In this document: positions 1 through 64,000 of the stretch, piece by piece
Numbering within the stretch: position 1 is the stretch's first letter
Layout: every line of letters starts with the position of its first letter
Assembly: GCF_004310395.1 (NCBI RefSeq)
Contig: NZ_BFAX01000004.1
Location: forward strand, 248,001 to 312,000
Direction: 5' to 3'
Length of the DNA: 64,000 bases
Source of the DNA: Methanofervidicoccus abyssi
GTDB taxonomy: Archaea > AGJL01 > Methanococci > Methanococcales > Methanococcaceae
Notes under the pieces: model-generated
What the model was told of the DNA's origin: nothing
The model's database searches: none
What the model saw: the letters and a program-made list of their open reading frames with translations, nothing else
Program-made: the position numbers and the translations under genes

Positions 1-2
1 AA

Positions 3-653
3 TTTAAACCTATAGGGGAAAAGGAGGCTGTAGATATCATAGTATATGCAAAGTCCATAATGCCAAAATGGGTTAGGACGTCGAGGATACAGAGGGATAT
101 TCCAGCAACTGTTATTGTAGATGGTGTTAAGAAAAGTAACTTAGGAGAGTTAGTGTATAAGACTTTAGAAAAATCAGGCATAAGGTGTAGATGCATAAGG
201 TGTAGGGAGGTTGGACATGTAATATACAAGAAGGGTATATACCCAGATCCCGAGAATATAAAACTCTGTAGAGAGGATTACAGTGCAAGTGGAGGTCATG
301 AGATATTCTTATCCTACGAGGATGTCGAGAAAGATATTCTTATAGGATATCTAAGGTTAAGGATACCATATAAACCCTTTAGGCCAGAGATAGACGATAA
401 AACTGCATTAGTTAGACAGTTGCACGTATGTGGTCAGGAACAGGCACTATTTGGAGAAGGTTACAGAGAGGAAGAGATACTGTGGCAACATAGGGGCTAT
501 GGTAGATCCCTACTTAGAGAAGCAGAGAGAATAGCAAGGGAGGAGTATCACATGAAGAAGATACTTGTTACAAGTGGTATAGGTGCAAGGGGGTATTACA
601 GGAAGTTAGGATACAGAAGGATTGGTCCGTACATGGGGAAGGAGTTAAGATAG
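3..653 (+). CDS. elp3: Elp3 tRNA uridine-34 modification enzyme, C-terminal part (5' end outside window)
   Basis: The frame is open to the left edge, so only the last 216 or so residues of a protein normally about 540 long are seen. The visible part has the Cys-rich [12 protein letters not shown] stretch typical of Elp3 between the radical SAM and acetyltransferase halves, then a GNAT domain with the acetyl-CoA-binding motif RGYGRSLL. Elp3 uses radical SAM chemistry and acetyl-CoA to build the carboxymethyl side chain on wobble uridine 34 of tRNA. The radical SAM half lies outside the window. The ATG at 60 is internal and not the true start. Confidence 0.93.
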
Positions 654-764
654 GAAAACTAAAATGGATAACCTGCTTTTTTACTGTTTTAATTATTTAT
701 AATTTATCGAATAATAAATACATACTATCCAACATTATTATAAGAATATAAGGGAGGAGGTTGT

Positions 765-1121
765 ATGGAATTTTGGACTTTAACAAAAAGAAGTAGATGT
801 TACAACTGTAGTAAACTGGCAGATCAAATAATAGAGATATACCCAAATCAGGCTTTTGTTAAATGTTCCAATTGTGGAGCTACAAGGTGTTATATTATTA
901 AAAATGTATATATTGATAATAACAACGTTATAGAGTGTGAGAAAGATAAAAAACTCCTGTACGATAATTGGTTATTGGAAAAAGAGGCAGAATGTTACAA
1001 CTGTAAAAGATACGCAATCCAGGATATACTTATTACAGTGGCTGGGATGTATGTAAGATGTAGAAACTGCAGATTTACACGGTATTATAGGTTCAACATA
1101 ATATATATAAGCGAGAAATAG
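765..1121 (+). CDS. Small protein with two tandem zinc-ribbon-like repeats, unknown function
   Basis: This 118-residue protein consists of two similar halves. Each has a CYNC motif followed about 20 residues later by a second CxxC (CSNC in the first half, CRNC in the second), then a Tyr/Arg-rich strand (TRCYIIKNVYI, TRYYRFNIIYI). Four CxxC knuckles are enough for two zinc sites. The start follows a strong GGGAGGAGG ribosome site. I do not recognise a named family. Nucleic-acid or ribosome binding is the usual role of such ribbons but is inference here. It stands alone between elp3 and cdc48. Confidence 0.8.
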   Translation: MEFWTLTKRSRCYNCSKLADQIIEIYPNQAFVKCSNCGATRCYIIKNVYIDNNNVIECEKDKKLLYDNWLLEKEAECYNCKRYAIQDILITVAGMYVRCRNCRFTRYYRFNIIYISEK

Positions 1122-1216
1122 ATACAATGGTTTTATTTTTATTGGTTATTTATAACTATTTTTTTAATCATCTCTCTGATAGGGGCCAAAGTATAGTTGT
1201 GTATATTTATACATAC

Positions 1217-1234
1217 AAACGAAAATTTTATATA
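1217..1234 (+). promoter_or_regulatory. Archaeal BRE/TATA promoter upstream of cdc48
   Basis: ACGAAAA followed directly by TTTTATATA matches the purine-rich BRE plus TATA box of methanococcal promoters. Transcription would begin near 1255-1260, giving a leader of about 120 bases before the cdc48 start at 1378. A second TATA-like stretch, CTATATAAG near 1284, could give a shorter leader. Confidence 0.55.
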
Positions 1235-1374
1235 GAAGTTCAAAGGTATAACAACACAAAATCTAATAAAAGAGAAAAAATTTCTATATAAGCATGTACA
1301 ATAATAGTATATATTATCACCTAATAAAATAACAGATATATTATTACCAAAACAGTATTATATGTAGGTGGTAG

Positions 1375-3576
<2,202 letters not shown>

Positions 3577-3944
3577 TCAAAAATTTTATTTTTTATTTTT
3601 ATTGTGTATTACGGCGATGATCTGTTATATATAAGGAGTTCACCATTCATGGTGTTAAAATTGGCAACCCTAGTAATTATAACAAAAAAATAATAACAGA
3701 TGAAAAATAATATAAATTCTTATCAAGGTTCATCAAATACTTTAGATTTATAAAATTTATAAATTTTATAAATTCAATACGAAGTGTCTTAATTATTGGG
3801 ACGTCCTTTTGTCTTCCATACTACAATCCTTTTATATCCTATAAGGCGTTTTTTATCCCTTTTTCATTTTTTACTAATCTTTATACTATTTATTATTTTT
3901 ATTGTTCTTTTGTTTATTACTATATTTTTATCGGTTCCAGATTT
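3577..3944. other. Intergenic region between convergent cdc48 and purQ
   Basis: About 370 bases of AT-rich sequence between convergent genes. It holds the oligo-T tract after cdc48 and T/A-rich tracts that could end purQ on the other strand. A slightly GC-richer piece at 3609-3670 shows no convincing RNA fold or ORF. Confidence 0.4.
3586..3602 (+). terminator. Oligo-T terminator after cdc48
   Basis: A run of T residues broken by single A residues begins about 10 bases after the cdc48 stop, with no stem needed. Archaeal RNA polymerase commonly terminates on such tracts. The call rests on composition and position only. Confidence 0.4.
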
Positions 3945-4631
3945 TTATTGTATACTCTGCAACATACTTTTAAACATTAGGAGTCCATCTGTAGAACCTA
4001 GTATCTTTTCCGAAGCTCTCTCAGGGTGAGGCATTAGTAAGACACAGTTACCTTTCTCATTACACACTCCTGCTATGTTGTCTATAGAACCGTTGGGATT
4101 AGCATCTTCCGTAATCTCTCCATCTTCATTACAGTATTTAAATACGATCATCTTCTTTTTATACATCTCCTGGAGACCATCTTCATCTATATAGAACCTA
4201 CCTTCTCCATGAGCTATAGGCATTCTTATAACCTCTCCTTTTTTATATCCTCTTGTAAAAGGTGTTTTGTTATTTTCCACCCTTAGATAAACCCACTTAC
4301 ATATGAACCTCCAGTTGATGTTGTTAGTTAATGCACCCTTTGAGAATCCAGCCTCCAATCCAATTTGGGCACCGTTACAGATACCTAAAACTGGTTTCCC
4401 CATCTCCACCATGTTTCTCAATCCTTCTATTACAGGTGTCCTTGCACCTATGGCACCTGCCCTCAGATAGTCTCCATAGGAGAAACCCCCAGGTATAACT
4501 GCTCCGTCGAATTTACTTAGATCTCTCTCTGTGAACCATACAATTTGAGGATTTCCTCCTGCCAATCTAATACTACGACAGACGTCTTCTTCACAGTTAG
4601 TACCTAGAAACTTTATCACTGCGATATTCAT
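3945..4631 (-). CDS. purQ: Phosphoribosylformylglycinamidine synthase, glutaminase subunit PurQ
   Basis: The 228-residue class I glutamine amidotransferase releases ammonia from glutamine for FGAM synthase in purine synthesis, working with PurS and PurL, which are not in this window. Motifs seen are the N-terminal KFLGTNCEEDV, the oxyanion motif PGGFSYGDYLRAG, the nucleophile elbow GICNGAQIG (Cys near residue 85), and the C-terminal MPHPERASE giving the catalytic His and Glu. Length fits PurQ. GTGAT sits five bases before the ATG. It is divergent from leuS. Confidence 0.96.
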   Translation of the reverse strand: MNIAVIKFLGTNCEEDVCRSIRLAGGNPQIVWFTERDLSKFDGAVIPGGFSYGDYLRAGAIGARTPVIEGLRNMVEMGKPVLGICNGAQIGLEAGFSKGALTNNINWRFICKWVYLRVENNKTPFTRGYKKGEVIRMPIAHGEGRFYIDEDGLQEMYKKKMIVFKYCNEDGEITEDANPNGSIDNIAGVCNEKGNCVLLMPHPERASEKILGSTDGLLMFKSMLQSIQ

Positions 4632-4717
4632 TTTATCACTTAAAAAACCTGTATGGGTAATATTATATATCCCTATATATTTTTAAATACTTTTATAATA
4701 ATTAAAAAATTAAAAAA

Positions 4718-7603
4718 ATGAACGGGATGACTATGACGGTAGATTTTATCAAAATCGGTGAAAAATGGCAGAAAAAATGGGAGGAAGATAGAATATTCGA
4801 AATAGATGCAGGAGATCCAGATGATAAAAACAAGTTCTTTATAACTGCAGCTTTTCCATACCTTAACGGGGTTCTCCACGCTGGACATCTGAGGACATTT
4901 ACCATACCAGAAGTCGTAGCAAGGTATCAAAGGATGAAAGGTAAGAAGGTACTCTGGACTATAGGATACCATGTGACTGGAACACCTATCTTAGGTTTAG
5001 CAGAACTTATAAAGAAGAGGGATAAGAAGACACTAGAAGCCTACAACAAATTACATAATATACCTATGAAGGAACTTCTAAAGTTAGATAGTCCAGAAGC
5101 TATAGTGGAGTATTTCTCCAAGAGGGCAACTAACGCCTTTAAGAAGATGGGATTCTCCTTAGATTGGAGGAGAAACTTTACAACAGATGACGGGAGGTTT
5201 AAGAAGTTTATAGAGTGGCAGTTCCTGAAGTTGAAAGAGAAAGGATATATAAAAAAAGGTTCCCATCCAGTTAGATACTGTCCATGCTGTGATAACCCAG
5301 TTGAGGATCACGATCTTCTAGAGGGAGAAGATGCGACACTCGTGGAGTATGTCCTAATAAAGTTTAAAGGTAGGATAGAGGTAGATGGTAAGGAAGAGGA
5401 GTGTATAATACCTATGGCTACCCTTAGGCCAGAGACCGTCTTTGGGGTAGTAAATGCCTGGATAAATCCAGATGGAAAGTACCTTGTAGTTAAGGTGTAT
5501 AAAGAAGTTGATGGAGAAGATAAGTTGGAATATAAAGGTATATGGGTAGTTAGTGAAGAAGCCTCTGAAAAGTTGAGAAACCAAGGTAGGGTCGTCGAGG
5601 TTATTAAAGAAATAAAGGGGGAAGAACTTGTAGGGAAAACTGTAATAAACCCTGTAAATAACAGAGAAGTTCCTATATATCCTGCTAAGTTTGTAGATAC
5701 GTCTGTTGGTACTGGATGTGTTATGAGTGTCCCTGCCCACGCACCTTACGACTACGTGGCTCTTAGGGATTACTATAGAAGTGTAGGTAAGGAGTTGAAG
5801 GATGAAGACCTTATACCACTTATAGAGCTGGAGAACTACGGAAAGTATCCTGCAAAGGAGATAGTAGAAAAAATGGGAATAAAGAGTCAGGAGGATAGAA
5901 AAAAGTTAGAGGAAGCTACAAGTAAGATCTATAAGGAGGAGTATCACAAGGGAATACTTAACGAGAACTGTGGTAAATACAGTGGAATGGCTATTAGAGA
6001 AGTTAAGGATGTTATTACAAGGGATCTCTTAGAGAAGGGAATAGGTGAGATACTATATGAGTTCTCAGAACCCAGGGTTATCTGTAGATGTGGATCTAAA
6101 TGTGTTGTGAAGTTAGTTAAGGGACAGTGGTTCATAACATACTCAGATGAGGAGTGGAAGAAATTGGCCCATAAATGTGTAGATAGAATGGAGTTTATCC
6201 CAGAATCTCTGAAGAAAGAGTTCCACAACAAAATAGACTGGATGAAGGATAAGGCATGTGCAAGGAGGAGGGGGCTTGGGACTAGACTACCCTTCGATAA
6301 GGACTGGGTTATAGAGAGCCTCTCAGATAGTACTATCTATATGGCATACTACACCATAGGAAAGACTATAAACATACACAACATAAGGGAAGAACAACTT
6401 ACACCTCAACTCTTCAATTACATATTCTACGGTAAGGGAGATATTAAGGAGATATCAAAGATGACGGGAATTTCTAAGGAGTTAATAGAAGAGATGAGGA
6501 GGGAGTTCTCCTACTTCTACCCGTTAGATTGGAGATGCTCCGCCAAGGATCTAATATCCAACCACCTAACCTTTATGATATTTAACCATGTTGCACTCTT
6601 CCCAGAGAAGTTCTGGCCTAAGGGTATCGTGGTAAATGGGTACGTCACCATAGAAGGTAAGAAACTCTCAAAGTCTAAGGGGCCCCTTCTTCCAGTGGAG
6701 GAAGTTGCAGAAACGTATGGACCAGATGTTGGAAGATTCTACATCACCACCTGTGCAGAACTCCCACATGATGCAGATGTAAAGTTTAAGGAGATAGAGA
6801 AAGTTAAGGATAACTTGGAGAAGTTCTACCAGTTTGCCCAGGAGGTTGCAGATGTCTCTTCAGGGGATCTGAACTATGAGGAGTTAAGTGTTATAGATAA
6901 GTGGCTCCTTCATAGACTTCATAAGGCTATAAAACTTTCAGATGAATCATATAACACCTTCCAACTTAGAAAGGTAGGCGTTCTATTCTATCAGTTGATT
7001 AACGACTTAAGATGGTATAAGAGAAGAGGAGGGAATAATAAAAAACTACTCAGATTCGTTGCAGAGACATGGGTAAAGATCCTAGCGCCAATAACTCCAC
7101 ATCTCTGTGAGGAGATATGGGAACTCTTTGGAAAGGAGACATACATCTCATTGGAAACCTACCCAATGGCTGAGGATAGATATATAGACGATACCTTAGA
7201 GCTGGGAGAGGAGTTTTTAGCCTCAACCATAGAGGATATAAGGAGAATAGTTGAGATAGCAAAGATAGAACCTAAGAAGATATACCTTTATACTGCAGAT
7301 AGTTGGAAATACGAAGTACTTAAAATAATGAATGAAAATAAAGATAAGAGTATTAAGGAATTGATACCTATAATAATGAGAAATCCAGAATTTAGAAGAT
7401 ATGGAAAGGAGATACCAAAACTGGTAAGGGATATTATGGAAGTAGGTGTAAAACCTGTAATTAATGAGAAAGAGATACTCAAAGATGGAAAATCTCTAAT
7501 TGAGAGAAAGTTTGGATGTGAAGTTATAATAAACGGTAAGGATAAAAAGAACAAAAAAAGACAGGCGATACCTTACAGGGTTGCTATATATTTAGAGGAC
7601 TAG
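4718..7603 (+). CDS. leuS: Leucyl-tRNA synthetase (archaeal type)
   Basis: This 961-residue class I synthetase charges tRNA-Leu. The HIGH signature appears as HAGH within YLNGVLHAGHLRT near residue 50. KMSKS appears as KLSKS near residue 648. Between them lies the CP1 editing domain with the threonine-rich ATLRPETVFG and the GTGCVMSVPAHAPYDY motif that removes mischarged products. The C-terminal part is the anticodon-binding domain. Two other ATGs lie at 4727 and 4733. GGGATGA just before 4733 makes that a plausible true start, five residues shorter. Confidence 0.96.
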   Translation: MNGMTMTVDFIKIGEKWQKKWEEDRIFEIDAGDPDDKNKFFITAAFPYLNGVLHAGHLRTFTIPEVVARYQRMKGKKVLWTIGYHVTGTPILGLAELIKKRDKKTLEAYNKLHNIPMKELLKLDSPEAIVEYFSKRATNAFKKMGFSLDWRRNFTTDDGRFKKFIEWQFLKLKEKGYIKKGSHPVRYCPCCDNPVEDHDLLEGEDATLVEYVLIKFKGRIEVDGKEEECIIPMATLRPETVFGVVNAWINPDGKYLVVKVYKEVDGEDKLEYKGIWVVSEEASEKLRNQGRVVEVIKEIKGEELVGKTVINPVNNREVPIYPAKFVDTSVGTGCVMSVPAHAPYDYVALRDYYRSVGKELKDEDLIPLIELENYGKYPAKEIVEKMGIKSQEDRKKLEEATSKIYKEEYHKGILNENCGKYSGMAIREVKDVITRDLLEKGIGEILYEFSEPRVICRCGSKCVVKLVKGQWFITYSDEEWKKLAHKCVDRMEFIPESLKKEFHNKIDWMKDKACARRRGLGTRLPFDKDWVIESLSDSTIYMAYYTIGKTINIHNIREEQLTPQLFNYIFYGKGDIKEISKMTGISKELIEEMRREFSYFYPLDWRCSAKDLISNHLTFMIFNHVALFPEKFWPKGIVVNGYVTIEGKKLSKSKGPLLPVEEVAETYGPDVGRFYITTCAELPHDADVKFKEIEKVKDNLEKFYQFAQEVADVSSGDLNYEELSVIDKWLLHRLHKAIKLSDESYNTFQLRKVGVLFYQLINDLRWYKRRGGNNKKLLRFVAETWVKILAPITPHLCEEIWELFGKETYISLETYPMAEDRYIDDTLELGEEFLASTIEDIRRIVEIAKIEPKKIYLYTADSWKYEVLKIMNENKDKSIKELIPIIMRNPEFRRYGKEIPKLVRDIMEVGVKPVINEKEILKDGKSLIERKFGCEVIINGKDKKNKKRQAIPYRVAIYLED

Positions 7604-8020
7604 TTTCTATTAAAATTTTTATTAAAAATAATATAGTTATTAAAAAAATATAGTGATAATAATAAATAATCTTCTGAATACTAAAGATAGAAATTTCCAA
7701 GGTGGAAAAAAGTAAGCTCTTATCCCCAAGCTAAACTGGATACTGGGGAAACAAAGTAGTAGGGCAAAAAACATAGAGTCCTTAATTCTACTGGTTCATA
7801 CTAAGCACTGGAAGGATAGACGGTATTCTGTTTCATCCTTTTCAGGTTTTTTTATTTTTTATTTTTTTACTAATTTTCATTATCATTATTTTAACTAGTA
7901 CTTATATTTGACAGGATCGATGTTGTTATTTGCATTTACATCACTTGTACATGTTTTTCCATATATTTTTAATTAAGACTCTCTTCGTATTGTTTAGTAT
8001 TATAGTTCCTGTTACTATAA
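7604..8020. other. Intergenic region between convergent leuS and mptD
   Basis: About 415 bases. The central part (7676-7860) is clearly richer in G and C than its AT-rich flanks and can form several stems; it is listed separately as a possible structured RNA. The rest is AT-rich with no ORF. Confidence 0.4.
7676..7860 (+). ncRNA. Candidate structured non-coding RNA
   Basis: In an AT-rich hyperthermophile, local G+C islands between genes often mark structured RNA. This segment can form TCCCCA/TGGGGA (around 7713-7746), AGTAG/CTACT (around 7760-7792) and AAGGAT/ATCCTT (around 7812-7840), followed by a long T-rich run starting near 7847 that could end transcription. No coding frame covers it. 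I could not match it to RNase P RNA, SRP RNA, 5S rRNA, a C/D or H/ACA guide, or a known riboswitch. The strand is inferred from the T tract alone. Confidence 0.3.
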
Positions 8021-8395
8021 TCATTCTTCATCTATCCTCTCAACGTACATTAGAGGATAGTTTAACTCCTTAATATATCTCAATCTCAAGTATGCAACTG
8101 TATTTTCCACCTTTACCTTCAACTTCACATCTAACATCTTTCCCTCCAAAGATACATATTCATCTTCTTTTAAATTTCCTACTATCTCAACAGATATATC
8201 TTCGACACAGGGCTGGTTCTTCATAGATTCCTCTATAGATCTTTCCAGTATCTCCCTGTTTTTTAAACTTACAGGAGTACCTACAAACTGGTGGAATAAG
8301 GCTCCCAAAGTGATACCTCCCTCAAATACCGCTCTTTCTCGGAGAGTAAGATTTTTAAAATAACTTTTAAATACGTCTTTTTCCTCTATTTTCAT
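8021..8395 (-). CDS. mptD: Dihydroneopterin aldolase MptD
   Basis: The 124-residue protein belongs to the archaeal MptD family (formerly DUF372), which cleaves 7,8-dihydroneopterin to 6-hydroxymethyl-dihydropterin in tetrahydromethanopterin synthesis. The signature FEGGITLGALFHQFVGTPV is clearly present near residues 24-42. GGTGA lies a few bases before the ATG. gch3, which could serve another pterin or flavin branch, is about 5 kb away, so the two are not in one operon. Confidence 0.9.
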   Translation of the reverse strand: MKIEEKDVFKSYFKNLTLRERAVFEGGITLGALFHQFVGTPVSLKNREILERSIEESMKNQPCVEDISVEIVGNLKEDEYVSLEGKMLDVKLKVKVENTVAYLRLRYIKELNYPLMYVERIDEE

Positions 8396-8525
8396 CTGGG
8401 TTCACCTGTTAGGAGTATATGTAAAAAGTAAAAAAATATTAAAAGATTATTAAAATCAAAAAACAGAATGATATTTTATAAAAGATAGAGAATTTTTCAA
8501 AGATAATTTTACTCCATTGTCCAAC

Positions 8526-10481
8526 CTATTTAATCATACTACCTACAGGAATATCTCTATCAGGTACTAAAAGTGCTACAGTCTCTTCTCCTCCTGCTAA
8601 TATCATCCCCTGAGACTCCACCCCACATAACTTAGCAGGTTTTAGATTACAGAGAACCACTACCTTCTTACCTACAAGTTCTTCTGGAGCATAGTGGCCC
8701 TTTATACCGGCAACTATCTGTCTCTTCTCATCACCAATATCTACTATCAACTTTAAAAGTTTCTTTGATCTAGGTATCTCCTCTGCCTCCAGTATTTGGC
8801 CAATCCTGAGATCGAGTTTTGCAAAATCCTCGATTGTGATCATGTTTTCCTCCTTTTTATCTTTTATATTCAGTATCTCCTTTTTGGCAAGTTCTACCTC
8901 TTTATTCTCTATCTTTTTAAACACTACCTTTACTTTCTTCAACTCGCCACCTCTTATATCGAGATCTAATTCCTCATTCATTATATCTAAGAGTTCCATA
9001 CACTTGTTAGGCATAAATGGATAGAGAAGATATATTATATATTTTACAGTTACTCCACAGGTGTAGAGGATCTCCTTAAGCCTCTCCTCTTCCTTCACAT
9101 TCCAGGGTTCCATCTTTTGGAAGTAATTATTACCCTCCTGTGCAAGGTGGATAATATCCATAAGTGCTTCTTTGAAGTTGAACTCCATCATATGTCCATG
9201 GTATTTCTCTTTTATCTCTTCACATCTTTCCAATAATTTCAGATCTTCTTCCTTTAATCTACCTCTATCTACCTTTATTATTTTCTTAAACTTCCTGTAT
9301 ATAAATACAAGTGTCCTATGGATGAAGTTTCCTATAATTGCAATTAACTCAGTATTTATCCTCTTCTGAAAGTCCTCAAAGGAGAAATCACAGTCCTTAT
9401 TGAGAGGTGCATTGATCATCAGGAAGTATCTGAGGTAATCTGGATGGAAGTATTTTATAAAGTCCTTCACCCAAACAACCCATCTCTTACTTGTGCTCAT
9501 CTTCTTTTTCTCCAACGTCAGATAACCTCCGCTTATCACCGAAGTTGGAAGGTTATACTCACCATGGGCGATTAACATACCTGGCCAAAATACTGAATGG
9601 TGAATGGCGATATCCTTTCCTATGAAGTGCCATATATTTACATCTACATCTTTACCTCTATCTTTCAGCCAGTAGTCCTTCCAGACATCCCCTAACATCT
9701 TTGTAAATGATATATATCCAATCGGTGCCTCCAACCATACGTACATAACCTGGCTGTTGTCATCTGGTAGGGGAACACCCCAACTTATATCTCTGGATAT
9801 ATCCCAGTCGTGAAGTTCTTCTATCCATCTGTATGCCATATTCTTGACGTAATCTGGTATCTTGGAATTTTTAATGTACTCCTTTAATTCTTTAGCTAGG
9901 GCACTTAACTTAAAGAACCTATGTTTAGTTTTCCTTATCTCGGGAGTACCTTTACAGATTACACAGTAGGGATCTATCAACTTTGTAGGTTCTAGATGTC
10001 TTCCACATATCTCACAGTGATCTCCCCTGGCCTCACCTCCACAGTAGGGACAGGTACCTTCAACATATCTATCTGCTAAGAATTTTTTACAGTGAGGACA
10101 GTAGAACTGCTCGATCTCCTTCTCGTAGATATAGCTGTTTTCTTTTAGTTTCAGATAGAACTCCTGGGCAGTTTTTATGTGAATCTCACTGTGGGTTTTC
10201 CCATAACTGTCAAACTCTATACTTAAACTATCTAAATCCCTTTTTATCTCCTCATGATACTTATTTACGATCTCTTCAGGACTGACACCTTCTTTTTCTG
10301 CAGTTATAGTAATAGGAACCCCGTGATTATCAGTACCTCCAATATGTACAACATCCTTACCTATCATCTTCAAATACCTTCTCATAACATCTGCAGGTAT
10401 ATAGGTACTTCTAACATGTCCTAAATGCAGCGGTCCGTTGGTATATGCTAAAGCCGTTGTAATTAAGTATCTCTCACCCAT
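8526..10481 (-). CDS. metG: Methionyl-tRNA synthetase with C-terminal tRNA-binding domain
   Basis: The 651-residue class I enzyme has HLGH near residue 20, KMSTSK near residue 330, and four CxxC knuckles (CPHC, CPYC, CEIC, CVIC) forming the zinc-bound insertion typical of this type of MetRS. The last 110 residues are an EMAP/Trbp111-like OB fold ([11 protein letters not shown], followed by the IVAGI stretch) that binds tRNA and usually drives dimer formation. It is the last gene of an operon with the thymidylate synthase-like and pantoate kinase genes, and overlaps the latter by 8 bases. Confidence 0.96.
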
Positions 10482-11301
10482 ATTTTCCCTCGTATATTCT
10501 ACAGATTATAGGGTTTTTAAGTACAGATAACACATCTTTTATCTCCTCATCTGTACAGAGGACAAATAAGGTATCCCCAAGCATGGCCTGGGAAGCTCCC
10601 CTACTGAAACTTAGATCCTCACATAGGGATAGTATCTCCTCAGATGCAAGGCCAGTCTCCTTTACAAATATGTAGGATAGCGCCATAAAGTTTTCTAAAG
10701 TTGGATTTTTCAGTATCTCTTTTAATAGCCTATCCCCAACCTTATTTATCTTCTCTATCCAGTTAGGGTCTTCTATAACATCCCTCGTTTCTCTCTTCCC
10801 AAGTATCTCGACAACTATATAGTATCTGTCCTTATCTTTTATATTAATTTTTTTTACATCTGGAGGAAAACCTGGTTTTTTCCTTATGGTAAATCCTCCA
10901 AAGTACTGTCCCATCACATCTCCAAGGCCAGTTCCACATCTTACCTCGCTTATATGGGCTATTTTTAACAACTCTAATTTATTCATCTGTGGATCCATAA
11001 TCCTTCCTAACTCATAGGCACATCCTAGAGCACAACCTCCAGAGACACCTAAACCACAACCTAGGGGAAGTTGGGATTTGTGTATAACATCATATCCTTC
11101 TATACCCATATTATTCAAAATCTCCTTAGTGGGACATAGATCCATCTCCCTATCGTTGAAGTATATCCTCCCTTCCCCTGATCTCACTTCTGTAGTTACC
11201 CCCTTATCTACAGTTATCCCTACTCCAGTTGAACCTGTCCTTAGAGGATCCTTCTCCCTGTGGATTCTAAAGAACCCGGTAATATGTCCAGGAACAAACA
11301 T
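10474..11301 (-). CDS. pok: Pantoate kinase (archaeal GHMP kinase, CoA pathway)
   Basis: Archaeal pantoate kinase phosphorylates pantoate, which phosphopantothenate synthetase then joins to beta-alanine for CoA. The protein shows the family N-terminus [10 protein letters not shown] and the GHMP glycine-rich loop [16 protein letters not shown]. The open frame can begin at GTG 11328, but ATG 11301 (MFVPGHI) lies just after AGGT and only five bases past the upstream stop, and it matches the usual N-terminus, so it is chosen. This removes an apparent overlap with the upstream gene. Confidence 0.9.
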
Positions 11302-11306
11302 AGGTA

Positions 11307-11975
11307 TTACCTGAGATACTTTAGACACTCTGGAAAATATTTAGAGATGTAGTCGTAATCCCTCTCTATGTAGATGTGCATACTTACTCCATGATGGGTA
11401 TAGGTTCCATACTCCACTCCAAGGCTCTCAGCCACTACCTCTCCTAAGGCTATCAATCCAAGGGCGTTGGCATGGTATGCCAGTAGTAAATCGTTACTCC
11501 TGAAGAGTACAGTCTGATAAAGTTTATCATCCCTTATAAGAAATTGAATATATTGGAGACAGGGAACACTACCTCTCTTCCTCTTACTTACTTCTATATC
11601 TATAAGAGGTTGCCAGGTTATCGCTACAGCCCTTCTAGAATTTTTCTCTTCCCCTAATTTTTCTATAATATATTTTATTTGATCTATGTAATTATCATTT
11701 ACAGGATACTTGAAGAGCCTACTATGGTAGTCATAGGAAAATTCATTCTCAGAACCGTAAAGTAGGTTTTTAGTATATTGCTCCACAGCGTTTTTACCAA
11801 AGGGATACTTTGGACTGATACTCTTTAACTTTGGGTTGGTTATCTCCACGACAACATTTCTGATCTCCCTACAGATCTCCCCATCTTCAGTTGTCATATC
11901 TTCTCCTTTTTCAAGCACCTCTTTAACTAGGTACTCATAACTGGCCCTTACCGAAGGTTTTCTGATGGAGAGCAT
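11307..11975 (-). CDS. thyA: Methanogen-type thymidylate synthase (ThyA family)
   Basis: This is a short thymidylate synthase of the kind found in methanogens, which methylates dUMP, probably with a methanopterin-linked one-carbon donor instead of folate. The catalytic cysteine sits in PCLQYIQF, and the nucleotide-binding region is FRSNDLLLAYHANALGL. A TTG at 11999 could extend the frame, but ATG 11975 follows AGAGGAT and gives the expected length of 222 residues. It is the first gene of the thyA-pok-metG operon. Family membership is clear; the cofactor is inferred from the methanogen context. Confidence 0.88.
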   Translation of the reverse strand: MLSIRKPSVRASYEYLVKEVLEKGEDMTTEDGEICREIRNVVVEITNPKLKSISPKYPFGKNAVEQYTKNLLYGSENEFSYDYHSRLFKYPVNDNYIDQIKYIIEKLGEEKNSRRAVAITWQPLIDIEVSKRKRGSVPCLQYIQFLIRDDKLYQTVLFRSNDLLLAYHANALGLIALGEVVAESLGVEYGTYTHHGVSMHIYIERDYDYISKYFPECLKYLR

Positions 11976-12102
11976 GGCAATCCTCTGTTTTTTGTTCAAA
12001 TTAATTTCCTATCAAAAATAAAAAATAAACCCTTATAATAAAAATACTAATTAATAACAGTATATCAATAAAAATAAATGGATCATTAATTTATTACCCA
12101 GA

Positions 12103-12142
12103 ATTTTCTGAACACTGAGATAAAGGAGGTTATTCAGAAAAT
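12103..12142. repeat. Perfect 10-bp inverted repeat (hairpin) between thyA and the TIM-barrel gene
   Basis: ATTTTCTGAA and TTCAGAAAAT are exact reverse complements separated by 20 bases. The hairpin lies about 130 bases upstream of the thyA start and 140 bases downstream of the gene at 12285. It could be an operator, a leader element of the thyA operon, or a processing or termination stem for the operon that ends at 12285. Confidence 0.5.
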
Positions 12143-12284
12143 CTTTTCTCAAAAAGTTTTCTGTTTTTTATTTTTTCTAATCCCTTTATCTTTATTAATA
12201 GTTAATTATATTAATAGTCAATTATTTTTTATTAAATTTTTATTATTTTTATTTAACTATCACTTTGATAAAGATTAGGATAAC

Positions 12285-13082
12285 TTACAAATTATTACCT
12301 TTATTATCTAGTTTCCTGTTGAACTCGTATATCCATCTGACATTTCCCCTTAAGACACATCTTGCAACAGATATTAAGTCTGAATATTTCAGCATCTTCT
12401 CTGCATTTTTAATAGAGTTTATAGAGTTATTTCCTACAATTATTTTGTCTTTAAAACTTCTCCTTACCTCTTGGATATACTCAATATCTGGATAATCTCT
12501 TCCTGGATTAAAACAGTCTAAGTGTATCCCATGGAAGTATCTCCTAACCTTATTTAAATTATCTATAAACTCATCTACAGGTACAACGTTTGCCCTCACC
12601 TTTAGAAAAATAGGTTTTTCTATCTCTAACTCCCAGATTCCCTTTAAAAAATCTCTCAAGGTTTCAAAGTTCTCCCTTTTCAACAACTCCTGTCCTATCC
12701 CTAACTTAACAATCTCCTCCTGGCGACAGTGACAGTTTAATTCTATTATATCACAGTGTTTTTTCAGGATCTCTATTCTTCTTTTAGCCTCCTCAAAATC
12801 TTTAAACCTTATATTTACAGATACGAGGGCGTTGCTTTCTCTAGCTCTTTTTACCTCTCTTTTTATAATATCCTCAAATTCATTTAAATTATATAAAAAC
12901 TCTTTTCTACCTCTTTTCACAATCTCTTTACTGGCAGACAATGTAGCACTGTCTAAATTGAGACCTCCTAAGGTGACTATTCCAAATAGATTCCTGTATT
13001 TTCCACAGTAGGATCCATCTGTAATGCCAGCCATAGGGGCAAGGACTACCTTCCTACCTCCACATTTTTGAAGAACATCCAT
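12285..13082 (-). CDS. Archaeal TIM-barrel protein related to tRNA-dihydrouridine synthases
   Basis: The 265-residue protein begins with VVLAPMAGITDGSYC, the phosphate/FMN-binding start shared by Dus and dihydroorotate dehydrogenase-like barrels. Later motifs are IELNCHCRQEEI, with a Cys where Dus enzymes keep their catalytic Cys, FLKVRANV, and the C-terminal IVGNNSI flavin phosphate-binding stretch. It belongs to the NifR3-related archaeal group, whose substrate is not known to me. It lies 12 bases after GTP cyclohydrolase III in the same direction, so a link to pterin or flavin metabolism is as plausible as tRNA modification. Confidence 0.75.
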   Translation of the reverse strand: MDVLQKCGGRKVVLAPMAGITDGSYCGKYRNLFGIVTLGGLNLDSATLSASKEIVKRGRKEFLYNLNEFEDIIKREVKRARESNALVSVNIRFKDFEEAKRRIEILKKHCDIIELNCHCRQEEIVKLGIGQELLKRENFETLRDFLKGIWELEIEKPIFLKVRANVVPVDEFIDNLNKVRRYFHGIHLDCFNPGRDYPDIEYIQEVRRSFKDKIIVGNNSINSIKNAEKMLKYSDLISVARCVLRGNVRWIYEFNRKLDNKGNNL

Positions 13083-13094
13083 ATACAGGACACC

Positions 13095-13895
13095 TTATAT
13101 AGGGCATAACGTGTTAAACTTCCTCCTTATATTGTAATTTTTGTAGTTCAAGGTACATACTTGGCCTTCTACCTTACCCTCCCTAATAAGTTCCAATCCG
13201 ATATCTGCCATATTGGATGCGTCTTCTGCAGTCTTCCCTATACCTATGCCTGCCTTCAACTGAACACCTGTTTTATCCTTTATATCCCCAAAAATAGCGA
13301 TAAAATCACTCTCAGTCATCCCGTTACAGGGACACATGAAGTTATCCCCACCTATGAAAAACACCATTGCACCGTACTTTTTCAACTCCTTGATGAGTCT
13401 TAGATGAATCTCGTTAATACGTAGATAGGCATCATAGGCACTCTCCAAGTCTGTTAGTGTTTTTGTAACGTTGTTTATATCTATATGTGCCAGTTGGACG
13501 TATCCCTCCTCTAAGATAAAGTCATTTGCAACATCTAATACCTCCTTTCTATACTTATCCTGGGCACTTCCATGTTCTTGGATCTTCTCTGTGGCCAATT
13601 TTTGAGCCTCATAGGGAGTCTCTGCCGAAGCTATACCCATACTAATTGTAAAAGGATATCTGTTCTTTATACTATCCTGAATCCTCCTGTGGGTTTCAAG
13701 ATCTATACCGTTAGTTATTGCGATCAAGTTGTCAAACCTGGTATAGAACACAAGTCCTTTATGGGCTCCAAATTGAAGGTTTAGATCTCCATAAAGTCTT
13801 GACTGAAGTGCCTGTAGGTCGCTCTCCCTTCTAGGATTTGGTGTTACAGTCCAAGGTCCGTAGTTGTCGATCTGAATAACGGTAACCTGTATCAT
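13095..13895 (-). CDS. gch3: GTP cyclohydrolase III
   Basis: The 266-residue enzyme converts GTP to the formylamino-pyrimidine product FAPy, the first step of archaeal riboflavin and F420 precursor synthesis. It shares the ferredoxin-like fold of nucleotide cyclase and GGDEF enzymes. The family N-terminus [18 protein letters not shown] is present, as are two similar halves, the second with [12 protein letters not shown] carrying metal-binding Asp. The gene heads a two-gene operon with the TIM-barrel gene and diverges from fbp. Confidence 0.95.
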
Positions 13896-14144
13896 ACTAT
13901 CATCGTTAGTGTTGTAGGTTGTAGTATATGATTTGTTTTAAACCACAAAAAGTATACTAAGTACGATTATTTATACTACTACATTAATTTATATTAATTT
14001 ATACTACCTACCATTATAAATATTTTGATTTCCCCAAATCATCCCACAGGATATTGTGAAATAGAAAGATATAAAAACTTTAAAATTACTATATTGTATA
14101 TAATGACAATAATTAAATGAAATTAAATTAAAGAGAGGGATAGA

Positions 14145-15290
14145 ATGGAAGAAAGAGTAACTATAAGTGTTATCAAAGCAGATGTTGGAGGACTCTGTGG
14201 TCACACTGAAGCCCCAGAAGAGTTACTGGATGTATGTGATTATGTCCTTGAAGAAGCTGTAGATGAGATACTTATAGATTACTACGTTACAAGATGTGGG
14301 GATGATATAAACCTCATCATGACTCATAGGTTAGGTATAGACAACGAGAAGATCCACGGGTTGGCATGGAGAGCGTTTGAAGAGGCCACTAAGGTTGCAA
14401 AGGAGTTAAAACTCTACGGAGCAGGTCAGGATTTACTTGCAGAAGCATTCAGTGGTAACGTTAGGGGAATGGGACCAGGATGTGCAGAAATGGAGTTTGT
14501 AGAAAGACCAAGTGAACCTGTAATAGTATTTTGCTGTGATAAAACAGATCCTTCTGTATTTAACTTGCCACTATATAGGATATTTGCAGATCCTTTTAAC
14601 ACTGCAGGATTGGTGTATGATAAATCCATGATTAACGGCTTTAAATTCGATGTGTTAGATGTAATTGAAAATAAACAGATAACGTTGAAAGCACCAGAGG
14701 AATCCTATCAGTTGTTGGCTCTTATAGGAAACTTGGAGAGATACTGTATAAAAAGAGTACATAGGGCGAAAGATAACGAGATTGCAGCAGTTGTAAGTTC
14801 TGAAAAGTTAAATTTAATCGCGGGAAGATACGTGGGAAAGGACGACCCAGTTGCAATTGTTAGGGCTCAAAGTGGAATGCCTGCAGTGGGAGAGGTTTTA
14901 GAGGCTTTTGCAACTCCACACTTTGTACCTGGATGGATGAGGGGATGTCACTGGGGACCTTTGATGCCAGTAAGTGAAGAAGATGCAAGACCTGCAAGAT
15001 TTGACGGACCTCCAAGGATTATGGCCTTAGGATTCCAGATTTCAAATGGAAAGTTAATAGGACCAAACGATCTATTTGACGATGTGTCCTTCAACAGAGC
15101 TAGGGAGAAGGCTTTAGAAATGGCAGATATGATAAGAAGGATGGGACCATTCCAACCTCACAGACTACCTGAAGCCATGATGGAGTATACTTCAGTACCA
15201 GAGGTATTGGCAGAGTTAAAAGAGAGATTTGTAGAGACTGAAAAAGTTGAAAAAGCTGAAAAATTGAGAGAAAGGGGAGAAATAGAGTAA
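14145..15290 (+). CDS. fbp: Bifunctional fructose-1,6-bisphosphate aldolase/phosphatase
   Basis: This 381-residue protein of the class V FBPase family performs both aldol condensation of triose phosphates and dephosphorylation to fructose 6-phosphate, making gluconeogenesis one-way. Hallmarks are the N-terminus VIKADVGGLCGHTEAP, DYYVTRCGDDINL, the AGQDLLAEAFSGNVRGMGPG loop, and FDGPPRI near the C-terminus. Several Asp residues bind the Mg ions needed for catalysis. The ATG follows a GAGAGGGA site. It diverges from gch3, with the promoters probably in the 249-base gap. Confidence 0.96.
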   Translation: MEERVTISVIKADVGGLCGHTEAPEELLDVCDYVLEEAVDEILIDYYVTRCGDDINLIMTHRLGIDNEKIHGLAWRAFEEATKVAKELKLYGAGQDLLAEAFSGNVRGMGPGCAEMEFVERPSEPVIVFCCDKTDPSVFNLPLYRIFADPFNTAGLVYDKSMINGFKFDVLDVIENKQITLKAPEESYQLLALIGNLERYCIKRVHRAKDNEIAAVVSSEKLNLIAGRYVGKDDPVAIVRAQSGMPAVGEVLEAFATPHFVPGWMRGCHWGPLMPVSEEDARPARFDGPPRIMALGFQISNGKLIGPNDLFDDVSFNRAREKALEMADMIRRMGPFQPHRLPEAMMEYTSVPEVLAELKERFVETEKVEKAEKLRERGEIE

Positions 15291-15293
15291 TTT

Positions 15294-16508
15294 TTAAAAT
15301 AGATAAACCTTTACATACTCCCCCTTTTCATAACCTTCTACATTTTCATCTATTATTATATATCCATCTCCATCCTTAAGAGAAGAGAGTATTCCACTTC
15401 CTTTAATTCTCAAGGGTTCAACGTAGGTCCTCTTATTTTCGCTAACTAACTTTACTCTAACTACATCTGTTCTCCCTGGTGTAGAAGGAACACTCCTCGC
15501 CAGTGGTAGATATATAGATCTCCTACTCCTGAAGTAATTTCTGAGGAACAACTCAAACTGCACTACTGCAGCAACCGGATATCCTGAGAGTATATATAAG
15601 AGTACCTCCTTCTCTCCTAGAGAACATCTTCCAAATCCAAAAGGTTTTCCAGGCCTTATCTGTACTCCGTGGATTATCAACTTTCCAATATCTTTAACAA
15701 CTTCAACGGTGTAATCCCTATCTCCTACCGATGTACCTCCAGTAGTTATTACTATATCATTTTCTTCTATTGACTTTAACAGGGCTTCTTTTATCTCTTC
15801 CTTATTATCTCCTACGCTCTTGTATATCTTTGGACTGAAACCTAATTCCTTTATCAGGGCATAGAACATAGGAGTATTAGAGTTTATTATATATTTTTTT
15901 TTCCTTTTCAACTCTTCTATGCTACTGAAATCCTCTAAATCTACCAGCTCATCTCCTGTAGATACAACCCCCACACTTAAATCATAAGTCCTGATATACC
16001 TTATACCTAAGGAAGAGAGTATTCCTATATGATACGGGGTAATAACATCTCCTCTCTTTAATATTAGATCCCCTTTTTTAATATCCTCTCCTACTTTACA
16101 TATATTCTCGTAGGGACGAACTCCCTCCCTGATCTCAACAAACCCTTCCCCTTCTCTACAATACTCTTTCATTACAACTGCATTGACACCTTCAGGAGTT
16201 GCCATTCCAGTGGATAATTTGACACACTGACCTTCCCTAACAGGTTTATGTGGATCCCCCAGGAGATCCAATATTATAGGATTTGTTTCAGAGGCTCCAA
16301 AGGTATCTTCCGCTATTACCCCATAGCCATCCATAGCAGCTCTATTGAACATAGGTAGATCTTCAGGAGATAGTATATCTTCAGAGGATATCTTATTATA
16401 AGCTTCATATATAGGAATTAGTTTAACCTTTTCTGTGGCTAATTTTTCCAGTCTTTTGAATACTATCTCTTTAGCTTTTTTATAGGGCATTAGGTTCTTC
16501 AGGAACAT
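15294..16508 (-). CDS. moeA: Molybdopterin molybdotransferase MoeA
   Basis: MoeA inserts molybdate, or in hyperthermophiles often tungstate, into adenylylated molybdopterin. Motifs are AAMDGYGVIAEDTFGA near residue 45, the MoCF domain ITTGGTSVGDRDYT, and RPGKPFGFG. Domain IV forms the C-terminus. The frame could begin at 16520, but the ATG at 16508 sits a few bases after GGTGAT, so it is preferred. It converges tail to tail with fbp only 3 bases apart. A structured segment lies upstream at 16736-16798. moaA of the same pathway is at 21206-22117. Confidence 0.94.
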   Translation of the reverse strand: MFLKNLMPYKKAKEIVFKRLEKLATEKVKLIPIYEAYNKISSEDILSPEDLPMFNRAAMDGYGVIAEDTFGASETNPIILDLLGDPHKPVREGQCVKLSTGMATPEGVNAVVMKEYCREGEGFVEIREGVRPYENICKVGEDIKKGDLILKRGDVITPYHIGILSSLGIRYIRTYDLSVGVVSTGDELVDLEDFSSIEELKRKKKYIINSNTPMFYALIKELGFSPKIYKSVGDNKEEIKEALLKSIEENDIVITTGGTSVGDRDYTVEVVKDIGKLIIHGVQIRPGKPFGFGRCSLGEKEVLLYILSGYPVAAVVQFELFLRNYFRSRRSIYLPLARSVPSTPGRTDVVRVKLVSENKRTYVEPLRIKGSGILSSLKDGDGYIIIDENVEGYEKGEYVKVYLF

Positions 16509-16520
16509 AACCATCACCAT

Positions 16521-16836
16521 GGATAATAAAATAATTAATCAATTAATCAATAATAAAAAATATAGTAAAAATCCTAATGGAAAATAAATTAATATAAAAC
16601 TAACCACATACTTCCAATTAAAAGTTTAAAAAAATAATAGTTAATAAAAAGAAAAAAAAGAAAAAACAACAAAATTAAAAACTCTATCTATATCTATAAA
16701 ATAATAAAATAATATAGAATATATCTACTCTCTACTCCTCAACATTGGAAGGGAATGATCTCTCCTAATCTGTTTCTAGATTTAGGAACATTTGAGGAAG
16801 GACTGTCTGTTAAGTATTATAATCTATAATCTTACC
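16521..16836. other. Leader region between pgk2 and moeA
   Basis: About 315 AT-rich bases. The only structure I see is the nested inverted repeat at 16736-16798, listed separately. The rest is A-rich without an ORF and probably holds the moeA promoter. Confidence 0.35.
16736..16798. promoter_or_regulatory. Nested inverted repeats upstream of moeA (candidate leader structure)
   Basis: The outer arms TCCTCAA (16736-16742) and TTGAGGA (16792-16798) enclose an inner hairpin, TCCTAA/TTAGGA (16763-16787), extended by TCT/AGA. The same folds are possible on both strands. It lies about 230 bases before moeA and 40 bases after the pgk2 stop. It may be a cofactor-responsive leader or a 3' end structure of pgk2. 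It does not match the bacterial Moco riboswitch as far as I can tell. Confidence 0.35.
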
Positions 16837-17757
16837 TTACTTAGATTCATTTTTGTCCAAGTATATGAACCTTTCAGTTATAACCTCTAAGCATTTCTCT
16901 ACACTTTCACTTATAGATATATTTTCTATTACTGGAATGTCATACTCATAAGCCTTCTTTACGATATAGTCGTTTATTTTCCTTATTATCTTAAAGTGTT
17001 TTAGGTATCTCTCCATAGGCCTCGATGTAATTTTAGCTCTGGCTGCAAACCTTTCCTTATGCATCTTCTCGGAACTGAGAGTTAAGATTAGTGTTATAAT
17101 GTTTGGCATCTTAGTGTATTTCTCCTTCATAAATCCTGGGATAATATGAGTCCCTTCGATTATAACACTCAATCCCTCTTTTAGACTCCTATCTATCAGA
17201 CACTCCACTCCAACTAAAACCAACTCAACGTGTCTCTCAAATCCTAAAATATGTATATCCTTGTCGTTAGTTTCTGAAGGTATCCTTAGAGCCTTCCAGG
17301 CTGTATAGGAAGATTCATATAACATAGGTACTAGATCCTTGGATACGCTTCCCCTCATAACCTCTCTGATGGAATCTGTGCCTATAACACTGGGAATTCC
17401 TAACCTCGATGCTAATTCAAAGGCTATTGTAGATGTACCTACTCCACTAGCTCCACCTATAAGTATTATTATAGGATGTTTCTTTAATATCCTCCTCCAT
17501 AGCAGATATTTCTCAGCGATACATTTGTAGTTTTTGGATAATAAATACTCGTAGACAATTCTCCTTATTTCATCCTTGGTGATGGTATCTACTCTCTTTT
17601 CATTTAACATCTTTTCAATTTCCTTTGCTATATAATAAGCCTCACTTGGTTTCATCCCTGCTGCAGTTAGGGATCTGGCAAGAATTCCCTTAGAAAAGGG
17701 CATATCATAATTTTTGCCCTTTACAATTATTTTATTCGTTATCTTTTTGAGGTCCAT
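16837..17757 (-). CDS. pgk2: 2-phosphoglycerate kinase with N-terminal ATP-cone
   Basis: This 306-residue kinase makes 2,3-bisphosphoglycerate, the precursor of cyclic 2,3-diphosphoglycerate, an osmolyte and thermoprotectant of methanogens. Residues 1-90 are an ATP-cone domain ([21 protein letters not shown]). The kinase domain has the P-loop [10 protein letters not shown] near residue 100, then [17 protein letters not shown] precedes the ATG. The family is specific enough for a confident call. Confidence 0.92.
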
Positions 17758-17937
17758 AAAATTTCCCCTCTTTGTTGGAATTTGCTAATAAGAAAAAAAT
17801 AATTCATGAGGAGCGATAATAAAAGTATTGTAAAAATTGTAAAATAATAATTATATAATTACTATAAAAAAATATATCTATTTTACCAACAACTCTTTAC
17901 AATTTATTTAAATTATCTAACTGTCGTATGTGATCCT

Positions 17938-19236
17938 ATGGGGAAGAAAAATTACCTCACTTCAAAGTTTAAAGAAGATACAAAGTTCGCCTCTAAGTAT
18001 GAAATAGACGTTATCAACAGATTGACAGATTTAAACCTCCAATATGATGATCTACTACTTCTGGAAAAACTCCCTGGTATGGACTACAGGAAAAGGGTGT
18101 ATATAGAGGATGATACTCAAATAGGGATACTGGAGTTTGATCTCGTGGATTTAGATTGGAAATTTACACCTACTCCCTACTATTATCAACTTACAGGCTC
18201 TAAAAGAATCCATTTAAAATCTATAAAGAGAAGACTGAAGGGTAAATATCTAAAAGAAGAGTATTTAGAGGATCCTGGGGAATACTTGGAGATTGCTAAA
18301 GGGAGTAATAACTTCATAGGAGTGGAGATGGGGGACTTCATAGGGGTAGGTGTAAAAAAAGAGAAGGGTATTAAATTGAAAGATTTAAAAAGAAAGAAAA
18401 AGAATATTTATATTAAAAAAATAGAGGACTACTTAGAGAAGAATAGAGAGAGAATAAATAGCCTTTTAGAGTATTCCAAGGACATTCTTAAAAAATATAT
18501 AGAGAAGTATAAGAAAAAAGGTTATATAATAAACACCTCCTTCAGTGGAGGAAAGGACAGTAGTGTCTCTACACTCCTTGTAAGGGAAATAATCCCTGAT
18601 ATAGATGTTATATTTATAGATACAGGTTTGGAGTATCCAGATACTATAAAGTATGTAAAGAGATTTGCAAAGGAATACGATCTAAACTTGCATGTAGTAG
18701 ATGGAAATTACTTCTGGGGTCATCTAGAAAAGGAGGGGATCCCTACAAAGGACAATAGATGGTGCAACAGTGTCTGCAAGTTGATACCTTTAAAAAATTT
18801 TTTCATGGAACACTATCCAAATAAAAAGGTATTGACAATAGATGGATCGAGAAAATTCGAGAGTTTCACTAGATCTAAATTAAGTTATACAAGAAAGAGC
18901 AGATTTATAGATTTCCAAGTTAACCTCTTTCCTATATTAGATTGGAACGCTATAGACGTCTGGAGTTATATTCTCTTAGAGGAAATTCTCTATAATCCCC
19001 TCTACGACAAGGGATTTGAGAGAATAGGTTGTTATCTATGTCCCGCTGCACTTAACAGTGAGTTCTTACGTGTAAGGGATCTCTATCCAGATCTTTGGAG
19101 TAGATGGGTTAATTACTTAAGAAAATACTACACTATGGAGGAAATACTTAGGGGCTTTTGGAGATGGAGAGTACTTCCTCCAAAGATGGAAGAGTTGAAG
19201 AAGTGTTTATATAACTGTAATAATAATTTAGAGTAA
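17938..19236 (+). CDS. PAPS reductase-family protein with PP-loop and Cys motifs
   Basis: The 432-residue protein has the PP-loop FSGGKDSS near residue 202, followed by VIFIDTGLEYPDT, the hallmark of the phosphoadenosine phosphosulfate reductase family (adenylate-binding PP-loop). Cysteines in RWCNSVCKLIP and GCYLCPAAL could hold an Fe-S cluster or zinc. The first 190 residues are an extra lysine-rich domain found in archaeal members; its role is unclear. In methanogens such proteins may act in sulfur or nucleoside modification rather than true PAPS reduction. The ATG follows GTGAT. Confidence 0.8.
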   Translation: MGKKNYLTSKFKEDTKFASKYEIDVINRLTDLNLQYDDLLLLEKLPGMDYRKRVYIEDDTQIGILEFDLVDLDWKFTPTPYYYQLTGSKRIHLKSIKRRLKGKYLKEEYLEDPGEYLEIAKGSNNFIGVEMGDFIGVGVKKEKGIKLKDLKRKKKNIYIKKIEDYLEKNRERINSLLEYSKDILKKYIEKYKKKGYIINTSFSGGKDSSVSTLLVREIIPDIDVIFIDTGLEYPDTIKYVKRFAKEYDLNLHVVDGNYFWGHLEKEGIPTKDNRWCNSVCKLIPLKNFFMEHYPNKKVLTIDGSRKFESFTRSKLSYTRKSRFIDFQVNLFPILDWNAIDVWSYILLEEILYNPLYDKGFERIGCYLCPAALNSEFLRVRDLYPDLWSRWVNYLRKYYTMEEILRGFWRWRVLPPKMEELKKCLYNCNNNLE

Positions 19237-19739
19237 AGTGAAAAACATAACAAAAAATTTACCTTAAGATTTTATTATTTTAATATAATCATAAAATATA
19301 TCAAAACGATAACAAGAACAAAAATAACAAAATTCTTACTCTTTCACTTGGTATCAACTCTCTAAATACTGGAATAAATAGATGAAATTTTTTTCTATTT
19401 TTCAAATCTTCTTATATATTTTTCTTCTTATTTTTATAATACTTTGTTATTATCTATTACCTTGGAAACTGGAGTTTCTTTATTATCTGAATTTTTCAAC
19501 ACCCCTCCCTATAGATATAAAAGTCTTTATAATTATTTTTTAATTGTATATACTATAATAATATTAAAACATTGAAATTTTTAAAACATAATTAACTATA
19601 AAAAATGAAATTGCAATAAACTACACCTTATTCTCACAAAACTATAAAATCTTTGGATTTTGTCCCCGAACTAATATAGAAATAATTAATAAACTAAGAG
19701 CTTATACCTAAATCAAAAATACTTTAGGAGGGTAATACC
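19237..19739. other. Long AT-rich region upstream of leuC
   Basis: About 500 bases without a credible ORF. Only a short palindrome, GAAACT-GG-AGTTTC (19465-19478), stands out. The promoter of leuC presumably lies here, possibly with a long leader, but I could not fix it. Confidence 0.3.
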
Positions 19740-21014
19740 ATGGGGATGACACTTGTTGAAAAGATCCTTGCTAAAGCATCTGGAAAGAGATCTGTATCTC
19801 CTGGAGATATAGTGATGGCAAAGATAGATGTAGCCATGGTGCATGACATCACAGGGCCACTAACTGTGAATACCTTAGAGAAGGAGGGAATAGAAAAGGT
19901 TTGGGATCCTGAGAAGATAGTTATACTCTTCGATCATCAGGTGCCTGCTGACAGTATCAACGCTGCCGAGAACCACATACTTATGAGGAAATTTGTAAAG
20001 AAACATGGGATAAAGAACTTCTACGATATAAGGGAAGGTGTATGTCATCAGGTACTTCCTGAGAAAGGACATGTTGTTCCAGGTACTGTAGTTGTTGGGG
20101 CGGACTCCCACACCTGTACCCATGGGGCCTTCGGTGCCTTTGCAACAGGCATAGGTAGTACAGATATGGCTGCAGTATTTGCTACTGGGGAGTTGTGGTT
20201 TAAAGTACCTGAAACACTGTACTTCAATATTACTGGGGAACTGAATCCCTATGTAACCTCTAAGGATGTGATCCTCCATATCATCGGTGAAGTAGGGTTT
20301 GACGGAGCAACCTACAAGGCTGTGCAGTTTGGAGGAGAGACTGTTAAAAATATGAGTATAGCTTCAAGGATGACTATGACGAATATGGCTATAGAGATGG
20401 GTGCAAAAACAGGAGTAATAGAACCTGATGAAAAGACTATTAACTATATAAAGGAAGTTATGAGGAAACATGGGAGGGAGAAGCCCTTCGAGGTGATAAA
20501 AGGGGATGAAGATGCAGAGTACGAAGAAGTTTATGAGATAGAGGTAGATGATTTAAACCCTGTATTTGCCTGTCCTCACGCTGTAGATAACGTAAAACCT
20601 GCAAGAGAGGTTGCTGGGAAACCTATAGATCAAGTATTCATCGGCTCCTGTACAAATGGAAGGCTGGAAGACTTGAGAATGGCAATGAGGATTATAGAGG
20701 AGCATGGAGGTATTGCAGAGGATGTAAGGGTCATAGTTACCCCCGCCTCACGGGAGGTTATGCTAGCCGCCATGGAAGAAGGTTTAATACAGAAGTTCTA
20801 CAAGTACGGATGTGTTGTAACTAATCCATCATGTTCTGCATGTATGGGAGCACTTTACGGAATCTTAGGACCTGGGGAAGTAGGAGTTGCCACCTCTAAC
20901 AGAAACTTCAGAGGTAGGGAAGGATCTTTAGATTCAGAGGTATATTTAGCATCTCCTATTACAGCGGCAGCCTGTGCAGTTAAGGGAGAGTTAGTGGATC
21001 CCAGGGATCTGTAG
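19740..21014 (+). CDS. leuC: 3-isopropylmalate dehydratase large subunit (LeuC type)
   Basis: The 424-residue aconitase-superfamily large subunit isomerises 2-isopropylmalate (and citramalate) in leucine and isoleucine synthesis, paired with a LeuD small subunit encoded elsewhere. Visible motifs are [31 protein letters not shown] and NPSCSACMG, which supply the three cysteines for the 4Fe-4S cluster. GGAGGG precedes the start. Methanogens also have a paralogous homoaconitase (AksD/HacA) for coenzyme B synthesis. The N-terminus and length here fit LeuC better, but substrate choice is set mainly by the small subunit. Confidence 0.8.
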
Positions 21015-21205
21015 AGGGATTCTTAAGATTTTTATTTTATTTATTAAATCTATTATATTTTCATGATTCCAAAGGTTTATCGATTAATATACAGTATCAA
21101 GGGAAGAATTATAGAGAAGTTTTTATCTTCTTTTTATTTTTATCTATATATTTAACCTTTTTTAATTACAATGTTTAAATGTTTCCTTCATACATTACTC
21201 CTAAC

Positions 21206-22117
21206 TCATCTTGAAGGAAAATTAGGAGCTTTAAAGTAAGGCTCTCTCCTAAGTATTCCCTGGTGGATATACTCTCTTATATCTTCTCCTCTCCTTAAAG
21301 GTGTAAGTATATCTACTAAGTTATCCTCCCTAAGGAGACAGGGTTTTATATATCCGTCGTAGGTTAGCCTTATTCTTGTACAGTGGTTACAAAACTCTGT
21401 ATTATCCATAGGCCTGACGAACTCCACCTCTAAATCGCCTATGTAGTATTTCTTTCTGTTGTGCATCGACCTTCTCGTCACTACTTTGTCTGATATCTCC
21501 GCTATTTTCTTCTCTATAGGTGTTATATCTACGTAGTATCTCTTTAAATTCTCATTCAGAGGCATAAGTTCTATAATCTGCAGTATGGCCCCAACCTCCC
21601 TACAGTAATTCATAAGATCCTCCAAATCCTCCAGTGTATTTTTCATTACAAGATAGTTTATTTTCAGAGGTGTAAGACCTACCTCTATAGCTCTCTCTAT
21701 GCCTGCCTTTACCAACTCAACATCTCCATAGGTGGTTATTCTTCTATATTTTTCAGGATCTAAGGTATCTAAACTGACATTAACCCTGTGGAGACCGGCA
21801 TCCTTCAATCTTTCAGCATATTTCTCCAAGAGTATCCCATTTGTAGTTAGGGAGATGTCCTCTATTTTAGGATGGGATACCCTTTCAAGTATCTCAGGTA
21901 GGTCCTCTCTTAGAAGGGGCTCTCCTCCAGATATTTTAATTTTTTTAATCCCAAATTCTAAGAAAGTTCTTACAATCTTTCCTATCTCTCCAGGTGTCAT
22001 ATATCTACTATTAAATTTTCTGTATCCCTCTCTATGGCAGTAGAAACATTTTAAGTTGCAGTATGGTGTTACAGATATTCTCAACGATCTTATTTCCCTG
22101 TTGAAAGGATCCTTCAT
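21206..22117 (-). CDS. moaA: GTP 3',8-cyclase MoaA
   Basis: MoaA starts molybdopterin synthesis by radical SAM rearrangement of GTP. The protein carries the N-terminal cluster motif CNLKCFYC and the C-terminal second cluster cysteines in FCNHCTRIRLTYDGYIKPC. The frame opens at 22159, but the ATG at 22117 (MKDPFNREIRSLRISVT) follows TGGGGT and matches the usual MoaA N-terminus, so it is used, giving 303 residues. A perfect palindrome lies about 90-110 bases upstream and may regulate it. Confidence 0.94.
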   Translation of the reverse strand: MKDPFNREIRSLRISVTPYCNLKCFYCHREGYRKFNSRYMTPGEIGKIVRTFLEFGIKKIKISGGEPLLREDLPEILERVSHPKIEDISLTTNGILLEKYAERLKDAGLHRVNVSLDTLDPEKYRRITTYGDVELVKAGIERAIEVGLTPLKINYLVMKNTLEDLEDLMNYCREVGAILQIIELMPLNENLKRYYVDITPIEKKIAEISDKVVTRRSMHNRKKYYIGDLEVEFVRPMDNTEFCNHCTRIRLTYDGYIKPCLLREDNLVDILTPLRRGEDIREYIHQGILRREPYFKAPNFPSR

Positions 22118-22207
22118 GATACCCCAATAACAAATATTAAAAATAGTGTTAATCAACAATAGTTAAATATAAGCAACAATTAATTAAAATATTTTATCAA
22201 TGAAGCG

Positions 22208-22230
22208 GAAATATAACTCCATTATATTTC
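22208..22230. promoter_or_regulatory. Perfect 9-bp inverted repeat upstream of moaA, candidate operator
   Basis: GAAATATAA and TTATATTTC are exact reverse complements spaced by five bases (CTCCA). The dyad is centred about 100 bases before the moaA start. Its TATA-like arms resemble in style the sites bound by dimeric ModE-like regulators of molybdenum metabolism, but no regulator gene is nearby. It could equally overlap the moaA promoter. Confidence 0.45.
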
Positions 22231-22416
22231 TGACTAATCAAAAGTTTTATAAAGATGAACGATCTAAATGGTAGACAAGATTTCTTCGAATTTGGGATAA
22301 TTAAGCCCGAAAAACGGAGTTAAGAGTGAAGGATCAGAACGGCAGGGATATAAACAGTTTTATATTATTATAATACTTATAATAATGTTTATAATAATTT
22401 TTATTAAGTTGGGATT

Positions 22417-23109
22417 ATGAAGATATCCTACAAAGATTTCCTTATCCTGTTGCTCGTTATTACCCAAATATTCTTAATTTTCCACATCGTATTTAAAACA
22501 GAGAACAACCATCTATATAATTCATACAGTACTAACAACCTAAGTGATACTAAAGAAGATGTTAGAAAACATGACATGTTAAATGTTGGGGGGAATAATA
22601 ACACCAACAATTCCAGTGAAAAGCCCAACAGTAACATTCTAAATATTACAAGAGCGAATAATCTCCACTTCACTGAAGATTTAAACAGTAGTGTCTTGTA
22701 CCATACTCGAAAAAACGACTCCACTGTAAAAAATATCTCCCTCAGCAAATTCTTCATGGATCTACCTTATTCCAACACTATAAGGATCTCTGAAGAAGGT
22801 AAAGAAGGTATAATAAAAACCTATACAGAAGATGGAAGAATAATAAATTTTGATGTTAGAAACTACAAACCTAACTTAGATAACCCAAGGTATGTAAAAG
22901 TTTCAAAAGAGATAAGATCCTTTAAGTACGGTGTTTATTATAAATATACCTTCACTGTTCAATATAACAACATCACTTCGGTGAGTTACTGCTACTACAG
23001 GAGAGTTGGGAAATACTATATAATTATGGAATTTAATAAAGAAGATGAATTTGTGAAAGATATGTGGCTAAGGTGGAACGAATATATTGAAAATCTTCTA
23101 TATCAGTAG
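22417..23109 (+). CDS. Secreted or membrane-anchored hypothetical protein
   Basis: The 230-residue protein starts with one hydrophobic segment (residues 9-27, FLILLLVITQIFLIFHIVF), then an Asn/Ser-rich linker to about residue 90, then a folded-looking domain rich in Tyr and beta strands at the C-terminus. The pattern fits a signal-anchored extracellular protein. I do not recognise the family. It stands alone, divergent from moaA. Confidence 0.7.
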   Translation: MKISYKDFLILLLVITQIFLIFHIVFKTENNHLYNSYSTNNLSDTKEDVRKHDMLNVGGNNNTNNSSEKPNSNILNITRANNLHFTEDLNSSVLYHTRKNDSTVKNISLSKFFMDLPYSNTIRISEEGKEGIIKTYTEDGRIINFDVRNYKPNLDNPRYVKVSKEIRSFKYGVYYKYTFTVQYNNITSVSYCYYRRVGKYYIIMEFNKEDEFVKDMWLRWNEYIENLLYQ

Positions 23110-23355
23110 GAATTTTTTTATTTTTTATCTTAATTATACTTAATAAAATTTAATAATAAAAATAACAACAATAAAAAGTGTAAAAAAACCTAAGAAAAGA
23201 TTCGACAGAATTCTATCTATTTTTTCCAGTGCTCAATGTTTGAGATATTTTTTTCTTTAGTTATTATTATAAATTTTAGTTATTATTATAAATAAAAATA
23301 AAATAATGTAGAAAGACTTGACAATCTCAAATATATTAGAACAATTATAAAACGT

Positions 23356-24558
23356 TTAAAAAGATGTTATTCTCTTTACAACCATAGTAGCATAACATCC
23401 TTTCTTCAGTTGGAATTCCACAGTAACTTTATATCTTCCCTTGTTCAATTCATCTTCTACGAACTTACTGTATCTTACATTTTCTGGAATAGAGATTATT
23501 CTTCTCTCAGTATAGGAAGGTTTGGAGAGATCCAGCAGTTTGTTAAAATCTTCTATACTTAAACCTTCTCTTTTTAATATGTCTTCTATAATTCTTCTAT
23601 CTTCTTCCTTAATATCTTTTGTACCTATATCGTGGGTTATGGTGGGAAAGGTTCTATCCTTCATAATGTCAAGGATGTCTTTTTCTATATTCTTATAGAA
23701 TAAAAATGATCCACAAATGTAATCGACGTATATTCTATCTTCTTTGGGAATACACTTCTTTAAAATACTTTTTACAGATTCGTTCCAGAGGTAACTCTGA
23801 TAAGCAGAGACAAACAACTTCTTCAACCTAATATCCACATATTTAAAAGCTTCTTTAAATTTTTCTTCGTCATGCTCTCTACTTTCCAGATATCTAATTA
23901 TGTTGTTAAACATTCTGTCCCTTATCCCTCTGTCTTTCATATACCTTATAATAGATCTCCAATCCCCCCAATGGCTCCTTATATACCTTTTTAAATCTTT
24001 TATCAACCTGTTTTCACTCTTTTTATATCTAGTTAGTATTATCTTAAGGGCCTCTTCGTAGTTTCCCATCATATACTCCCTAGCTATAAACTCTCCCCTT
24101 CTATATACACTTCCAAATCTCTGAGTGTCGTAATAGTTAGGGACTCCCAAGTGTAGCTTTTTTAGATTCTCCTCTATCTTTGGAAGGTGTTCCTCTTTGA
24201 GATACCTAATAGTGATCTTAAATTTATTTCCTGCCAACTGTCCTAATTTTAAAGGACTCCCCACTTTTCTTAGATATTTCAGTTCCAAGTTATTTTCCTT
24301 TAGAGAGAGTTTTCCATACCTTATGGGGATGGTAATATATTGTATTGTAATGGCATGTCTATCCTTTAAACCACAGTAACCTATCTCCTTTAGAGGTATC
24401 TTGAACTTCTTTGATATATATGACAACGTCCTTAAAATCTCCATGTTTGTCTTTTTTAATAAATACAGGTTGAAAGTGTCCCCTTCTTCGAGAATATTCT
24501 CATCCAATATCTCCTCTACAATAAAATCTTCTGGAAGTTGTCTAATTTTAACCTTCAT
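23356..24558 (-). CDS. truD: tRNA pseudouridine-13 synthase TruD
   Basis: TruD isomerises uridine 13 in tRNA. The catalytic Asp lies in GYCGLKDRHAIT near residue 65. Other family motifs are the GNKF region and VPNYYDTQRFG. The open frame extends to 24627, but the ATG at 24558 (MKVKIRQLPEDFIVEEI) is preceded by GGTAG and gives the normal N-terminus, for 400 residues. Confidence 0.93.
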   Translation of the reverse strand: MKVKIRQLPEDFIVEEILDENILEEGDTFNLYLLKKTNMEILRTLSYISKKFKIPLKEIGYCGLKDRHAITIQYITIPIRYGKLSLKENNLELKYLRKVGSPLKLGQLAGNKFKITIRYLKEEHLPKIEENLKKLHLGVPNYYDTQRFGSVYRRGEFIAREYMMGNYEEALKIILTRYKKSENRLIKDLKRYIRSHWGDWRSIIRYMKDRGIRDRMFNNIIRYLESREHDEEKFKEAFKYVDIRLKKLFVSAYQSYLWNESVKSILKKCIPKEDRIYVDYICGSFLFYKNIEKDILDIMKDRTFPTITHDIGTKDIKEEDRRIIEDILKREGLSIEDFNKLLDLSKPSYTERRIISIPENVRYSKFVEDELNKGRYKVTVEFQLKKGCYATMVVKRITSF

Positions 24559-25182
24559 ATTTTCTACCAGGAGTTTTAAATTTTTATATTTTATAAATGT
24601 AGAAAGTTTTAAGACATTGTATGGCACAGGATTAAAATATCCAAAGGGTTTTTAAACACCGGGACAAAATAGAAAATTCTACTGGGATATAATATAGAGA
24701 ATTTATCTTATTATTTTTAACTATTATGGGAACTAGAGCAATATCTTAAAACTGTAATGATGAATATGGTATAGAGTTTTCTAATATTCTTATTTAAATG
24801 TTAACAACGAGTTCTTATCAAAGTTAATTCTGTTTGATACAAAAGAATATCTAACAGTGTTATTTAGAAAATAGTGTTAATCCTTTAAGAAAAATTTACC
24901 TTCCCCAATATTTAGGATGGAGGAGAAAATATCTATTTCTTTTTATTTTTTAAAATATGATATATATTATTAATTTTTTAATAAGGATATTTTTAATGAG
25001 TGTTAGAATAAAATTGTCAAAAAATAATAAAAATAGCGTCACTTATCTATTTTATCTTTATCATTTTTCACTAATTATAATTTTAATAAAATATCTCCTT
25101 TAGTACTTTCAATAAGAATGAAATTTTTATAAACAATTATTAAATTTTTTATTTAAATAAAAACATTGAAATATGGGAAACC
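24559..25182. other. AT-rich region between divergent truD and the PP-loop gene
   Basis: About 620 bases with no convincing ORF or strong structure. It must hold two divergent promoters. AATGATGA near 24758 looks like a C box of a guide RNA, but no matching CTGA D box is found at a sensible distance. Confidence 0.35.
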
Positions 25183-26076
25183 ATGGGAAATATCCTATTT
25201 TCAGAATGGACTAGAAATTACAGAAAGTTAAATGATCTGAACCAGTTAAAAGAGGATATTATAAAGAACTTCCAGGAGTGGGAAGTGGTAGATAAAAAAA
25301 TAGTATGTATGTTAAGTGGAGGTAAAGACAGTGCTACAGCCTTAGCGTTGGCCAAAGATCTCGGTCTCAATGTGTTTCTGGCTGTTCATTTTACCCATAA
25401 GTGGAGTTGGCAACTCTCTAAGGAGGAGGCTAAGAAAATAGCAGATAGGTTTAATATACCTATAAAGTTCTACGATATTACCAAGGATCTGAAGAAGAGG
25501 ACAAAGGGAGCAAAAGGGAGAAATATATGCAGAATATGTAAAAGTATAATGAAAAGTAGAACCATAAAGATAGCTAAAGAGGAAGGAGCAGAAGTGATAA
25601 TGACGGGAGATACCTCTGTAGAGAAGATCTCAGGTCCCATTATGCAGTATTTAAAGGAAAAATACGGGGAGGTAAGATTTGAAAAGATGGAGTTGACTCC
25701 AGTGCCTAAAAAGTATAACTTCCTCTTCTTCAGGCCGCTTATAAGGTGTGGATACGAAGATATACTGAAGATTGTGGAATACTACAATATAGACGTTAAG
25801 AGGGTGTATGAAGCGGGAGATAGATGGGGATTCTGGAGGGAGGGGTGTCCATTGCAGTACTGTGACAACGAGGCACTGATAACAGAGGAACTTTTGGATA
25901 AATTATATATATACAATGAGAGGATTACAAGGGTAGCCAGGGAGGATGGTAGATTTAGAGCATCTATAAGACTTCCTTCTAAGGAGCTCATAGTTGTACC
26001 TGTTAAGGATGATGTAAGAGATAAGGAGAAGGAGGAATTTATAAAGAAACTGGGAGAGATCTTAGAAAAGTTATAA
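25183..26076 (+). CDS. PP-loop ATPase of the TtcA/Ncs6-like superfamily
   Basis: The 297-residue protein has the N-type ATP pyrophosphatase loop CMLSGGKDSATALALA near residue 44, a CRICKSIMKSR motif near residue 112, TGD near residue 147, and a late Cys pair GCPLQYC. This layout fits enzymes that adenylate a substrate for sulfur or amine transfer, often in tRNA thiolation. It is not clearly Ncs6 or ThiI, so no symbol is given. Reverse gyrase begins 13 bases after its stop, so they are probably co-transcribed. Confidence 0.8.
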   Translation: MGNILFSEWTRNYRKLNDLNQLKEDIIKNFQEWEVVDKKIVCMLSGGKDSATALALAKDLGLNVFLAVHFTHKWSWQLSKEEAKKIADRFNIPIKFYDITKDLKKRTKGAKGRNICRICKSIMKSRTIKIAKEEGAEVIMTGDTSVEKISGPIMQYLKEKYGEVRFEKMELTPVPKKYNFLFFRPLIRCGYEDILKIVEYYNIDVKRVYEAGDRWGFWREGCPLQYCDNEALITEELLDKLYIYNERITRVAREDGRFRASIRLPSKELIVVPVKDDVRDKEKEEFIKKLGEILEKL

Positions 26077-26089
26077 GTGGTGTTGGATT

Positions 26090-29000
26090 ATGATACCTAT
26101 TATATACAAGGAGATGTGTCCCAACTGTTTCGGAGATATTGACAATAGTAGGTTGGAGTTAGGAGTGTGTAAAAGGTGTTTAGAAGAGGATGGGAGGTAC
26201 TCCAAGTTGGATCTGTGTAGGAAGTTGGGAGACGGTAGGAAGTTAGATAAATTACGGGATTACTGTAGAATTTGGAATGAATTTAAGGAGTTTGAGGAGT
26301 TCTGTAAGGATCTAGGTTATGAACTTCTCAGTATTCAGAAGATGTGGGCTAAGAGAGTTTTGAAAAATAAGAGTTTCTCCATCGTTGCTCCAACTGGAGT
26401 AGGTAAAAGTTTCTTTGGTGTGTTGATGAGTCTATATCTAGCAAGTAAAGGAAAGAGATGTTATATAATTCTACCCACAACTCTACTAGTTAAACAGACT
26501 TACGAGAGAGCACTATCCCTTATGGGAGATAAGATTAATGTGTTATGCTATCATTCGGAATTAAATGAGAGGGAGAAAAGAGAAGTTAAGGAGAGGATAG
26601 AAGAGAAAGATTTTCAGGTGTTGATTACGACCTCCAACTATTTAACTAGAAATATGCCCAATACAACCTTTGACTTTATATTTGTAGATGACGTAGATGC
26701 ACTTTTAAAATCTTCTAAAAATATAGATAGGACTCTACTACTTTTAGGCTTTAATAAAGAGTTGATAGATGAGGCTTATAAGATAATACTACTGATGAAA
26801 AGGAAGAAATTCGATAAGGCGTTGGAACTTAGAGAGAAGTTAAAGAAGAAGGTAGAGAACATTAAACATGGCTGTATAGTTATTGCATCTGCTACCGGGA
26901 AGAGTTATGGAGATCGGGTAAAGTTGTACAGGGAGTTGTTGAACTTTGAAGTTGGATACGGTATAAACAAGTTAAGGGATGTTGTTGATATCTATGATGA
27001 GATAGATATGGGTAAGGTTTTGGATTACGTTAAACTGTTAGGTTCTGGTGGTTTGATATTTATATCCCAGGATTACAGTTTAGAGATGGCTGAGGAAATT
27101 GAAGATCTCTTAAGGAAAAACAACATAAAGGCCAAGGTTATTCACTCAAAAGATAAAGAAGGCTTTGAGGACTTTAAGGAGGGTAAACTAGATGTACTTA
27201 TAGGAGTGGCATCCTACTATGGGGTTCTGGTTAGAGGACTTGATATACCAGAGAAGATAAGGTATGCTATATTCTACGGTATCCCAAAGATGAAGTTTAA
27301 ACTTAGAGAGTATTTAGAGAAGATAAAGGAGAGTAAAGAGATAAAAGTAGATATAGAAGGAAAGTCCTTAGAAGAGATCGAAAATATCTTAGAGAAAGAT
27401 TTAAAGTTAAAGAACTTCTCTCTAAGGGTTGAAGAGGGAGATATATACCTCCTTATACCAGATATAAAAACTTACATCCAGGCCTCCGGTAGAACCTCCA
27501 GGATGACAGAGTTTGGTTTAACAAAAGGTGCTTCCATATTACTCGTAGATGACTGGAAGTTATTTGAGAGTGTTAAAAAGTATATGTTGTTCAACTATGA
27601 GAGTGAATTTAAAGGTATTGAGGAAGTTAACTTTGAGGAGTTGATAAGAAAGATCGATGAAGATAGGAAAAAAATTAAAGTAGGTAAGAAGAAAGGTAAG
27701 ATACCTGATATATTGAAGTCCATTCTTATGGTTGTAGAGAGTCCAAACAAGGCGAAGACGATAGCAAGTTTCTTTGGAAGGCCCTCTAGGAGAAAGGTCA
27801 ATGGTATAAATATCTACGAGGTATGTATAGGAGATATAAACTTAATAATAACTGCCAGTGGTGGCCACATCTTCGATTTAGTTACCAAGGAGGGATACTA
27901 CGGGGTAAAGATAGATGATAATATCTACATCCCTATTTACATGGCTATAAGGAAGATAAATGGAGAACAGATAACTGATCAGAAAGATATAAATGAGATA
28001 TTAAAGGAACTGATGGAGAAAGGGGAGAGGATTAATCTGATAAACTGTAAGGACAATATAGAGACGATAAGAGAGATTGCCGATGAGGTAGACGGGATAT
28101 TTATAGCCACAGATATAGATACAGAGGGAGAGAAGATAGGTTACGATATAGCTTCAAATATACTACCTTTTAACAAAAACATCTACAGGATAGGATTCAA
28201 CGAGATAACTAGGAGGGCAATTTTAAGAGCTGTAGATGCTTACAGGAGAGGTGAGGAGTTAAAGTTAGATGAGAACAAGGTTAGGAGCCAGTTAGTGAGA
28301 AGAATAGAGGATAGATGGATAGGGTTTAAACTCAGTCAGAAATTATGGAATGTTTTTAACAAAAACTACCTCTCTGCAGGTAGAGTACAGACGCCAGTTT
28401 TAGGTTGGATAATAGAGAGGTACGAAGAACATAAGAAGAAGATACCTTACCTCTCTATAAGGCTGGAGTACGATATATACGTTGGAAAGGTATGGGAGGA
28501 AGACTTCAAGAGAGATGAGGTGGAAGTTGAGGTAAATCTCTATAAAAAAGATATTTCTCCACTACCACCATTTACCACAGATACTCTGTTAGAGGAGGCT
28601 ACAAAGAAATTCTATCTAAGTACAGAAGAGGTTATGAGGATATCCCAAGATCTCTTCGAACTTGGATTGACCACCTACCACAGAACTTCTTCCACAAGGG
28701 TGTCTTTAGATGGTATGAAGGTTGCAAGGGAGTATTTGAAGTTGTTTAATTTGGAGGATTATCTTAAGAACAGGGAATTTTACATGGAGGGCCCACATGA
28801 GTGTATAAGGCCTACGAAACCGATGGATACTGGAGAACTTATAGAGTTTATAAAGGAGAATAACATAACCCTAAGTAAGAACCATATAAAGATATATGAC
28901 TTAATATTCAGGAGGTTTATAGCTTCTCAGATGAAGGAGGCTACAGTACTCTATCAGGAGTTGTATATAAAAGATATAGATGAGAGGATAGAGGGATATG

Positions 29001-29428
29001 TAGATGTGGAGTTTGACGGTTGGAGTAGGATATACAACCTGAAGTTAAGGAAACTTCCTAAGATCGAGAAGAATAAATTAAAGGTTTTAGAGTACAGTAT
29101 ACGGAAGGTAAATAAAGTACCACTTTATGATGAAGGGGAAGTTGTAAAACTTATGAAAGAAAGAGGCATAGGAAGGCCTTCTACATACGCCCAGATAATA
29201 AAGAAGTTGTTAGATAGGGGATATGTGATAAAGAGTAAGAATAAAGGTAAATTGATACCTACAAAGTTAGGAATAGAGGTTTACAACTACCTTATTACCC
29301 ACTATCCACAACTTATATCTGAAGAAAAAACTAGAGAACTTGAAGAAGTTATGGATAAGATAGAAAGGGGAGAGGTAAATTATCTAGAAGTCTTACATTC
29401 TCTAAAATCTATATGTGATAGGATATAA
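26090..29428 (+). CDS. rgy: Reverse gyrase
   Basis: Reverse gyrase, the marker enzyme of hyperthermophiles, introduces positive supercoils by joining an SF2 helicase-like half to a type IA topoisomerase. Here the order is an N-terminal zinc finger (CPNC and CKRC, residues 9-34), Walker A APTGVGKS near residue 105, the helicase-like domains, then the Toprim start VVESPNKAKT near residue 547, ATDIDTEGEK near residue 675, and the active-site Tyr near residue 863 in TTYHRTSSTR. The length of 1112 residues is complete and intein-free. No second zinc finger is seen in the Toprim region. GGTG precedes the ATG. Confidence 0.97.
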   Translation: MIPIIYKEMCPNCFGDIDNSRLELGVCKRCLEEDGRYSKLDLCRKLGDGRKLDKLRDYCRIWNEFKEFEEFCKDLGYELLSIQKMWAKRVLKNKSFSIVAPTGVGKSFFGVLMSLYLASKGKRCYIILPTTLLVKQTYERALSLMGDKINVLCYHSELNEREKREVKERIEEKDFQVLITTSNYLTRNMPNTTFDFIFVDDVDALLKSSKNIDRTLLLLGFNKELIDEAYKIILLMKRKKFDKALELREKLKKKVENIKHGCIVIASATGKSYGDRVKLYRELLNFEVGYGINKLRDVVDIYDEIDMGKVLDYVKLLGSGGLIFISQDYSLEMAEEIEDLLRKNNIKAKVIHSKDKEGFEDFKEGKLDVLIGVASYYGVLVRGLDIPEKIRYAIFYGIPKMKFKLREYLEKIKESKEIKVDIEGKSLEEIENILEKDLKLKNFSLRVEEGDIYLLIPDIKTYIQASGRTSRMTEFGLTKGASILLVDDWKLFESVKKYMLFNYESEFKGIEEVNFEELIRKIDEDRKKIKVGKKKGKIPDILKSILMVVESPNKAKTIASFFGRPSRRKVNGINIYEVCIGDINLIITASGGHIFDLVTKEGYYGVKIDDNIYIPIYMAIRKINGEQITDQKDINEILKELMEKGERINLINCKDNIETIREIADEVDGIFIATDIDTEGEKIGYDIASNILPFNKNIYRIGFNEITRRAILRAVDAYRRGEELKLDENKVRSQLVRRIEDRWIGFKLSQKLWNVFNKNYLSAGRVQTPVLGWIIERYEEHKKKIPYLSIRLEYDIYVGKVWEEDFKRDEVEVEVNLYKKDISPLPPFTTDTLLEEATKKFYLSTEEVMRISQDLFELGLTTYHRTSSTRVSLDGMKVAREYLKLFNLEDYLKNREFYMEGPHECIRPTKPMDTGELIEFIKENNITLSKNHIKIYDLIFRRFIASQMKEATVLYQELYIKDIDERIEGYVDVEFDGWSRIYNLKLRKLPKIEKNKLKVLEYSIRKVNKVPLYDEGEVVKLMKERGIGRPSTYAQIIKKLLDRGYVIKSKNKGKLIPTKLGIEVYNYLITHYPQLISEEKTRELEEVMDKIERGEVNYLEVLHSLKSICDRI

Positions 29429-29722
29429 CATAATATCTTAGAATTTTCCATTAGTAACAATTTTTACTACTGGCTAAGATAAGATAGGTGTATTAGGTTC
29501 TTCATCTTATTATACTTTCTTTATTTTTGAAACAACTTTTTCATTATTTTTACTTCACTATTATTTATTAATATATTATTATAATTATTATTTTTTAAAC
29601 TCTCACTTTAATGAAAGCTTAGAGTTTTTAATAATATTTTTTATTATAATACTCTCTTCCATTAAGATGTTAATTCAAAACTTAAAAAACAGTACATAGA
29701 TTCTATTTCACAGTAAAAATCA

Positions 29723-30691
29723 CTACACTCTGAGTACATTAGTAACAACCAGTACATATACTAAATACACCATAAATAAAAATAATCCTTCTATTCTACT
29801 AATCTTAAAGTATTCATTACTACATCTCCCAAATAATCTTAATATCACACCTTTGTTCATAAAGAGTACCATCAGTACTACAAGAAGTATGTAGATAGAG
29901 AGTCCAAACCTAGTTGGAGGTATGTAAGCGATCATACTGGAAAGGGCTAAAGCACAGCCTATATTTATCATATTACTACCTATAATGTTTCCAATAACTA
30001 TATCACTAAGTTCTCTTCTTATGGCAGAGAAGGATACTGCAACTTCAGGGAGGGAAGTACCAAATGCTACTAGAATAAATCCTACAACCTTGTTAGGTAT
30101 TCCTAAAAAGATTGCAATATTCCGGACTCCGTCTATAAATAATTTACTTCCTATGAATATACTGATCAATCCAACAATAGCAAGTATTATAGCCAAGATT
30201 ATGGAGACATTCTCTCTGTCATTCCTATCTTCTTCAGTTACAATATCTCTTTTTTTAAGAGTATATCCTATATAACCAAGAAGTAAAAAAAAGAGTATTA
30301 CTCCATCAATAAAGTTAAAACCATCGTATCCTAATATAAAGAGTAAAAGGGAGTATAGTAGATATATTTGAGAATTTCTTAATATAGATTTCTGTTTTAC
30401 AACTAAGGGAGATATCAAAGCACATAATCCAAGTATAAATCCAATATTAATTATACAACTCCCAAGAGCGTTTCCCACTGCTATTATAGGTAGGCCTGCA
30501 TATGTAGCGTATAGACTAGTAACTATCTCAGGAAAAGAAGTAGCAAATGCAACTATAGTCGCCCCTATAACAAAGTTTGAAAGTTTAAAGTACTTGGCTA
30601 TTTTTGTGTTTCCGAGAGTAAACCAATCACTCCCATAGTTCAGTAGTCCTAACCCTATTAGAAGCATCAAAATACTCTGTAAAACCCCCAC
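29723..30691 (-). CDS. Na+/Ca2+ exchanger-family membrane antiporter (CaCA)
   Basis: The 322-residue membrane protein is close in layout to the structurally known NCX of Methanocaldococcus jannaschii, with ten helices in two inverted repeats. The alpha repeats are visible as GATIVAFATSFPEIVTS and FILVAFGTSLPEVAVS, with the two ion-binding Glu residues, plus GSCIINIG and GSNMINIG. In NCX_Mj the last motif carries Asp240; here that position is Asn. The start is GTG after GGTGA. The family is clear. The ion specificity is inferred. Confidence 0.88.
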   Translation of the reverse strand: MGVLQSILMLLIGLGLLNYGSDWFTLGNTKIAKYFKLSNFVIGATIVAFATSFPEIVTSLYATYAGLPIIAVGNALGSCIINIGFILGLCALISPLVVKQKSILRNSQIYLLYSLLLFILGYDGFNFIDGVILFFLLLGYIGYTLKKRDIVTEEDRNDRENVSIILAIILAIVGLISIFIGSKLFIDGVRNIAIFLGIPNKVVGFILVAFGTSLPEVAVSFSAIRRELSDIVIGNIIGSNMINIGCALALSSMIAYIPPTRFGLSIYILLVVLMVLFMNKGVILRLFGRCSNEYFKISRIEGLFLFMVYLVYVLVVTNVLRV

Positions 30692-30728
30692 ATTTTCACC
30701 GATTCTGTAAATAAATATAATAGAAATA

Positions 30729-31934
30729 TCAGTTTCTGTTCTTCACTTTTTCCCTTTTAACCATTTTAAATTTTCTACCACCACATTCACAAATCAAATC
30801 TTCTATAACCACATTTCTCCCATCCACCTTGTAAACTCTACCACATTTTAAACACCTGTAGTATCTCAAAGTAGGCCTTACCTCTCCAGTGTATAACTTA
30901 CTTAAATCTATCTCCTCTTTTTTAAACTTTTTTAGATTTTTTCCCACCAACCTTGCTAGAAAGGTAGTATTTCCTATTATCTCAGAACCTTCGTAGATAT
31001 TAAACCCTGGTATGAGCTCATATATTGCAAAGTTCATACTATTTACGATCCTCTGAACCTCTAAGTATTCTTCTATTGGTTTATGGGAGAAGGCTAGGTA
31101 AAGCACCCCTCTATCCCCCTCTCCCAATCCTTCAACACCTCTTGACAGGAATAACTTCAAACCATTCAATGTATAAGGAGGATCTGTAAATACCGTATCA
31201 AATCGCCCCCAGTATTTTCTATCTAACTCCTCCCTGAAATCTTGTTTAACTGTTTCAATATTCAATCCTTCTCTCTTGGATATCTCATCTATAAGGTTTA
31301 ACAGTCTCTCATCTATATCCATAACTACAACTTCTTCTGGGAATCCTGTCATTGCACTTGGTATGGATGTTAGATCATCATCTCCAATAAACAATACCTT
31401 TTTTCCTTCTAAATCTCCCCTATCAGCCATTATGGCCGCTCTATATACTGCAGTTTCAGGAGTGGCGTGGGACTGATCTATCCTTGTATTCACCTTGGGT
31501 CTAAGTTTTGCATACTCCCTATGTCTCCTAAGTATATTTTTGAAATTCTCATCTAAGATAATCCCCCTCCCTTTACAGGTAGGGCACTTTAGATCCATTT
31601 TCATTTTAAATTTTAAATTGTTCTCTACTAGATTTTTTCCGTATTCCGTATATACTGCACCTTTCTCGTCCCTTTTTAAAATTCTACTTCTCTCTAAGAT
31701 ACTCCTCACCTTACTCACAACAGGTAATGGCAACTTAGTATATTGGCTTATTCTCTTTGTAGATACTGGCTGATTTCTGTAGATACACCTTAGTATACTT
31801 TCTATGGCATCAACACCTTCTGCTACCTTTACCCTCTCTGCTAACCTTTTTAGGAAATTTTTAAATCTTTCTCTGCTGGAGAAGTCGAGCATCCTTTTAT
31901 TTAACTTACCTCCCATCTGTCCTATTATCTTCAT
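30729..31934 (-). CDS. bpsA: Branched-chain polyamine synthase BpsA
   Basis: BpsA adds aminopropyl groups to spermidine to give N4-bis(aminopropyl)spermidine, which stabilises nucleic acids at high temperature. The 401-residue protein has an N-terminal winged-helix-like part, CPTCKGRG near residue 115, the binding loop FIGDDDLTS and the catalytic stretch TDPPYT. The C-terminus adds a zinc-ribbon-like CLKCGRVY and CECGG. The usual BpsA core is clear. The ribbon is at the end of the chain and may be a lineage extension. AGAGGT precedes the ATG. Confidence 0.88.
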   Translation of the reverse strand: MKIIGQMGGKLNKRMLDFSSRERFKNFLKRLAERVKVAEGVDAIESILRCIYRNQPVSTKRISQYTKLPLPVVSKVRSILERSRILKRDEKGAVYTEYGKNLVENNLKFKMKMDLKCPTCKGRGIILDENFKNILRRHREYAKLRPKVNTRIDQSHATPETAVYRAAIMADRGDLEGKKVLFIGDDDLTSIPSAMTGFPEEVVVMDIDERLLNLIDEISKREGLNIETVKQDFREELDRKYWGRFDTVFTDPPYTLNGLKLFLSRGVEGLGEGDRGVLYLAFSHKPIEEYLEVQRIVNSMNFAIYELIPGFNIYEGSEIIGNTTFLARLVGKNLKKFKKEEIDLSKLYTGEVRPTLRYYRCLKCGRVYKVDGRNVVIEDLICECGGRKFKMVKREKVKNRN

Positions 31935-32129
31935 GGTGAAACCTCTACTTTTCTGGTAAAAAACAATTTAATGTATAATAATATAATCTTGTTTATTAGA
32001 TTGTTTATTAGAGCGTAGATAGTAAAAATATAAGGATACAATGTATATTAATGGGTTTTTCTATTTTACTTTATAATAATGTGAACTGTAGTTAGTATTT
32101 ATACAATAAATAATTTGAGATGATGCTTA

Positions 32130-32915
32130 ATGATGCTTAAATTAAATGTTCCCCAGTGGCACTACAGTATGCTTCAGGATAGAGAGAGGTTGGGAATATT
32201 TAAGTGGGCTATAGAGAAGAGTGTTAAGCCTGGAGACATCTTCTACGATGTTGGTACAGGTAGTGGAATACTGGCTATGATAGCTGCGAGAATTGTGAGG
32301 AAGGTTTATGCCATAGAATTAGATCCTATAACCTATCAGTATGCTCTGGAAAATATAAGAATTAACGGATTTAAAAACATAGAACTTATAGAAGGAGATG
32401 CAAGGGAGTATACCCCTGAAGATGAGGTGGATGTGGCTGTCGTGGAAATGTTGGATACTGCACTTATCACAGAACCTCAGGTTCCAGTGATAAATGCAAT
32501 ACTTAAGAAGAAGATCTTAAAGGAGGGTGGGAAGATTATACCTCAGCGGGCCTACAACACTGCCCAGGTAGTATTGGCAAGGATGGATCATATCTACTAC
32601 GACGAGGAGGTGAAATCACAGCCCCTATCTATGGAGGTACTCTATAGTATTGTAGATTTTAACAAGGTGAATAAAGAGGAAGTGTCCTACTATTTAGAGT
32701 TTAAAATATCCAGTGATAAAGTTAAGGAGGATAAAATTGGTATAAGGTTAAATACCTATACTCAACTGACAGAAGATACAGTTGCTGGAAGTACCCCGAT
32801 GCTGAACCCTCCTCTTATTATACCTATCGAGAATCCTAGGATAGAAGACAATATCTTAAAGGTTAAACTATCTTATAGAATGGGGGGAGATCTGGAGAGT
32901 ATTAAAGTTGTATAA
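32130..32915 (+). CDS. SAM-dependent methyltransferase, substrate unknown
   Basis: The 261-residue protein has a class I methyltransferase core: motif I FYDVGTGSGILAMIAA near residue 41, an acidic Glu at the end of strand 2 (AIELDPI), and VVEMLDTALI in place of motif post-II. The double-Glu style VVEML resembles protein arginine methyltransferases, but the substrate cannot be read from sequence. The C-terminal 110 residues look like a beta-rich domain. Just before the start a 10-base unit TGATGCTTAA is repeated in tandem, so the start may be at 32130 or 32133. Confidence 0.8.
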   Translation: MMLKLNVPQWHYSMLQDRERLGIFKWAIEKSVKPGDIFYDVGTGSGILAMIAARIVRKVYAIELDPITYQYALENIRINGFKNIELIEGDAREYTPEDEVDVAVVEMLDTALITEPQVPVINAILKKKILKEGGKIIPQRAYNTAQVVLARMDHIYYDEEVKSQPLSMEVLYSIVDFNKVNKEEVSYYLEFKISSDKVKEDKIGIRLNTYTQLTEDTVAGSTPMLNPPLIIPIENPRIEDNILKVKLSYRMGGDLESIKVV

Positions 32916-33033
32916 TAAAAAAGCAAAAGAAATTAAAATTTACCCTATTATATTATCTCTTTATTAATTTCTTTATTAATTATATAATTACATAACTTAA
33001 TTATCAACATAATATTTAGAATTAGGTGGTACT

Positions 33034-33864
33034 ATCAAAATAGGGATACTCTGCTGTAGAAAAACCTTCGAGAATATACTAATTTACAGATGTTTATCGC
33101 GGAGTTATCCCACTACTTTTATAAATCCCATGAAGTTAAAGAGTATTGAATTAGATGTTGATCTAATACTATCAAGGGTAGAGAGGGATTATTTAGAGGA
33201 AGGTTTGAAAGTATTGAAAATTGTTGAGGAGAATAATGATATAGAGGTGATCAATCCCAGAAGATCTGTTGAAACATGCCAGAACAAGTATTTAACATAT
33301 AAGATGTTAAAGGAGTATATGCCAATGTCTATCTTAGTATCCCAGGATAACCTTCAAGATGTGGATTATCTAATAGAAGATGCAGGTTTAAGATATCCTC
33401 TAGTTGTAAAACCAGTTTATGGAGGATATGGCAAGGGTGTTTTAAAGTTGGAAAAAATAAAAGATGTGAAGGATCTTTTAAGTAGATACTACCGGAATAA
33501 CAGTTCTAATCACTTCATCATTCAGGAATATATTCCTTACAGACATGATATAAGAGTTTTTGTCATTGGTAACAGAGTAGTATGTGCTATGGAGAGGATC
33601 CCGAAGAATGACTGGAGAGCAAACTGTTCCCTCGGGGCAGAAACCAGACGATTTTATATAGAAGAAGATGTTGAAGATCTCGTTTTAAAGTGTGTTAAAA
33701 GGGTAAGTGCCCATATAGTTGGAGTAGATGTGCTGATAGATAAAGAGGATAACCCCTATATTCTTGAGATGAATATAACTCCCCAATTTAGAAATATTAT
33801 GAAGTATTCCGACATCCCCTTAGAAATATTGAAGTTTATAGAGGAGATCCTACCAAAATCATAA
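33034..33864 (+). CDS. RimK-like ATP-grasp ligase, apparently starting at ATC
   Basis: The ATP-grasp protein resembles the alpha-L-glutamate ligases MptN and CofF/RimK. Motifs are CQNKYLTYKML, YPLVVKPVYGGYGKGV, the QEYIPY region, DIRVFVIG, and GVDVLIDKEDNPYILEMNITPQF for Mg and ATP binding. The first ATG is at 33130 and gives 244 residues, but without the usual N-terminal strand. In the same frame, open back to 33013, the codon ATC at 33034 follows AGGTGGT by three bases and would encode a typical start (KIGILCC). No ATG, GTG or TTG exists between. I place the start at ATC and treat it as uncertain. Confidence 0.72.
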   Translation: MKIGILCCRKTFENILIYRCLSRSYPTTFINPMKLKSIELDVDLILSRVERDYLEEGLKVLKIVEENNDIEVINPRRSVETCQNKYLTYKMLKEYMPMSILVSQDNLQDVDYLIEDAGLRYPLVVKPVYGGYGKGVLKLEKIKDVKDLLSRYYRNNSSNHFIIQEYIPYRHDIRVFVIGNRVVCAMERIPKNDWRANCSLGAETRRFYIEEDVEDLVLKCVKRVSAHIVGVDVLIDKEDNPYILEMNITPQFRNIMKYSDIPLEILKFIEEILPKS

Positions 33865-33930
33865 TAAAATTGAAATCTTGATAATTATTACTTCCCTTAG
33901 AATACTACAAACTCTATTAAGTCCATTAAA

Positions 33931-34731
33931 CTACGTCCCAATAACTATGGGCTCTGAAAGATCTTTAATAAGTCTTATAACTGAATAGGCTGCTAATACC
34001 GAGGTTCTAGGATTCTCCTTAGAAGGTGTATTTTCTACAGTTGTCCTTATGGTACCTGTGGAACCTCTAACTATCACTTCATGCCTATTTACGGATATAT
34101 TTGGATCCACCACTATCTTAACCTTTGTTGGATAGTTAGATGCCAAATGGAGTACTAAGGAGACGTTTATATTCTGAGGAAATTTCTCTATAGCTTCTGA
34201 AAAACTACCTTCAAAGACTGTAGTAGGTTCTGAAATTTTATCTATATCAAACCCCTGTTTCTCTAAAGAATCTCTCAGTCCTTCTATGGGTTTTATCGTT
34301 ATCAACGTTACCTCGTATATTTTTCCTAAGGATACTGCTTTAATTGCGTCTATTCCCGCAATAGCCCCTGAAGGTATATATATTCTTCTGTTGTGTTTCT
34401 TTGCGAGGCTGTATAATCTCTGATAGAGATTAAGATCTTTGAAAGCACCAACACTCATCACTATTACATCCTTTCTATTTTCTATGGCTTTTATTGCAAC
34501 TTCTTCCACCGCTTGGATTGAGGCACACTCTATTACTACGTCTAAGTCCTTACGTACCAACTCATCTATAGAGTGACATACCTGGGCCCTTACTAACCTA
34601 CCAAGTTTTTCCGCTTTGTATATACTTCTGTCGTAGAGGGCTACAACCTTAGGATTTATAATACCTTCCAATACAGCATTAACTATTGAAGTAGCAATAG
34701 CTCCACATCCAACCAGTCCTATTCTCAACAT
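33931..34731 (-). CDS. nadX: L-aspartate dehydrogenase NadX
   Basis: NadX oxidises aspartate to iminoaspartate for quinolinate and NAD synthesis, replacing NadB. It has an N-terminal Rossmann motif [10 protein letters not shown], then [19 protein letters not shown], and the C-terminal dehydrogenase signature in the [10 protein letters not shown] region. The frame is open to 34782, but ATG 34731 ([10 protein letters not shown]) follows GGGGT and is the natural start, giving 266 residues. It is the last core gene before the accessory island. Confidence 0.9.
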
Positions 34732-34782
34732 CCATACCCCAAAAATCTTTTTTATATTTAAGTTTGATGGATCTAATTTCAA

Positions 34783-35341
34783 GGATTATATATAGTGTTG
34801 GACAAAACTTCTGATTAAAATTTATCTACACCAAATTTTTTATAGCTTTTCAACTGTATTTCTACTAAAATACTTGAGATGAATTAGAAAAATATTACAA
34901 GGACCTTCTTCCTCCAATCTTCAGGAGTAGATATCTGTTTATACTTTTTCTTTTTAAATTATTTTTTATCTTATTATTTTTATTATACTATTTTTATTAT
35001 TTTTTAACATTTGATAGGAAATTAGAGCATATAAAAATAGTAATATAGCCAGAAATACAACATTGAATCTTATAAAAATTTAACTATCTTTTACTCTTCT
35101 TTTACCTTTATTAACTCTTTATTATTTAACACTTTAAGATTTTTATTTTTTATTATTTAATATTTTTTATATCGAGATTCTAGATAGTAGTTATCGTGTA
35201 ATTCTAACCAATTTTCAAGACCTTGGGACATATTCTAAAAAGTGGTAAATAAGAAGAGTTTTTAATTCTTATTTTATATTATATTAATATTATTTTTTTT
35301 ATTTTATATTTGGCAAAATCAAGGGGCTTGATACGTTTTTA
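34783..35341. other. Left border of accessory island, AT-rich, no gene seen
   Basis: About 560 bases of very AT-rich DNA with T-rich tracts. I found no ORF, tRNA, tRNA fragment, attachment site or attC-like site in it. It marks the change from core genes to the cassette-like block. Confidence 0.4.
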
Positions 35342-35350
35342 TTGCTAATT

Positions 35351-36338
35351 ATGAATGTGGACAATTCCAAAATAGAACAAATTATGGAAATCCAAAATAT
35401 AGGCGAACTACCTGATACTGAGATGAATATTTTGAAGAAATCTCTCGAAATTAGGGAAGTAGAACAAAAAGATAAGACAGAAGAAGAATTAGATAAAACT
35501 CCTTTTAAAAAGGGAGATGAAGAGGTTAAAGAAAAATCACCTCCAATATCTACAGGAACCACTCCTCGACCACTAACAGAATTAACAGGAGAGCGAGCGG
35601 TAACCGAAACTAAGGGAGATGTTTTTGATGGGATAAAAGAAAAAGAGTGGGCCCCGGAAATCCCCGCTGAAAAAGTTCCCATTCGGATAGAAGAATATAT
35701 GCCAAAGCAGGAGACTATAAAAGAAATTGATGAAGATGAAACCTCAGCAGGGAGAGTACATATTACAAGAACATCAAAGGGTGGAACGCAACCTACAGAA
35801 ATTTTGAGTGAAAAAGCAAGAAAAGATATTGGGCGAGAGGGGGAAAAGTATGCATTGTACAGTATTATAAAAGACAAACTGGTCGAATATTTCAACATTG
35901 AAATTGGAGAGTATAATACGTTTGAAGATATACTCGAACATTATGCAAATATTGTAAAAGAAACAAATAAGGGATTTAACCTAGAAAAAGATGGGGATTT
36001 AATCGTAGAAGTTATATGGCTAAATAAAAATGGAGAAAGTGGAGAGCATTATGATATAAAAGTTGTAGAAAACGGAGAAGAGATTTTTATCGAGGTAAAA
36101 ATCCACAAAAGAATATGATAAAACTTGGTTCTCAGTATCGAAGGATCAATGGAGACTTATGGAAGAAAAGGGAGACAATTTTTATATCTACAGAGTTTAT
36201 GGTGCTGGGAGAAAAGATGCAAAAATTCTAAAGATTCGAAATCCAGCAAACTTTGGAAAGAGGGAAAAATTGATGCATATCCTATTGGTATTGAGCTATA
36301 GGTATAGTTTGACGCTCACAGCCTTGCCCTTCGGGTAG
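35351..36338 (+). pseudogene. DUF3883 (NO VEIN C-terminal type) protein, frameshifted near its end
   Basis: Reading from ATG 35351, a charged, Pro/Thr-rich N-terminal half is followed by a DUF3883-like domain (IGREGEKYALYSI to HYDIKVVENGEEIFIEVK). The frame then ends early at 36118. If one A is skipped in the run at 36097-36101, the protein continues in the expected way (EVKSTKEYDKTWFSVSKDQW, then YIYRVYGAGRKDAKILKI) to a stop at 36336-36338. So this is either a recent frameshift or a homopolymer error. The domain is common in restriction and defence proteins. The GC-rich site at 36338-36418 begins at its very end. Confidence 0.75.
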
Positions 36339-36418
36339 CCTAACAGCGGACATACGGCTACACTTCGTTCTGCCCAAATTCGGCTTCGCAAACTTCGTAT
36401 GTCCGCAAAACGTTGTCC
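36338..36418 (+). repeat. attC-like palindromic site A
   Basis: The site starts with GCCTAAC, which fits the RYYYAAC core of integron attC sites. Then comes GCGGACATACG (36346-36356), a 40-base middle, the exact reverse complement CGTATGTCCGC (36396-36406), AAAA, and CGTTGTCC. The right core departs from the consensus GTTRRRY. It is strongly GC-rich in AT-rich surroundings and follows the stop of the preceding ORF directly, as attC sites do. No integrase gene is present. Confidence 0.55.
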
Positions 36419-36550
36419 GATAAACAGATAATTAAATCCCTATTTCAAATTCTTGATAACATCAATAGTAAAACAGGATCTATTGAAAGAGCGTTAACTA
36501 CAATTCGTAATGCAAATAAAAAAATAGTAAAATATTTAAAAGTCGAATAA
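36413..36550 (+). CDS. Possible 45-residue ORF with TTG start inside site A
   Basis: From TTG 36413 an open frame encodes a helical, Lys/Ile-rich peptide ending in YLKVE. The start codon overlaps the right end of palindromic site A, as in tightly packed cassettes. There is no clear ribosome site, and no homology is recognised. It may be a remnant. Confidence 0.3.
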   Translation: MSDKQIIKSLFQILDNINSKTGSIERALTTIRNANKKIVKYLKVE

Positions 36551-36580
36551 ATTTAAATTAATATATAAAAAGGATGAAAA

Positions 36581-36697
36581 ATGAACACGAAAAATTTAGG
36601 GGTACTGGTACTTTTAGCAGTGCTGGTAATTGTAATTGTTTTGATAAGTAGATGTACACAAAAACAAGGCACATACTGGAATGAAAAAAGTTATTGA
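36581..36697 (+). CDS. 38-residue single-pass membrane peptide
   Basis: The frame begins ATG after AGGATGAAAA and encodes MNTKNLG, a hydrophobic stretch of about 17 residues (LVLLAVLVIVIVLIS), then a short polar tail with one Cys. It looks like a small membrane or lipoprotein-like peptide, possibly a toxin-like or helper product of the cassette. It is too short for a family call. Confidence 0.45.
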   Translation: MNTKNLGVLVLLAVLVIVIVLISRCTQKQGTYWNEKSY

Positions 36698-36734
36698 TGA
36701 AAAGAAGTTTGAAATTAAATGATGGAAGTTTTTA

Positions 36735-36835
36735 AGCGGCTCGCAACTCTCCGCTCGCTAACGCTCACTTCGGTGCTATCGCACTCGGACAACAGGCGGG
36801 TATCTGGTTCGGGCTTTCAGCCCTCACCCAAATCG
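36735..36835 (+). repeat. Direct repeat, left copy (before helicase gene)
   Basis: About 100 bases that recur at 40673-40765 on the other side of the helicase gene. Shared blocks include CGGTGCTATCGCACTCGGA, AACAGGCG, GTATCTGGTTCGGGCTTT and AGCCCTCACCCAAAT, with only scattered differences. The repeats bracket the 3.7 kb gene like the borders of a mobile cassette. Confidence 0.75.
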
Positions 36836-36871
36836 CAAAGCGACTTCGCTTAATCCCAATGCGTTGTCCGA
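36785..36871 (+). repeat. attC-like palindromic site B
   Basis: TCGGACAAC at 36785-36793 and GTTGTCCGA at 36863-36871 are a perfect 9-bp inverted repeat in the position of attC outer cores, with the invariant AAC/GTT at the inner ends. The interior contains GGGC/GCCC and AGCGACTTCGCT hairpins. The left half is shared with site C. The outer core does not follow RYYYAAC strictly. Confidence 0.5.
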
Positions 36872-36929
36872 AATTGTGGGCGATGGGCTGAGGAAAAATA
36901 ATAAATGTTAGTGAGAAGGAGATGATAGT

Positions 36930-39900
36930 ATGAAACACATAACAATAAGAGTGGCTTGGCACGATAACAAATGGAACGGAAAAATCTGCAAGAATCCTTC
37001 TGAGAATGTTTATTGTGTCGATAATTATTCTCTTTTATCTTCCAGAATCCAAAGAAGGAGAAATATTGAGATTGAAGAAAAATTTAAAGGAAAGTCAATA
37101 TCAGAAGTAAAGAATAATTCAGCTTATATACCACCTTGTTATTGGTGCATAAATATACTTGGAGAAGAAAAACATACCATAGAAGATACCCATCCATTTG
37201 GAGATACTTCGAATAAATTTAGTGTTATTCCACCACTTAATGAAATACTGAAACCTTTTTCAGTATTCACATGGAATTTTAAGTTATCGTTTACAACCAC
37301 TGGAGTCTATAAATATCCTCCAGATTTAGAAGATAGAGTTAAAAAATATATAAAAAACATTGAACCAACAAAGTCCGTAGTTTTTCTCTATGCAAATTAT
37401 AGCAATCCAGTTACTGGAGATGAGAGAAAATATTTGGTATTAGGAGCAGGATTAGTAAGAGAGGAAATAGAATTTCCTAAGAAGTACGATATTCCAGAAG
37501 AATTGTACGAGGACATAAATAGAAAAATGCCAGTTTTTCCTAAAATCGCATGGCAGTTTCAAGTCCCTCTTGATCCTGAACTAACGTTTATATTGCCATA
37601 TCATGAATATTTACAATTCATAGAGAGAAAAAATGGTACTAAAAGAGAGGATAAGGAAAAATGGTTAGAAGATATAACCGTAAAAGTAGACGACCCAACT
37701 ATCATACCTCATTTCAAGTACGTTTCAATGCACATACCACATGATAAAACTATTTACCTGTTATACAAACTAAAAAAATCAATAAGTAAACTAAAAGAGC
37801 ATGGAGTTATCTCTATTGAGCAGATTGAAAGTTATGAGAAAAAGGTAGATAAATTATTAGAAATTGCCTGGAGAGAACGAGGACAGTACCCAGGCTTTGA
37901 GAACCTAATTGCAATTAAATTAGAAAATGAGTTTACAAATGATAAAATTGAAGAGATAACTAGAAAATTAAAGATGTTTATAGTTAAAAAGTTTGGATCA
38001 ATAGATGAGTTTTTAAATGACAATAAAAATATATTTACTCTAAAATGTGAAGATCCAGAGATAGAAACTGCCATTAATATAATAAAATCACAATTTGAAG
38101 TTTTTACTTTTTTAGCTCGTTTTGATTTCTCAAAACAACAATTCAAAAATATAATTGATTTCATTGGCAAGAAAGGATTCAATAATTTTAAAGCGAATCC
38201 GTACTCTATTTTAGAGGAGTACTTTTACGATATTAAAGATGATGATTGGGATATAGATAACAATGATTACGGTATTTCTGTTTATCACTTAGATATCGCA
38301 CTTATTCCTGACACGAAATACGCAAATTGGAGGGCTTTGTACACCGCTAAATCGTTGGAAAGGATCCGGGCTCTGATAACCCTGATTCTTAGAAATGCTG
38401 CTCAAACCGATGGGCATACCTATCTTTCAAGAGATGAAATTATAGAGAAAATTAAAGATTATCCTTTGTATTACATTCAGCAAGATTTTGAAATTGACCA
38501 ATTGTTATTAAGTGAATACGAGAGTGATCCAAGGTTTAAAGAACAATTCAAAGTAATCTCCATTGACGGACAAGTGATTTATCAGCTAAAATCTCTGGAA
38601 AAAATAGAGAGAATAATTGAAGAATTTATCGAAAAAGTGAAAAGAGTGGAATACGACGTTGATCAACATATTGTGGACACTCTAGTAAGAAAAGATATTG
38701 AAAAATTTAAATATAGACTTAGAGATGATAATGCACGTGAATATTTTAAGAGGGAGCGTACCGAACTTTATCAAAAAATATTTAGTAATAAATTGGTTGT
38801 TATAAGTGGAAAAGCTGGGAGTGGAAAGACTTCTGCAATCATTAATCTTATTGACGTATTTAAAAGACAAAGAAAAACCCCCATTTTTATTTTTACACCC
38901 ACAGGTAAAGCAAGTTTGGTTATTCGGAAACGTCTAAAAGAAGTAGAATTAGATAACGATCCAGATATTACAACTTCAACAATTCATAGGTTTATATATA
39001 GGGAATTATTTGAAAGAACCAGACAATTGTCACGGGAACGTATGAAAGAGATATTTAAGCTTGCAGATCTTGTAGACAAGATTTTTGATGGACATTATGA
39101 ATTTATAAATGACTTTAATAAATTGGCGAGACGCTGGCAGTTTAACCCAAAAGTTGTTATAATTGATGAAGCTTCAATGGTAGATGAAGTTCTCCTTTGC
39201 CTTTTATTTAGTCTAATAAATCCTTCTACACTCCAGCACTTGATAATAATAGGAGACGACAAACAGCTTCCGCCCATAGGTATAGGTAGACCATTTATTG
39301 ATCTTATATACTATCTTAAAAATCAGGGACTTGAAAGCAAATATTGTCACCTCAGTACAAACTTACGATTTCCTCTTACTGATAATAGATGTGCCAAAAT
39401 AGAGAAATTAGCCGAATTATTCAGAAGTGACAAAGAACCTTTGTTAGAAGACATACATGAGATAACAAAATCAGCCGATGATACACTAGAAATAAGTTAC
39501 TTTAGAGATGCAAATGATTTGAAAAATAAGCTAAAACAAATTATTTTTGAGATAGACGGGCAAGAGCAAAAAAATGATACTGAAAGCTTATGGGAATTGT
39601 TTACACATATTTTTGAGCCTAACGGAAAGTTTAATTATAATAATCTCGAAAAAATCCAAATAATAACTCCAAAAAGGGTCGGGAAGTTTGGGAGTACTGT
39701 GGTAAATAGAGAAATAGTTCTTGAGGGACAAAGCAGAATTCCAGCAGGTACTAAAATAATTTGTGAGGAAAACCAGTATTGGGAACCTGAGAGAAATAAG
39801 AGAATTCTTGCTTTAGCTAATGGTTCAATAGGATATATAACTAAAGGTGGATATGTCAAATTTGTTGATATTGATGAACTCTTTAATATATTCCGTACAA

Positions 39901-40649
39901 GAAGAGCAATAAGGAATATAATCGATAGATTGAAAAAAATAAAATTAGAATTATTAAATCAAAAAGAGGCTACTGATATTCCATATACGCCTGCATACGC
40001 TATTACAGTTCACAAATCCCAAGGAAGCGACTTTGATTATGTGGTGTTTATCCTTTCTGAGAGGTCATCGTTTATAACCCGTGAATTATTATATACTGGC
40101 TTCACCAGGGCAAAGACGAAAATGTATGTTTTAGTGCACAAGGATTTAAAAGATGAATTATATGAATTATTCAGAACTGCCTATATTAATTCACAAATTG
40201 AACTGATTCATACACTTTTGTTCGGTCATAAACAAAGCCCGTTTAAACCTTACTTAGTCCGATTGAAGAATGGTGACAAGATTGCAGTTAGATCTAAAAT
40301 AGAATACATAATTGCAAAGACTTTGGATTCATTCGGAATAGAATTTGTTTATGAACCTGAAGACTTTGCAGAAAATCATATAAAACCTGATTTCAAGATT
40401 TTCCTAGAAAATGGTGAATTTTATTGGGAACATTTAGGACTACTAAATAACGATTGGTATAAAAATAGATGGTTTAAAAAATATAAAATTTATGAAGATA
40501 TTGGCATTACAGATTTTCTTATAACTACAAGTGAAGGAGAAGAGCCAAAAGATGTTGAATCACAAATTCGGAAGATAATCGAAGATCTAAAAGGTGATAA
40601 TCTAAGGGTAACAGATGGAAGTTATTCAAAACATCATTATGTACTTTAA
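36930..40649 (+). CDS. RecD-like SF1 helicase with large N-terminal region and C-terminal nuclease-like domain
   Basis: This 1239-residue protein has a central SF1B helicase of the RecD/TraA type: Walker A SGKAGSGKT near residue 626, Walker B VIIDEASMVD near residue 745, IIGDDKQLPPIG, then the RecD motif VHKSQGSDFDYVV near residue 1028 and TRAKTKMYVLVH. The last 120 residues (KPDFKIFL, then FYWEHLG) look like a PD-(D/E)XK nuclease of the kind fused to helicases. The first 600 residues are unrecognised. GGAGATGAT precedes the ATG. It is flanked by attC-like sites B and C, and its context suggests a defence role. Confidence 0.82.
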   Translation: MKHITIRVAWHDNKWNGKICKNPSENVYCVDNYSLLSSRIQRRRNIEIEEKFKGKSISEVKNNSAYIPPCYWCINILGEEKHTIEDTHPFGDTSNKFSVIPPLNEILKPFSVFTWNFKLSFTTTGVYKYPPDLEDRVKKYIKNIEPTKSVVFLYANYSNPVTGDERKYLVLGAGLVREEIEFPKKYDIPEELYEDINRKMPVFPKIAWQFQVPLDPELTFILPYHEYLQFIERKNGTKREDKEKWLEDITVKVDDPTIIPHFKYVSMHIPHDKTIYLLYKLKKSISKLKEHGVISIEQIESYEKKVDKLLEIAWRERGQYPGFENLIAIKLENEFTNDKIEEITRKLKMFIVKKFGSIDEFLNDNKNIFTLKCEDPEIETAINIIKSQFEVFTFLARFDFSKQQFKNIIDFIGKKGFNNFKANPYSILEEYFYDIKDDDWDIDNNDYGISVYHLDIALIPDTKYANWRALYTAKSLERIRALITLILRNAAQTDGHTYLSRDEIIEKIKDYPLYYIQQDFEIDQLLLSEYESDPRFKEQFKVISIDGQVIYQLKSLEKIERIIEEFIEKVKRVEYDVDQHIVDTLVRKDIEKFKYRLRDDNAREYFKRERTELYQKIFSNKLVVISGKAGSGKTSAIINLIDVFKRQRKTPIFIFTPTGKASLVIRKRLKEVELDNDPDITTSTIHRFIYRELFERTRQLSRERMKEIFKLADLVDKIFDGHYEFINDFNKLARRWQFNPKVVIIDEASMVDEVLLCLLFSLINPSTLQHLIIIGDDKQLPPIGIGRPFIDLIYYLKNQGLESKYCHLSTNLRFPLTDNRCAKIEKLAELFRSDKEPLLEDIHEITKSADDTLEISYFRDANDLKNKLKQIIFEIDGQEQKNDTESLWELFTHIFEPNGKFNYNNLEKIQIITPKRVGKFGSTVVNREIVLEGQSRIPAGTKIICEENQYWEPERNKRILALANGSIGYITKGGYVKFVDIDELFNIFRTRRAIRNIIDRLKKIKLELLNQKEATDIPYTPAYAITVHKSQGSDFDYVVFILSERSSFITRELLYTGFTRAKTKMYVLVHKDLKDELYELFRTAYINSQIELIHTLLFGHKQSPFKPYLVRLKNGDKIAVRSKIEYIIAKTLDSFGIEFVYEPEDFAENHIKPDFKIFLENGEFYWEHLGLLNNDWYKNRWFKKYKIYEDIGITDFLITTSEGEEPKDVESQIRKIIEDLKGDNLRVTDGSYSKHHYVL

Positions 40650-40672
40650 ATTGAACCTCAAAATGCGACCGT

Positions 40673-40765
40673 CGCCCGCAACTTTCCGCTTCGTTTCGGT
40701 GCTATCGCACTCGGATAACAGGCGAGTATCTGGTTCGGGCTTTTAGCCCTCACCCAAATTGCCAT
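40673..40765 (+). repeat. Direct repeat, right copy (after helicase gene)
   Basis: Partner of the repeat at 36735-36835, beginning 24 bases after the helicase stop. Similarity stops shortly after the shared block AGCCCTCACCCAAAT, where the two sites take different right halves. Confidence 0.75.
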
Positions 40766-40841
40766 CACAAAATTTATAACTACGCAATCATTTACTGATG
40801 CGATGGGTGAAGGTACTTCAGATACCCGCAAAACGTTATAT
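40713..40841 (+). repeat. attC-like palindromic site C
   Basis: GGATAAC at the left is answered by GTTATAT at the right (ATAAC pairs with GTTAT). Inside these, GGCGAGTATCTG (40721-40732) pairs with CAGATACCCGC (40819-40829) with one mismatch, and TCACCCA pairs with TGGGTGA further in. The right end CCGC-AAAA-CGTT has the same layout as site A. At 129 bases it is within the size range of integron attC sites. The next gene starts 19 bases later. Confidence 0.6.
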
Positions 40842-40859
40842 GAAATTGGGGGTGTTATT

Positions 40860-42549
40860 ATGATTCCTAGGAATATAAAGAGAATACATATAATTAAGGC
40901 AATTGAAGAAATTGAAAAAAATGGTGTCCCAAAAAGAAGAAAATCAAGAAAGTTCTTCTTAGAATTCAATGGAAGGCACTATCCTCCAAAATATGTCATT
41001 TCATTAGCAAACAAATACGCTAATGGCAAAGAATTAGATCCTACGAAGTTTAGTGGAGGTAAAGAAACCAATAATTTTCTTAAGAATTTGGGATTTAACA
41101 TTATAGAGATCTAGACCAAAGTGCAAAGAAACAATTAAAAAACTGTTAGAAAAAATTTATGGGAAAGTCGAAGTAAATTATAAATTTGATATTGGCGTTT
41201 TCCCAGAAGATTTTAAGAATACACAACACTACAAAGATTTAGAAGAAATTTTTAAAGCTCTTCAAAATCATAGAGGGTTTAAAGAATTTGTTAAAGCAAA
41301 AACACTACCGAATTGCGATTTTTTTATTCCAAATCCAGGATTCATTATAGAATTTGATGAATCCCAACATTTTACACTTCCAAGAAAAATTACCTTAGAA
41401 AAATATCCAGATAATCTTAATTTGGGTTTTAGCAGAGAAAAATGGATGAGATTATGCGATGAAATTAACGCTAAAGATAATGATCCTCCCTATAGAGATG
41501 AGCAACGAGCATGGTATGACACTTTAAGAGATTTTCTTCCATCAATATTAGGGTTAAACCCTACAATTAGATTATATGCTAAAGATTTTGTATGGTGCAG
41601 TTTAAATCCGGATAATCCAGAAGATGTGGAGAAATTTAGAAGAATAATAGAAAATAGATTTTGGAGGATTGAAATAAGAGAAGATCCTGATCCTTTTTTA
41701 GCAAGGATAATTATTGCCGGTGAGTGGGAAGGCAGGCCTGAAGATTCAACGAGATTACTTGAAGAAATTTACAATAAATGGCCGAAAGATAGAAAGGTTA
41801 AATTCCTTATAACATGTGGAGGATTTCTAGAGTTTAATTGGCCTGAGTCTATATCTAAAAAAGATATCGGAGACAGCAAGAATCCAAATCCTAATATTGT
41901 AAATATCTTGGTTAAAGAAGCTGAAAAATGTGTAAAGTCGGTTTTAACAGAAGATTTACGCAACAAATTAAAAAATGTGACAGATTACATAACTTTGGGT
42001 GTAGATTCATATAAGGAGAAAATATCAACAACTAAAAATTACATTAATCAGCCGCATATTGAACTAGTATTTTTGGTTGATTTAAGAAATAATAAATTTT
42101 ACTGGACAGGAAAATCATATCCTACTCCAAGTCAACAAAATGGATTGGTACGGATTGTTGATTTAAAATCCCACTTTTTTGATTTAGATATTGGAAAAGT
42201 TATGATACTGGGTTGTCACGATTTAACTATTTTCAACCCGAGATCAAAAAATGCAAAGGGCTGGCGTAAGAAAGTTAATGAAGAGTTTAAAAAATTAGCC
42301 AAAAGGGAGAAACCTATCATCGTGTTGCAACATCCTCACACCACAGTAAAAGTGAGAACATGGTTAAATGCATGGTCCCATTTAACGAAACTACTGCCTT
42401 CAGTAAAGATATATGCAAGTGCTGGGAGATATTATGAACCTGATCGGAGTCTTTCAGAATACGACGAACTGAATGATGTGCTTGACCACACAAAATGTGG
42501 AAATACCGTTGATTTCATAGTTAATTATAGTTTAAATGGAGGTAAATAA
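40860..42549 (+). pseudogene. ScoMcrA-like N-terminal domain protein, frameshifted
   Basis: The first frame (ATG 40860 after GGGGGTG, stop 41112-41114) encodes an 84-residue domain with YPPKYVISLA and FSGGKETNNFLKNLGF, the head domain found in the modification-dependent endonuclease ScoMcrA and relatives. Straight after, the next frame is open from 41107 to 42549 and continues without a start: a small domain with FFIPNPGFIIEFDESQHF (nuclease-like), then about 375 residues of unknown type. A TTG at 41422 is only an internal codon. One frameshift at about 41105-41115 would join them into a protein of about 560 residues. Probably a broken defence gene. Confidence 0.7.
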
Positions 42550-42574
42550 ATGACTGCTCCAACTTCATATAACA

Positions 42575-43036
42575 ATGGTGATTATTGACGAGTGTCATCG
42601 TTCTGGATATGGGAGATGGAAGGAAATCCTTGATTATTTCAGTAGTGCTGTTCATTTTGATATGACTGCAACACCAAAAAGAGATAACAACATAGACACC
42701 TATGCATACTTTGGTACCCCAGTCTATGCCTATAGTTTGGGACAGGGTATAGAGGATGGATTTTTATCCCCTTACAAAATTCACAAGATTTATATAAACG
42801 TTGATAAAAAAGGGGATATCTCTTAACTGATGTGGCAAGCGAAGGTGCAGTTATTGAAGCTCCCGAAGATGTGGAAGTTTAAGGAATTCTATTCTGTAGG
42901 TGAATTTGAAAAGGTTATAACTTTACCAGATAGAACAGAGGCTATGACAAAGAAACTTGCTGAGATATTTTTTAGAAAAAGTTATAAAATGGAGAAAGAA
43001 CAGTTAATGGTTTCGTCTAAAATCTTCAAGTCATGA
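42575..43036 (+). pseudogene. Remnant of a type I restriction HsdR subunit (EcoEI-like)
   Basis: VIIDECHRSGYGRWKEIL and MTATPKR with YFGTPVYAYSLGQGIEDGFLSPY are the DEAD-box and following motifs of EcoEI-type HsdR helicases. The frame breaks near 42817 and again near 42871. Joined across two one-base shifts, it reads LLTDVASEGAVIEAPEDV, then EFYSVGEFEKVITLPDRTEAM, as in HsdR. Both ends of the gene are missing. It is of a different subfamily from the intact HsdR at 59065, so it is not a duplicate of it. Confidence 0.75.
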
Positions 43037-43044
43037 TGATTTAG

Positions 43045-43188
43045 TTTGGGATCAATAAAAATGTTGTTGAAAAACTTTTAGAATGGGAATTAATAAAAGA
43101 ACAAGAAAAAAATCGGAAGGTCGAAATATATAAAAAATATATAAAAATAAGTGAAAAAGGAAAAATGCTCTTAGATCATGTGGTGTAG
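43045..43188 (+). pseudogene. C-terminal fragment of a winged-helix-like protein
   Basis: An open frame without a start encodes NKNVVEKLLEWELIKEQ, a basic stretch, and YIKISEKGKMLLDH, which looks like the last helix and wing of an archaeal winged-helix regulator. No upstream part is found. It is best read as debris at the end of the cassette-like block. Confidence 0.4.
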
Positions 43189-43494
43189 TGCTTGAAACAG
43201 TAAAAATAGTAGAATCACAAAAAAGGATCTACTATACTATTTTTAGCCAGCTTACACTGTTGTATAGTTGTAGTATAATGACTCTATCTATATATAATGA
43301 ATTTTGTATTTCCTTTAATAGAAACTCGAGAGATTATTTTTTTAATAAGTGAGCTCACTAACCACATATAATACACACACTTAATATAGAACGTTATTCA
43401 TGCAGTATATATTGGAGCTCTGTTAAATAAAATATAAACAGCCATTTTCCAACTATTTCTTCTTCATCCATCCTGTAAGCAAAGTATTTACTAC
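43189..43494. other. Region between the remnants and the ESCRT-like cluster
   Basis: About 305 bases between convergent blocks. It holds a perfect 12-base palindrome, AGTGAGCTCACT (43348-43359), and AT-rich tracts. No ORF is supported. The minus-strand nine-gene cluster probably ends transcription here. Confidence 0.4.
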
Positions 43495-44325
43495 TTACTG
43501 CTTTTTATATACGATAATGCTCACATTGTCCCTTGTATCTTTTAATGCAATATTTAATAATTCATTTACAATATCCTTTGGATCTTTATTACTACGTAAT
43601 ATATTTAAAATATCTTTCTTATTAACATAGTCATGAAGTCCATCGGAACTTAGAAGAATTATATCTCCCTTTTTTAGATCCCAGAGATAGTCGTCTACCT
43701 TAAAATCATCTAATCCCAATGCCGAGGTAATGATATTCTTCATTGGATGGGTCATGGCCTTCTCCTCTGAAATTTGACCACTATCTATTAAGGCCTGGAC
43801 AAAGGAGTGATCCTTTGTTCTAAAAACTATTTCCCCATCTCTAATTAAATAGGCCCTACTATCCCCACAGTTTGCTATAATGCATTTATCTCCTTTAACT
43901 ATTGCAGTTGTTAGTGTTGTTCCCATTCCCTTTCTATCTCCAATAGCGTTTTCTTTTATTTTGCTGTGTGCCGTAATGTATGCATCTTTTAAAAGTTCTT
44001 TTATCTCTTCAATTGATAGGTTTTCATTGTATTTTTCCATGATAATGTTTTTTAAAGTATCTACTGCCATCTTTGATGCAATCTCCCCTGCATTATGTCC
44101 TCCGACACCATCTGCAACTGCTAATATGTAGATGTCTTTTATTTTTTTAATTAAAATGCTGTCTTCGTTGTTTGTTCTATTCCCTTTGTCAGATATACCG
44201 TAGGCATTATCAATGTCGATGTTTTTTTCTTCTTCAATTTTTATTTTGGTTTTAGATTTGTTCTTTTTTTCTTCTCCATCTTTCTTATATCCAATTTTTT
44301 TTAGAAATTTGTTTATTATTCCCAT
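43495..44325 (-). CDS. PP2C-type Ser/Thr protein phosphatase
   Basis: The 276-residue protein is a soluble PPM/PP2C phosphatase like bacterial Stp1/PrpC. After a lysine-rich 40-residue tail come DKGNRTNNEDS, AVADGVGGHNAGEIAS, GMGTTLTTA, NCGDSRAYLI, LSSDGLHDYV and DTRDNVSIIV, covering all metal-binding Asp motifs. It is the last gene of the cluster, 8 bases after the soluble kinase gene, so it probably reverses the action of the two kinases. Confidence 0.92.
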   Translation of the reverse strand: MGIINKFLKKIGYKKDGEEKKNKSKTKIKIEEEKNIDIDNAYGISDKGNRTNNEDSILIKKIKDIYILAVADGVGGHNAGEIASKMAVDTLKNIIMEKYNENLSIEEIKELLKDAYITAHSKIKENAIGDRKGMGTTLTTAIVKGDKCIIANCGDSRAYLIRDGEIVFRTKDHSFVQALIDSGQISEEKAMTHPMKNIITSALGLDDFKVDDYLWDLKKGDIILLSSDGLHDYVNKKDILNILRSNKDPKDIVNELLNIALKDTRDNVSIIVYKKQ

Positions 44326-44333
44326 ATTACCCC

Positions 44334-45839
44334 CTAAAATCTCATCTTAACCTTATTTACTACTATTTTCGCCTTTATTTTTATCTCATCAGACGGTTCT
44401 TTTATCCCTTCTTCAATTCGATATTCGATAGCTTTTATTAGATTATCAACGGAATTTATTATTTCCTCAGAGCAGTTCTTATCTGCATAATATTTTAAAT
44501 CGTAGAGATAATTTAAAGCATCCCCTAAATCGTTGTTTAATAAGTGGAATAAAACTAAATCAGCACAATAAAATATACTTCTACTAAAATCTTTATTAGT
44601 TTTTGAAGCTGTAAGGTTAGTTGTAAGTTGTATGTTTAGATATTCTGATAGATCCTTCTGCAATTCTTCTACTGATTGGTATCTTTTGGATTTGTCCTTT
44701 TGAATGCATTTTAAGATAATATATTCCAACTTCTCATCAATTAAAGGATTTAATTCCGATGGTTTTGGCGGCATTTCGTTTTTAATACTATAGATTATGT
44801 CAAACTCATTACCATTAAACGGTAGTTTTTTTGTTGTTAATTCGTATAGGATTATCCCCATTTGATAAATGTCCGTCCTTTTATCGATTGTTTCTCTGCT
44901 TATTTGTTCTGGTGCTGAGTATTGGAGAGTTAAAGCGTTTATAGTTGTAGATTTTGAAGTAATTTCTTTTGATAGTCCCCAATCTGTAATTTTTGGTATG
45001 TTGTTTTTTATTAAAATGTTGTGTGGTTTTAAATCCTTATGAATTATTCCTTTACTATGCGCATATTTCAGTCCATTTAACACTTCAAAAAATAGTAAAA
45101 CGGCTTCTTTTAACTCTAAATTATTTTTTATTTTATTTAATTCCTTTTCACAGTATTCCATTTCTATGTATGGATATGGATAAATATTACTATAATAAAG
45201 TTGAACAATGTTGATATGTTTTAATTTTTTCCAATTTCCTATTTCCCTAAGGAATATTTCCCCAGTAGTTTCAGTTAATTCTTTTGGGACTTTTATGGCT
45301 ACCGTTTTTCCATTTTTAATTGCTTTAAATACATAGGAAAATCCCCCTTCCCCAATTTTTATAGGATTTTGATATTTTGATAATAATTCATTTAGTTTAT
45401 TCAACAATTCGTTTTCTCCACTAAATGATTGATTTATAGGATTTGAAGAATTAACCGATGAGGAATTATATGGCGCATTTATTGAGGAGTCTTCACCTAA
45501 TAACAAATTTTTTATGAGGTTTAATTCATTATTTATTTGATTTTTTAAGTTAGTAATTTGACTGTTAAATGTTTTTATCTTTAAATTTATCATTTCATCC
45601 TCTAATTTATCAATATCGTTAGAAGATTTTTTTAAGAGATTCCTTGCTTTTAAATACTCTCCATCTGATTTCAATTTTAAAGCATCCCTTACATTATTTT
45701 CGATTTCTTTTAGTTTAACTTTTAATCTGAGCTCGTTTAATGTGGTTTGATATTTGACATACTCCTCCCCTAAATACCTCTTATGATTTTTTAAAAATCT
45801 CTCAATGGCATTTATTTCGTTCAATATTTCCTTTATCAT
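44334..45839 (-). CDS. Hanks-type Ser/Thr protein kinase with N-terminal coiled coil
   Basis: The 501-residue soluble protein has a helical coiled-coil region (residues 1-120), a Ser/Asn-rich linker, a kinase domain (about 155-410) with GEGGFSYVFKA, the VAIKVP lysine, the HKDLKPHNIL catalytic loop, DWG in place of DFG, and YSAPEQ, then a helical C-terminus. It overlaps the upstream membrane-protein gene by 38 bases, so the two are translated together. Its kinase domain resembles that of the receptor kinase in the same cluster. Confidence 0.9.
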   Translation of the reverse strand: MIKEILNEINAIERFLKNHKRYLGEEYVKYQTTLNELRLKVKLKEIENNVRDALKLKSDGEYLKARNLLKKSSNDIDKLEDEMINLKIKTFNSQITNLKNQINNELNLIKNLLLGEDSSINAPYNSSSVNSSNPINQSFSGENELLNKLNELLSKYQNPIKIGEGGFSYVFKAIKNGKTVAIKVPKELTETTGEIFLREIGNWKKLKHINIVQLYYSNIYPYPYIEMEYCEKELNKIKNNLELKEAVLLFFEVLNGLKYAHSKGIIHKDLKPHNILIKNNIPKITDWGLSKEITSKSTTINALTLQYSAPEQISRETIDKRTDIYQMGIILYELTTKKLPFNGNEFDIIYSIKNEMPPKPSELNPLIDEKLEYIILKCIQKDKSKRYQSVEELQKDLSEYLNIQLTTNLTASKTNKDFSRSIFYCADLVLFHLLNNDLGDALNYLYDLKYYADKNCSEEIINSVDNLIKAIEYRIEEGIKEPSDEIKIKAKIVVNKVKMRF

Positions 45840-46911
45840 ACCCTATCCCCTCAATTTTATCAGATACTAATTTAATTTTTGCATCTAATATGTTATGGAC
45901 TACTGATTTAATTTTATTATTTAGGGATGAAATTAATTCTTCATCTTCCATTGATTTTGCTATTTTCTCTGCTTTTTTATAGTATTCCAGTGATTTATCC
46001 CATTTTTTTATGGCATCATTTAAGTTGTTGTTTTGAAAATCATTTAGTGCCGCTGGTAAGAGTTTCTTAGCCTCTAATAGGTAGGAATTAAGTAGATCTA
46101 AATCTTTGCTATTGTTTGATACCGTGTTGGTCGGTAACACTTTGGGACTCATAGTTATTGATTTTTTATTAATTCCTTCTAAATATACTTTCCCACTGAA
46201 ATAACCAAATACTATGCAGGAATAATAATAGAATGCCCCCCATAACCAAATAGCCACAGGAATTAATATAATTGTCAAGAAAAATAGGACTGCCATTATA
46301 TATATCACAATAGCTAAAAAGCCTGTAATAATACAGTAAATAATATCAAAAATTAGGATATTAACCCATATTTTTTTTAATATTCTAAATAACGTAGCGA
46401 ATTCAAAAGATGAAGATATTTTGTTGGTATATATGTAATGTGAAAATGCGATATGCATGAATAACATAGATATTGCGAAGCACACAATAATAATAACACT
46501 AAAAATATCGTCGTTGAAGGTTACCGAAAAAATATCGAGAATCACAGTAAGCAATATATAAAATAATATACAAAATAATAAAAATAATAATATAGAATAT
46601 ACAAAAAAAACTATGGATATCTTTAATCCTTTGATAAATTGACTAAATATATTAAATTCAGGCAACTCATTATTTTTACCCTCATAAATAAGGGTTATTA
46701 TATCTGCCATATAGCCAAGCAATGAAATATTAAGTATGGGTATTACCCCTATTACCCCACCCACAACAAGTTTTTTCTTCCAATTTTTATCTTTAAATAT
46801 ATACGTGAATGATTCCCAAATATATTCCATCATATTTTTTCCCTTCATATATGCTATCCCTGTGTCTATGTTGGAACCCTCTTTACCAAATCTAATATAT
46901 TTTATTTCCAT
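45802..46911 (-). CDS. DUF4013-like polytopic membrane protein with helical C-terminal tail
   Basis: The 369-residue protein has several membrane helices (about residues 45-250), beginning with an EYIWESFTYIFKD and VVGGVIGVIPI region typical of the DUF4013 membrane family. A 100-residue soluble helical tail follows, with a TPR-like stretch (DAIKKWDKSLEYYKKAEKIAKSME). The frame starts at 46911, overlapping the upstream kinase gene by 10 bases. An alternative start is the Met pair at residues 27-28. The tail may dock partners of the signalling cluster, which is inference. Confidence 0.75.
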   Translation of the reverse strand: MEIKYIRFGKEGSNIDTGIAYMKGKNMMEYIWESFTYIFKDKNWKKKLVVGGVIGVIPILNISLLGYMADIITLIYEGKNNELPEFNIFSQFIKGLKISIVFFVYSILLFLLFCILFYILLTVILDIFSVTFNDDIFSVIIIVCFAISMLFMHIAFSHYIYTNKISSSFEFATLFRILKKIWVNILIFDIIYCIITGFLAIVIYIMAVLFFLTIILIPVAIWLWGAFYYYSCIVFGYFSGKVYLEGINKKSITMSPKVLPTNTVSNNSKDLDLLNSYLLEAKKLLPAALNDFQNNNLNDAIKKWDKSLEYYKKAEKIAKSMEDEELISSLNNKIKSVVHNILDAKIKLVSDKIEGIGYDKGNIERNKCH

Positions 46912-49772
46912 TCTCTCTTAATTCTATTCAATAAAACTTCAAGTTTCTCTATAGTATCTTTTCCAAGTGGGATGCTTTCTTTTATCAAATACTCAATATG
47001 TGCTATTGCTCCTCTTAATTCCCTCTTGTTTTCTTCTGATTTAACGTAATTTTCTAATGATTCTAAAGTTTCCAGCAAACCAACCTTATCATTTACCTTT
47101 GCACAGTTTAAGGCAAGTTTCGTTGTTATATCAATCAAATCTTTTATTAATCTATTAATTTCTTTTTTATCTGTTGAAATTTTTAGTTTTTGAGTAGTTT
47201 TGGTTAGTGTCCTTCTAAGTTCTTCTTTTTCTTTAGTTAATTCTTCTAATGAATTTAAAGCATCTAAAAACTCATCTATTGATTGGAATCTATCTTCCTT
47301 TTTCTTTGCTAAGAGTTTTTCAAGTATTCCATCGAATGTTGATAATTCGGGGTTTATTTTTGAAGGCAGTGTTGGTTTTTTATTTGGGTTTATGATTTTT
47401 AAGGATACCTGAGTTGGCGTGATGCCCTCATAGGGCAGTCTTCCAGTTAGTAACTCATAAAATAAAACTCCCAACTGATAAATATCAGTTCTCTTATCTG
47501 TCTTCCCGTATTCTTCTTCATCTATTTGCTCCGGTGCTGAATATATTAAAGTTAATCCCTTTGTGGTTGTTGCTGTAGTGGATTTTGCACCTATTTTTGC
47601 AAGTCCCCAATCTGTTATCTTTGGTGTTAAATTTTGAGTTAATAGGATGTTCGATGGTTTAATATCTCTGTGGATTATGTTTTTGTCATGAGCGTGTTTT
47701 AACCCTTCTGCTATTTGTTTTATTAATTTTATGGCATCTTTTGGATTTAATGGTTTTGGATATTCACCTAAATCTTTTATTAGTTTTCCATTTAAGTTAT
47801 ATCCTTCAATATACTCCATCTCTATGTGTGGAATTGGCTCTTCGTAAGCATCATACATTTTAACAATATTTGGATGATTGAGATTTTTCCATGCTTTGAT
47901 TTCTTTTAATAGGTATTTCTTAGCTTTCTCGTCAAAAGTTGGGACTTTTAAAGCAAGTGGTTGAGTTCCACCTTTTCTTTTAACTTTGAATACCTTTCCA
48001 AATCCACCTTCTCCTAATTTCTCTAATGGGATGTATTTGTTTAATAATTCAGCTGGGAAATCTGGGATATCACTTACTAACTCTTTATTAGTTGTTTCCT
48101 GTTTAGTTATGCTTTTTTCACTTTCATCTACTTTATTTTGTTTCTTTTTTCTTTTTCTTATAAAGCGTGCTCCTCCCCATACTACAATTAAACCTATGAA
48201 AAGTAGTAATATTAAAATAATATTACTACCATGATTAATATTGATATAATTAATATTGATAGTAGGAATAGCTTCTAACTTAGCATTAACAGTTTTTGAA
48301 AGTCCTGGAGAAATATAAACAATTTCCGTATAATCCTTATACCCGTCTTTTTTTAATGTAATAGTATACTCTCCGGGGGATAAACCAGTTATAGTTTTAG
48401 GAGTAGTCCCTTTATAAGATCCATTAATATAAATTTTAGCCCCAGTTGGATTACTATCTACATACAGTGAACCAGTTATTGGTTTTAGGTTCACATATAC
48501 TCTCTTTGAATCTCCTGGAGAAATATAAACAATTTCCGTATAATCCTTATACCCGTCTTTTTTTAATGTAATAGTATACTCTCCGGGGGATAAACCAGTT
48601 ATAGTTTTAGGAGTAGTCCCTTTATAAGATCCATTAATATAAATTTTAGCCCCAGTTGGATTACTATCTACATACAGTGAACCAGTAATAATAGCTTTGA
48701 ATAGATAGACACTACCATTCCCATTTCCAGCAACTATATACTTGTCATTAGGAGTTATTGATACTGATCTAACATTACTACCTGTCCAATAATTCCACAA
48801 TAACCTCCCTTCTCTGTTGAAGAGATAGACATTACCATCCCAACTACCTGCAACTATATAATTCCCATCAGGAGTTATTGATACTGATTCAACAGCACCA
48901 CCTGTCTCATACTTCCACAATAACCTCCCTTCTTTATTGAAGAGATAGACATTACTATCATTACTCCCTGCAACTATATAATTCCCATCAGGAGTTATTG
49001 ATACTGATTCAACAGCACCACCTGTCTCATACTTCCACAATAACCTCCCTTCTTTATTGAAGAGATAGACATTACCATCCCAACTACCTGCAACTATATA
49101 ATTCCCATCAGGAGTTATTGATACTGACCAAACCAAATTACCTGTCTCATACTTCCACAATAACCTCCCTTCTCTGTTGAAGAGATAGACATTCTTATCC
49201 TCACTCCCTGCAACTATATAATTCCCATCAGGAGTTATTGATACTGAATTAACCCAATATTCATCTGTTTTATACTTCCATAATTCATCCCCATTATTGT
49301 TGAAGAGATAAATGTTGTCATTAAATCCACCACTTCCTATAGCTATATATTTTCCATCGGGTGTTATTGCCACTGATGTAACATCATCTTCTGGCTGGTA
49401 CCTCCATAATAAATTCCCATTATTGTTGAAGAGATAGATACCATTATTAATATGACCTATAGCACCACCACTAATGGTATCTCCAACTCCAGCAACTATA
49501 TACTTGCCATCAGGAGTTATTGATACTGAAGAAATATAAACTAAATCCTTCTCATATTTCCACAACAAATCCCCATTATTGTTGAAGAGATAGATACCAT
49601 TACCTCCTGCAACTATATAATTCCCATCAGGAGTTATTGATACTGAATCCACCCAACCTCCAGTATCATACTTCCATACAGCAGTATATTTTATATCCTC
49701 TCCAAAAACAAAACCCACATTTACAAAAATTCCAATCAATAAAAATCCAATTATTAAATTTTTCAACTTCAA
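46902..49772 (-). CDS. Receptor Ser/Thr kinase: signal peptide, beta-propeller, two PEGA domains, TM, kinase
   Basis: Domains in order: signal peptide (residues 1-25), eight WD/PQQ-like repeats of about 40 residues built on SVSITPDGNYIVAG, NVYLFN and LLWKYET, two 70-residue PEGA repeats (GSLYVDSNPTGAKIYINGS), one membrane helix near residues 517-535 (IILILLLFIGLIVVW), and a cytoplasmic kinase with GEGGFGKVF, LALKVP, HRDIKPSNIL, DWG and YSAPEQ. A helical tail ends it. The outer part would sense the cell surface and the inner part would phosphorylate. Long DNA repeats within the gene point to recent internal duplication. Confidence 0.9.
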   Translation of the reverse strand: MKLKNLIIGFLLIGIFVNVGFVFGEDIKYTAVWKYDTGGWVDSVSITPDGNYIVAGGNGIYLFNNNGDLLWKYEKDLVYISSVSITPDGKYIVAGVGDTISGGAIGHINNGIYLFNNNGNLLWRYQPEDDVTSVAITPDGKYIAIGSGGFNDNIYLFNNNGDELWKYKTDEYWVNSVSITPDGNYIVAGSEDKNVYLFNREGRLLWKYETGNLVWSVSITPDGNYIVAGSWDGNVYLFNKEGRLLWKYETGGAVESVSITPDGNYIVAGSNDSNVYLFNKEGRLLWKYETGGAVESVSITPDGNYIVAGSWDGNVYLFNREGRLLWNYWTGSNVRSVSITPNDKYIVAGNGNGSVYLFKAIITGSLYVDSNPTGAKIYINGSYKGTTPKTITGLSPGEYTITLKKDGYKDYTEIVYISPGDSKRVYVNLKPITGSLYVDSNPTGAKIYINGSYKGTTPKTITGLSPGEYTITLKKDGYKDYTEIVYISPGLSKTVNAKLEAIPTININYININHGSNIILILLLFIGLIVVWGGARFIRKRKKKQNKVDESEKSITKQETTNKELVSDIPDFPAELLNKYIPLEKLGEGGFGKVFKVKRKGGTQPLALKVPTFDEKAKKYLLKEIKAWKNLNHPNIVKMYDAYEEPIPHIEMEYIEGYNLNGKLIKDLGEYPKPLNPKDAIKLIKQIAEGLKHAHDKNIIHRDIKPSNILLTQNLTPKITDWGLAKIGAKSTTATTTKGLTLIYSAPEQIDEEEYGKTDKRTDIYQLGVLFYELLTGRLPYEGITPTQVSLKIINPNKKPTLPSKINPELSTFDGILEKLLAKKKEDRFQSIDEFLDALNSLEELTKEKEELRRTLTKTTQKLKISTDKKEINRLIKDLIDITTKLALNCAKVNDKVGLLETLESLENYVKSEENKRELRGAIAHIEYLIKESIPLGKDTIEKLEVLLNRIKREWK
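48304..48686 (-). repeat. Tandem PEGA-coding repeat, identical over about 170 bases
   Basis: The block 48304-48476 recurs at 48514-48686 with no difference I can find, at a period of 210 bases (70 residues). Such identity in DNA as well as in protein means very recent duplication or ongoing gene conversion. Confidence 0.85.
48780..49240 (-). repeat. Near-identical 120-base repeats coding for propeller blades
   Basis: About four successive units of 120 bases contain the shared blocks TTCCCATCAGGAGTTATTGA and CATACTTCCACAATAACCTC. They encode blades four to seven of the propeller and are nearly identical in DNA, unlike blades one to three and eight. Confidence 0.8.
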
Positions 49773-49901
49773 AATCCCCCTCCAAAAATTTAATAATATA
49801 AAATTTTTATTACTGTAATTTTACTTAAACATTACGCAGTGAGGGGGAAAATCTACGATTTTCTAAATATTCAAAAAAGAGTTTTAAAAATTAAAAAAAT
49901 A

Positions 49902-51137
49902 TTATCCTCCAAACTCCTCCTTCCATTTCTCATACTTCTTAATTATCGATTTAGTTAAAGGACTCTTTATTTTCTTAAATGCCTCTTCAAAATCATCATC
50001 AGTCAGAGCTCTTGTTTTTAACTTCCTTCTCTTCAACTCCTTATAGGACAAATTAGCCATTTTATATAAATCCTTATTTACATCCCTAATCATATTCCAA
50101 ATAGCATCCTGACAGAGATTTTTTAAATCCCTACCAGAATAAAGCCTTTCCACACACTTATCTGCAATTTCATCTAAATTAACATCCAACTTAAGCCCTT
50201 TTGTGTTAATTTTAATAATTTCCTTTGTAGCTTTTTTATCTGGTAAAGGAATATAAATTCTCCTTGAAAACCTGGAGAGTACAGCCTCATCCAAATCCCA
50301 TGGCGTATTTGTTGCCGAAAGCGTTAATATTAACCTATCGCTCCCCTTATCTTGAAAACCATCCAATTCTGTTAATAAAGTCGATAACATTCTCCTTGAT
50401 GCCTCACTTATTCCATCGCTCCTCTTTGTTGTTAAGGCATCGATTTCATCTATGAACACTATGCTTGGGTGGAGCTCTCTTGCAACATCATATAATGCAC
50501 TTATAATTTTTGAAGATTCACCATAGTATTTACTCGATACGGATGATGCTTTAACATTAAAGAATGTTGCTTCCAAACTTCCAGCACATGCAGAAGCCAA
50601 TAGTGTTTTACCTGTTCCAGGTGGTCCAAATAATAAAATCCCTTTCCACGGCTGTATTGATGCAGGCTTTTGAAGTGCTGATATTACTATAGTTTCCATC
50701 ATAAGCTGTTTTACTTCTTCTAACCCCCCTATATCTTCCCATTTTATAGTGGATTTTTGTATTAAATTATTTTTCACAAAATTTTTAAACTTATCAATCT
50801 CATTTTCTACCTCATCCTCCGTGGTGTTTGATGAGCTCGGTTTATTTGATGGTCCTGATTTTTTTGTAGATTTGGATTTATTAGCTTTTGATGGATTAAA
50901 TACCTCTTCTATGTTATTTGCCACTAACTCCCATTTTTTAGCTTTCTCCAAATATCTTTTTTCATTGTATTCATCATACTTTGCTATTTGTCTCAATAAT
51001 TTGGCACATTCTAATGCCTTTTTTTTAGCAATACTTTCGTTCTTTTTCTCCTTTGCTATTTCATACTCTTTTTTAGCTCTTTTAAACTGACTCATCAGAG
51101 CTCCGTATAAATCAATTTCCAATACAACCCCCCCCAA
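49902..51137 (-). CDS. Vps4/katanin-like AAA ATPase with MIT-like N-terminal domain
   Basis: The 411-residue protein has one AAA domain, unlike the double-domain CDC48. The N-terminal 80 residues are three charged helices with the spacing of an MIT domain (ALMSQFKRAKKEYEIAKE, then a Tyr-rich turn, then YLEKAKKWELVANNIEEV). A Ser/Lys linker follows, then [24 protein letters not shown] near residue 171, IVFIDEIDAL, SATNTPWDLDEAVLSRF and the C-terminal helix LTKSIIKKYEKWKEEFG of the Vps4 group. Vps4 disassembles ESCRT-III filaments, and two ESCRT-III-like genes lie just upstream in the same cluster. Confidence 0.88.
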   Translation of the reverse strand: MGGVVLEIDLYGALMSQFKRAKKEYEIAKEKKNESIAKKKALECAKLLRQIAKYDEYNEKRYLEKAKKWELVANNIEEVFNPSKANKSKSTKKSGPSNKPSSSNTTEDEVENEIDKFKNFVKNNLIQKSTIKWEDIGGLEEVKQLMMETIVISALQKPASIQPWKGILLFGPPGTGKTLLASACAGSLEATFFNVKASSVSSKYYGESSKIISALYDVARELHPSIVFIDEIDALTTKRSDGISEASRRMLSTLLTELDGFQDKGSDRLILTLSATNTPWDLDEAVLSRFSRRIYIPLPDKKATKEIIKINTKGLKLDVNLDEIADKCVERLYSGRDLKNLCQDAIWNMIRDVNKDLYKMANLSYKELKRRKLKTRALTDDDFEEAFKKIKSPLTKSIIKKYEKWKEEFGG

Positions 51138-51200
51138 AATATGATAAATATTATAATAATATTATTTTAAAATAGGTGGCAATAATTATTTTTCTAATAA

Positions 51201-51219
51201 TCACTTACGAAGTAAGTGA
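51201..51219. repeat. 8-bp hairpin between ESCRT-III-like gene 2 and the Vps4-like gene
   Basis: TCACTTAC and GTAAGTGA are exact complements around a three-base loop. It lies in the 91-base gap after the stop at 51229. It could slow or end transcription, or protect an mRNA end, so that the two genes have different levels. Confidence 0.45.
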
Positions 51220-51228
51220 GCAACGAAA

Positions 51229-51870
51229 TCAATTTATTATTTTGTCTAATTTCTTTAACTCTTCTTCAAAATCGTCTTCTTTTTCCTGCTTCTTTTTATC
51301 GGATACTATTTCCTTTGCATCGTCAATATCCAATTCCCCCTCTTTAATCGCATGTATTGTATTTAATATATCCTCAATATCTTCGTCATGTTCTTCTGAT
51401 GCCGAGCTCAGCATATCGTCGGTGATGCCGAGAACGTTATTTAGTGTTCCAATGATATTTTCACTATTTATTTTCATATTAATTAAATGATTTTCCAACT
51501 CCTGTGGCGACATGCTGTTTAGTGTGTTCCATAAAGGCGTGGATTTTAAAATCTCTTCATTTTCTTTTATTACTAAAAGATTATCTACAAATCTCATCTG
51601 TTTATTTAATAGAGCATGAGCGTTTTGTAATTGTTTTTTTCTTTGACTGAGAGTTTTTATTTTTGTAGCAATTGTCAGTTCTTCACTTTTGCTTTTAGAG
51701 TTCTTTGCCTTTTCAAACAATATTGTGATTTGCTCGTCTATTTTTGAGAGTTCATCTTCTAATTTTTTAACTTGAATATCCAATTTTATCTTTGATTCGT
51801 TTAGTTTATCTAATGGCATATCTAATGGATTTTTATTTTTAGAGAACAGATTTTTCAATTTACCTAACAT
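51229..51870 (-). CDS. ESCRT-III/Snf7-like protein 2
   Basis: The 213-residue protein has the layout of the ESCRT-III/PspA superfamily: a short amphipathic start (MLGKLKNLFSKNKNPLD), a long basic helical hairpin (residues 20-110), then acidic helices and a charged C-terminus EEELKKLDKIIN that resembles an MIT-interacting motif. It is a paralogue of the next gene: both have FV(N/D)NLL(I/V) followed by an E..LK...(M/L)W stretch and P..LE. Identity is too low for certainty without a profile search. GAGGGGG precedes the ATG. Confidence 0.7.
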   Translation of the reverse strand: MLGKLKNLFSKNKNPLDMPLDKLNESKIKLDIQVKKLEDELSKIDEQITILFEKAKNSKSKSEELTIATKIKTLSQRKKQLQNAHALLNKQMRFVDNLLVIKENEEILKSTPLWNTLNSMSPQELENHLINMKINSENIIGTLNNVLGITDDMLSSASEEHDEDIEDILNTIHAIKEGELDIDDAKEIVSDKKKQEKEDDFEEELKKLDKIIN

Positions 51871-52043
51871 TTTACCCCCTCATTTTTTGAGAGATTTTAA
51901 TCACATTTGAAACCTAATTTAATCTTGTGGATTATTACCTCCGCTGATGCCACTACTTAATAAGATATGGGATTTTAATCTTATCACATACCACAATATC
52001 CCCACATTACTCATTATATTCAAAAAAATAGAAAATTAAATTA

Positions 52044-52685
52044 TTATCGGTTCTCCTTCTCTAATCTCTTAAATAATTCTTCATCGTCCTCTTCTTCCTC
52101 CTCATCAGCATCCAAGTTCAAATTGCTCACAACATCATCAGCTTCCATATCGCCACTTTCAACCTGCCCCCATGCATCGAATAGTTTTTTCTCTGTGCTA
52201 TCGACTTCCTCATCAAAATCATCAATTCTAATTTCAAAGACCTTATTCAACCTCTCAACAGTTTGGTCGAACTCCTTACCATCGAGTATTATATCACTCA
52301 GTTTTAACTCCAAGAGCTCAGGTTGTATGTTGCTAATCTTATCCCACATTCCTATATTTTTCAATTCTTTTTCGTATTTTTTGACTATTAAAAGGTTATT
52401 TACAAAATTAAACTGTTTCTGATAAGTTTGGAAGCTTTTATACTTTAATCTCATTTCCATTTCAATACTTTTTATGTCCTGTGCAAGCATTTTTTTTGTG
52501 AGTTTATCAGCACCAATCCCTTCTTTGAATAATCGCTTCTTTTGTTTATCCAATAATTTTATCTCTTTTTTCACCCTATCCAATTTACTTTTTAATCTAA
52601 TTCTTTCCCCCTCTAAATCCCTTATTGTTAATTTTTCTAGTGGATTTTTTTGTAATTTCCCTTTTATTTTGTTCCATAAACTCAT
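52044..52685 (-). CDS. ESCRT-III/Snf7-like protein 1
   Basis: This 213-residue paralogue of the previous gene starts MSLWNKIKGKLQKNPLEKL and forms a basic coiled hairpin with LFKEGIGADKL, then a run of acidic helices. It ends in an Asp/Glu block followed by EELFKRLEKENR, close to the type 1 MIT-interacting motif (acidic, then LxxRL). The basic first half and acidic second half are the known charge pattern of ESCRT-III subunits, which polymerise on membranes. PspA/Vipp1 is the closest alternative, but the adjacent Vps4-like ATPase favours ESCRT-III. Confidence 0.72.
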   Translation of the reverse strand: MSLWNKIKGKLQKNPLEKLTIRDLEGERIRLKSKLDRVKKEIKLLDKQKKRLFKEGIGADKLTKKMLAQDIKSIEMEMRLKYKSFQTYQKQFNFVNNLLIVKKYEKELKNIGMWDKISNIQPELLELKLSDIILDGKEFDQTVERLNKVFEIRIDDFDEEVDSTEKKLFDAWGQVESGDMEADDVVSNLNLDADEEEEEDDEELFKRLEKENR

Positions 52686-52715
52686 TTTTTCACCTATTTT
52701 ATTTTAGTTATTTTT

Positions 52716-54455
52716 CTAATTATTTTTTAACAAAACAAAACCAATTCCTTTATAATATTTAGTTTTCCCCTTTCCGGAAGCTTCATATTCATAAAATACC
52801 TTTTTTGCCACCCTTTCATCTCCAACCTCATTGATAGCCTCTTCCAGCGTAATATATTTTTTTATAAATATGTTCTCATCAATATACTTTTTCAATCTTT
52901 CAATCTTCTCCTTATCAAATTCCAAACTCATCAATGGTGCAAATGCCTTTGCATACTCATCCACTTCATTATAGTACAGATTCCCAGTTTCAACATCGAG
53001 AAGTGCGAGAGCAATTTTTTTGGATAAATATCTCATTTTAAAGTCATCAGAATTAACAAATTTAATCACTTCATCCTCAAAACCTGTTGGTGAGGCAATC
53101 AGTAACACAATTTTATCAAAACTGTCATCTTTCACATTCTCCATCACCTCAATTATTTTACCCAACGATATTGGATAAACATCAAAACCCATTTTTTTGT
53201 AATTTTCCCTATTTGCTAGGAATATTCCCCTCAACATTACTTTCATCCTTTTACCAAACGGATTAAGCTTTTTCTCCTTTAACACTGCTATTATTTGTTT
53301 ATTTTTAGGAAGTTCCACTGAATTGTTTGGATCAAATACTTCTTCAATAGATATTATTTTAAAAGTTTTATTTTCCACTTTCACGCCCGTATTCTTCATT
53401 TCATCCAGTTTTTTATCCAATCGTCCAATAAACCATTCTTCATAAGATAATGCGTTTTCTGTTCTTACAAATCTCGAACCTTCCTTTTTAGCATCTCTTA
53501 TCCTTTTTAAAAGGTTGGTTAGTTCCTCATTTTTCTCCTTTAATTCTGTTTTTTCTGATTCCAATGATTTTATTTTTTCATTTAATTCCTCAATAAGTTC
53601 CATATAGTCTTTTTCAATACATTCAATTTCCTTTTTTAGTCTCTCTTGAAGTTCCCTATTTTTCTCCATTTCAATTTCCATTCTTATTTTTTCTTTTTCC
53701 CTTTCAAACTTTCTTTTTAACTCTTCTTTCATTTCCTCAATTTTTGAGAGTTCTATTTCTTTTTCTCGTTCGAGTTCATCTCTCAACCTTCTCTTCTCCA
53801 CCCTTATAAAATCACGGAGCTCGTAAATTTCATTTTCAAGTTTTTGGATTTTATTATCTACGCCAGTTATAAAGTCGCTAAACCAATCTATTTCCTTCAT
53901 TGCTCTGAATATTGCCTCATCCATTTTAGTTTTGTATTCATTCCATTTTGTTTTTGCATAATCCCTTATTGGAAGCTTTATTGTGTAGTCTTTTATAATT
54001 TCATCAACTTTTTTTCCTATGTTGTTGTAATATTCTTTAAGAAGATTCAAAGTTTCGTCCGTGCCATCCCTATTTGCTTTGCTTATTTCCCTTAAAAGAT
54101 CCTCCACTGTCCAGAGTTCAAACACATTATACTTTAAAATATACTCCACAAGTTCGAGCTCCTTAGGTTTATATCGCTTAATTGCTGGAAATGACTCGTT
54201 GTTATGATAAAAACTAAATGCAAGTGTTGCTAATGCCCATTCAAAATCTCTTCTTACGGCATTGTCAATGTCTTTTGAAAACTTCCCACATTCCCCATCT
54301 TTGTATTTTTCATAATTTTCTTTTATTTTATTCCATAACTCCACCCTTTTTTCATAAGGTTCATATATTATATCGTATCCATCTCTTAATACCCTGTTTG
54401 CTTTTTGTTTTAGTTTATCTAATTGTTCATAATTTCCCTCTGAAAACAGACTCAT
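52716..54455 (-). CDS. Large coiled-coil protein, unknown function
   Basis: The 579-residue protein has a helical N-terminal domain with conserved-looking FEWALATLAFSFYHNNESFPAIKRY, then about 130 residues of strong coiled coil (roughly 200-330, many Glu/Lys heptads), then an alpha/beta domain with IVLLIASPTGFEDEVIKFV and ALLDVETGNLYYN, and a C-terminal winged-helix-like end (KYITLEEAINEVG). No family is recognised. It overlaps the upstream gene by 4 bases and precedes ESCRT-III-like 1 by 30 bases, so it probably works with them as a scaffold, recruiter or regulator. Confidence 0.75.
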   Translation of the reverse strand: MSLFSEGNYEQLDKLKQKANRVLRDGYDIIYEPYEKRVELWNKIKENYEKYKDGECGKFSKDIDNAVRRDFEWALATLAFSFYHNNESFPAIKRYKPKELELVEYILKYNVFELWTVEDLLREISKANRDGTDETLNLLKEYYNNIGKKVDEIIKDYTIKLPIRDYAKTKWNEYKTKMDEAIFRAMKEIDWFSDFITGVDNKIQKLENEIYELRDFIRVEKRRLRDELEREKEIELSKIEEMKEELKRKFEREKEKIRMEIEMEKNRELQERLKKEIECIEKDYMELIEELNEKIKSLESEKTELKEKNEELTNLLKRIRDAKKEGSRFVRTENALSYEEWFIGRLDKKLDEMKNTGVKVENKTFKIISIEEVFDPNNSVELPKNKQIIAVLKEKKLNPFGKRMKVMLRGIFLANRENYKKMGFDVYPISLGKIIEVMENVKDDSFDKIVLLIASPTGFEDEVIKFVNSDDFKMRYLSKKIALALLDVETGNLYYNEVDEYAKAFAPLMSLEFDKEKIERLKKYIDENIFIKKYITLEEAINEVGDERVAKKVFYEYEASGKGKTKYYKGIGFVLLKNN

Positions 54456-55012
54456 AATAACCCCTCAATAAATAACTTCATATCATTGTCAATTTTATTT
54501 TTTATTAAATCTACACTTTCGCCGTATCCTTCAATTTCAAAGTTTATTATTAATTTATTTTCATTATTTTCGTAACCTACTGGATTCGAAAACCGAAGGT
54601 TTTCGTATAATTTGATTGAAATGGAACAACTTCCTTTTTTTGTGTATACTTCGTATTTTTTTGTACCATTTACAGAACATTCGTAGCTTGCACCAAGTTT
54701 TATCATAAGATATTTTAAAAAACTCTCTACTCCTTCTTTTTTACCGGTAATCTTATAGCTCAGTGTGATTTTTTTTGAAGATATTGTTTTTTTTATTTCC
54801 TTAATTTCATAGACTCTTACTTTTTCTTCTGGATTTCCTTCCAAACGGGACATAATATCGTTTATAAACCCATCTATGTCATCTATGTCTGCTATTATTG
54901 CCATCTTTCTTATTTTTTCCATATTTCCTTTATTTGACCACTTTTCGATTAGGTAATCAATCCTCTTTCTCTCAGCATCTTTGTCATAATCTATCACTAT
55001 TAAATTGCTCAT
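54452..55012 (-). CDS. Unknown protein, first gene of the ESCRT-like cluster
   Basis: The 186-residue protein starts MSNLIVIDYDKDAERKRIDYL and appears to be an alpha/beta protein with a beta-rich middle (KKITLSYKITGKKEGVESFL) and a helical end. No family or catalytic motif is recognised. Its stop overlaps the start of the coiled-coil gene (ATGA), which ties it to the cluster. A TATA-like stretch on the minus strand lies near 55040-55055. Confidence 0.7.
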   Translation of the reverse strand: MSNLIVIDYDKDAERKRIDYLIEKWSNKGNMEKIRKMAIIADIDDIDGFINDIMSRLEGNPEEKVRVYEIKEIKKTISSKKITLSYKITGKKEGVESFLKYLMIKLGASYECSVNGTKKYEVYTKKGSCSISIKLYENLRFSNPVGYENNENKLIINFEIEGYGESVDLIKNKIDNDMKLFIEGLL

Positions 55013-55613
55013 AATATCCCAAAATATATTTTGATTTTTAGAATATATAATGTTTTTGGTTTTTTGGAGTAGTTTTAATTTTATCCAAAATGGAAAACTA
55101 CGTATATGAAGGGTATAGGTAGTTTAAATATTAAAATTACGAATATGTTAAAATAGAAATGGTAACAATATTCGGAATTAAAGATATATTTATAGTGATT
55201 TTTTTACTCAAAACTTTCTTTGGATTAACATTCTCTCTAGTTACATCTCCAAAATAAATATTGTCTCCTTTACTATACCTAATATCTATTTTTTTCCCTC
55301 GAATTTTTGACAATTATCATTATTACTGCAGTTATATTTTCATAAAAATAATTAAAATATTTTAATTTTAAATTAAATATGTTATCAATCATAATAGACA
55401 TAAAATAAAAGGTTGTCAAATATAAATTTCTTTAGCTTTATCTCTTGCGGCGTAAGCTTTTTAATATATAAATCCATAAAAAATTATATGAAATTCAGGT
55501 TTATAAAACTTCGTTTTAACTATTTTTTGGGGATTATGTGAATAAAAGTGCGTAAAATACATGTTAGCAGAAATTCCGCACGCCGCCTATAAAAATAAAA
55601 GGGTGATGTAGTT
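55013..55613. other. Region between the divergent ESCRT-like and type I RM operons
   Basis: About 600 bases of AT-rich sequence with two small GC-rich words, GCGGCGT (55447-55453) and ACGCCGC (55580-55586), that are reverse complements 126 bases apart. The second stands just before TATAAAAATAAAAGGGTGATG, which holds a TATA-like box and the hsdM ribosome site. No ORF is supported. Confidence 0.45.
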
Positions 55614-57146
55614 ATGTGGTTTGGAAAGCTTGATACTTCAACATTAGAAAATTGGCTCTGGGAAGCAGCATGTAGTATTAGAGGAGAAATAGATGCTCCA
55701 AAGTATAAAGATTACATAATCCCATTGATATTTTATAAAAGGCTCTGTGATGTTTATGAAGATGAAATAAAGAAGCTTGCCAGTGAACTTGGAAATGAAG
55801 AGATAGCAAGAAAGCTTGCAGAAAAAGACAGAAAACTCGTAAGATTCTACATCCCTGAAGAATGTCTGTGGGAGAATATCAGGAAAATAACAACAGGTTT
55901 GGGTGAAAAATTAACAGAGGCATTGAGGAAAATAGCAAAAGAGAATCCAAAATTGCAGGGAGTTATTGATATTGTTGATTTTAATGCAACTCAGGCAGGA
56001 CAGAGAATAATAAGCGATGAGAGCATCCACAGGTTAATGCAAATTCTGAGCAAGCACAGGCTTGGTTTGGATGATGTAGAGCCTGACATTCTGGGCAGAG
56101 CATACGAATACCTTTTGAGAAAATTTGCTGAAGGATCAGGGCAGGCAGCGGGTGAATTCTATACACCAAGAGAGGTTGGATTGTTAATGGCTTACTTACT
56201 TGATCCTGAAGAAGGAGAAGAGGTTTATGATCCTGCCTGCGGTTCAGGTGGTTTGCTTATAAAATCCCAGCTCGTTTTAAGGGAAAAGAAAAAAGAAGTT
56301 AAAAGGCCTTTAAAGCTCTATGGACAGGAAATAAATCCATTTACCTATGCAATGGCAAAAATGAATGCCTTTATCCATGACATGGATGCAGATATAAGGG
56401 TTGGGGACACAATAAGGAATCCAAAATTTTTGGAGAACAACAGGGTTAAGCAATTTGATAAAGTTGTGGCAAACCCGATGTGGAATCAAAAATTTCCGCA
56501 GGAAGTCTTTGAAAATGACCCTTACAACAGATTCAGCTTTGGAATCCCTCCATCAAGGCAAAGCTCTGACTGGGGATGGATTCAGCATATGTTTGCCTCT
56601 TTAAAAGATGGTGGAAAGCTGGTTGTGGTTATTGATACAGGAGCAGTAACAAGAGGGAGCGGAAGCCCTGGGATCGATAGAGAGAAAGAAATAAGGAAAA
56701 AATTTGTGGAAAATGATCTTATTGAAGCAGTGATTTTACTCCCCGATAATTTATTTTACAACACAACAGCACCCGGAATCATAATCGTGATAAATAAGGC
56801 GAAGAAGCACAAGGGCGAGATTTTGCTTATAAATGCTTCAAAGGAGTTTGCAAAGGGAAGACCAAAGAATTATTTGACGGATGAAAACATAAAGAAGATA
56901 CTTGATGCATATTTCGGCTGGAAGGAAATAGAAGGTTTTTCAAAGATCATAACAATAGAGGAGGCAAGAAAGAACGATTACAACCTGAGCCCTTCCAGAT
57001 ATGTTTCAGTTGATGAGAAAGAGGAGATTTTGCCAGTTGAGGACATACTCGTTGAGCTTGCAAAGGTTGAGGAGGAGAGGAGAAAGGTTGATGAGGAGTT
57101 AAAAGAAATTTTAAATAAATTAGGGTGGAAATATGGAAATGAATAA
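55614..57146 (+). CDS. hsdM: Type I restriction-modification methyltransferase subunit HsdM
   Basis: The 510-residue N6-adenine methyltransferase has the HsdM N-terminal helical domain (DYIIPLIFYKRLCDVYEDE), the AdoMet motif DPACGSGGLLI near residue 208, and the catalytic motif as NPMWN (a known variation of NPPF) near residue 290. It works with HsdS to methylate adenines at the target site. GGGTGATG precedes the ATG. Its last codons overlap the start of the next gene. Confidence 0.95.
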   Translation: MWFGKLDTSTLENWLWEAACSIRGEIDAPKYKDYIIPLIFYKRLCDVYEDEIKKLASELGNEEIARKLAEKDRKLVRFYIPEECLWENIRKITTGLGEKLTEALRKIAKENPKLQGVIDIVDFNATQAGQRIISDESIHRLMQILSKHRLGLDDVEPDILGRAYEYLLRKFAEGSGQAAGEFYTPREVGLLMAYLLDPEEGEEVYDPACGSGGLLIKSQLVLREKKKEVKRPLKLYGQEINPFTYAMAKMNAFIHDMDADIRVGDTIRNPKFLENNRVKQFDKVVANPMWNQKFPQEVFENDPYNRFSFGIPPSRQSSDWGWIQHMFASLKDGGKLVVVIDTGAVTRGSGSPGIDREKEIRKKFVENDLIEAVILLPDNLFYNTTAPGIIIVINKAKKHKGEILLINASKEFAKGRPKNYLTDENIKKILDAYFGWKEIEGFSKIITIEEARKNDYNLSPSRYVSVDEKEEILPVEDILVELAKVEEERRKVDEELKEILNKLGWKYGNE

Positions 57147-57483
57147 AAATAATTTCAAATTTAAAAAAACAGAAATAGGCTTGATTCCCGAGGATTGGGA
57201 AGTTGTGAAGTATATCAAGGTATTAAAAAAATTAAAACCCATACTTGAAAGAGAATTTAAGGTTTCAAAAATAGGGCTTTTTGGCTCTGTTGTGAGGAAC
57301 GAACAAAGCCAAGATAGTGATATTGATATAATCGTGGAATTTTCTGAACCTATAGGATTGAAATTTGTTGAACTTGCAGAATTTCTTGAAAAAAAGCTGG
57401 GAAGAAAGGTTGATTTAGTCTCAAGCAAAGGTATAAGCCCTTACATAAAACCGTATATAGAGAAAGAGGTAATTTATATATGA
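57133..57483 (+). CDS. mntA: MntA-type nucleotidyltransferase antitoxin fused to an HsdS leader
   Basis: From about residue 30 the protein is a minimal nucleotidyltransferase of MntA type with IGLFGSVVRNEQSQDSDIDIIV (GSX10DXD). MntA antitoxins neutralise the HEPN partner by adding AMP to it. Its first 24 residues (FKKTEIGLIPEDWEVV) are instead the start of an HsdS protein, nearly the same as at 57821. The native MntA start was probably the GTG at 57205. The ATG at 57133 overlaps the hsdM stop as hsdS starts usually do. Confidence 0.87.
   Translation: MEMNKNNFKFKKTEIGLIPEDWEVVKYIKVLKKLKPILEREFKVSKIGLFGSVVRNEQSQDSDIDIIVEFSEPIGLKFVELAEFLEKKLGRKVDLVSSKGISPYIKPYIEKEVIYI
57157..57205 (+). repeat. 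Copy 1 of the duplicated hsdS 5' end
   Basis: About 49 bases that recur at 57821-57869 with around five mismatches. Together the two copies bracket mntA-hepT. Confidence 0.8.
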
Positions 57484-57818
57484 AAGATATTAAACCCTTT
57501 TTGAGGCATATCATTGATGAATGCGAATATCTTGAAAATGCCTCAAGAAATTTAGAATTTGAACAGTTTATAAAAGATGAGACTCTAAAAAGAGCATTTG
57601 TAAGGAGCCTTGAGATTATTGGAGAAGCTGCAAAGAATATACCTGATGATATAAAAAACAAATATAAACATATCCCTTGGAAACAGATAGCAGGCTTGAG
57701 AGATGTGCTTATCCATAAGTATTTTGGTGTTGATTATAAAAATGTGTGGAAGATAGTAAAAGAAGATATACCGAAACTTAAGGAAGATATTAGTAAGATT
57801 CTGGAGGGGTTAAAATGA
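57480..57818 (+). CDS. hepT: HepT-type HEPN toxin
   Basis: The 112-residue helical HEPN protein carries the RNase motif RX4HXY as RDVLIHKY near residue 78, with IIGEAAKNIP before it, as in HepT toxins. It is paired with the MntA gene just upstream (start overlaps its stop by 4 bases). HepT cleaves RNA unless AMPylated by MntA. Its stop overlaps the hsdS start (ATGA). Confidence 0.92.
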   Translation: MKDIKPFLRHIIDECEYLENASRNLEFEQFIKDETLKRAFVRSLEIIGEAAKNIPDDIKNKYKHIPWKQIAGLRDVLIHKYFGVDYKNVWKIVKEDIPKLKEDISKILEGLK

Positions 57819-59068
57819 GTAAATTCAAACAAACAGAAATAGGATTGATTCCTGAGGATTGGGAGGTTGTACCAATATTAGATTGTTGCGTATTTGAAAG
57901 AGGCATAGAAGTAGGAAGTAAAAATTATAACTCAGAAAAAAGAGGAATACCTTTTATAAGAGTTGGGAATATTGCAAAAGGACTGCAAGAATTAGTCTAT
58001 ACTACATGTAAAGAAGTTAAATTATGTAAAGATGATGATATTTTAATAGCATTGGATGGTTCTCCAGGTGCTGTTGCAAGAGGGTGGCAAGGTGCATACG
58101 CATCTGGAATAAGGAAAGTTTTAATTAAACCTAATTGGAAAAATAAACTGAACTATAATTATCTTTATTTTATACTTCAACACCCTATTGTTCAAGATGT
58201 TATAAAGTCCCACACAACGGGGGTAACAATTCTACACGCCTCAAAGTCTTTGCAATACATAAAAATCCCCCTTCCCCCACTCTCCGAGCAGAAAAAAATT
58301 GCCAAAGTTCTGGATAAAATCCAGCAGGCTATTGAGATTCAGGACAGAATAATAGAGCAGGTGAGAAATCTCAAGAAATCCCTCATGCAAAAACTCTTTA
58401 CCGAAGGGCTTTACGGAGAGGAGCAGAAGGAGACAGAAATTGGGCTTATCCCGAAGAGCTGGAAGGTGGTGTGGCTGGGGGAGGTTGTTGATGTAAAAGG
58501 AGGGAAAAGAGTTCCTAAAGGACATAAACTTGTTGATAGAAACACAGGGTACCCATACATAAGAGTTGTGGACTTTAAAGATATGAGTGTAGATTTAAAA
58601 AATGTTAAATTTCTAATGAGGGAAACTTATAATAAAATTAGAAAATACACAATTTCGTCAAATGATATTTACATTTCAATTGCAGGTACTCCGGGGATAG
58701 TCGGAGTTATTCCCAAGGAATTAGAAAATAGCAATTTGACAGAAAATGCTGCTAAACTAGTTTTGAAAAGCAATAACATTACCAAATGGTATTTAGCTTA
58801 TTTTTTGGCTTCATCTATTGGACAAAATCAAATAAAACGTGCTGTACACAAAGCAAATCAACCAAAATTAGCTTTAGCAAGAATTAAACAATTTATTATC
58901 CCCCTTCCCCCACTTGAAGAACAAAAACAAATTGCTCACATTTTAAGCGTAGTTGACAAAAAGATAGAGGTTGAGAAGAAAAGAAAGCAAGTTTTAAAGG
59001 AGCTTTTCAAGACAATGCTCCACAAACTCATGAGCGGGGAGATAAGGCTTAAAGAGGTGGAAATATGA
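57815..59068 (+). CDS. hsdS: Type I specificity subunit HsdS
   Basis: The 417-residue protein has two target-recognition domains, each starting with TEIGLIP (residues 6 and about 207) and each ending in a helical spacer with LPPLSEQKKIAKVL and LPPLEEQKQIAHIL. This two-fold arrangement recognises a bipartite DNA site. The spacer helices fix the distance between the two half-sites. It appears complete despite the nearby mntA-hepT insertion. Confidence 0.94.
   Translation: MSKFKQTEIGLIPEDWEVVPILDCCVFERGIEVGSKNYNSEKRGIPFIRVGNIAKGLQELVYTTCKEVKLCKDDDILIALDGSPGAVARGWQGAYASGIRKVLIKPNWKNKLNYNYLYFILQHPIVQDVIKSHTTGVTILHASKSLQYIKIPLPPLSEQKKIAKVLDKIQQAIEIQDRIIEQVRNLKKSLMQKLFTEGLYGEEQKETEIGLIPKSWKVVWLGEVVDVKGGKRVPKGHKLVDRNTGYPYIRVVDFKDMSVDLKNVKFLMRETYNKIRKYTISSNDIYISIAGTPGIVGVIPKELENSNLTENAAKLVLKSNNITKWYLAYFLASSIGQNQIKRAVHKANQPKLALARIKQFIIPLPPLEEQKQIAHILSVVDKKIEVEKKRKQVLKELFKTMLHKLMSGEIRLKEVEI
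57821..57869 (+). repeat. Copy 2 of the duplicated hsdS 5' end
   Basis: Partner of 57157-57205. It forms codons 3-18 of the intact hsdS. Confidence 0.8.
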
Positions 59069-61959
59069 GGCTCATCTCCGAAAAAAAGGATGTTCAGGAT
59101 AGGGTAATCAATCACTTGCAAGCAATAGGCTGGGAATACATCCCACCTGCTGATCTAAACGGAAAGCGTGGTTGTGACATGAAAGAGCCCTTTATCCTTG
59201 ATATTCTTGAAAGAAAGCTTAAGGAACTAAACAAGGGAATAATAACGGATGAAAATGTTGGAGATGTTGTAAGAAGGTTAAGGCTTATACCTTCAACATT
59301 CACAGGCAATCAGGAATTTCTGGATTATCTGAGGGGTAAAAAGACGGTTTATGTTGAGAGAGAGAAAAGGGAGAGAAATTTTAAATTAATTGACTTTGAA
59401 AATCCAGAAAACAACCACTTTGCTTTTACAAAAGAGTTCTGGTTTGAGGATAGAGAAAAGAGAAGGATGGATATAGTTCTTTTTATAAATGGCATACCCA
59501 TATGTGATTTTGAGCTAAAAAGCCCTACTGTTTATGAGGCAGAAGAGGAAGCATTTGAGCAGGTGAATATTTACAACAAAGCTTTGCCAGAACTTTTTAA
59601 ATACCTCCAGTTTTATGCTGTATCAGAGGGAATAAGGCTTTTCTATGGTCCTACTTGGAAGTACGAAAGTAAAACATTTTACAGGTGGAAAGTTGAAAAC
59701 GGCTTTAATTTTGAGAAACTCATCAAATCCTTCTTTGATAAAAAAGAGGTTATTGAGACTCTGCGCTCATACATCGTTTTTATGACAGTTGATGAAGAAC
59801 TCCAGAAATACATACTGAAACAGCACCAGAGAAGGGCGATTAGGAAAATAATAAAAAGAGTGCTAGAAGGGAAGAAAAAGAAAGGCTTGATATGGCACAC
59901 CCAGGGAGCCTATAAAACCCTTACAATGATAGTTTTAGCAGATGAGTTAAGGAAAATTCCGGAGCTTGAGAATCCTACAATTATCGTCGTAATAGATAGA
60001 CTTGAACTTGAGCAGCAGATTTATCAGAACTTTCAGGCTTATGGTTATCCGAACATAGTGAGAGCTAAAAGCAAGAAACATTTAAGGAAACTACTTAAAG
60101 ATGATTACCGAGGTCTCATTATCACGACTATCCATAAGTTTGAAGGTATGCCAAAGCATATCAACAAAAGAGAAAACATAATCTTGCTAATAGATGAAGC
60201 CCATAGAAGTCAGGAGGGGGACTTGGGCAATTACATGCGTGGAGCTTTGCCAAATGCCTTCTACTTCGGTTTTACTGGTACACCAGTTGATAAAACAAAA
60301 GTTGGAAGGGGGACATTTATAGCATTTGGCTATCCACCAGAGGAGGCATATCTTGATAAATATACCATAGATGAATCCATAGAGGACGGAACAACTGTCC
60401 CGCTTTATTACACGCTTGCAAAAACAGAGCTTCATGTTGACAAGGAAACACTTGAGGAGGAATTTTTCAGGGTTATTGAAGAAGAAGGAATTGCAAGTAT
60501 TGAAGGTGTAAATAAAATCATAGAGAGGGCAGAAAAACTGAAAGCTGTGCTAAAAGCAAAAGATAGAATTGATAAAATAGCTAAGCATATAGCAGAGCAT
60601 TACAAAAAATTTGTAGAACCTCTTGGTTTCAAGGCTTTCATAGTTGCCGTTGATAGAGAAGCATGCGCACTTTACAAGGAAGCGATTGACAAGTATTTAC
60701 CACAAGATTACACCAAAGTCGTGTATACCTCAAATTACAGGGATAGCGAACTTCTCAAAAAATACCATATTTCTGAAGAGGAGGAGAAGAGAATAAGAAA
60801 AGACTTCAAATCTCCCGAAAAACTCCCGAAAATTCTGATAGTTACTGAAAAACTTCTTACTGGTTATGATGCTCCTGTTCTCTATGTCATGTATCTTGAC
60901 AAACCTCTAAAAGACCATGCCCTGCTTCAAGCAATTGCAAGGATAAACAGACCTTATGCTGGAAAAACATGTGGATTGATCGTGGATTACATTGGAATAT
61001 TTGAGGATTTGCAAAGAGCATTGGCATTTTATTCTAAGGATGTAGAAGCTGGTCTTATCGATTATGATAAGCTCAAAGAAAGATTCAAAGAGCTAATGAA
61101 TAAAGCTGATGAAATATTGGAAGAAATTGATTTAGAAGACGAGAATAAAAGAATCCAAAACATAATTGATTACTTCTTTGAGGAAGATAAAAGGAAGGAA
61201 TACATAAAAATATTCAGGCAGATTCAGGAGATATATGAGATACTGTCTCCAGACGAGTTTTTAAGAGACTACATCAAAAAATACAGATTGCTCGTGCAAA
61301 TCTATGAGATAATTTATCAAACTTACAATCCTGAGGCTGAAAGAAGGAGAATAAGAAGGGATATTCTCAAAAAGACTGAAGGTTTAATAAAGAAAAATGT
61401 TGAGCTCTTGAACATAGTAGATAACCTTCCACTCTATGAGATAAATGAAGATATAGCCAAAACCATCAAGGCTGATAAGCTCTCCCAGAGAGTAAAGGTT
61501 GCAAGCTTATATAAGAGTATAAAGATACACATAGAAAAAAGAAGAAAGGCTAGCCCTTATTTGGTTTCCATAGCTGAAAAGGTTGAGAAGATCATCTCGC
61601 AGCTCAGAGAAAGGCAGAGGAGTGTAGAATCTGCCTTAGAAGAGCTAACAAAAATAGCAGAAGATATAGCAAAAGCAGAAAAAGAACAGTCAAAATCTGG
61701 GTTGAGTAGAGAAGAATTCAGCTACTTCTGGATATTGAGAAGGCATGGAATAGAAAATGAGAATATTTCAAGAAAGATTCATGAGATAATTTCGAGTAAA
61801 GAACACTGGACTTTTAATGAAAATGTAGAAAGAGAATTGCGGCAAGATCTCTACAAAGTATTGCAAAAAGAACTCCAAAAACTTCAGTTAGATAATGTTG
61901 TAAACCTGGTTAATGAACTGCTTGGAATCGATAAAATTATGAGAAGTGAAGAACTATGA
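59065..61959 (+). CDS. hsdR: Type I restriction subunit HsdR (EcoR124-like)
   Basis: The 964-residue motor and nuclease subunit has a PD-(D/E)XK nuclease (MDIVLFINGIPICDFELKSPT near residue 140), then helicase motifs: an unusual Walker A WHTQGAYKTLTM near residue 277, LIDEAHRSQEGDLG, FGFTGTP, TEKLLTGYDAPVL and QAIARINRPY. The C-terminal 250 residues are helical. In most relatives the Walker A reads GSGKT or GAGKT; here the Gly before Lys is Tyr. Its ATG overlaps the hsdS stop. Confidence 0.94.
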   Translation: MRLISEKKDVQDRVINHLQAIGWEYIPPADLNGKRGCDMKEPFILDILERKLKELNKGIITDENVGDVVRRLRLIPSTFTGNQEFLDYLRGKKTVYVEREKRERNFKLIDFENPENNHFAFTKEFWFEDREKRRMDIVLFINGIPICDFELKSPTVYEAEEEAFEQVNIYNKALPELFKYLQFYAVSEGIRLFYGPTWKYESKTFYRWKVENGFNFEKLIKSFFDKKEVIETLRSYIVFMTVDEELQKYILKQHQRRAIRKIIKRVLEGKKKKGLIWHTQGAYKTLTMIVLADELRKIPELENPTIIVVIDRLELEQQIYQNFQAYGYPNIVRAKSKKHLRKLLKDDYRGLIITTIHKFEGMPKHINKRENIILLIDEAHRSQEGDLGNYMRGALPNAFYFGFTGTPVDKTKVGRGTFIAFGYPPEEAYLDKYTIDESIEDGTTVPLYYTLAKTELHVDKETLEEEFFRVIEEEGIASIEGVNKIIERAEKLKAVLKAKDRIDKIAKHIAEHYKKFVEPLGFKAFIVAVDREACALYKEAIDKYLPQDYTKVVYTSNYRDSELLKKYHISEEEEKRIRKDFKSPEKLPKILIVTEKLLTGYDAPVLYVMYLDKPLKDHALLQAIARINRPYAGKTCGLIVDYIGIFEDLQRALAFYSKDVEAGLIDYDKLKERFKELMNKADEILEEIDLEDENKRIQNIIDYFFEEDKRKEYIKIFRQIQEIYEILSPDEFLRDYIKKYRLLVQIYEIIYQTYNPEAERRRIRRDILKKTEGLIKKNVELLNIVDNLPLYEINEDIAKTIKADKLSQRVKVASLYKSIKIHIEKRRKASPYLVSIAEKVEKIISQLRERQRSVESALEELTKIAEDIAKAEKEQSKSGLSREEFSYFWILRRHGIENENISRKIHEIISSKEHWTFNENVERELRQDLYKVLQKELQKLQLDNVVNLVNELLGIDKIMRSEEL

Positions 61960-62258
61960 AAGAAATTACACGGGAAGATGTGTTAAAAATCTGTGAGAAA
62001 TGGCAGAAAGAGTTGAAAGTAAATGTGAAACGAATTCAGATAAGAGAGATGAAGAACAAATGGGGATCTTACTCAAGCAATGGAATCTTAACTCTCAACA
62101 AAGAATTACTCAAGTTTCCACTTGAATGTGTTGAATATGTTGTGCTTCATGAACTCCTGCACAAAATAATCCCAAATCACGGACGGACATTTAAAACTTT
62201 ACTCTACGCTTACATGCCAGAATGGGAGAAATTTCATGAATATCTGAAGAACAAGTGA
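61956..62258 (+). CDS. YgjP-like (DUF45) metallopeptidase
   Basis: The 100-residue protein has the zinc-protease motif HELLH with a downstream His in PNHGRTF, and the family motif KNKWGSYSSNGILTLN. Such small DUF45/M48-like proteins are often encoded with type I restriction systems; the role is unproven. It overlaps the hsdR stop by 4 bases and ends the operon. It is somewhat shorter than free-standing YgjP proteins. Confidence 0.88.
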   Translation: MKEITREDVLKICEKWQKELKVNVKRIQIREMKNKWGSYSSNGILTLNKELLKFPLECVEYVVLHELLHKIIPNHGRTFKTLLYAYMPEWEKFHEYLKNK

Positions 62259-62274
62259 AAAATTTTAACTATCT

Positions 62275-62318
62275 TTTACTATATTTATTATTTTTATTTT
62301 AATTATTTTTTATTTTAG
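62275..62318 (+). terminator. Oligo-T tracts after the restriction operon
   Basis: Repeated T-rich stretches begin about 17 bases after the last stop of the operon. They are the likely transcription end, judged by composition only. Confidence 0.35.
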
Positions 62319-62474
62319 ATTTCTAGTTTATACTTGGCTATAAAATAACCTCTGATGGGAATTTTAATGTTTAAATTAACCCATATTTTTATTAAAGTAT
62401 TATTCATCTGATAATAATGAGATTAATATTTTTTATTATTGTTATCAGACATTGCTTAAAATATAGTGATTCTT

Positions 62475-63581
62475 ATGAAGATTCTTGTAGTAGGTGTTAA
62501 TACACGCCCAGTGGCAAATTCTGCAAAAAGATTGGGATACGAGGTTTATTCAGTGTCCTATTACAACCCTGTAGATTTAAAGGCAGATGTGAAAGAGTAC
62601 TTTATAAACGACATGTGTCATGGGTGTTTCAGTGAAAACTATGACAGCAAAAAGTTAATAGATTGTGCCGAGAAATACATCGATGAAGTGGATTATATTT
62701 TTATCTGTTCTGGAGTATTTGAATATGAAAACTCCAAGACACCTAACTGGAATGTCCTCGGCAACTCACCGAAGAAGATAAAGAAACTGAGTAACAAGTA
62801 CTTTGTAACAAAGAAGTTGGAAAACTTAGGGTGTCCAGTACCTACTACATATATCATCTACAATTCTCAACAGTTGGAGAAACTTCTCTATGAGTATAAT
62901 AAGGTAGTTGTAAAACCGATCTACGGTTATGGTGGTAAGGGGGTCCTAACAATATCTTTAAATATAAGTGATGACAAATATTGTAGTTTGCTAAAAAATT
63001 TAAAGTACCCCTGTATAGTACAGGAATATATACCTTCTGAAAGTTTCAGTGCATCCTATATAGGTAGAGAGTTCATCACCTTCAACAAACAGATAGTTGA
63101 AGGTAACAGTTACTATGGATGTATCACTCCTTACAATCTAGATAGGCTGTTAGATATAAAATACACCACAAAGTTATTTGAGGATATCCTCGATTTTTTT
63201 GATTTAGGAGGGATGAACGGTATTGATTTTATGATAAAGGATGGGCTTCCAGTGGTTTTGGAGATCAATCCACGGATCCCAGGAACCTTTGAAACTGTAG
63301 AATTGGCTCTCCAGTGCAACCTTGTAAGGTGTATAATAGAAAGTGTAGAAGGACGTAGAAGGTCTCTAAAAATTAGATCCATGAAACAGTACATTAAAAA
63401 AATCCTATTTACAGATAGCAAGGTAGTCTCCTTTATAAGAAAAATAGACAACGTCGTAGATGTTCCTAGATACGGCGCTGTAATTGAGAAAGGGGAGCCT
63501 TTAACTACAGTAATCGGAAGGAACATAGAAGAGGTAAAAAGCACAGTAAAGGAAGTCTCTAAGATGGTGATTCCATGGTAA
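62475..63581 (+). CDS. ATP-grasp enzyme related to carboligases (COG2232-like)
   Basis: The roughly 368-residue protein starts KILVVGVNTRPVANSAKRLGY, then has the ATP-grasp core VVVKPIYGYGGKGVLTI, the VQEYIP hinge, MNGIDFM and VLEINPRIPGT. It is an archaeal ligase of unknown substrate, not clearly MfnD. The frame can start at GTG 62466, but that GTGAT serves as a ribosome site for ATG 62475, which gives the natural N-terminus. Its end overlaps the start of tfe, so the two are co-expressed. Confidence 0.82.
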   Translation: MKILVVGVNTRPVANSAKRLGYEVYSVSYYNPVDLKADVKEYFINDMCHGCFSENYDSKKLIDCAEKYIDEVDYIFICSGVFEYENSKTPNWNVLGNSPKKIKKLSNKYFVTKKLENLGCPVPTTYIIYNSQQLEKLLYEYNKVVVKPIYGYGGKGVLTISLNISDDKYCSLLKNLKYPCIVQEYIPSESFSASYIGREFITFNKQIVEGNSYYGCITPYNLDRLLDIKYTTKLFEDILDFFDLGGMNGIDFMIKDGLPVVLEINPRIPGTFETVELALQCNLVRCIIESVEGRRRSLKIRSMKQYIKKILFTDSKVVSFIRKIDNVVDVPRYGAVIEKGEPLTTVIGRNIEEVKSTVKEVSKMVIPW

Positions 63582-64000
63582 CAAGTAAGAAAAAATTATA
63601 CGAGATGTTAGAGGATCCATTAGTCCAGCAGATACTTTTAGACATCCTGGAGGATAATATAGAAGGGTTTGACGTATTAACCACACTTATCGAGTTGGGA
63701 GAAGCTACTGACGATGAGATATCTAGGAAGTTAAATCTAAAGTTAAACACTGTAAGGAAGTTGCTCTATAAACTTTACGATGCACGACTTGTAGATTACA
63801 CCAGGGAAAAGGAGGAAGATATCAATTGGTACACCTACACCTGGAAACCTACCTTGGATAAACTACCGTGGGTTATAAAGAAGAGAGTTCAGGAGAAGTT
63901 AAAAAAACTTAAGGAACAGTTGACAATTGAGGAAAATAATATGTTCTTTTACTGTACCAAGTGTGGAATCAAATACCTATTCGAGGAGGCTATAGACTGT
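63575..64000 (+). CDS. tfe: Transcription factor E, alpha subunit (cut by right edge)
   Basis: TFE helps open the promoter for archaeal RNA polymerase. The visible 142 residues contain the N-terminal extended winged helix (VLTTLIELGEATDDEISRKL, then NTVRKLLYKLYDARLVDY), the acidic Trp-rich WYTYTWKP turn, a helical linker and the start of the zinc ribbon (FYCTKCG). GGTGAT precedes the ATG, which overlaps the previous stop. The second CxxC pair lies outside the window. Confidence 0.93.
   Translation, partial: MVTSKKKLYEMLEDPLVQQILLDILEDNIEGFDVLTTLIELGEATDDEISRKLNLKLNTVRKLLYKLYDARLVDYTREKEEDINWYTYTWKPTLDKLPWVIKKRVQEKLKKLKEQLTIEENNMFFYCTKCGIKYLFEEAIDC

Follow-up and report, generated by a model that had tools for sequence, protein, structure and literature searches.

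A cluster of nine genes in the heat-loving methanogen Methanofervidicoccus abyssi, for a membrane-shaping machine akin to human ESCRT, is a Methanococcales member of the euryarchaeal Main-clade ESCRT systems, as judged from its ATPase, its gene set and its neighbourhood, and we put the probability at roughly 0.6 that it forms vesicles under the control of kinase switches. The archaeal "Main" ESCRT clade was described in a computational study (Makarova et al. 2024, mBio, PMC10936438), whose main text names Methanococcales as members and gives the same gene set. An earlier note on this DNA stated that methanogens of this order are not known for a Cdv operon; an ESCRT system, however, has been described for the order. 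According to that main text, the set consists of a Vps4 ATPase, ESCRT-III, the helical protein arCOG09748 (with a coiled coil and a C-terminal winged helix), the adaptor arCOG08177 (with Cas2-like and TBP-fold domains), kinases and a PP2C phosphatase, and its suggested function is vesicle formation with sorting of phosphorylated cargo (PMC10936438). A 2021 review had held that euryarchaea lack ESCRT-III (PMC10117752), and we found no experiments on euryarchaeal Main-clade ESCRT systems in the literature searched.

Layout of the cluster and its relation to Main-clade loci

The window, that is, the whole stretch of 64,000 nucleotides that was analysed, carries nine intact open reading frames between 43495 and 55012, all on the minus strand (Table 1). 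As the earlier note had described, three intergenic gaps are wider, measuring 129, 91 and 173 bases, and at the remaining junctions the genes overlap or lie 8-30 bases apart. dN was well below dS in the cluster genes compared, and the AAA protein, the PP2C phosphatase and the two kinases retain intact catalytic motifs, with DWG replacing DFG in both kinases. Because of the starts seen in homologues, translation of the ATPase probably begins at an internal TTG at 51122 instead of 51137, and that of the DUF4013 gene probably about 60-75 bases inside its ORF. No Rfam family scored above threshold in the window.

Table 1. Features of the cluster
Feature	Coordinates	Strand	Basis
orf9, small protein resembling an adaptor, counterpart of arCOG08177 in Main-clade ESCRT loci	54452..55012	-	position and conservation with cc-snfA-snfB-vps4; weak Cas2 profile match
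cc, helical/coiled-coil protein of 579 aa, counterpart of arCOG09748	52716..54455	-	position, architecture, orthologue distribution
snfA, ESCRT-III-like subunit A	52044..52685	-	AF2 helical hairpin; CdvB2 fold match; CdvB profile match
snfB, ESCRT-III-like subunit B	51229..51870	-	AF2; Foldseek CdvB2 filaments; CdvB1_B2 profile
vps4, single-domain AAA ATPase of the Vps4 type; helical domain at the N-terminus conserved	49902..51122	-	AAA + Vps4_C; tree
recK, receptor kinase with a signal-like N-terminus, a propeller, two PEGA domains, TM and Ser/Thr kinase	46902..49772	-	Pfam; motifs
recK C-terminal module, candidate ESCRT docking tag	46905..47267	-	hhalign to kinS C-terminus; co-occurrence
DUF4013 protein, optional; passes the membrane several times and has a helical tail	45802..46911	-	Pfam, 45.9 bits
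kinS, optional kinase whose N-terminal region is helical; no TM recognised	44334..45839	-	Pfam Pkinase; motifs
kinS C-terminal module, candidate ESCRT docking tag	44337..44654	-	same family as recK C-terminus
PP2C phosphatase	43495..44325	-	Pfam PP2C; metal-site motifs intact

Like the Main-clade loci, the cluster unites Vps4, ESCRT-III, the counterparts of arCOG09748 and arCOG08177, a membrane Ser/Thr kinase and PP2C in one locus, and Pfam confirmed the presence of a Ser/Thr kinase together with a phosphatase, as in many members of the clade. Unlike the published clade, the window adds a receptor kinase of the WD40/PEGA type, a further kinase and a protein with DUF4013. In the main text of Makarova et al., a Vps4 is recognised either by an N-terminal MIT domain or by ESCRT neighbours (PMC10936438), and such neighbours adjoin vps4 in the window.

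The correspondences of the eighth and ninth genes, cc and orf9, to arCOG09748 and arCOG08177 were assigned from position and architecture, and Pfam gave no match for either gene. A winged helix at the C-terminus of cc was not detectable by sequence. With a wide profile of orf9, Cas2 made up four of the seven PDB matches below E=5 (at E 0.32-0.75), and these may faintly reflect the Cas2-like domain published for arCOG08177. In Thermococci, an orthologue of cc was found in all 39 ESCRT-III-positive genomes (one of them degenerate), versus a fragment in one of the 76 ESCRT-III-negative genomes.

The ESCRT-III-like pair and the Vps4-type ATPase

The products of snfA and snfB, which are paralogues (hhalign, 99.9%), likely belong to the ESCRT-III superfamily, a placement that is not proven and that is based on predicted fold together with weak sequence links. 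In the AF2 models of both proteins, short helices accompany a long hairpin of helices, with pLDDT values of 67.6 for snfA and 79.7 for snfB (the latter from a 68-row alignment). When these models were compared by Foldseek with 350,542 PDB chains, CdvB2 filaments were the best match for both, at E=0.25 for snfA and in the top four places for snfB (probability 0.97-0.99, E 0.12-0.17). By our own count, 21 of the 50 listed matches of snfB were CdvB, CdvB2, Asgard ESCRT-III, CHMP, PspA or Vipp1. None of these E-values reached 0.001, and long helical hairpins resemble many proteins.

At the sequence level, the best PDB match of the snfA profile was CdvB (9s9j, E=0.029), snfB matched the CdvB1_B2 profile at E=0.0088, and the Snf7 profile matched a Thermococcus snfB orthologue at E=0.0048. 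Pfam gave no significant match for snfA or snfB, Snf7 included, a test that is not discriminating, as in the control search Sulfolobus acidocaldarius itself gives a signal but stays under the cut-off. The comparison with Snf7-positive Asgard ESCRT-III by hhalign gave a best E-value of 0.002 and a best probability of 14%, versus E-values of 0.035-0.5 for unrelated controls. The PspA_IM30 profile of Pfam found neither protein at E<=1. Deepening the profile to 68 rows did not improve the sequence matches in the PDB, and designed coiled coils topped its list. Regarding the proposal of the earlier note that these are Snf7-like paralogues, which it suggested checking by structure and profile comparison, the predicted folds do match CdvB2, CdvB, Asgard ESCRT-III, CHMP and PspA, but with weak E-values, and homology to ESCRT-III is weak by sequence alone.

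A further link comes from a plasmid of Thermococcus peptonophilus that carries the cluster. There, a third such gene, directly downstream of the cluster, scored with Snf7 at 4e-4, and when it was used as a phmmer query, the significant matches beyond its own family were snfB orthologues (best E=2e-5), with zero reversed decoys. We use this link, which is one between single sequences alone, as weak support. An iterated profile connecting snfA and snfB to this Snf7-like gene was dropped, as the profile built without snfB members misses the window proteins.

In the phylogeny, snfA and snfB formed two deep clades, with a few fast-evolving Methanomicrobiales rows placed uncertainly. Because each clade spans Methanococci, Thermococci, Archaeoglobi, Methanosarcinia and Methanomicrobia, the pair goes back to an ancient duplication, a point that is new here.

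The ATPase carries AAA and Vps4_C domains (27.5 bits against a Pfam cut-off of 21.3). In the tree it was grouped with ATPases of Thermococci, Archaeoglobi, Methanosarcina and Methanomicrobiales, as well as other Methanococci, with support of 97/99, and this group was separate from CDC48 and from Asgard Vps4. Its N-terminal helical domain, conserved in 33 ATPases, matched neither the Pfam MIT profiles nor MIT domains in the PDB, whereas Asgard Vps4 does match an MIT profile (1e-11 to 1e-13). A MIM1/MIT pairing as the connection between snfA and the ATPase was considered and rejected: MIM1-like tails occur only in snfA of eight Methanococci, the motif is not conserved outside this group, and the N-terminal domain is non-MIT by profile.

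Kinases and their shared C-terminal module

The two Pkinase domains scored 169 and 172 bits (Pfam), and the phosphatase scored 220 bits with the NCBIfam Stp1 family, slightly below the cut-off of 230. The DUF4013 protein is fused to a kinase in some relatives, and its helical tail is ambiguous, being TPR- or MIT-like by profile. The C-termini of recK and kinS represent one family of a helical module (hhalign, 99.9%), on both of which MIT profiles were negative. A PCI-like domain or small helical C-terminal domain on the kinases of such loci is mentioned in the main text of Makarova et al. 2024 (PMC10936438). That main text reports neither a genome-wide co-occurrence of the module nor remote kinases carrying it, and these two observations are new here.

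Among 36 Methanococci genomes, the module was present in 13 of 13 with snfA versus one of 23 without (Fisher 6e-9), the sole exception being an 81% complete genome. Among 115 Thermococci genomes, it was present in 38 of the 39 that are ESCRT-III-positive versus nine of the 76 that are negative (Fisher 1e-20). Both Fisher values treat genomes as unrelated, with kinship uncorrected. Copies of the module also lie far from the cluster, for example in the genome of the window itself at contig C2:83362, within a 1029-aa propeller/kinase protein, and eight module matches were found in one genome of the same genus (G030). The remote proteins inspected, as judged by reading their sequences, combine a kinase with propeller, TPR or IG-like domains, most of them without a predicted TM segment, and all five of those checked start with a basic amphipathic stretch (e.g. 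MFSNILRIFKK). A TPR protein that lacks a kinase domain (L051:10762-12543) bears the module as well.

The simplest reading is that the shared module may serve as a docking tag for the ESCRT machine, by analogy with human ULK3, which docks on ESCRT-III through its MIT domains (PMC4475061). As in the Asgard/eukaryotic ESCRT systems with ULK3, a kinase would be tethered to the machine for control; unlike ULK3, the archaeal module is non-MIT by profile, and phosphorylation of ESCRT parts is putative here.

Distribution, mobility and proposed function

Of 36 Methanococci genomes, 13 carry the conserved block and the other 23 lack it, and the search for the same gene order in other archaea, which the earlier note had called for, found orf9-cc-snfA-snfB-vps4 with kinases and PP2C also in Thermococci, Archaeoglobi, Methanosarcinia and Methanomicrobia, at times rearranged or split. 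The cluster is therefore more than a chance arrangement. The view of it as a nine-gene unit needs amending in that the DUF4013 gene and the second kinase are optional members. In Thermococci, snfA and snfB were detected in 39 of 115 genomes, almost always as a pair. In nine Thermococci the module is present and the pair was undetected. The finished 49-kb plasmid of T. peptonophilus OG-1 bears a complete version with seven genes, namely orf9, cc, snfA, snfB, a kinase with the module, vps4 and PP2C.

The ATPase of the window is 95% identical to that of a genome of another genus (G033), compared with 69% for LeuRS and 86% for CDC48, whereas the corresponding values for a genome of the same genus (G028) are 82%, 91% and 94%. 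Likewise, dS of snfA, snfB, vps4 and orf9 is about 0.2 versus G033 and 0.75-1.2 versus G030, and the Vps4 tree pairs the window ATPase with G033. These values indicate a recent horizontal transfer of the cluster between genera. The horizontal movement and the plasmid carriage are new here. Also new is the finding of the cluster on two Chloroflexota single-cell contigs, from the AH-958 lineage of Dehalococcoidia, beside bacterial-type genes, and these loci are possibly bacterial ESCRT.

We infer regulated vesicle budding and cargo sorting, or membrane repair, as the function. In the mechanism that we favour: cc, with orf9 as adaptor, would nucleate filaments of snfA and snfB on the inside of the cell membrane; the Vps4-type ATPase would extract filament subunits and thereby recycle them; the membrane would be bent and cut, yielding vesicles that probably carry selected, perhaps phosphorylated, cargo; Ser/Thr kinases with diverse outer or inner sensor domains would switch assembly by way of putative phosphorylation targets, plugging into the machine via their one common C-terminal module; and PP2C would reset the switch. 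The fold, the gene order, the tree and the two FtsZ genes of the host all support the suggestion of the earlier note that this is an accessory ESCRT-III/Vps4-type remodelling system under kinase/phosphatase control and not one for division.

The same machine might instead patch the cell membrane in the manner of PspA/Vipp1, triggered by damage-sensing receptor kinases. This is consistent with the presence of PspA and Vipp1 among the fold matches, with the extracellular-type sensor of recK and with the patchy distribution of a non-essential cluster. However, PspA systems do without a Vps4 partner and many diverse sensors, and the wide variety of sensor domains is what one would expect from varied cargo or signals, so we regard such a repair device as rather unlikely. 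The window also differs from PspA/Vipp1 in its Vps4 partner and its kinases, and snfA and snfB have no Pfam PspA match. Less probable still is an AAA unfoldase under kinase control whose coiled-coil targets resemble ESCRT-III merely as helical hairpins. The missing Snf7 matches, the weak profile comparison with Asgard ESCRT-III and the non-MIT domain of the ATPase would fit this notion, but CdvB2 filaments head the Foldseek lists for both models, ESCRT-III superfamily members are numerous among the listed snfB matches, CdvB heads the snfA profile matches in the PDB, and the Snf7-scoring gene of T. peptonophilus finds snfB proteins outside its own family.

We consider it very unlikely that the cluster is an anti-virus or mobile-element system in which infection-sensing kinases set off membrane remodelling. 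Here the cluster does have a PDC-S68 candidate defence gene on one side and a type I RM operon on the other, and transfer and plasmid carriage would suit such a role; however, a defence-island reading holds mainly for the flanks in this genome, those tested in other genomes being mostly ordinary genes, PADLOC recognises only the generic kinase and AAA domains, and a search for cc in phages gave no match. A role in cell division is unlikely because the host has two FtsZ genes, even if some archaea have both systems, and a Cdv-like division machinery in particular is hardly credible. Like CdvABC of Sulfolobales, the window has a Vps4-type ATPase, which reaches 203.8 bits with the CdvC model (well short of the cut-off of 650), and a CdvB-type fold; unlike CdvABC, it has two separate ESCRT-III-like subunits, kinases and PP2C in a host with FtsZ, none of the nine genes was recognised as CdvA by Pfam or NCBIfam-type models, and 23 of the Methanococci do without the cluster altogether.

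Along with kinase-switched vesicle formation by a Main-clade system, we tentatively suggest a wider purpose: a mobile cassette of the Main type, carried on a plasmid in one case and passed between archaeal genera and perhaps into Chloroflexota, might serve as one membrane-remodelling engine for scattered sensor kinases that dock via the same module, so that new triggers could be gained by adding receptors instead of further machines. The cluster speaks to the question of how vesicles bud in euryarchaea, and the kinase module offers a concrete handle on how the machine is controlled. The seven-gene plasmid version, from a named Thermococcus, offers genetics and reconstitution a compact target, and if the Chloroflexota loci are genuine, the view that bacteria lack ESCRT would have to be revised.

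Variation in gene content among archaeal clusters

Several of the archaeal clusters compared with that of the window carry additional genes (see table). In four Methanococci genomes, a gene for an archaeal STAND-type ATPase lies between the two ESCRT-III-like genes, snfA and snfB, or adjoins snfA. In Methanomicrobiales, the gene that directly follows the AAA ATPase gene, vps4, encodes a separate protein in which the Vps4 N-domain occurs again (E 3e-12 to 3e-10), here with no AAA domain. A third and more canonical ESCRT-III-like gene was seen in loci of Thermococci and Archaeoglobi, at L148 and, as relatives, in L062, L063, L064, L066, L073 and L075, two of which (L066 and L075) have a second Vps4 paralogue directly after it; no such third gene was seen in the window. 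An SPFH/Band 7 gene is located about 1.5 kb upstream of the cluster in G033, a genome of another genus, and SPFH genes are included in the Meth_adaptin ESCRT loci of the catalogue of archaeal ESCRT systems (Makarova et al. 2024, PMC10936438). In the Thermococci genome G087 the locus is decayed, with pieces of snf and of the coiled-coil gene, cc, held in one open frame of 663 aa, and the kinase module (the C-terminal helical domain common to recK and kinS) was not found in this genome.

Additional genes and a decayed locus in the comparison set
Feature	Position	Remark
STAND-type ATPase	L042:7648-8691	PF01637
STAND-type ATPase	L046:13973-14989	
STAND-type ATPase	L050:14000-15013	
STAND-type ATPase	L051:4821-5858	
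Separate Vps4 N-domain protein	L092:6728-7495	
Separate Vps4 N-domain protein	L094:10491-11255	
Separate Vps4 N-domain protein	L096:5597-6118	
Third ESCRT-III-like gene	L148:24961-25527	~188 aa; best Snf7 E among these genes, 2e-4
SPFH/Band 7	L041:2488-3318	
Decayed locus	G087:C1:425489-426970	

Flanks of the cluster in the window

Upstream of the cluster, 36930-40649 matches PDC-S68, a candidate defence family of PADLOC, over its full length (1046.9 bits). Judged by eye, the PP2C end of the cluster adjoins a short open frame resembling a restriction/helicase subunit fragment (42575-42826), and the methylase and specificity genes of the type I RM operon are separated by a nucleotidyltransferase (MNT) and HEPN pair (57133-57818).

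ESCRT-like loci in records filed under bacteria

Two Dehalococcoidia records filed under Chloroflexota, AH-958-E16 (L093) and AH-958-J08 (L095), carry the gene order cc-snfA ... kinase-snfB-vps4, together with a second Snf7-scoring gene (E=4e-6), a second Vps4-like ATPase, and a further kinase and PP2C. These loci are either a bacterial ESCRT system or a contamination common to both records. The two records are about 98.7% identical and differ in their inserts, and the L095 contig that bears the ESCRT-like genes also bears a Uma2 gene and a bacterial-type aspartate kinase with about 50% identity to bacterial homologues; PMC10936438 reports no ESCRT in bacteria. In a record labelled Planctomycetaceae (L133, 8443-11089), a snf-like gene and a Vps4-like AAA gene are accompanied by a third gene with a Snf7 score of E=4e-4, and this contig may be mis-binned.

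The complete Chloroflexota plasmid of Candidatus Chlorohelix allophototropha (NZ_CP128401.1) carries, at 1-4655, two coiled-coil-like genes, the first of them small and matching an ESCRT-III-like profile after iteration only, followed by a Vps4-like ATPase, 35% identical to the C-terminal part of the window ATPase (E=3e-22), and then by a Ser/Thr kinase.
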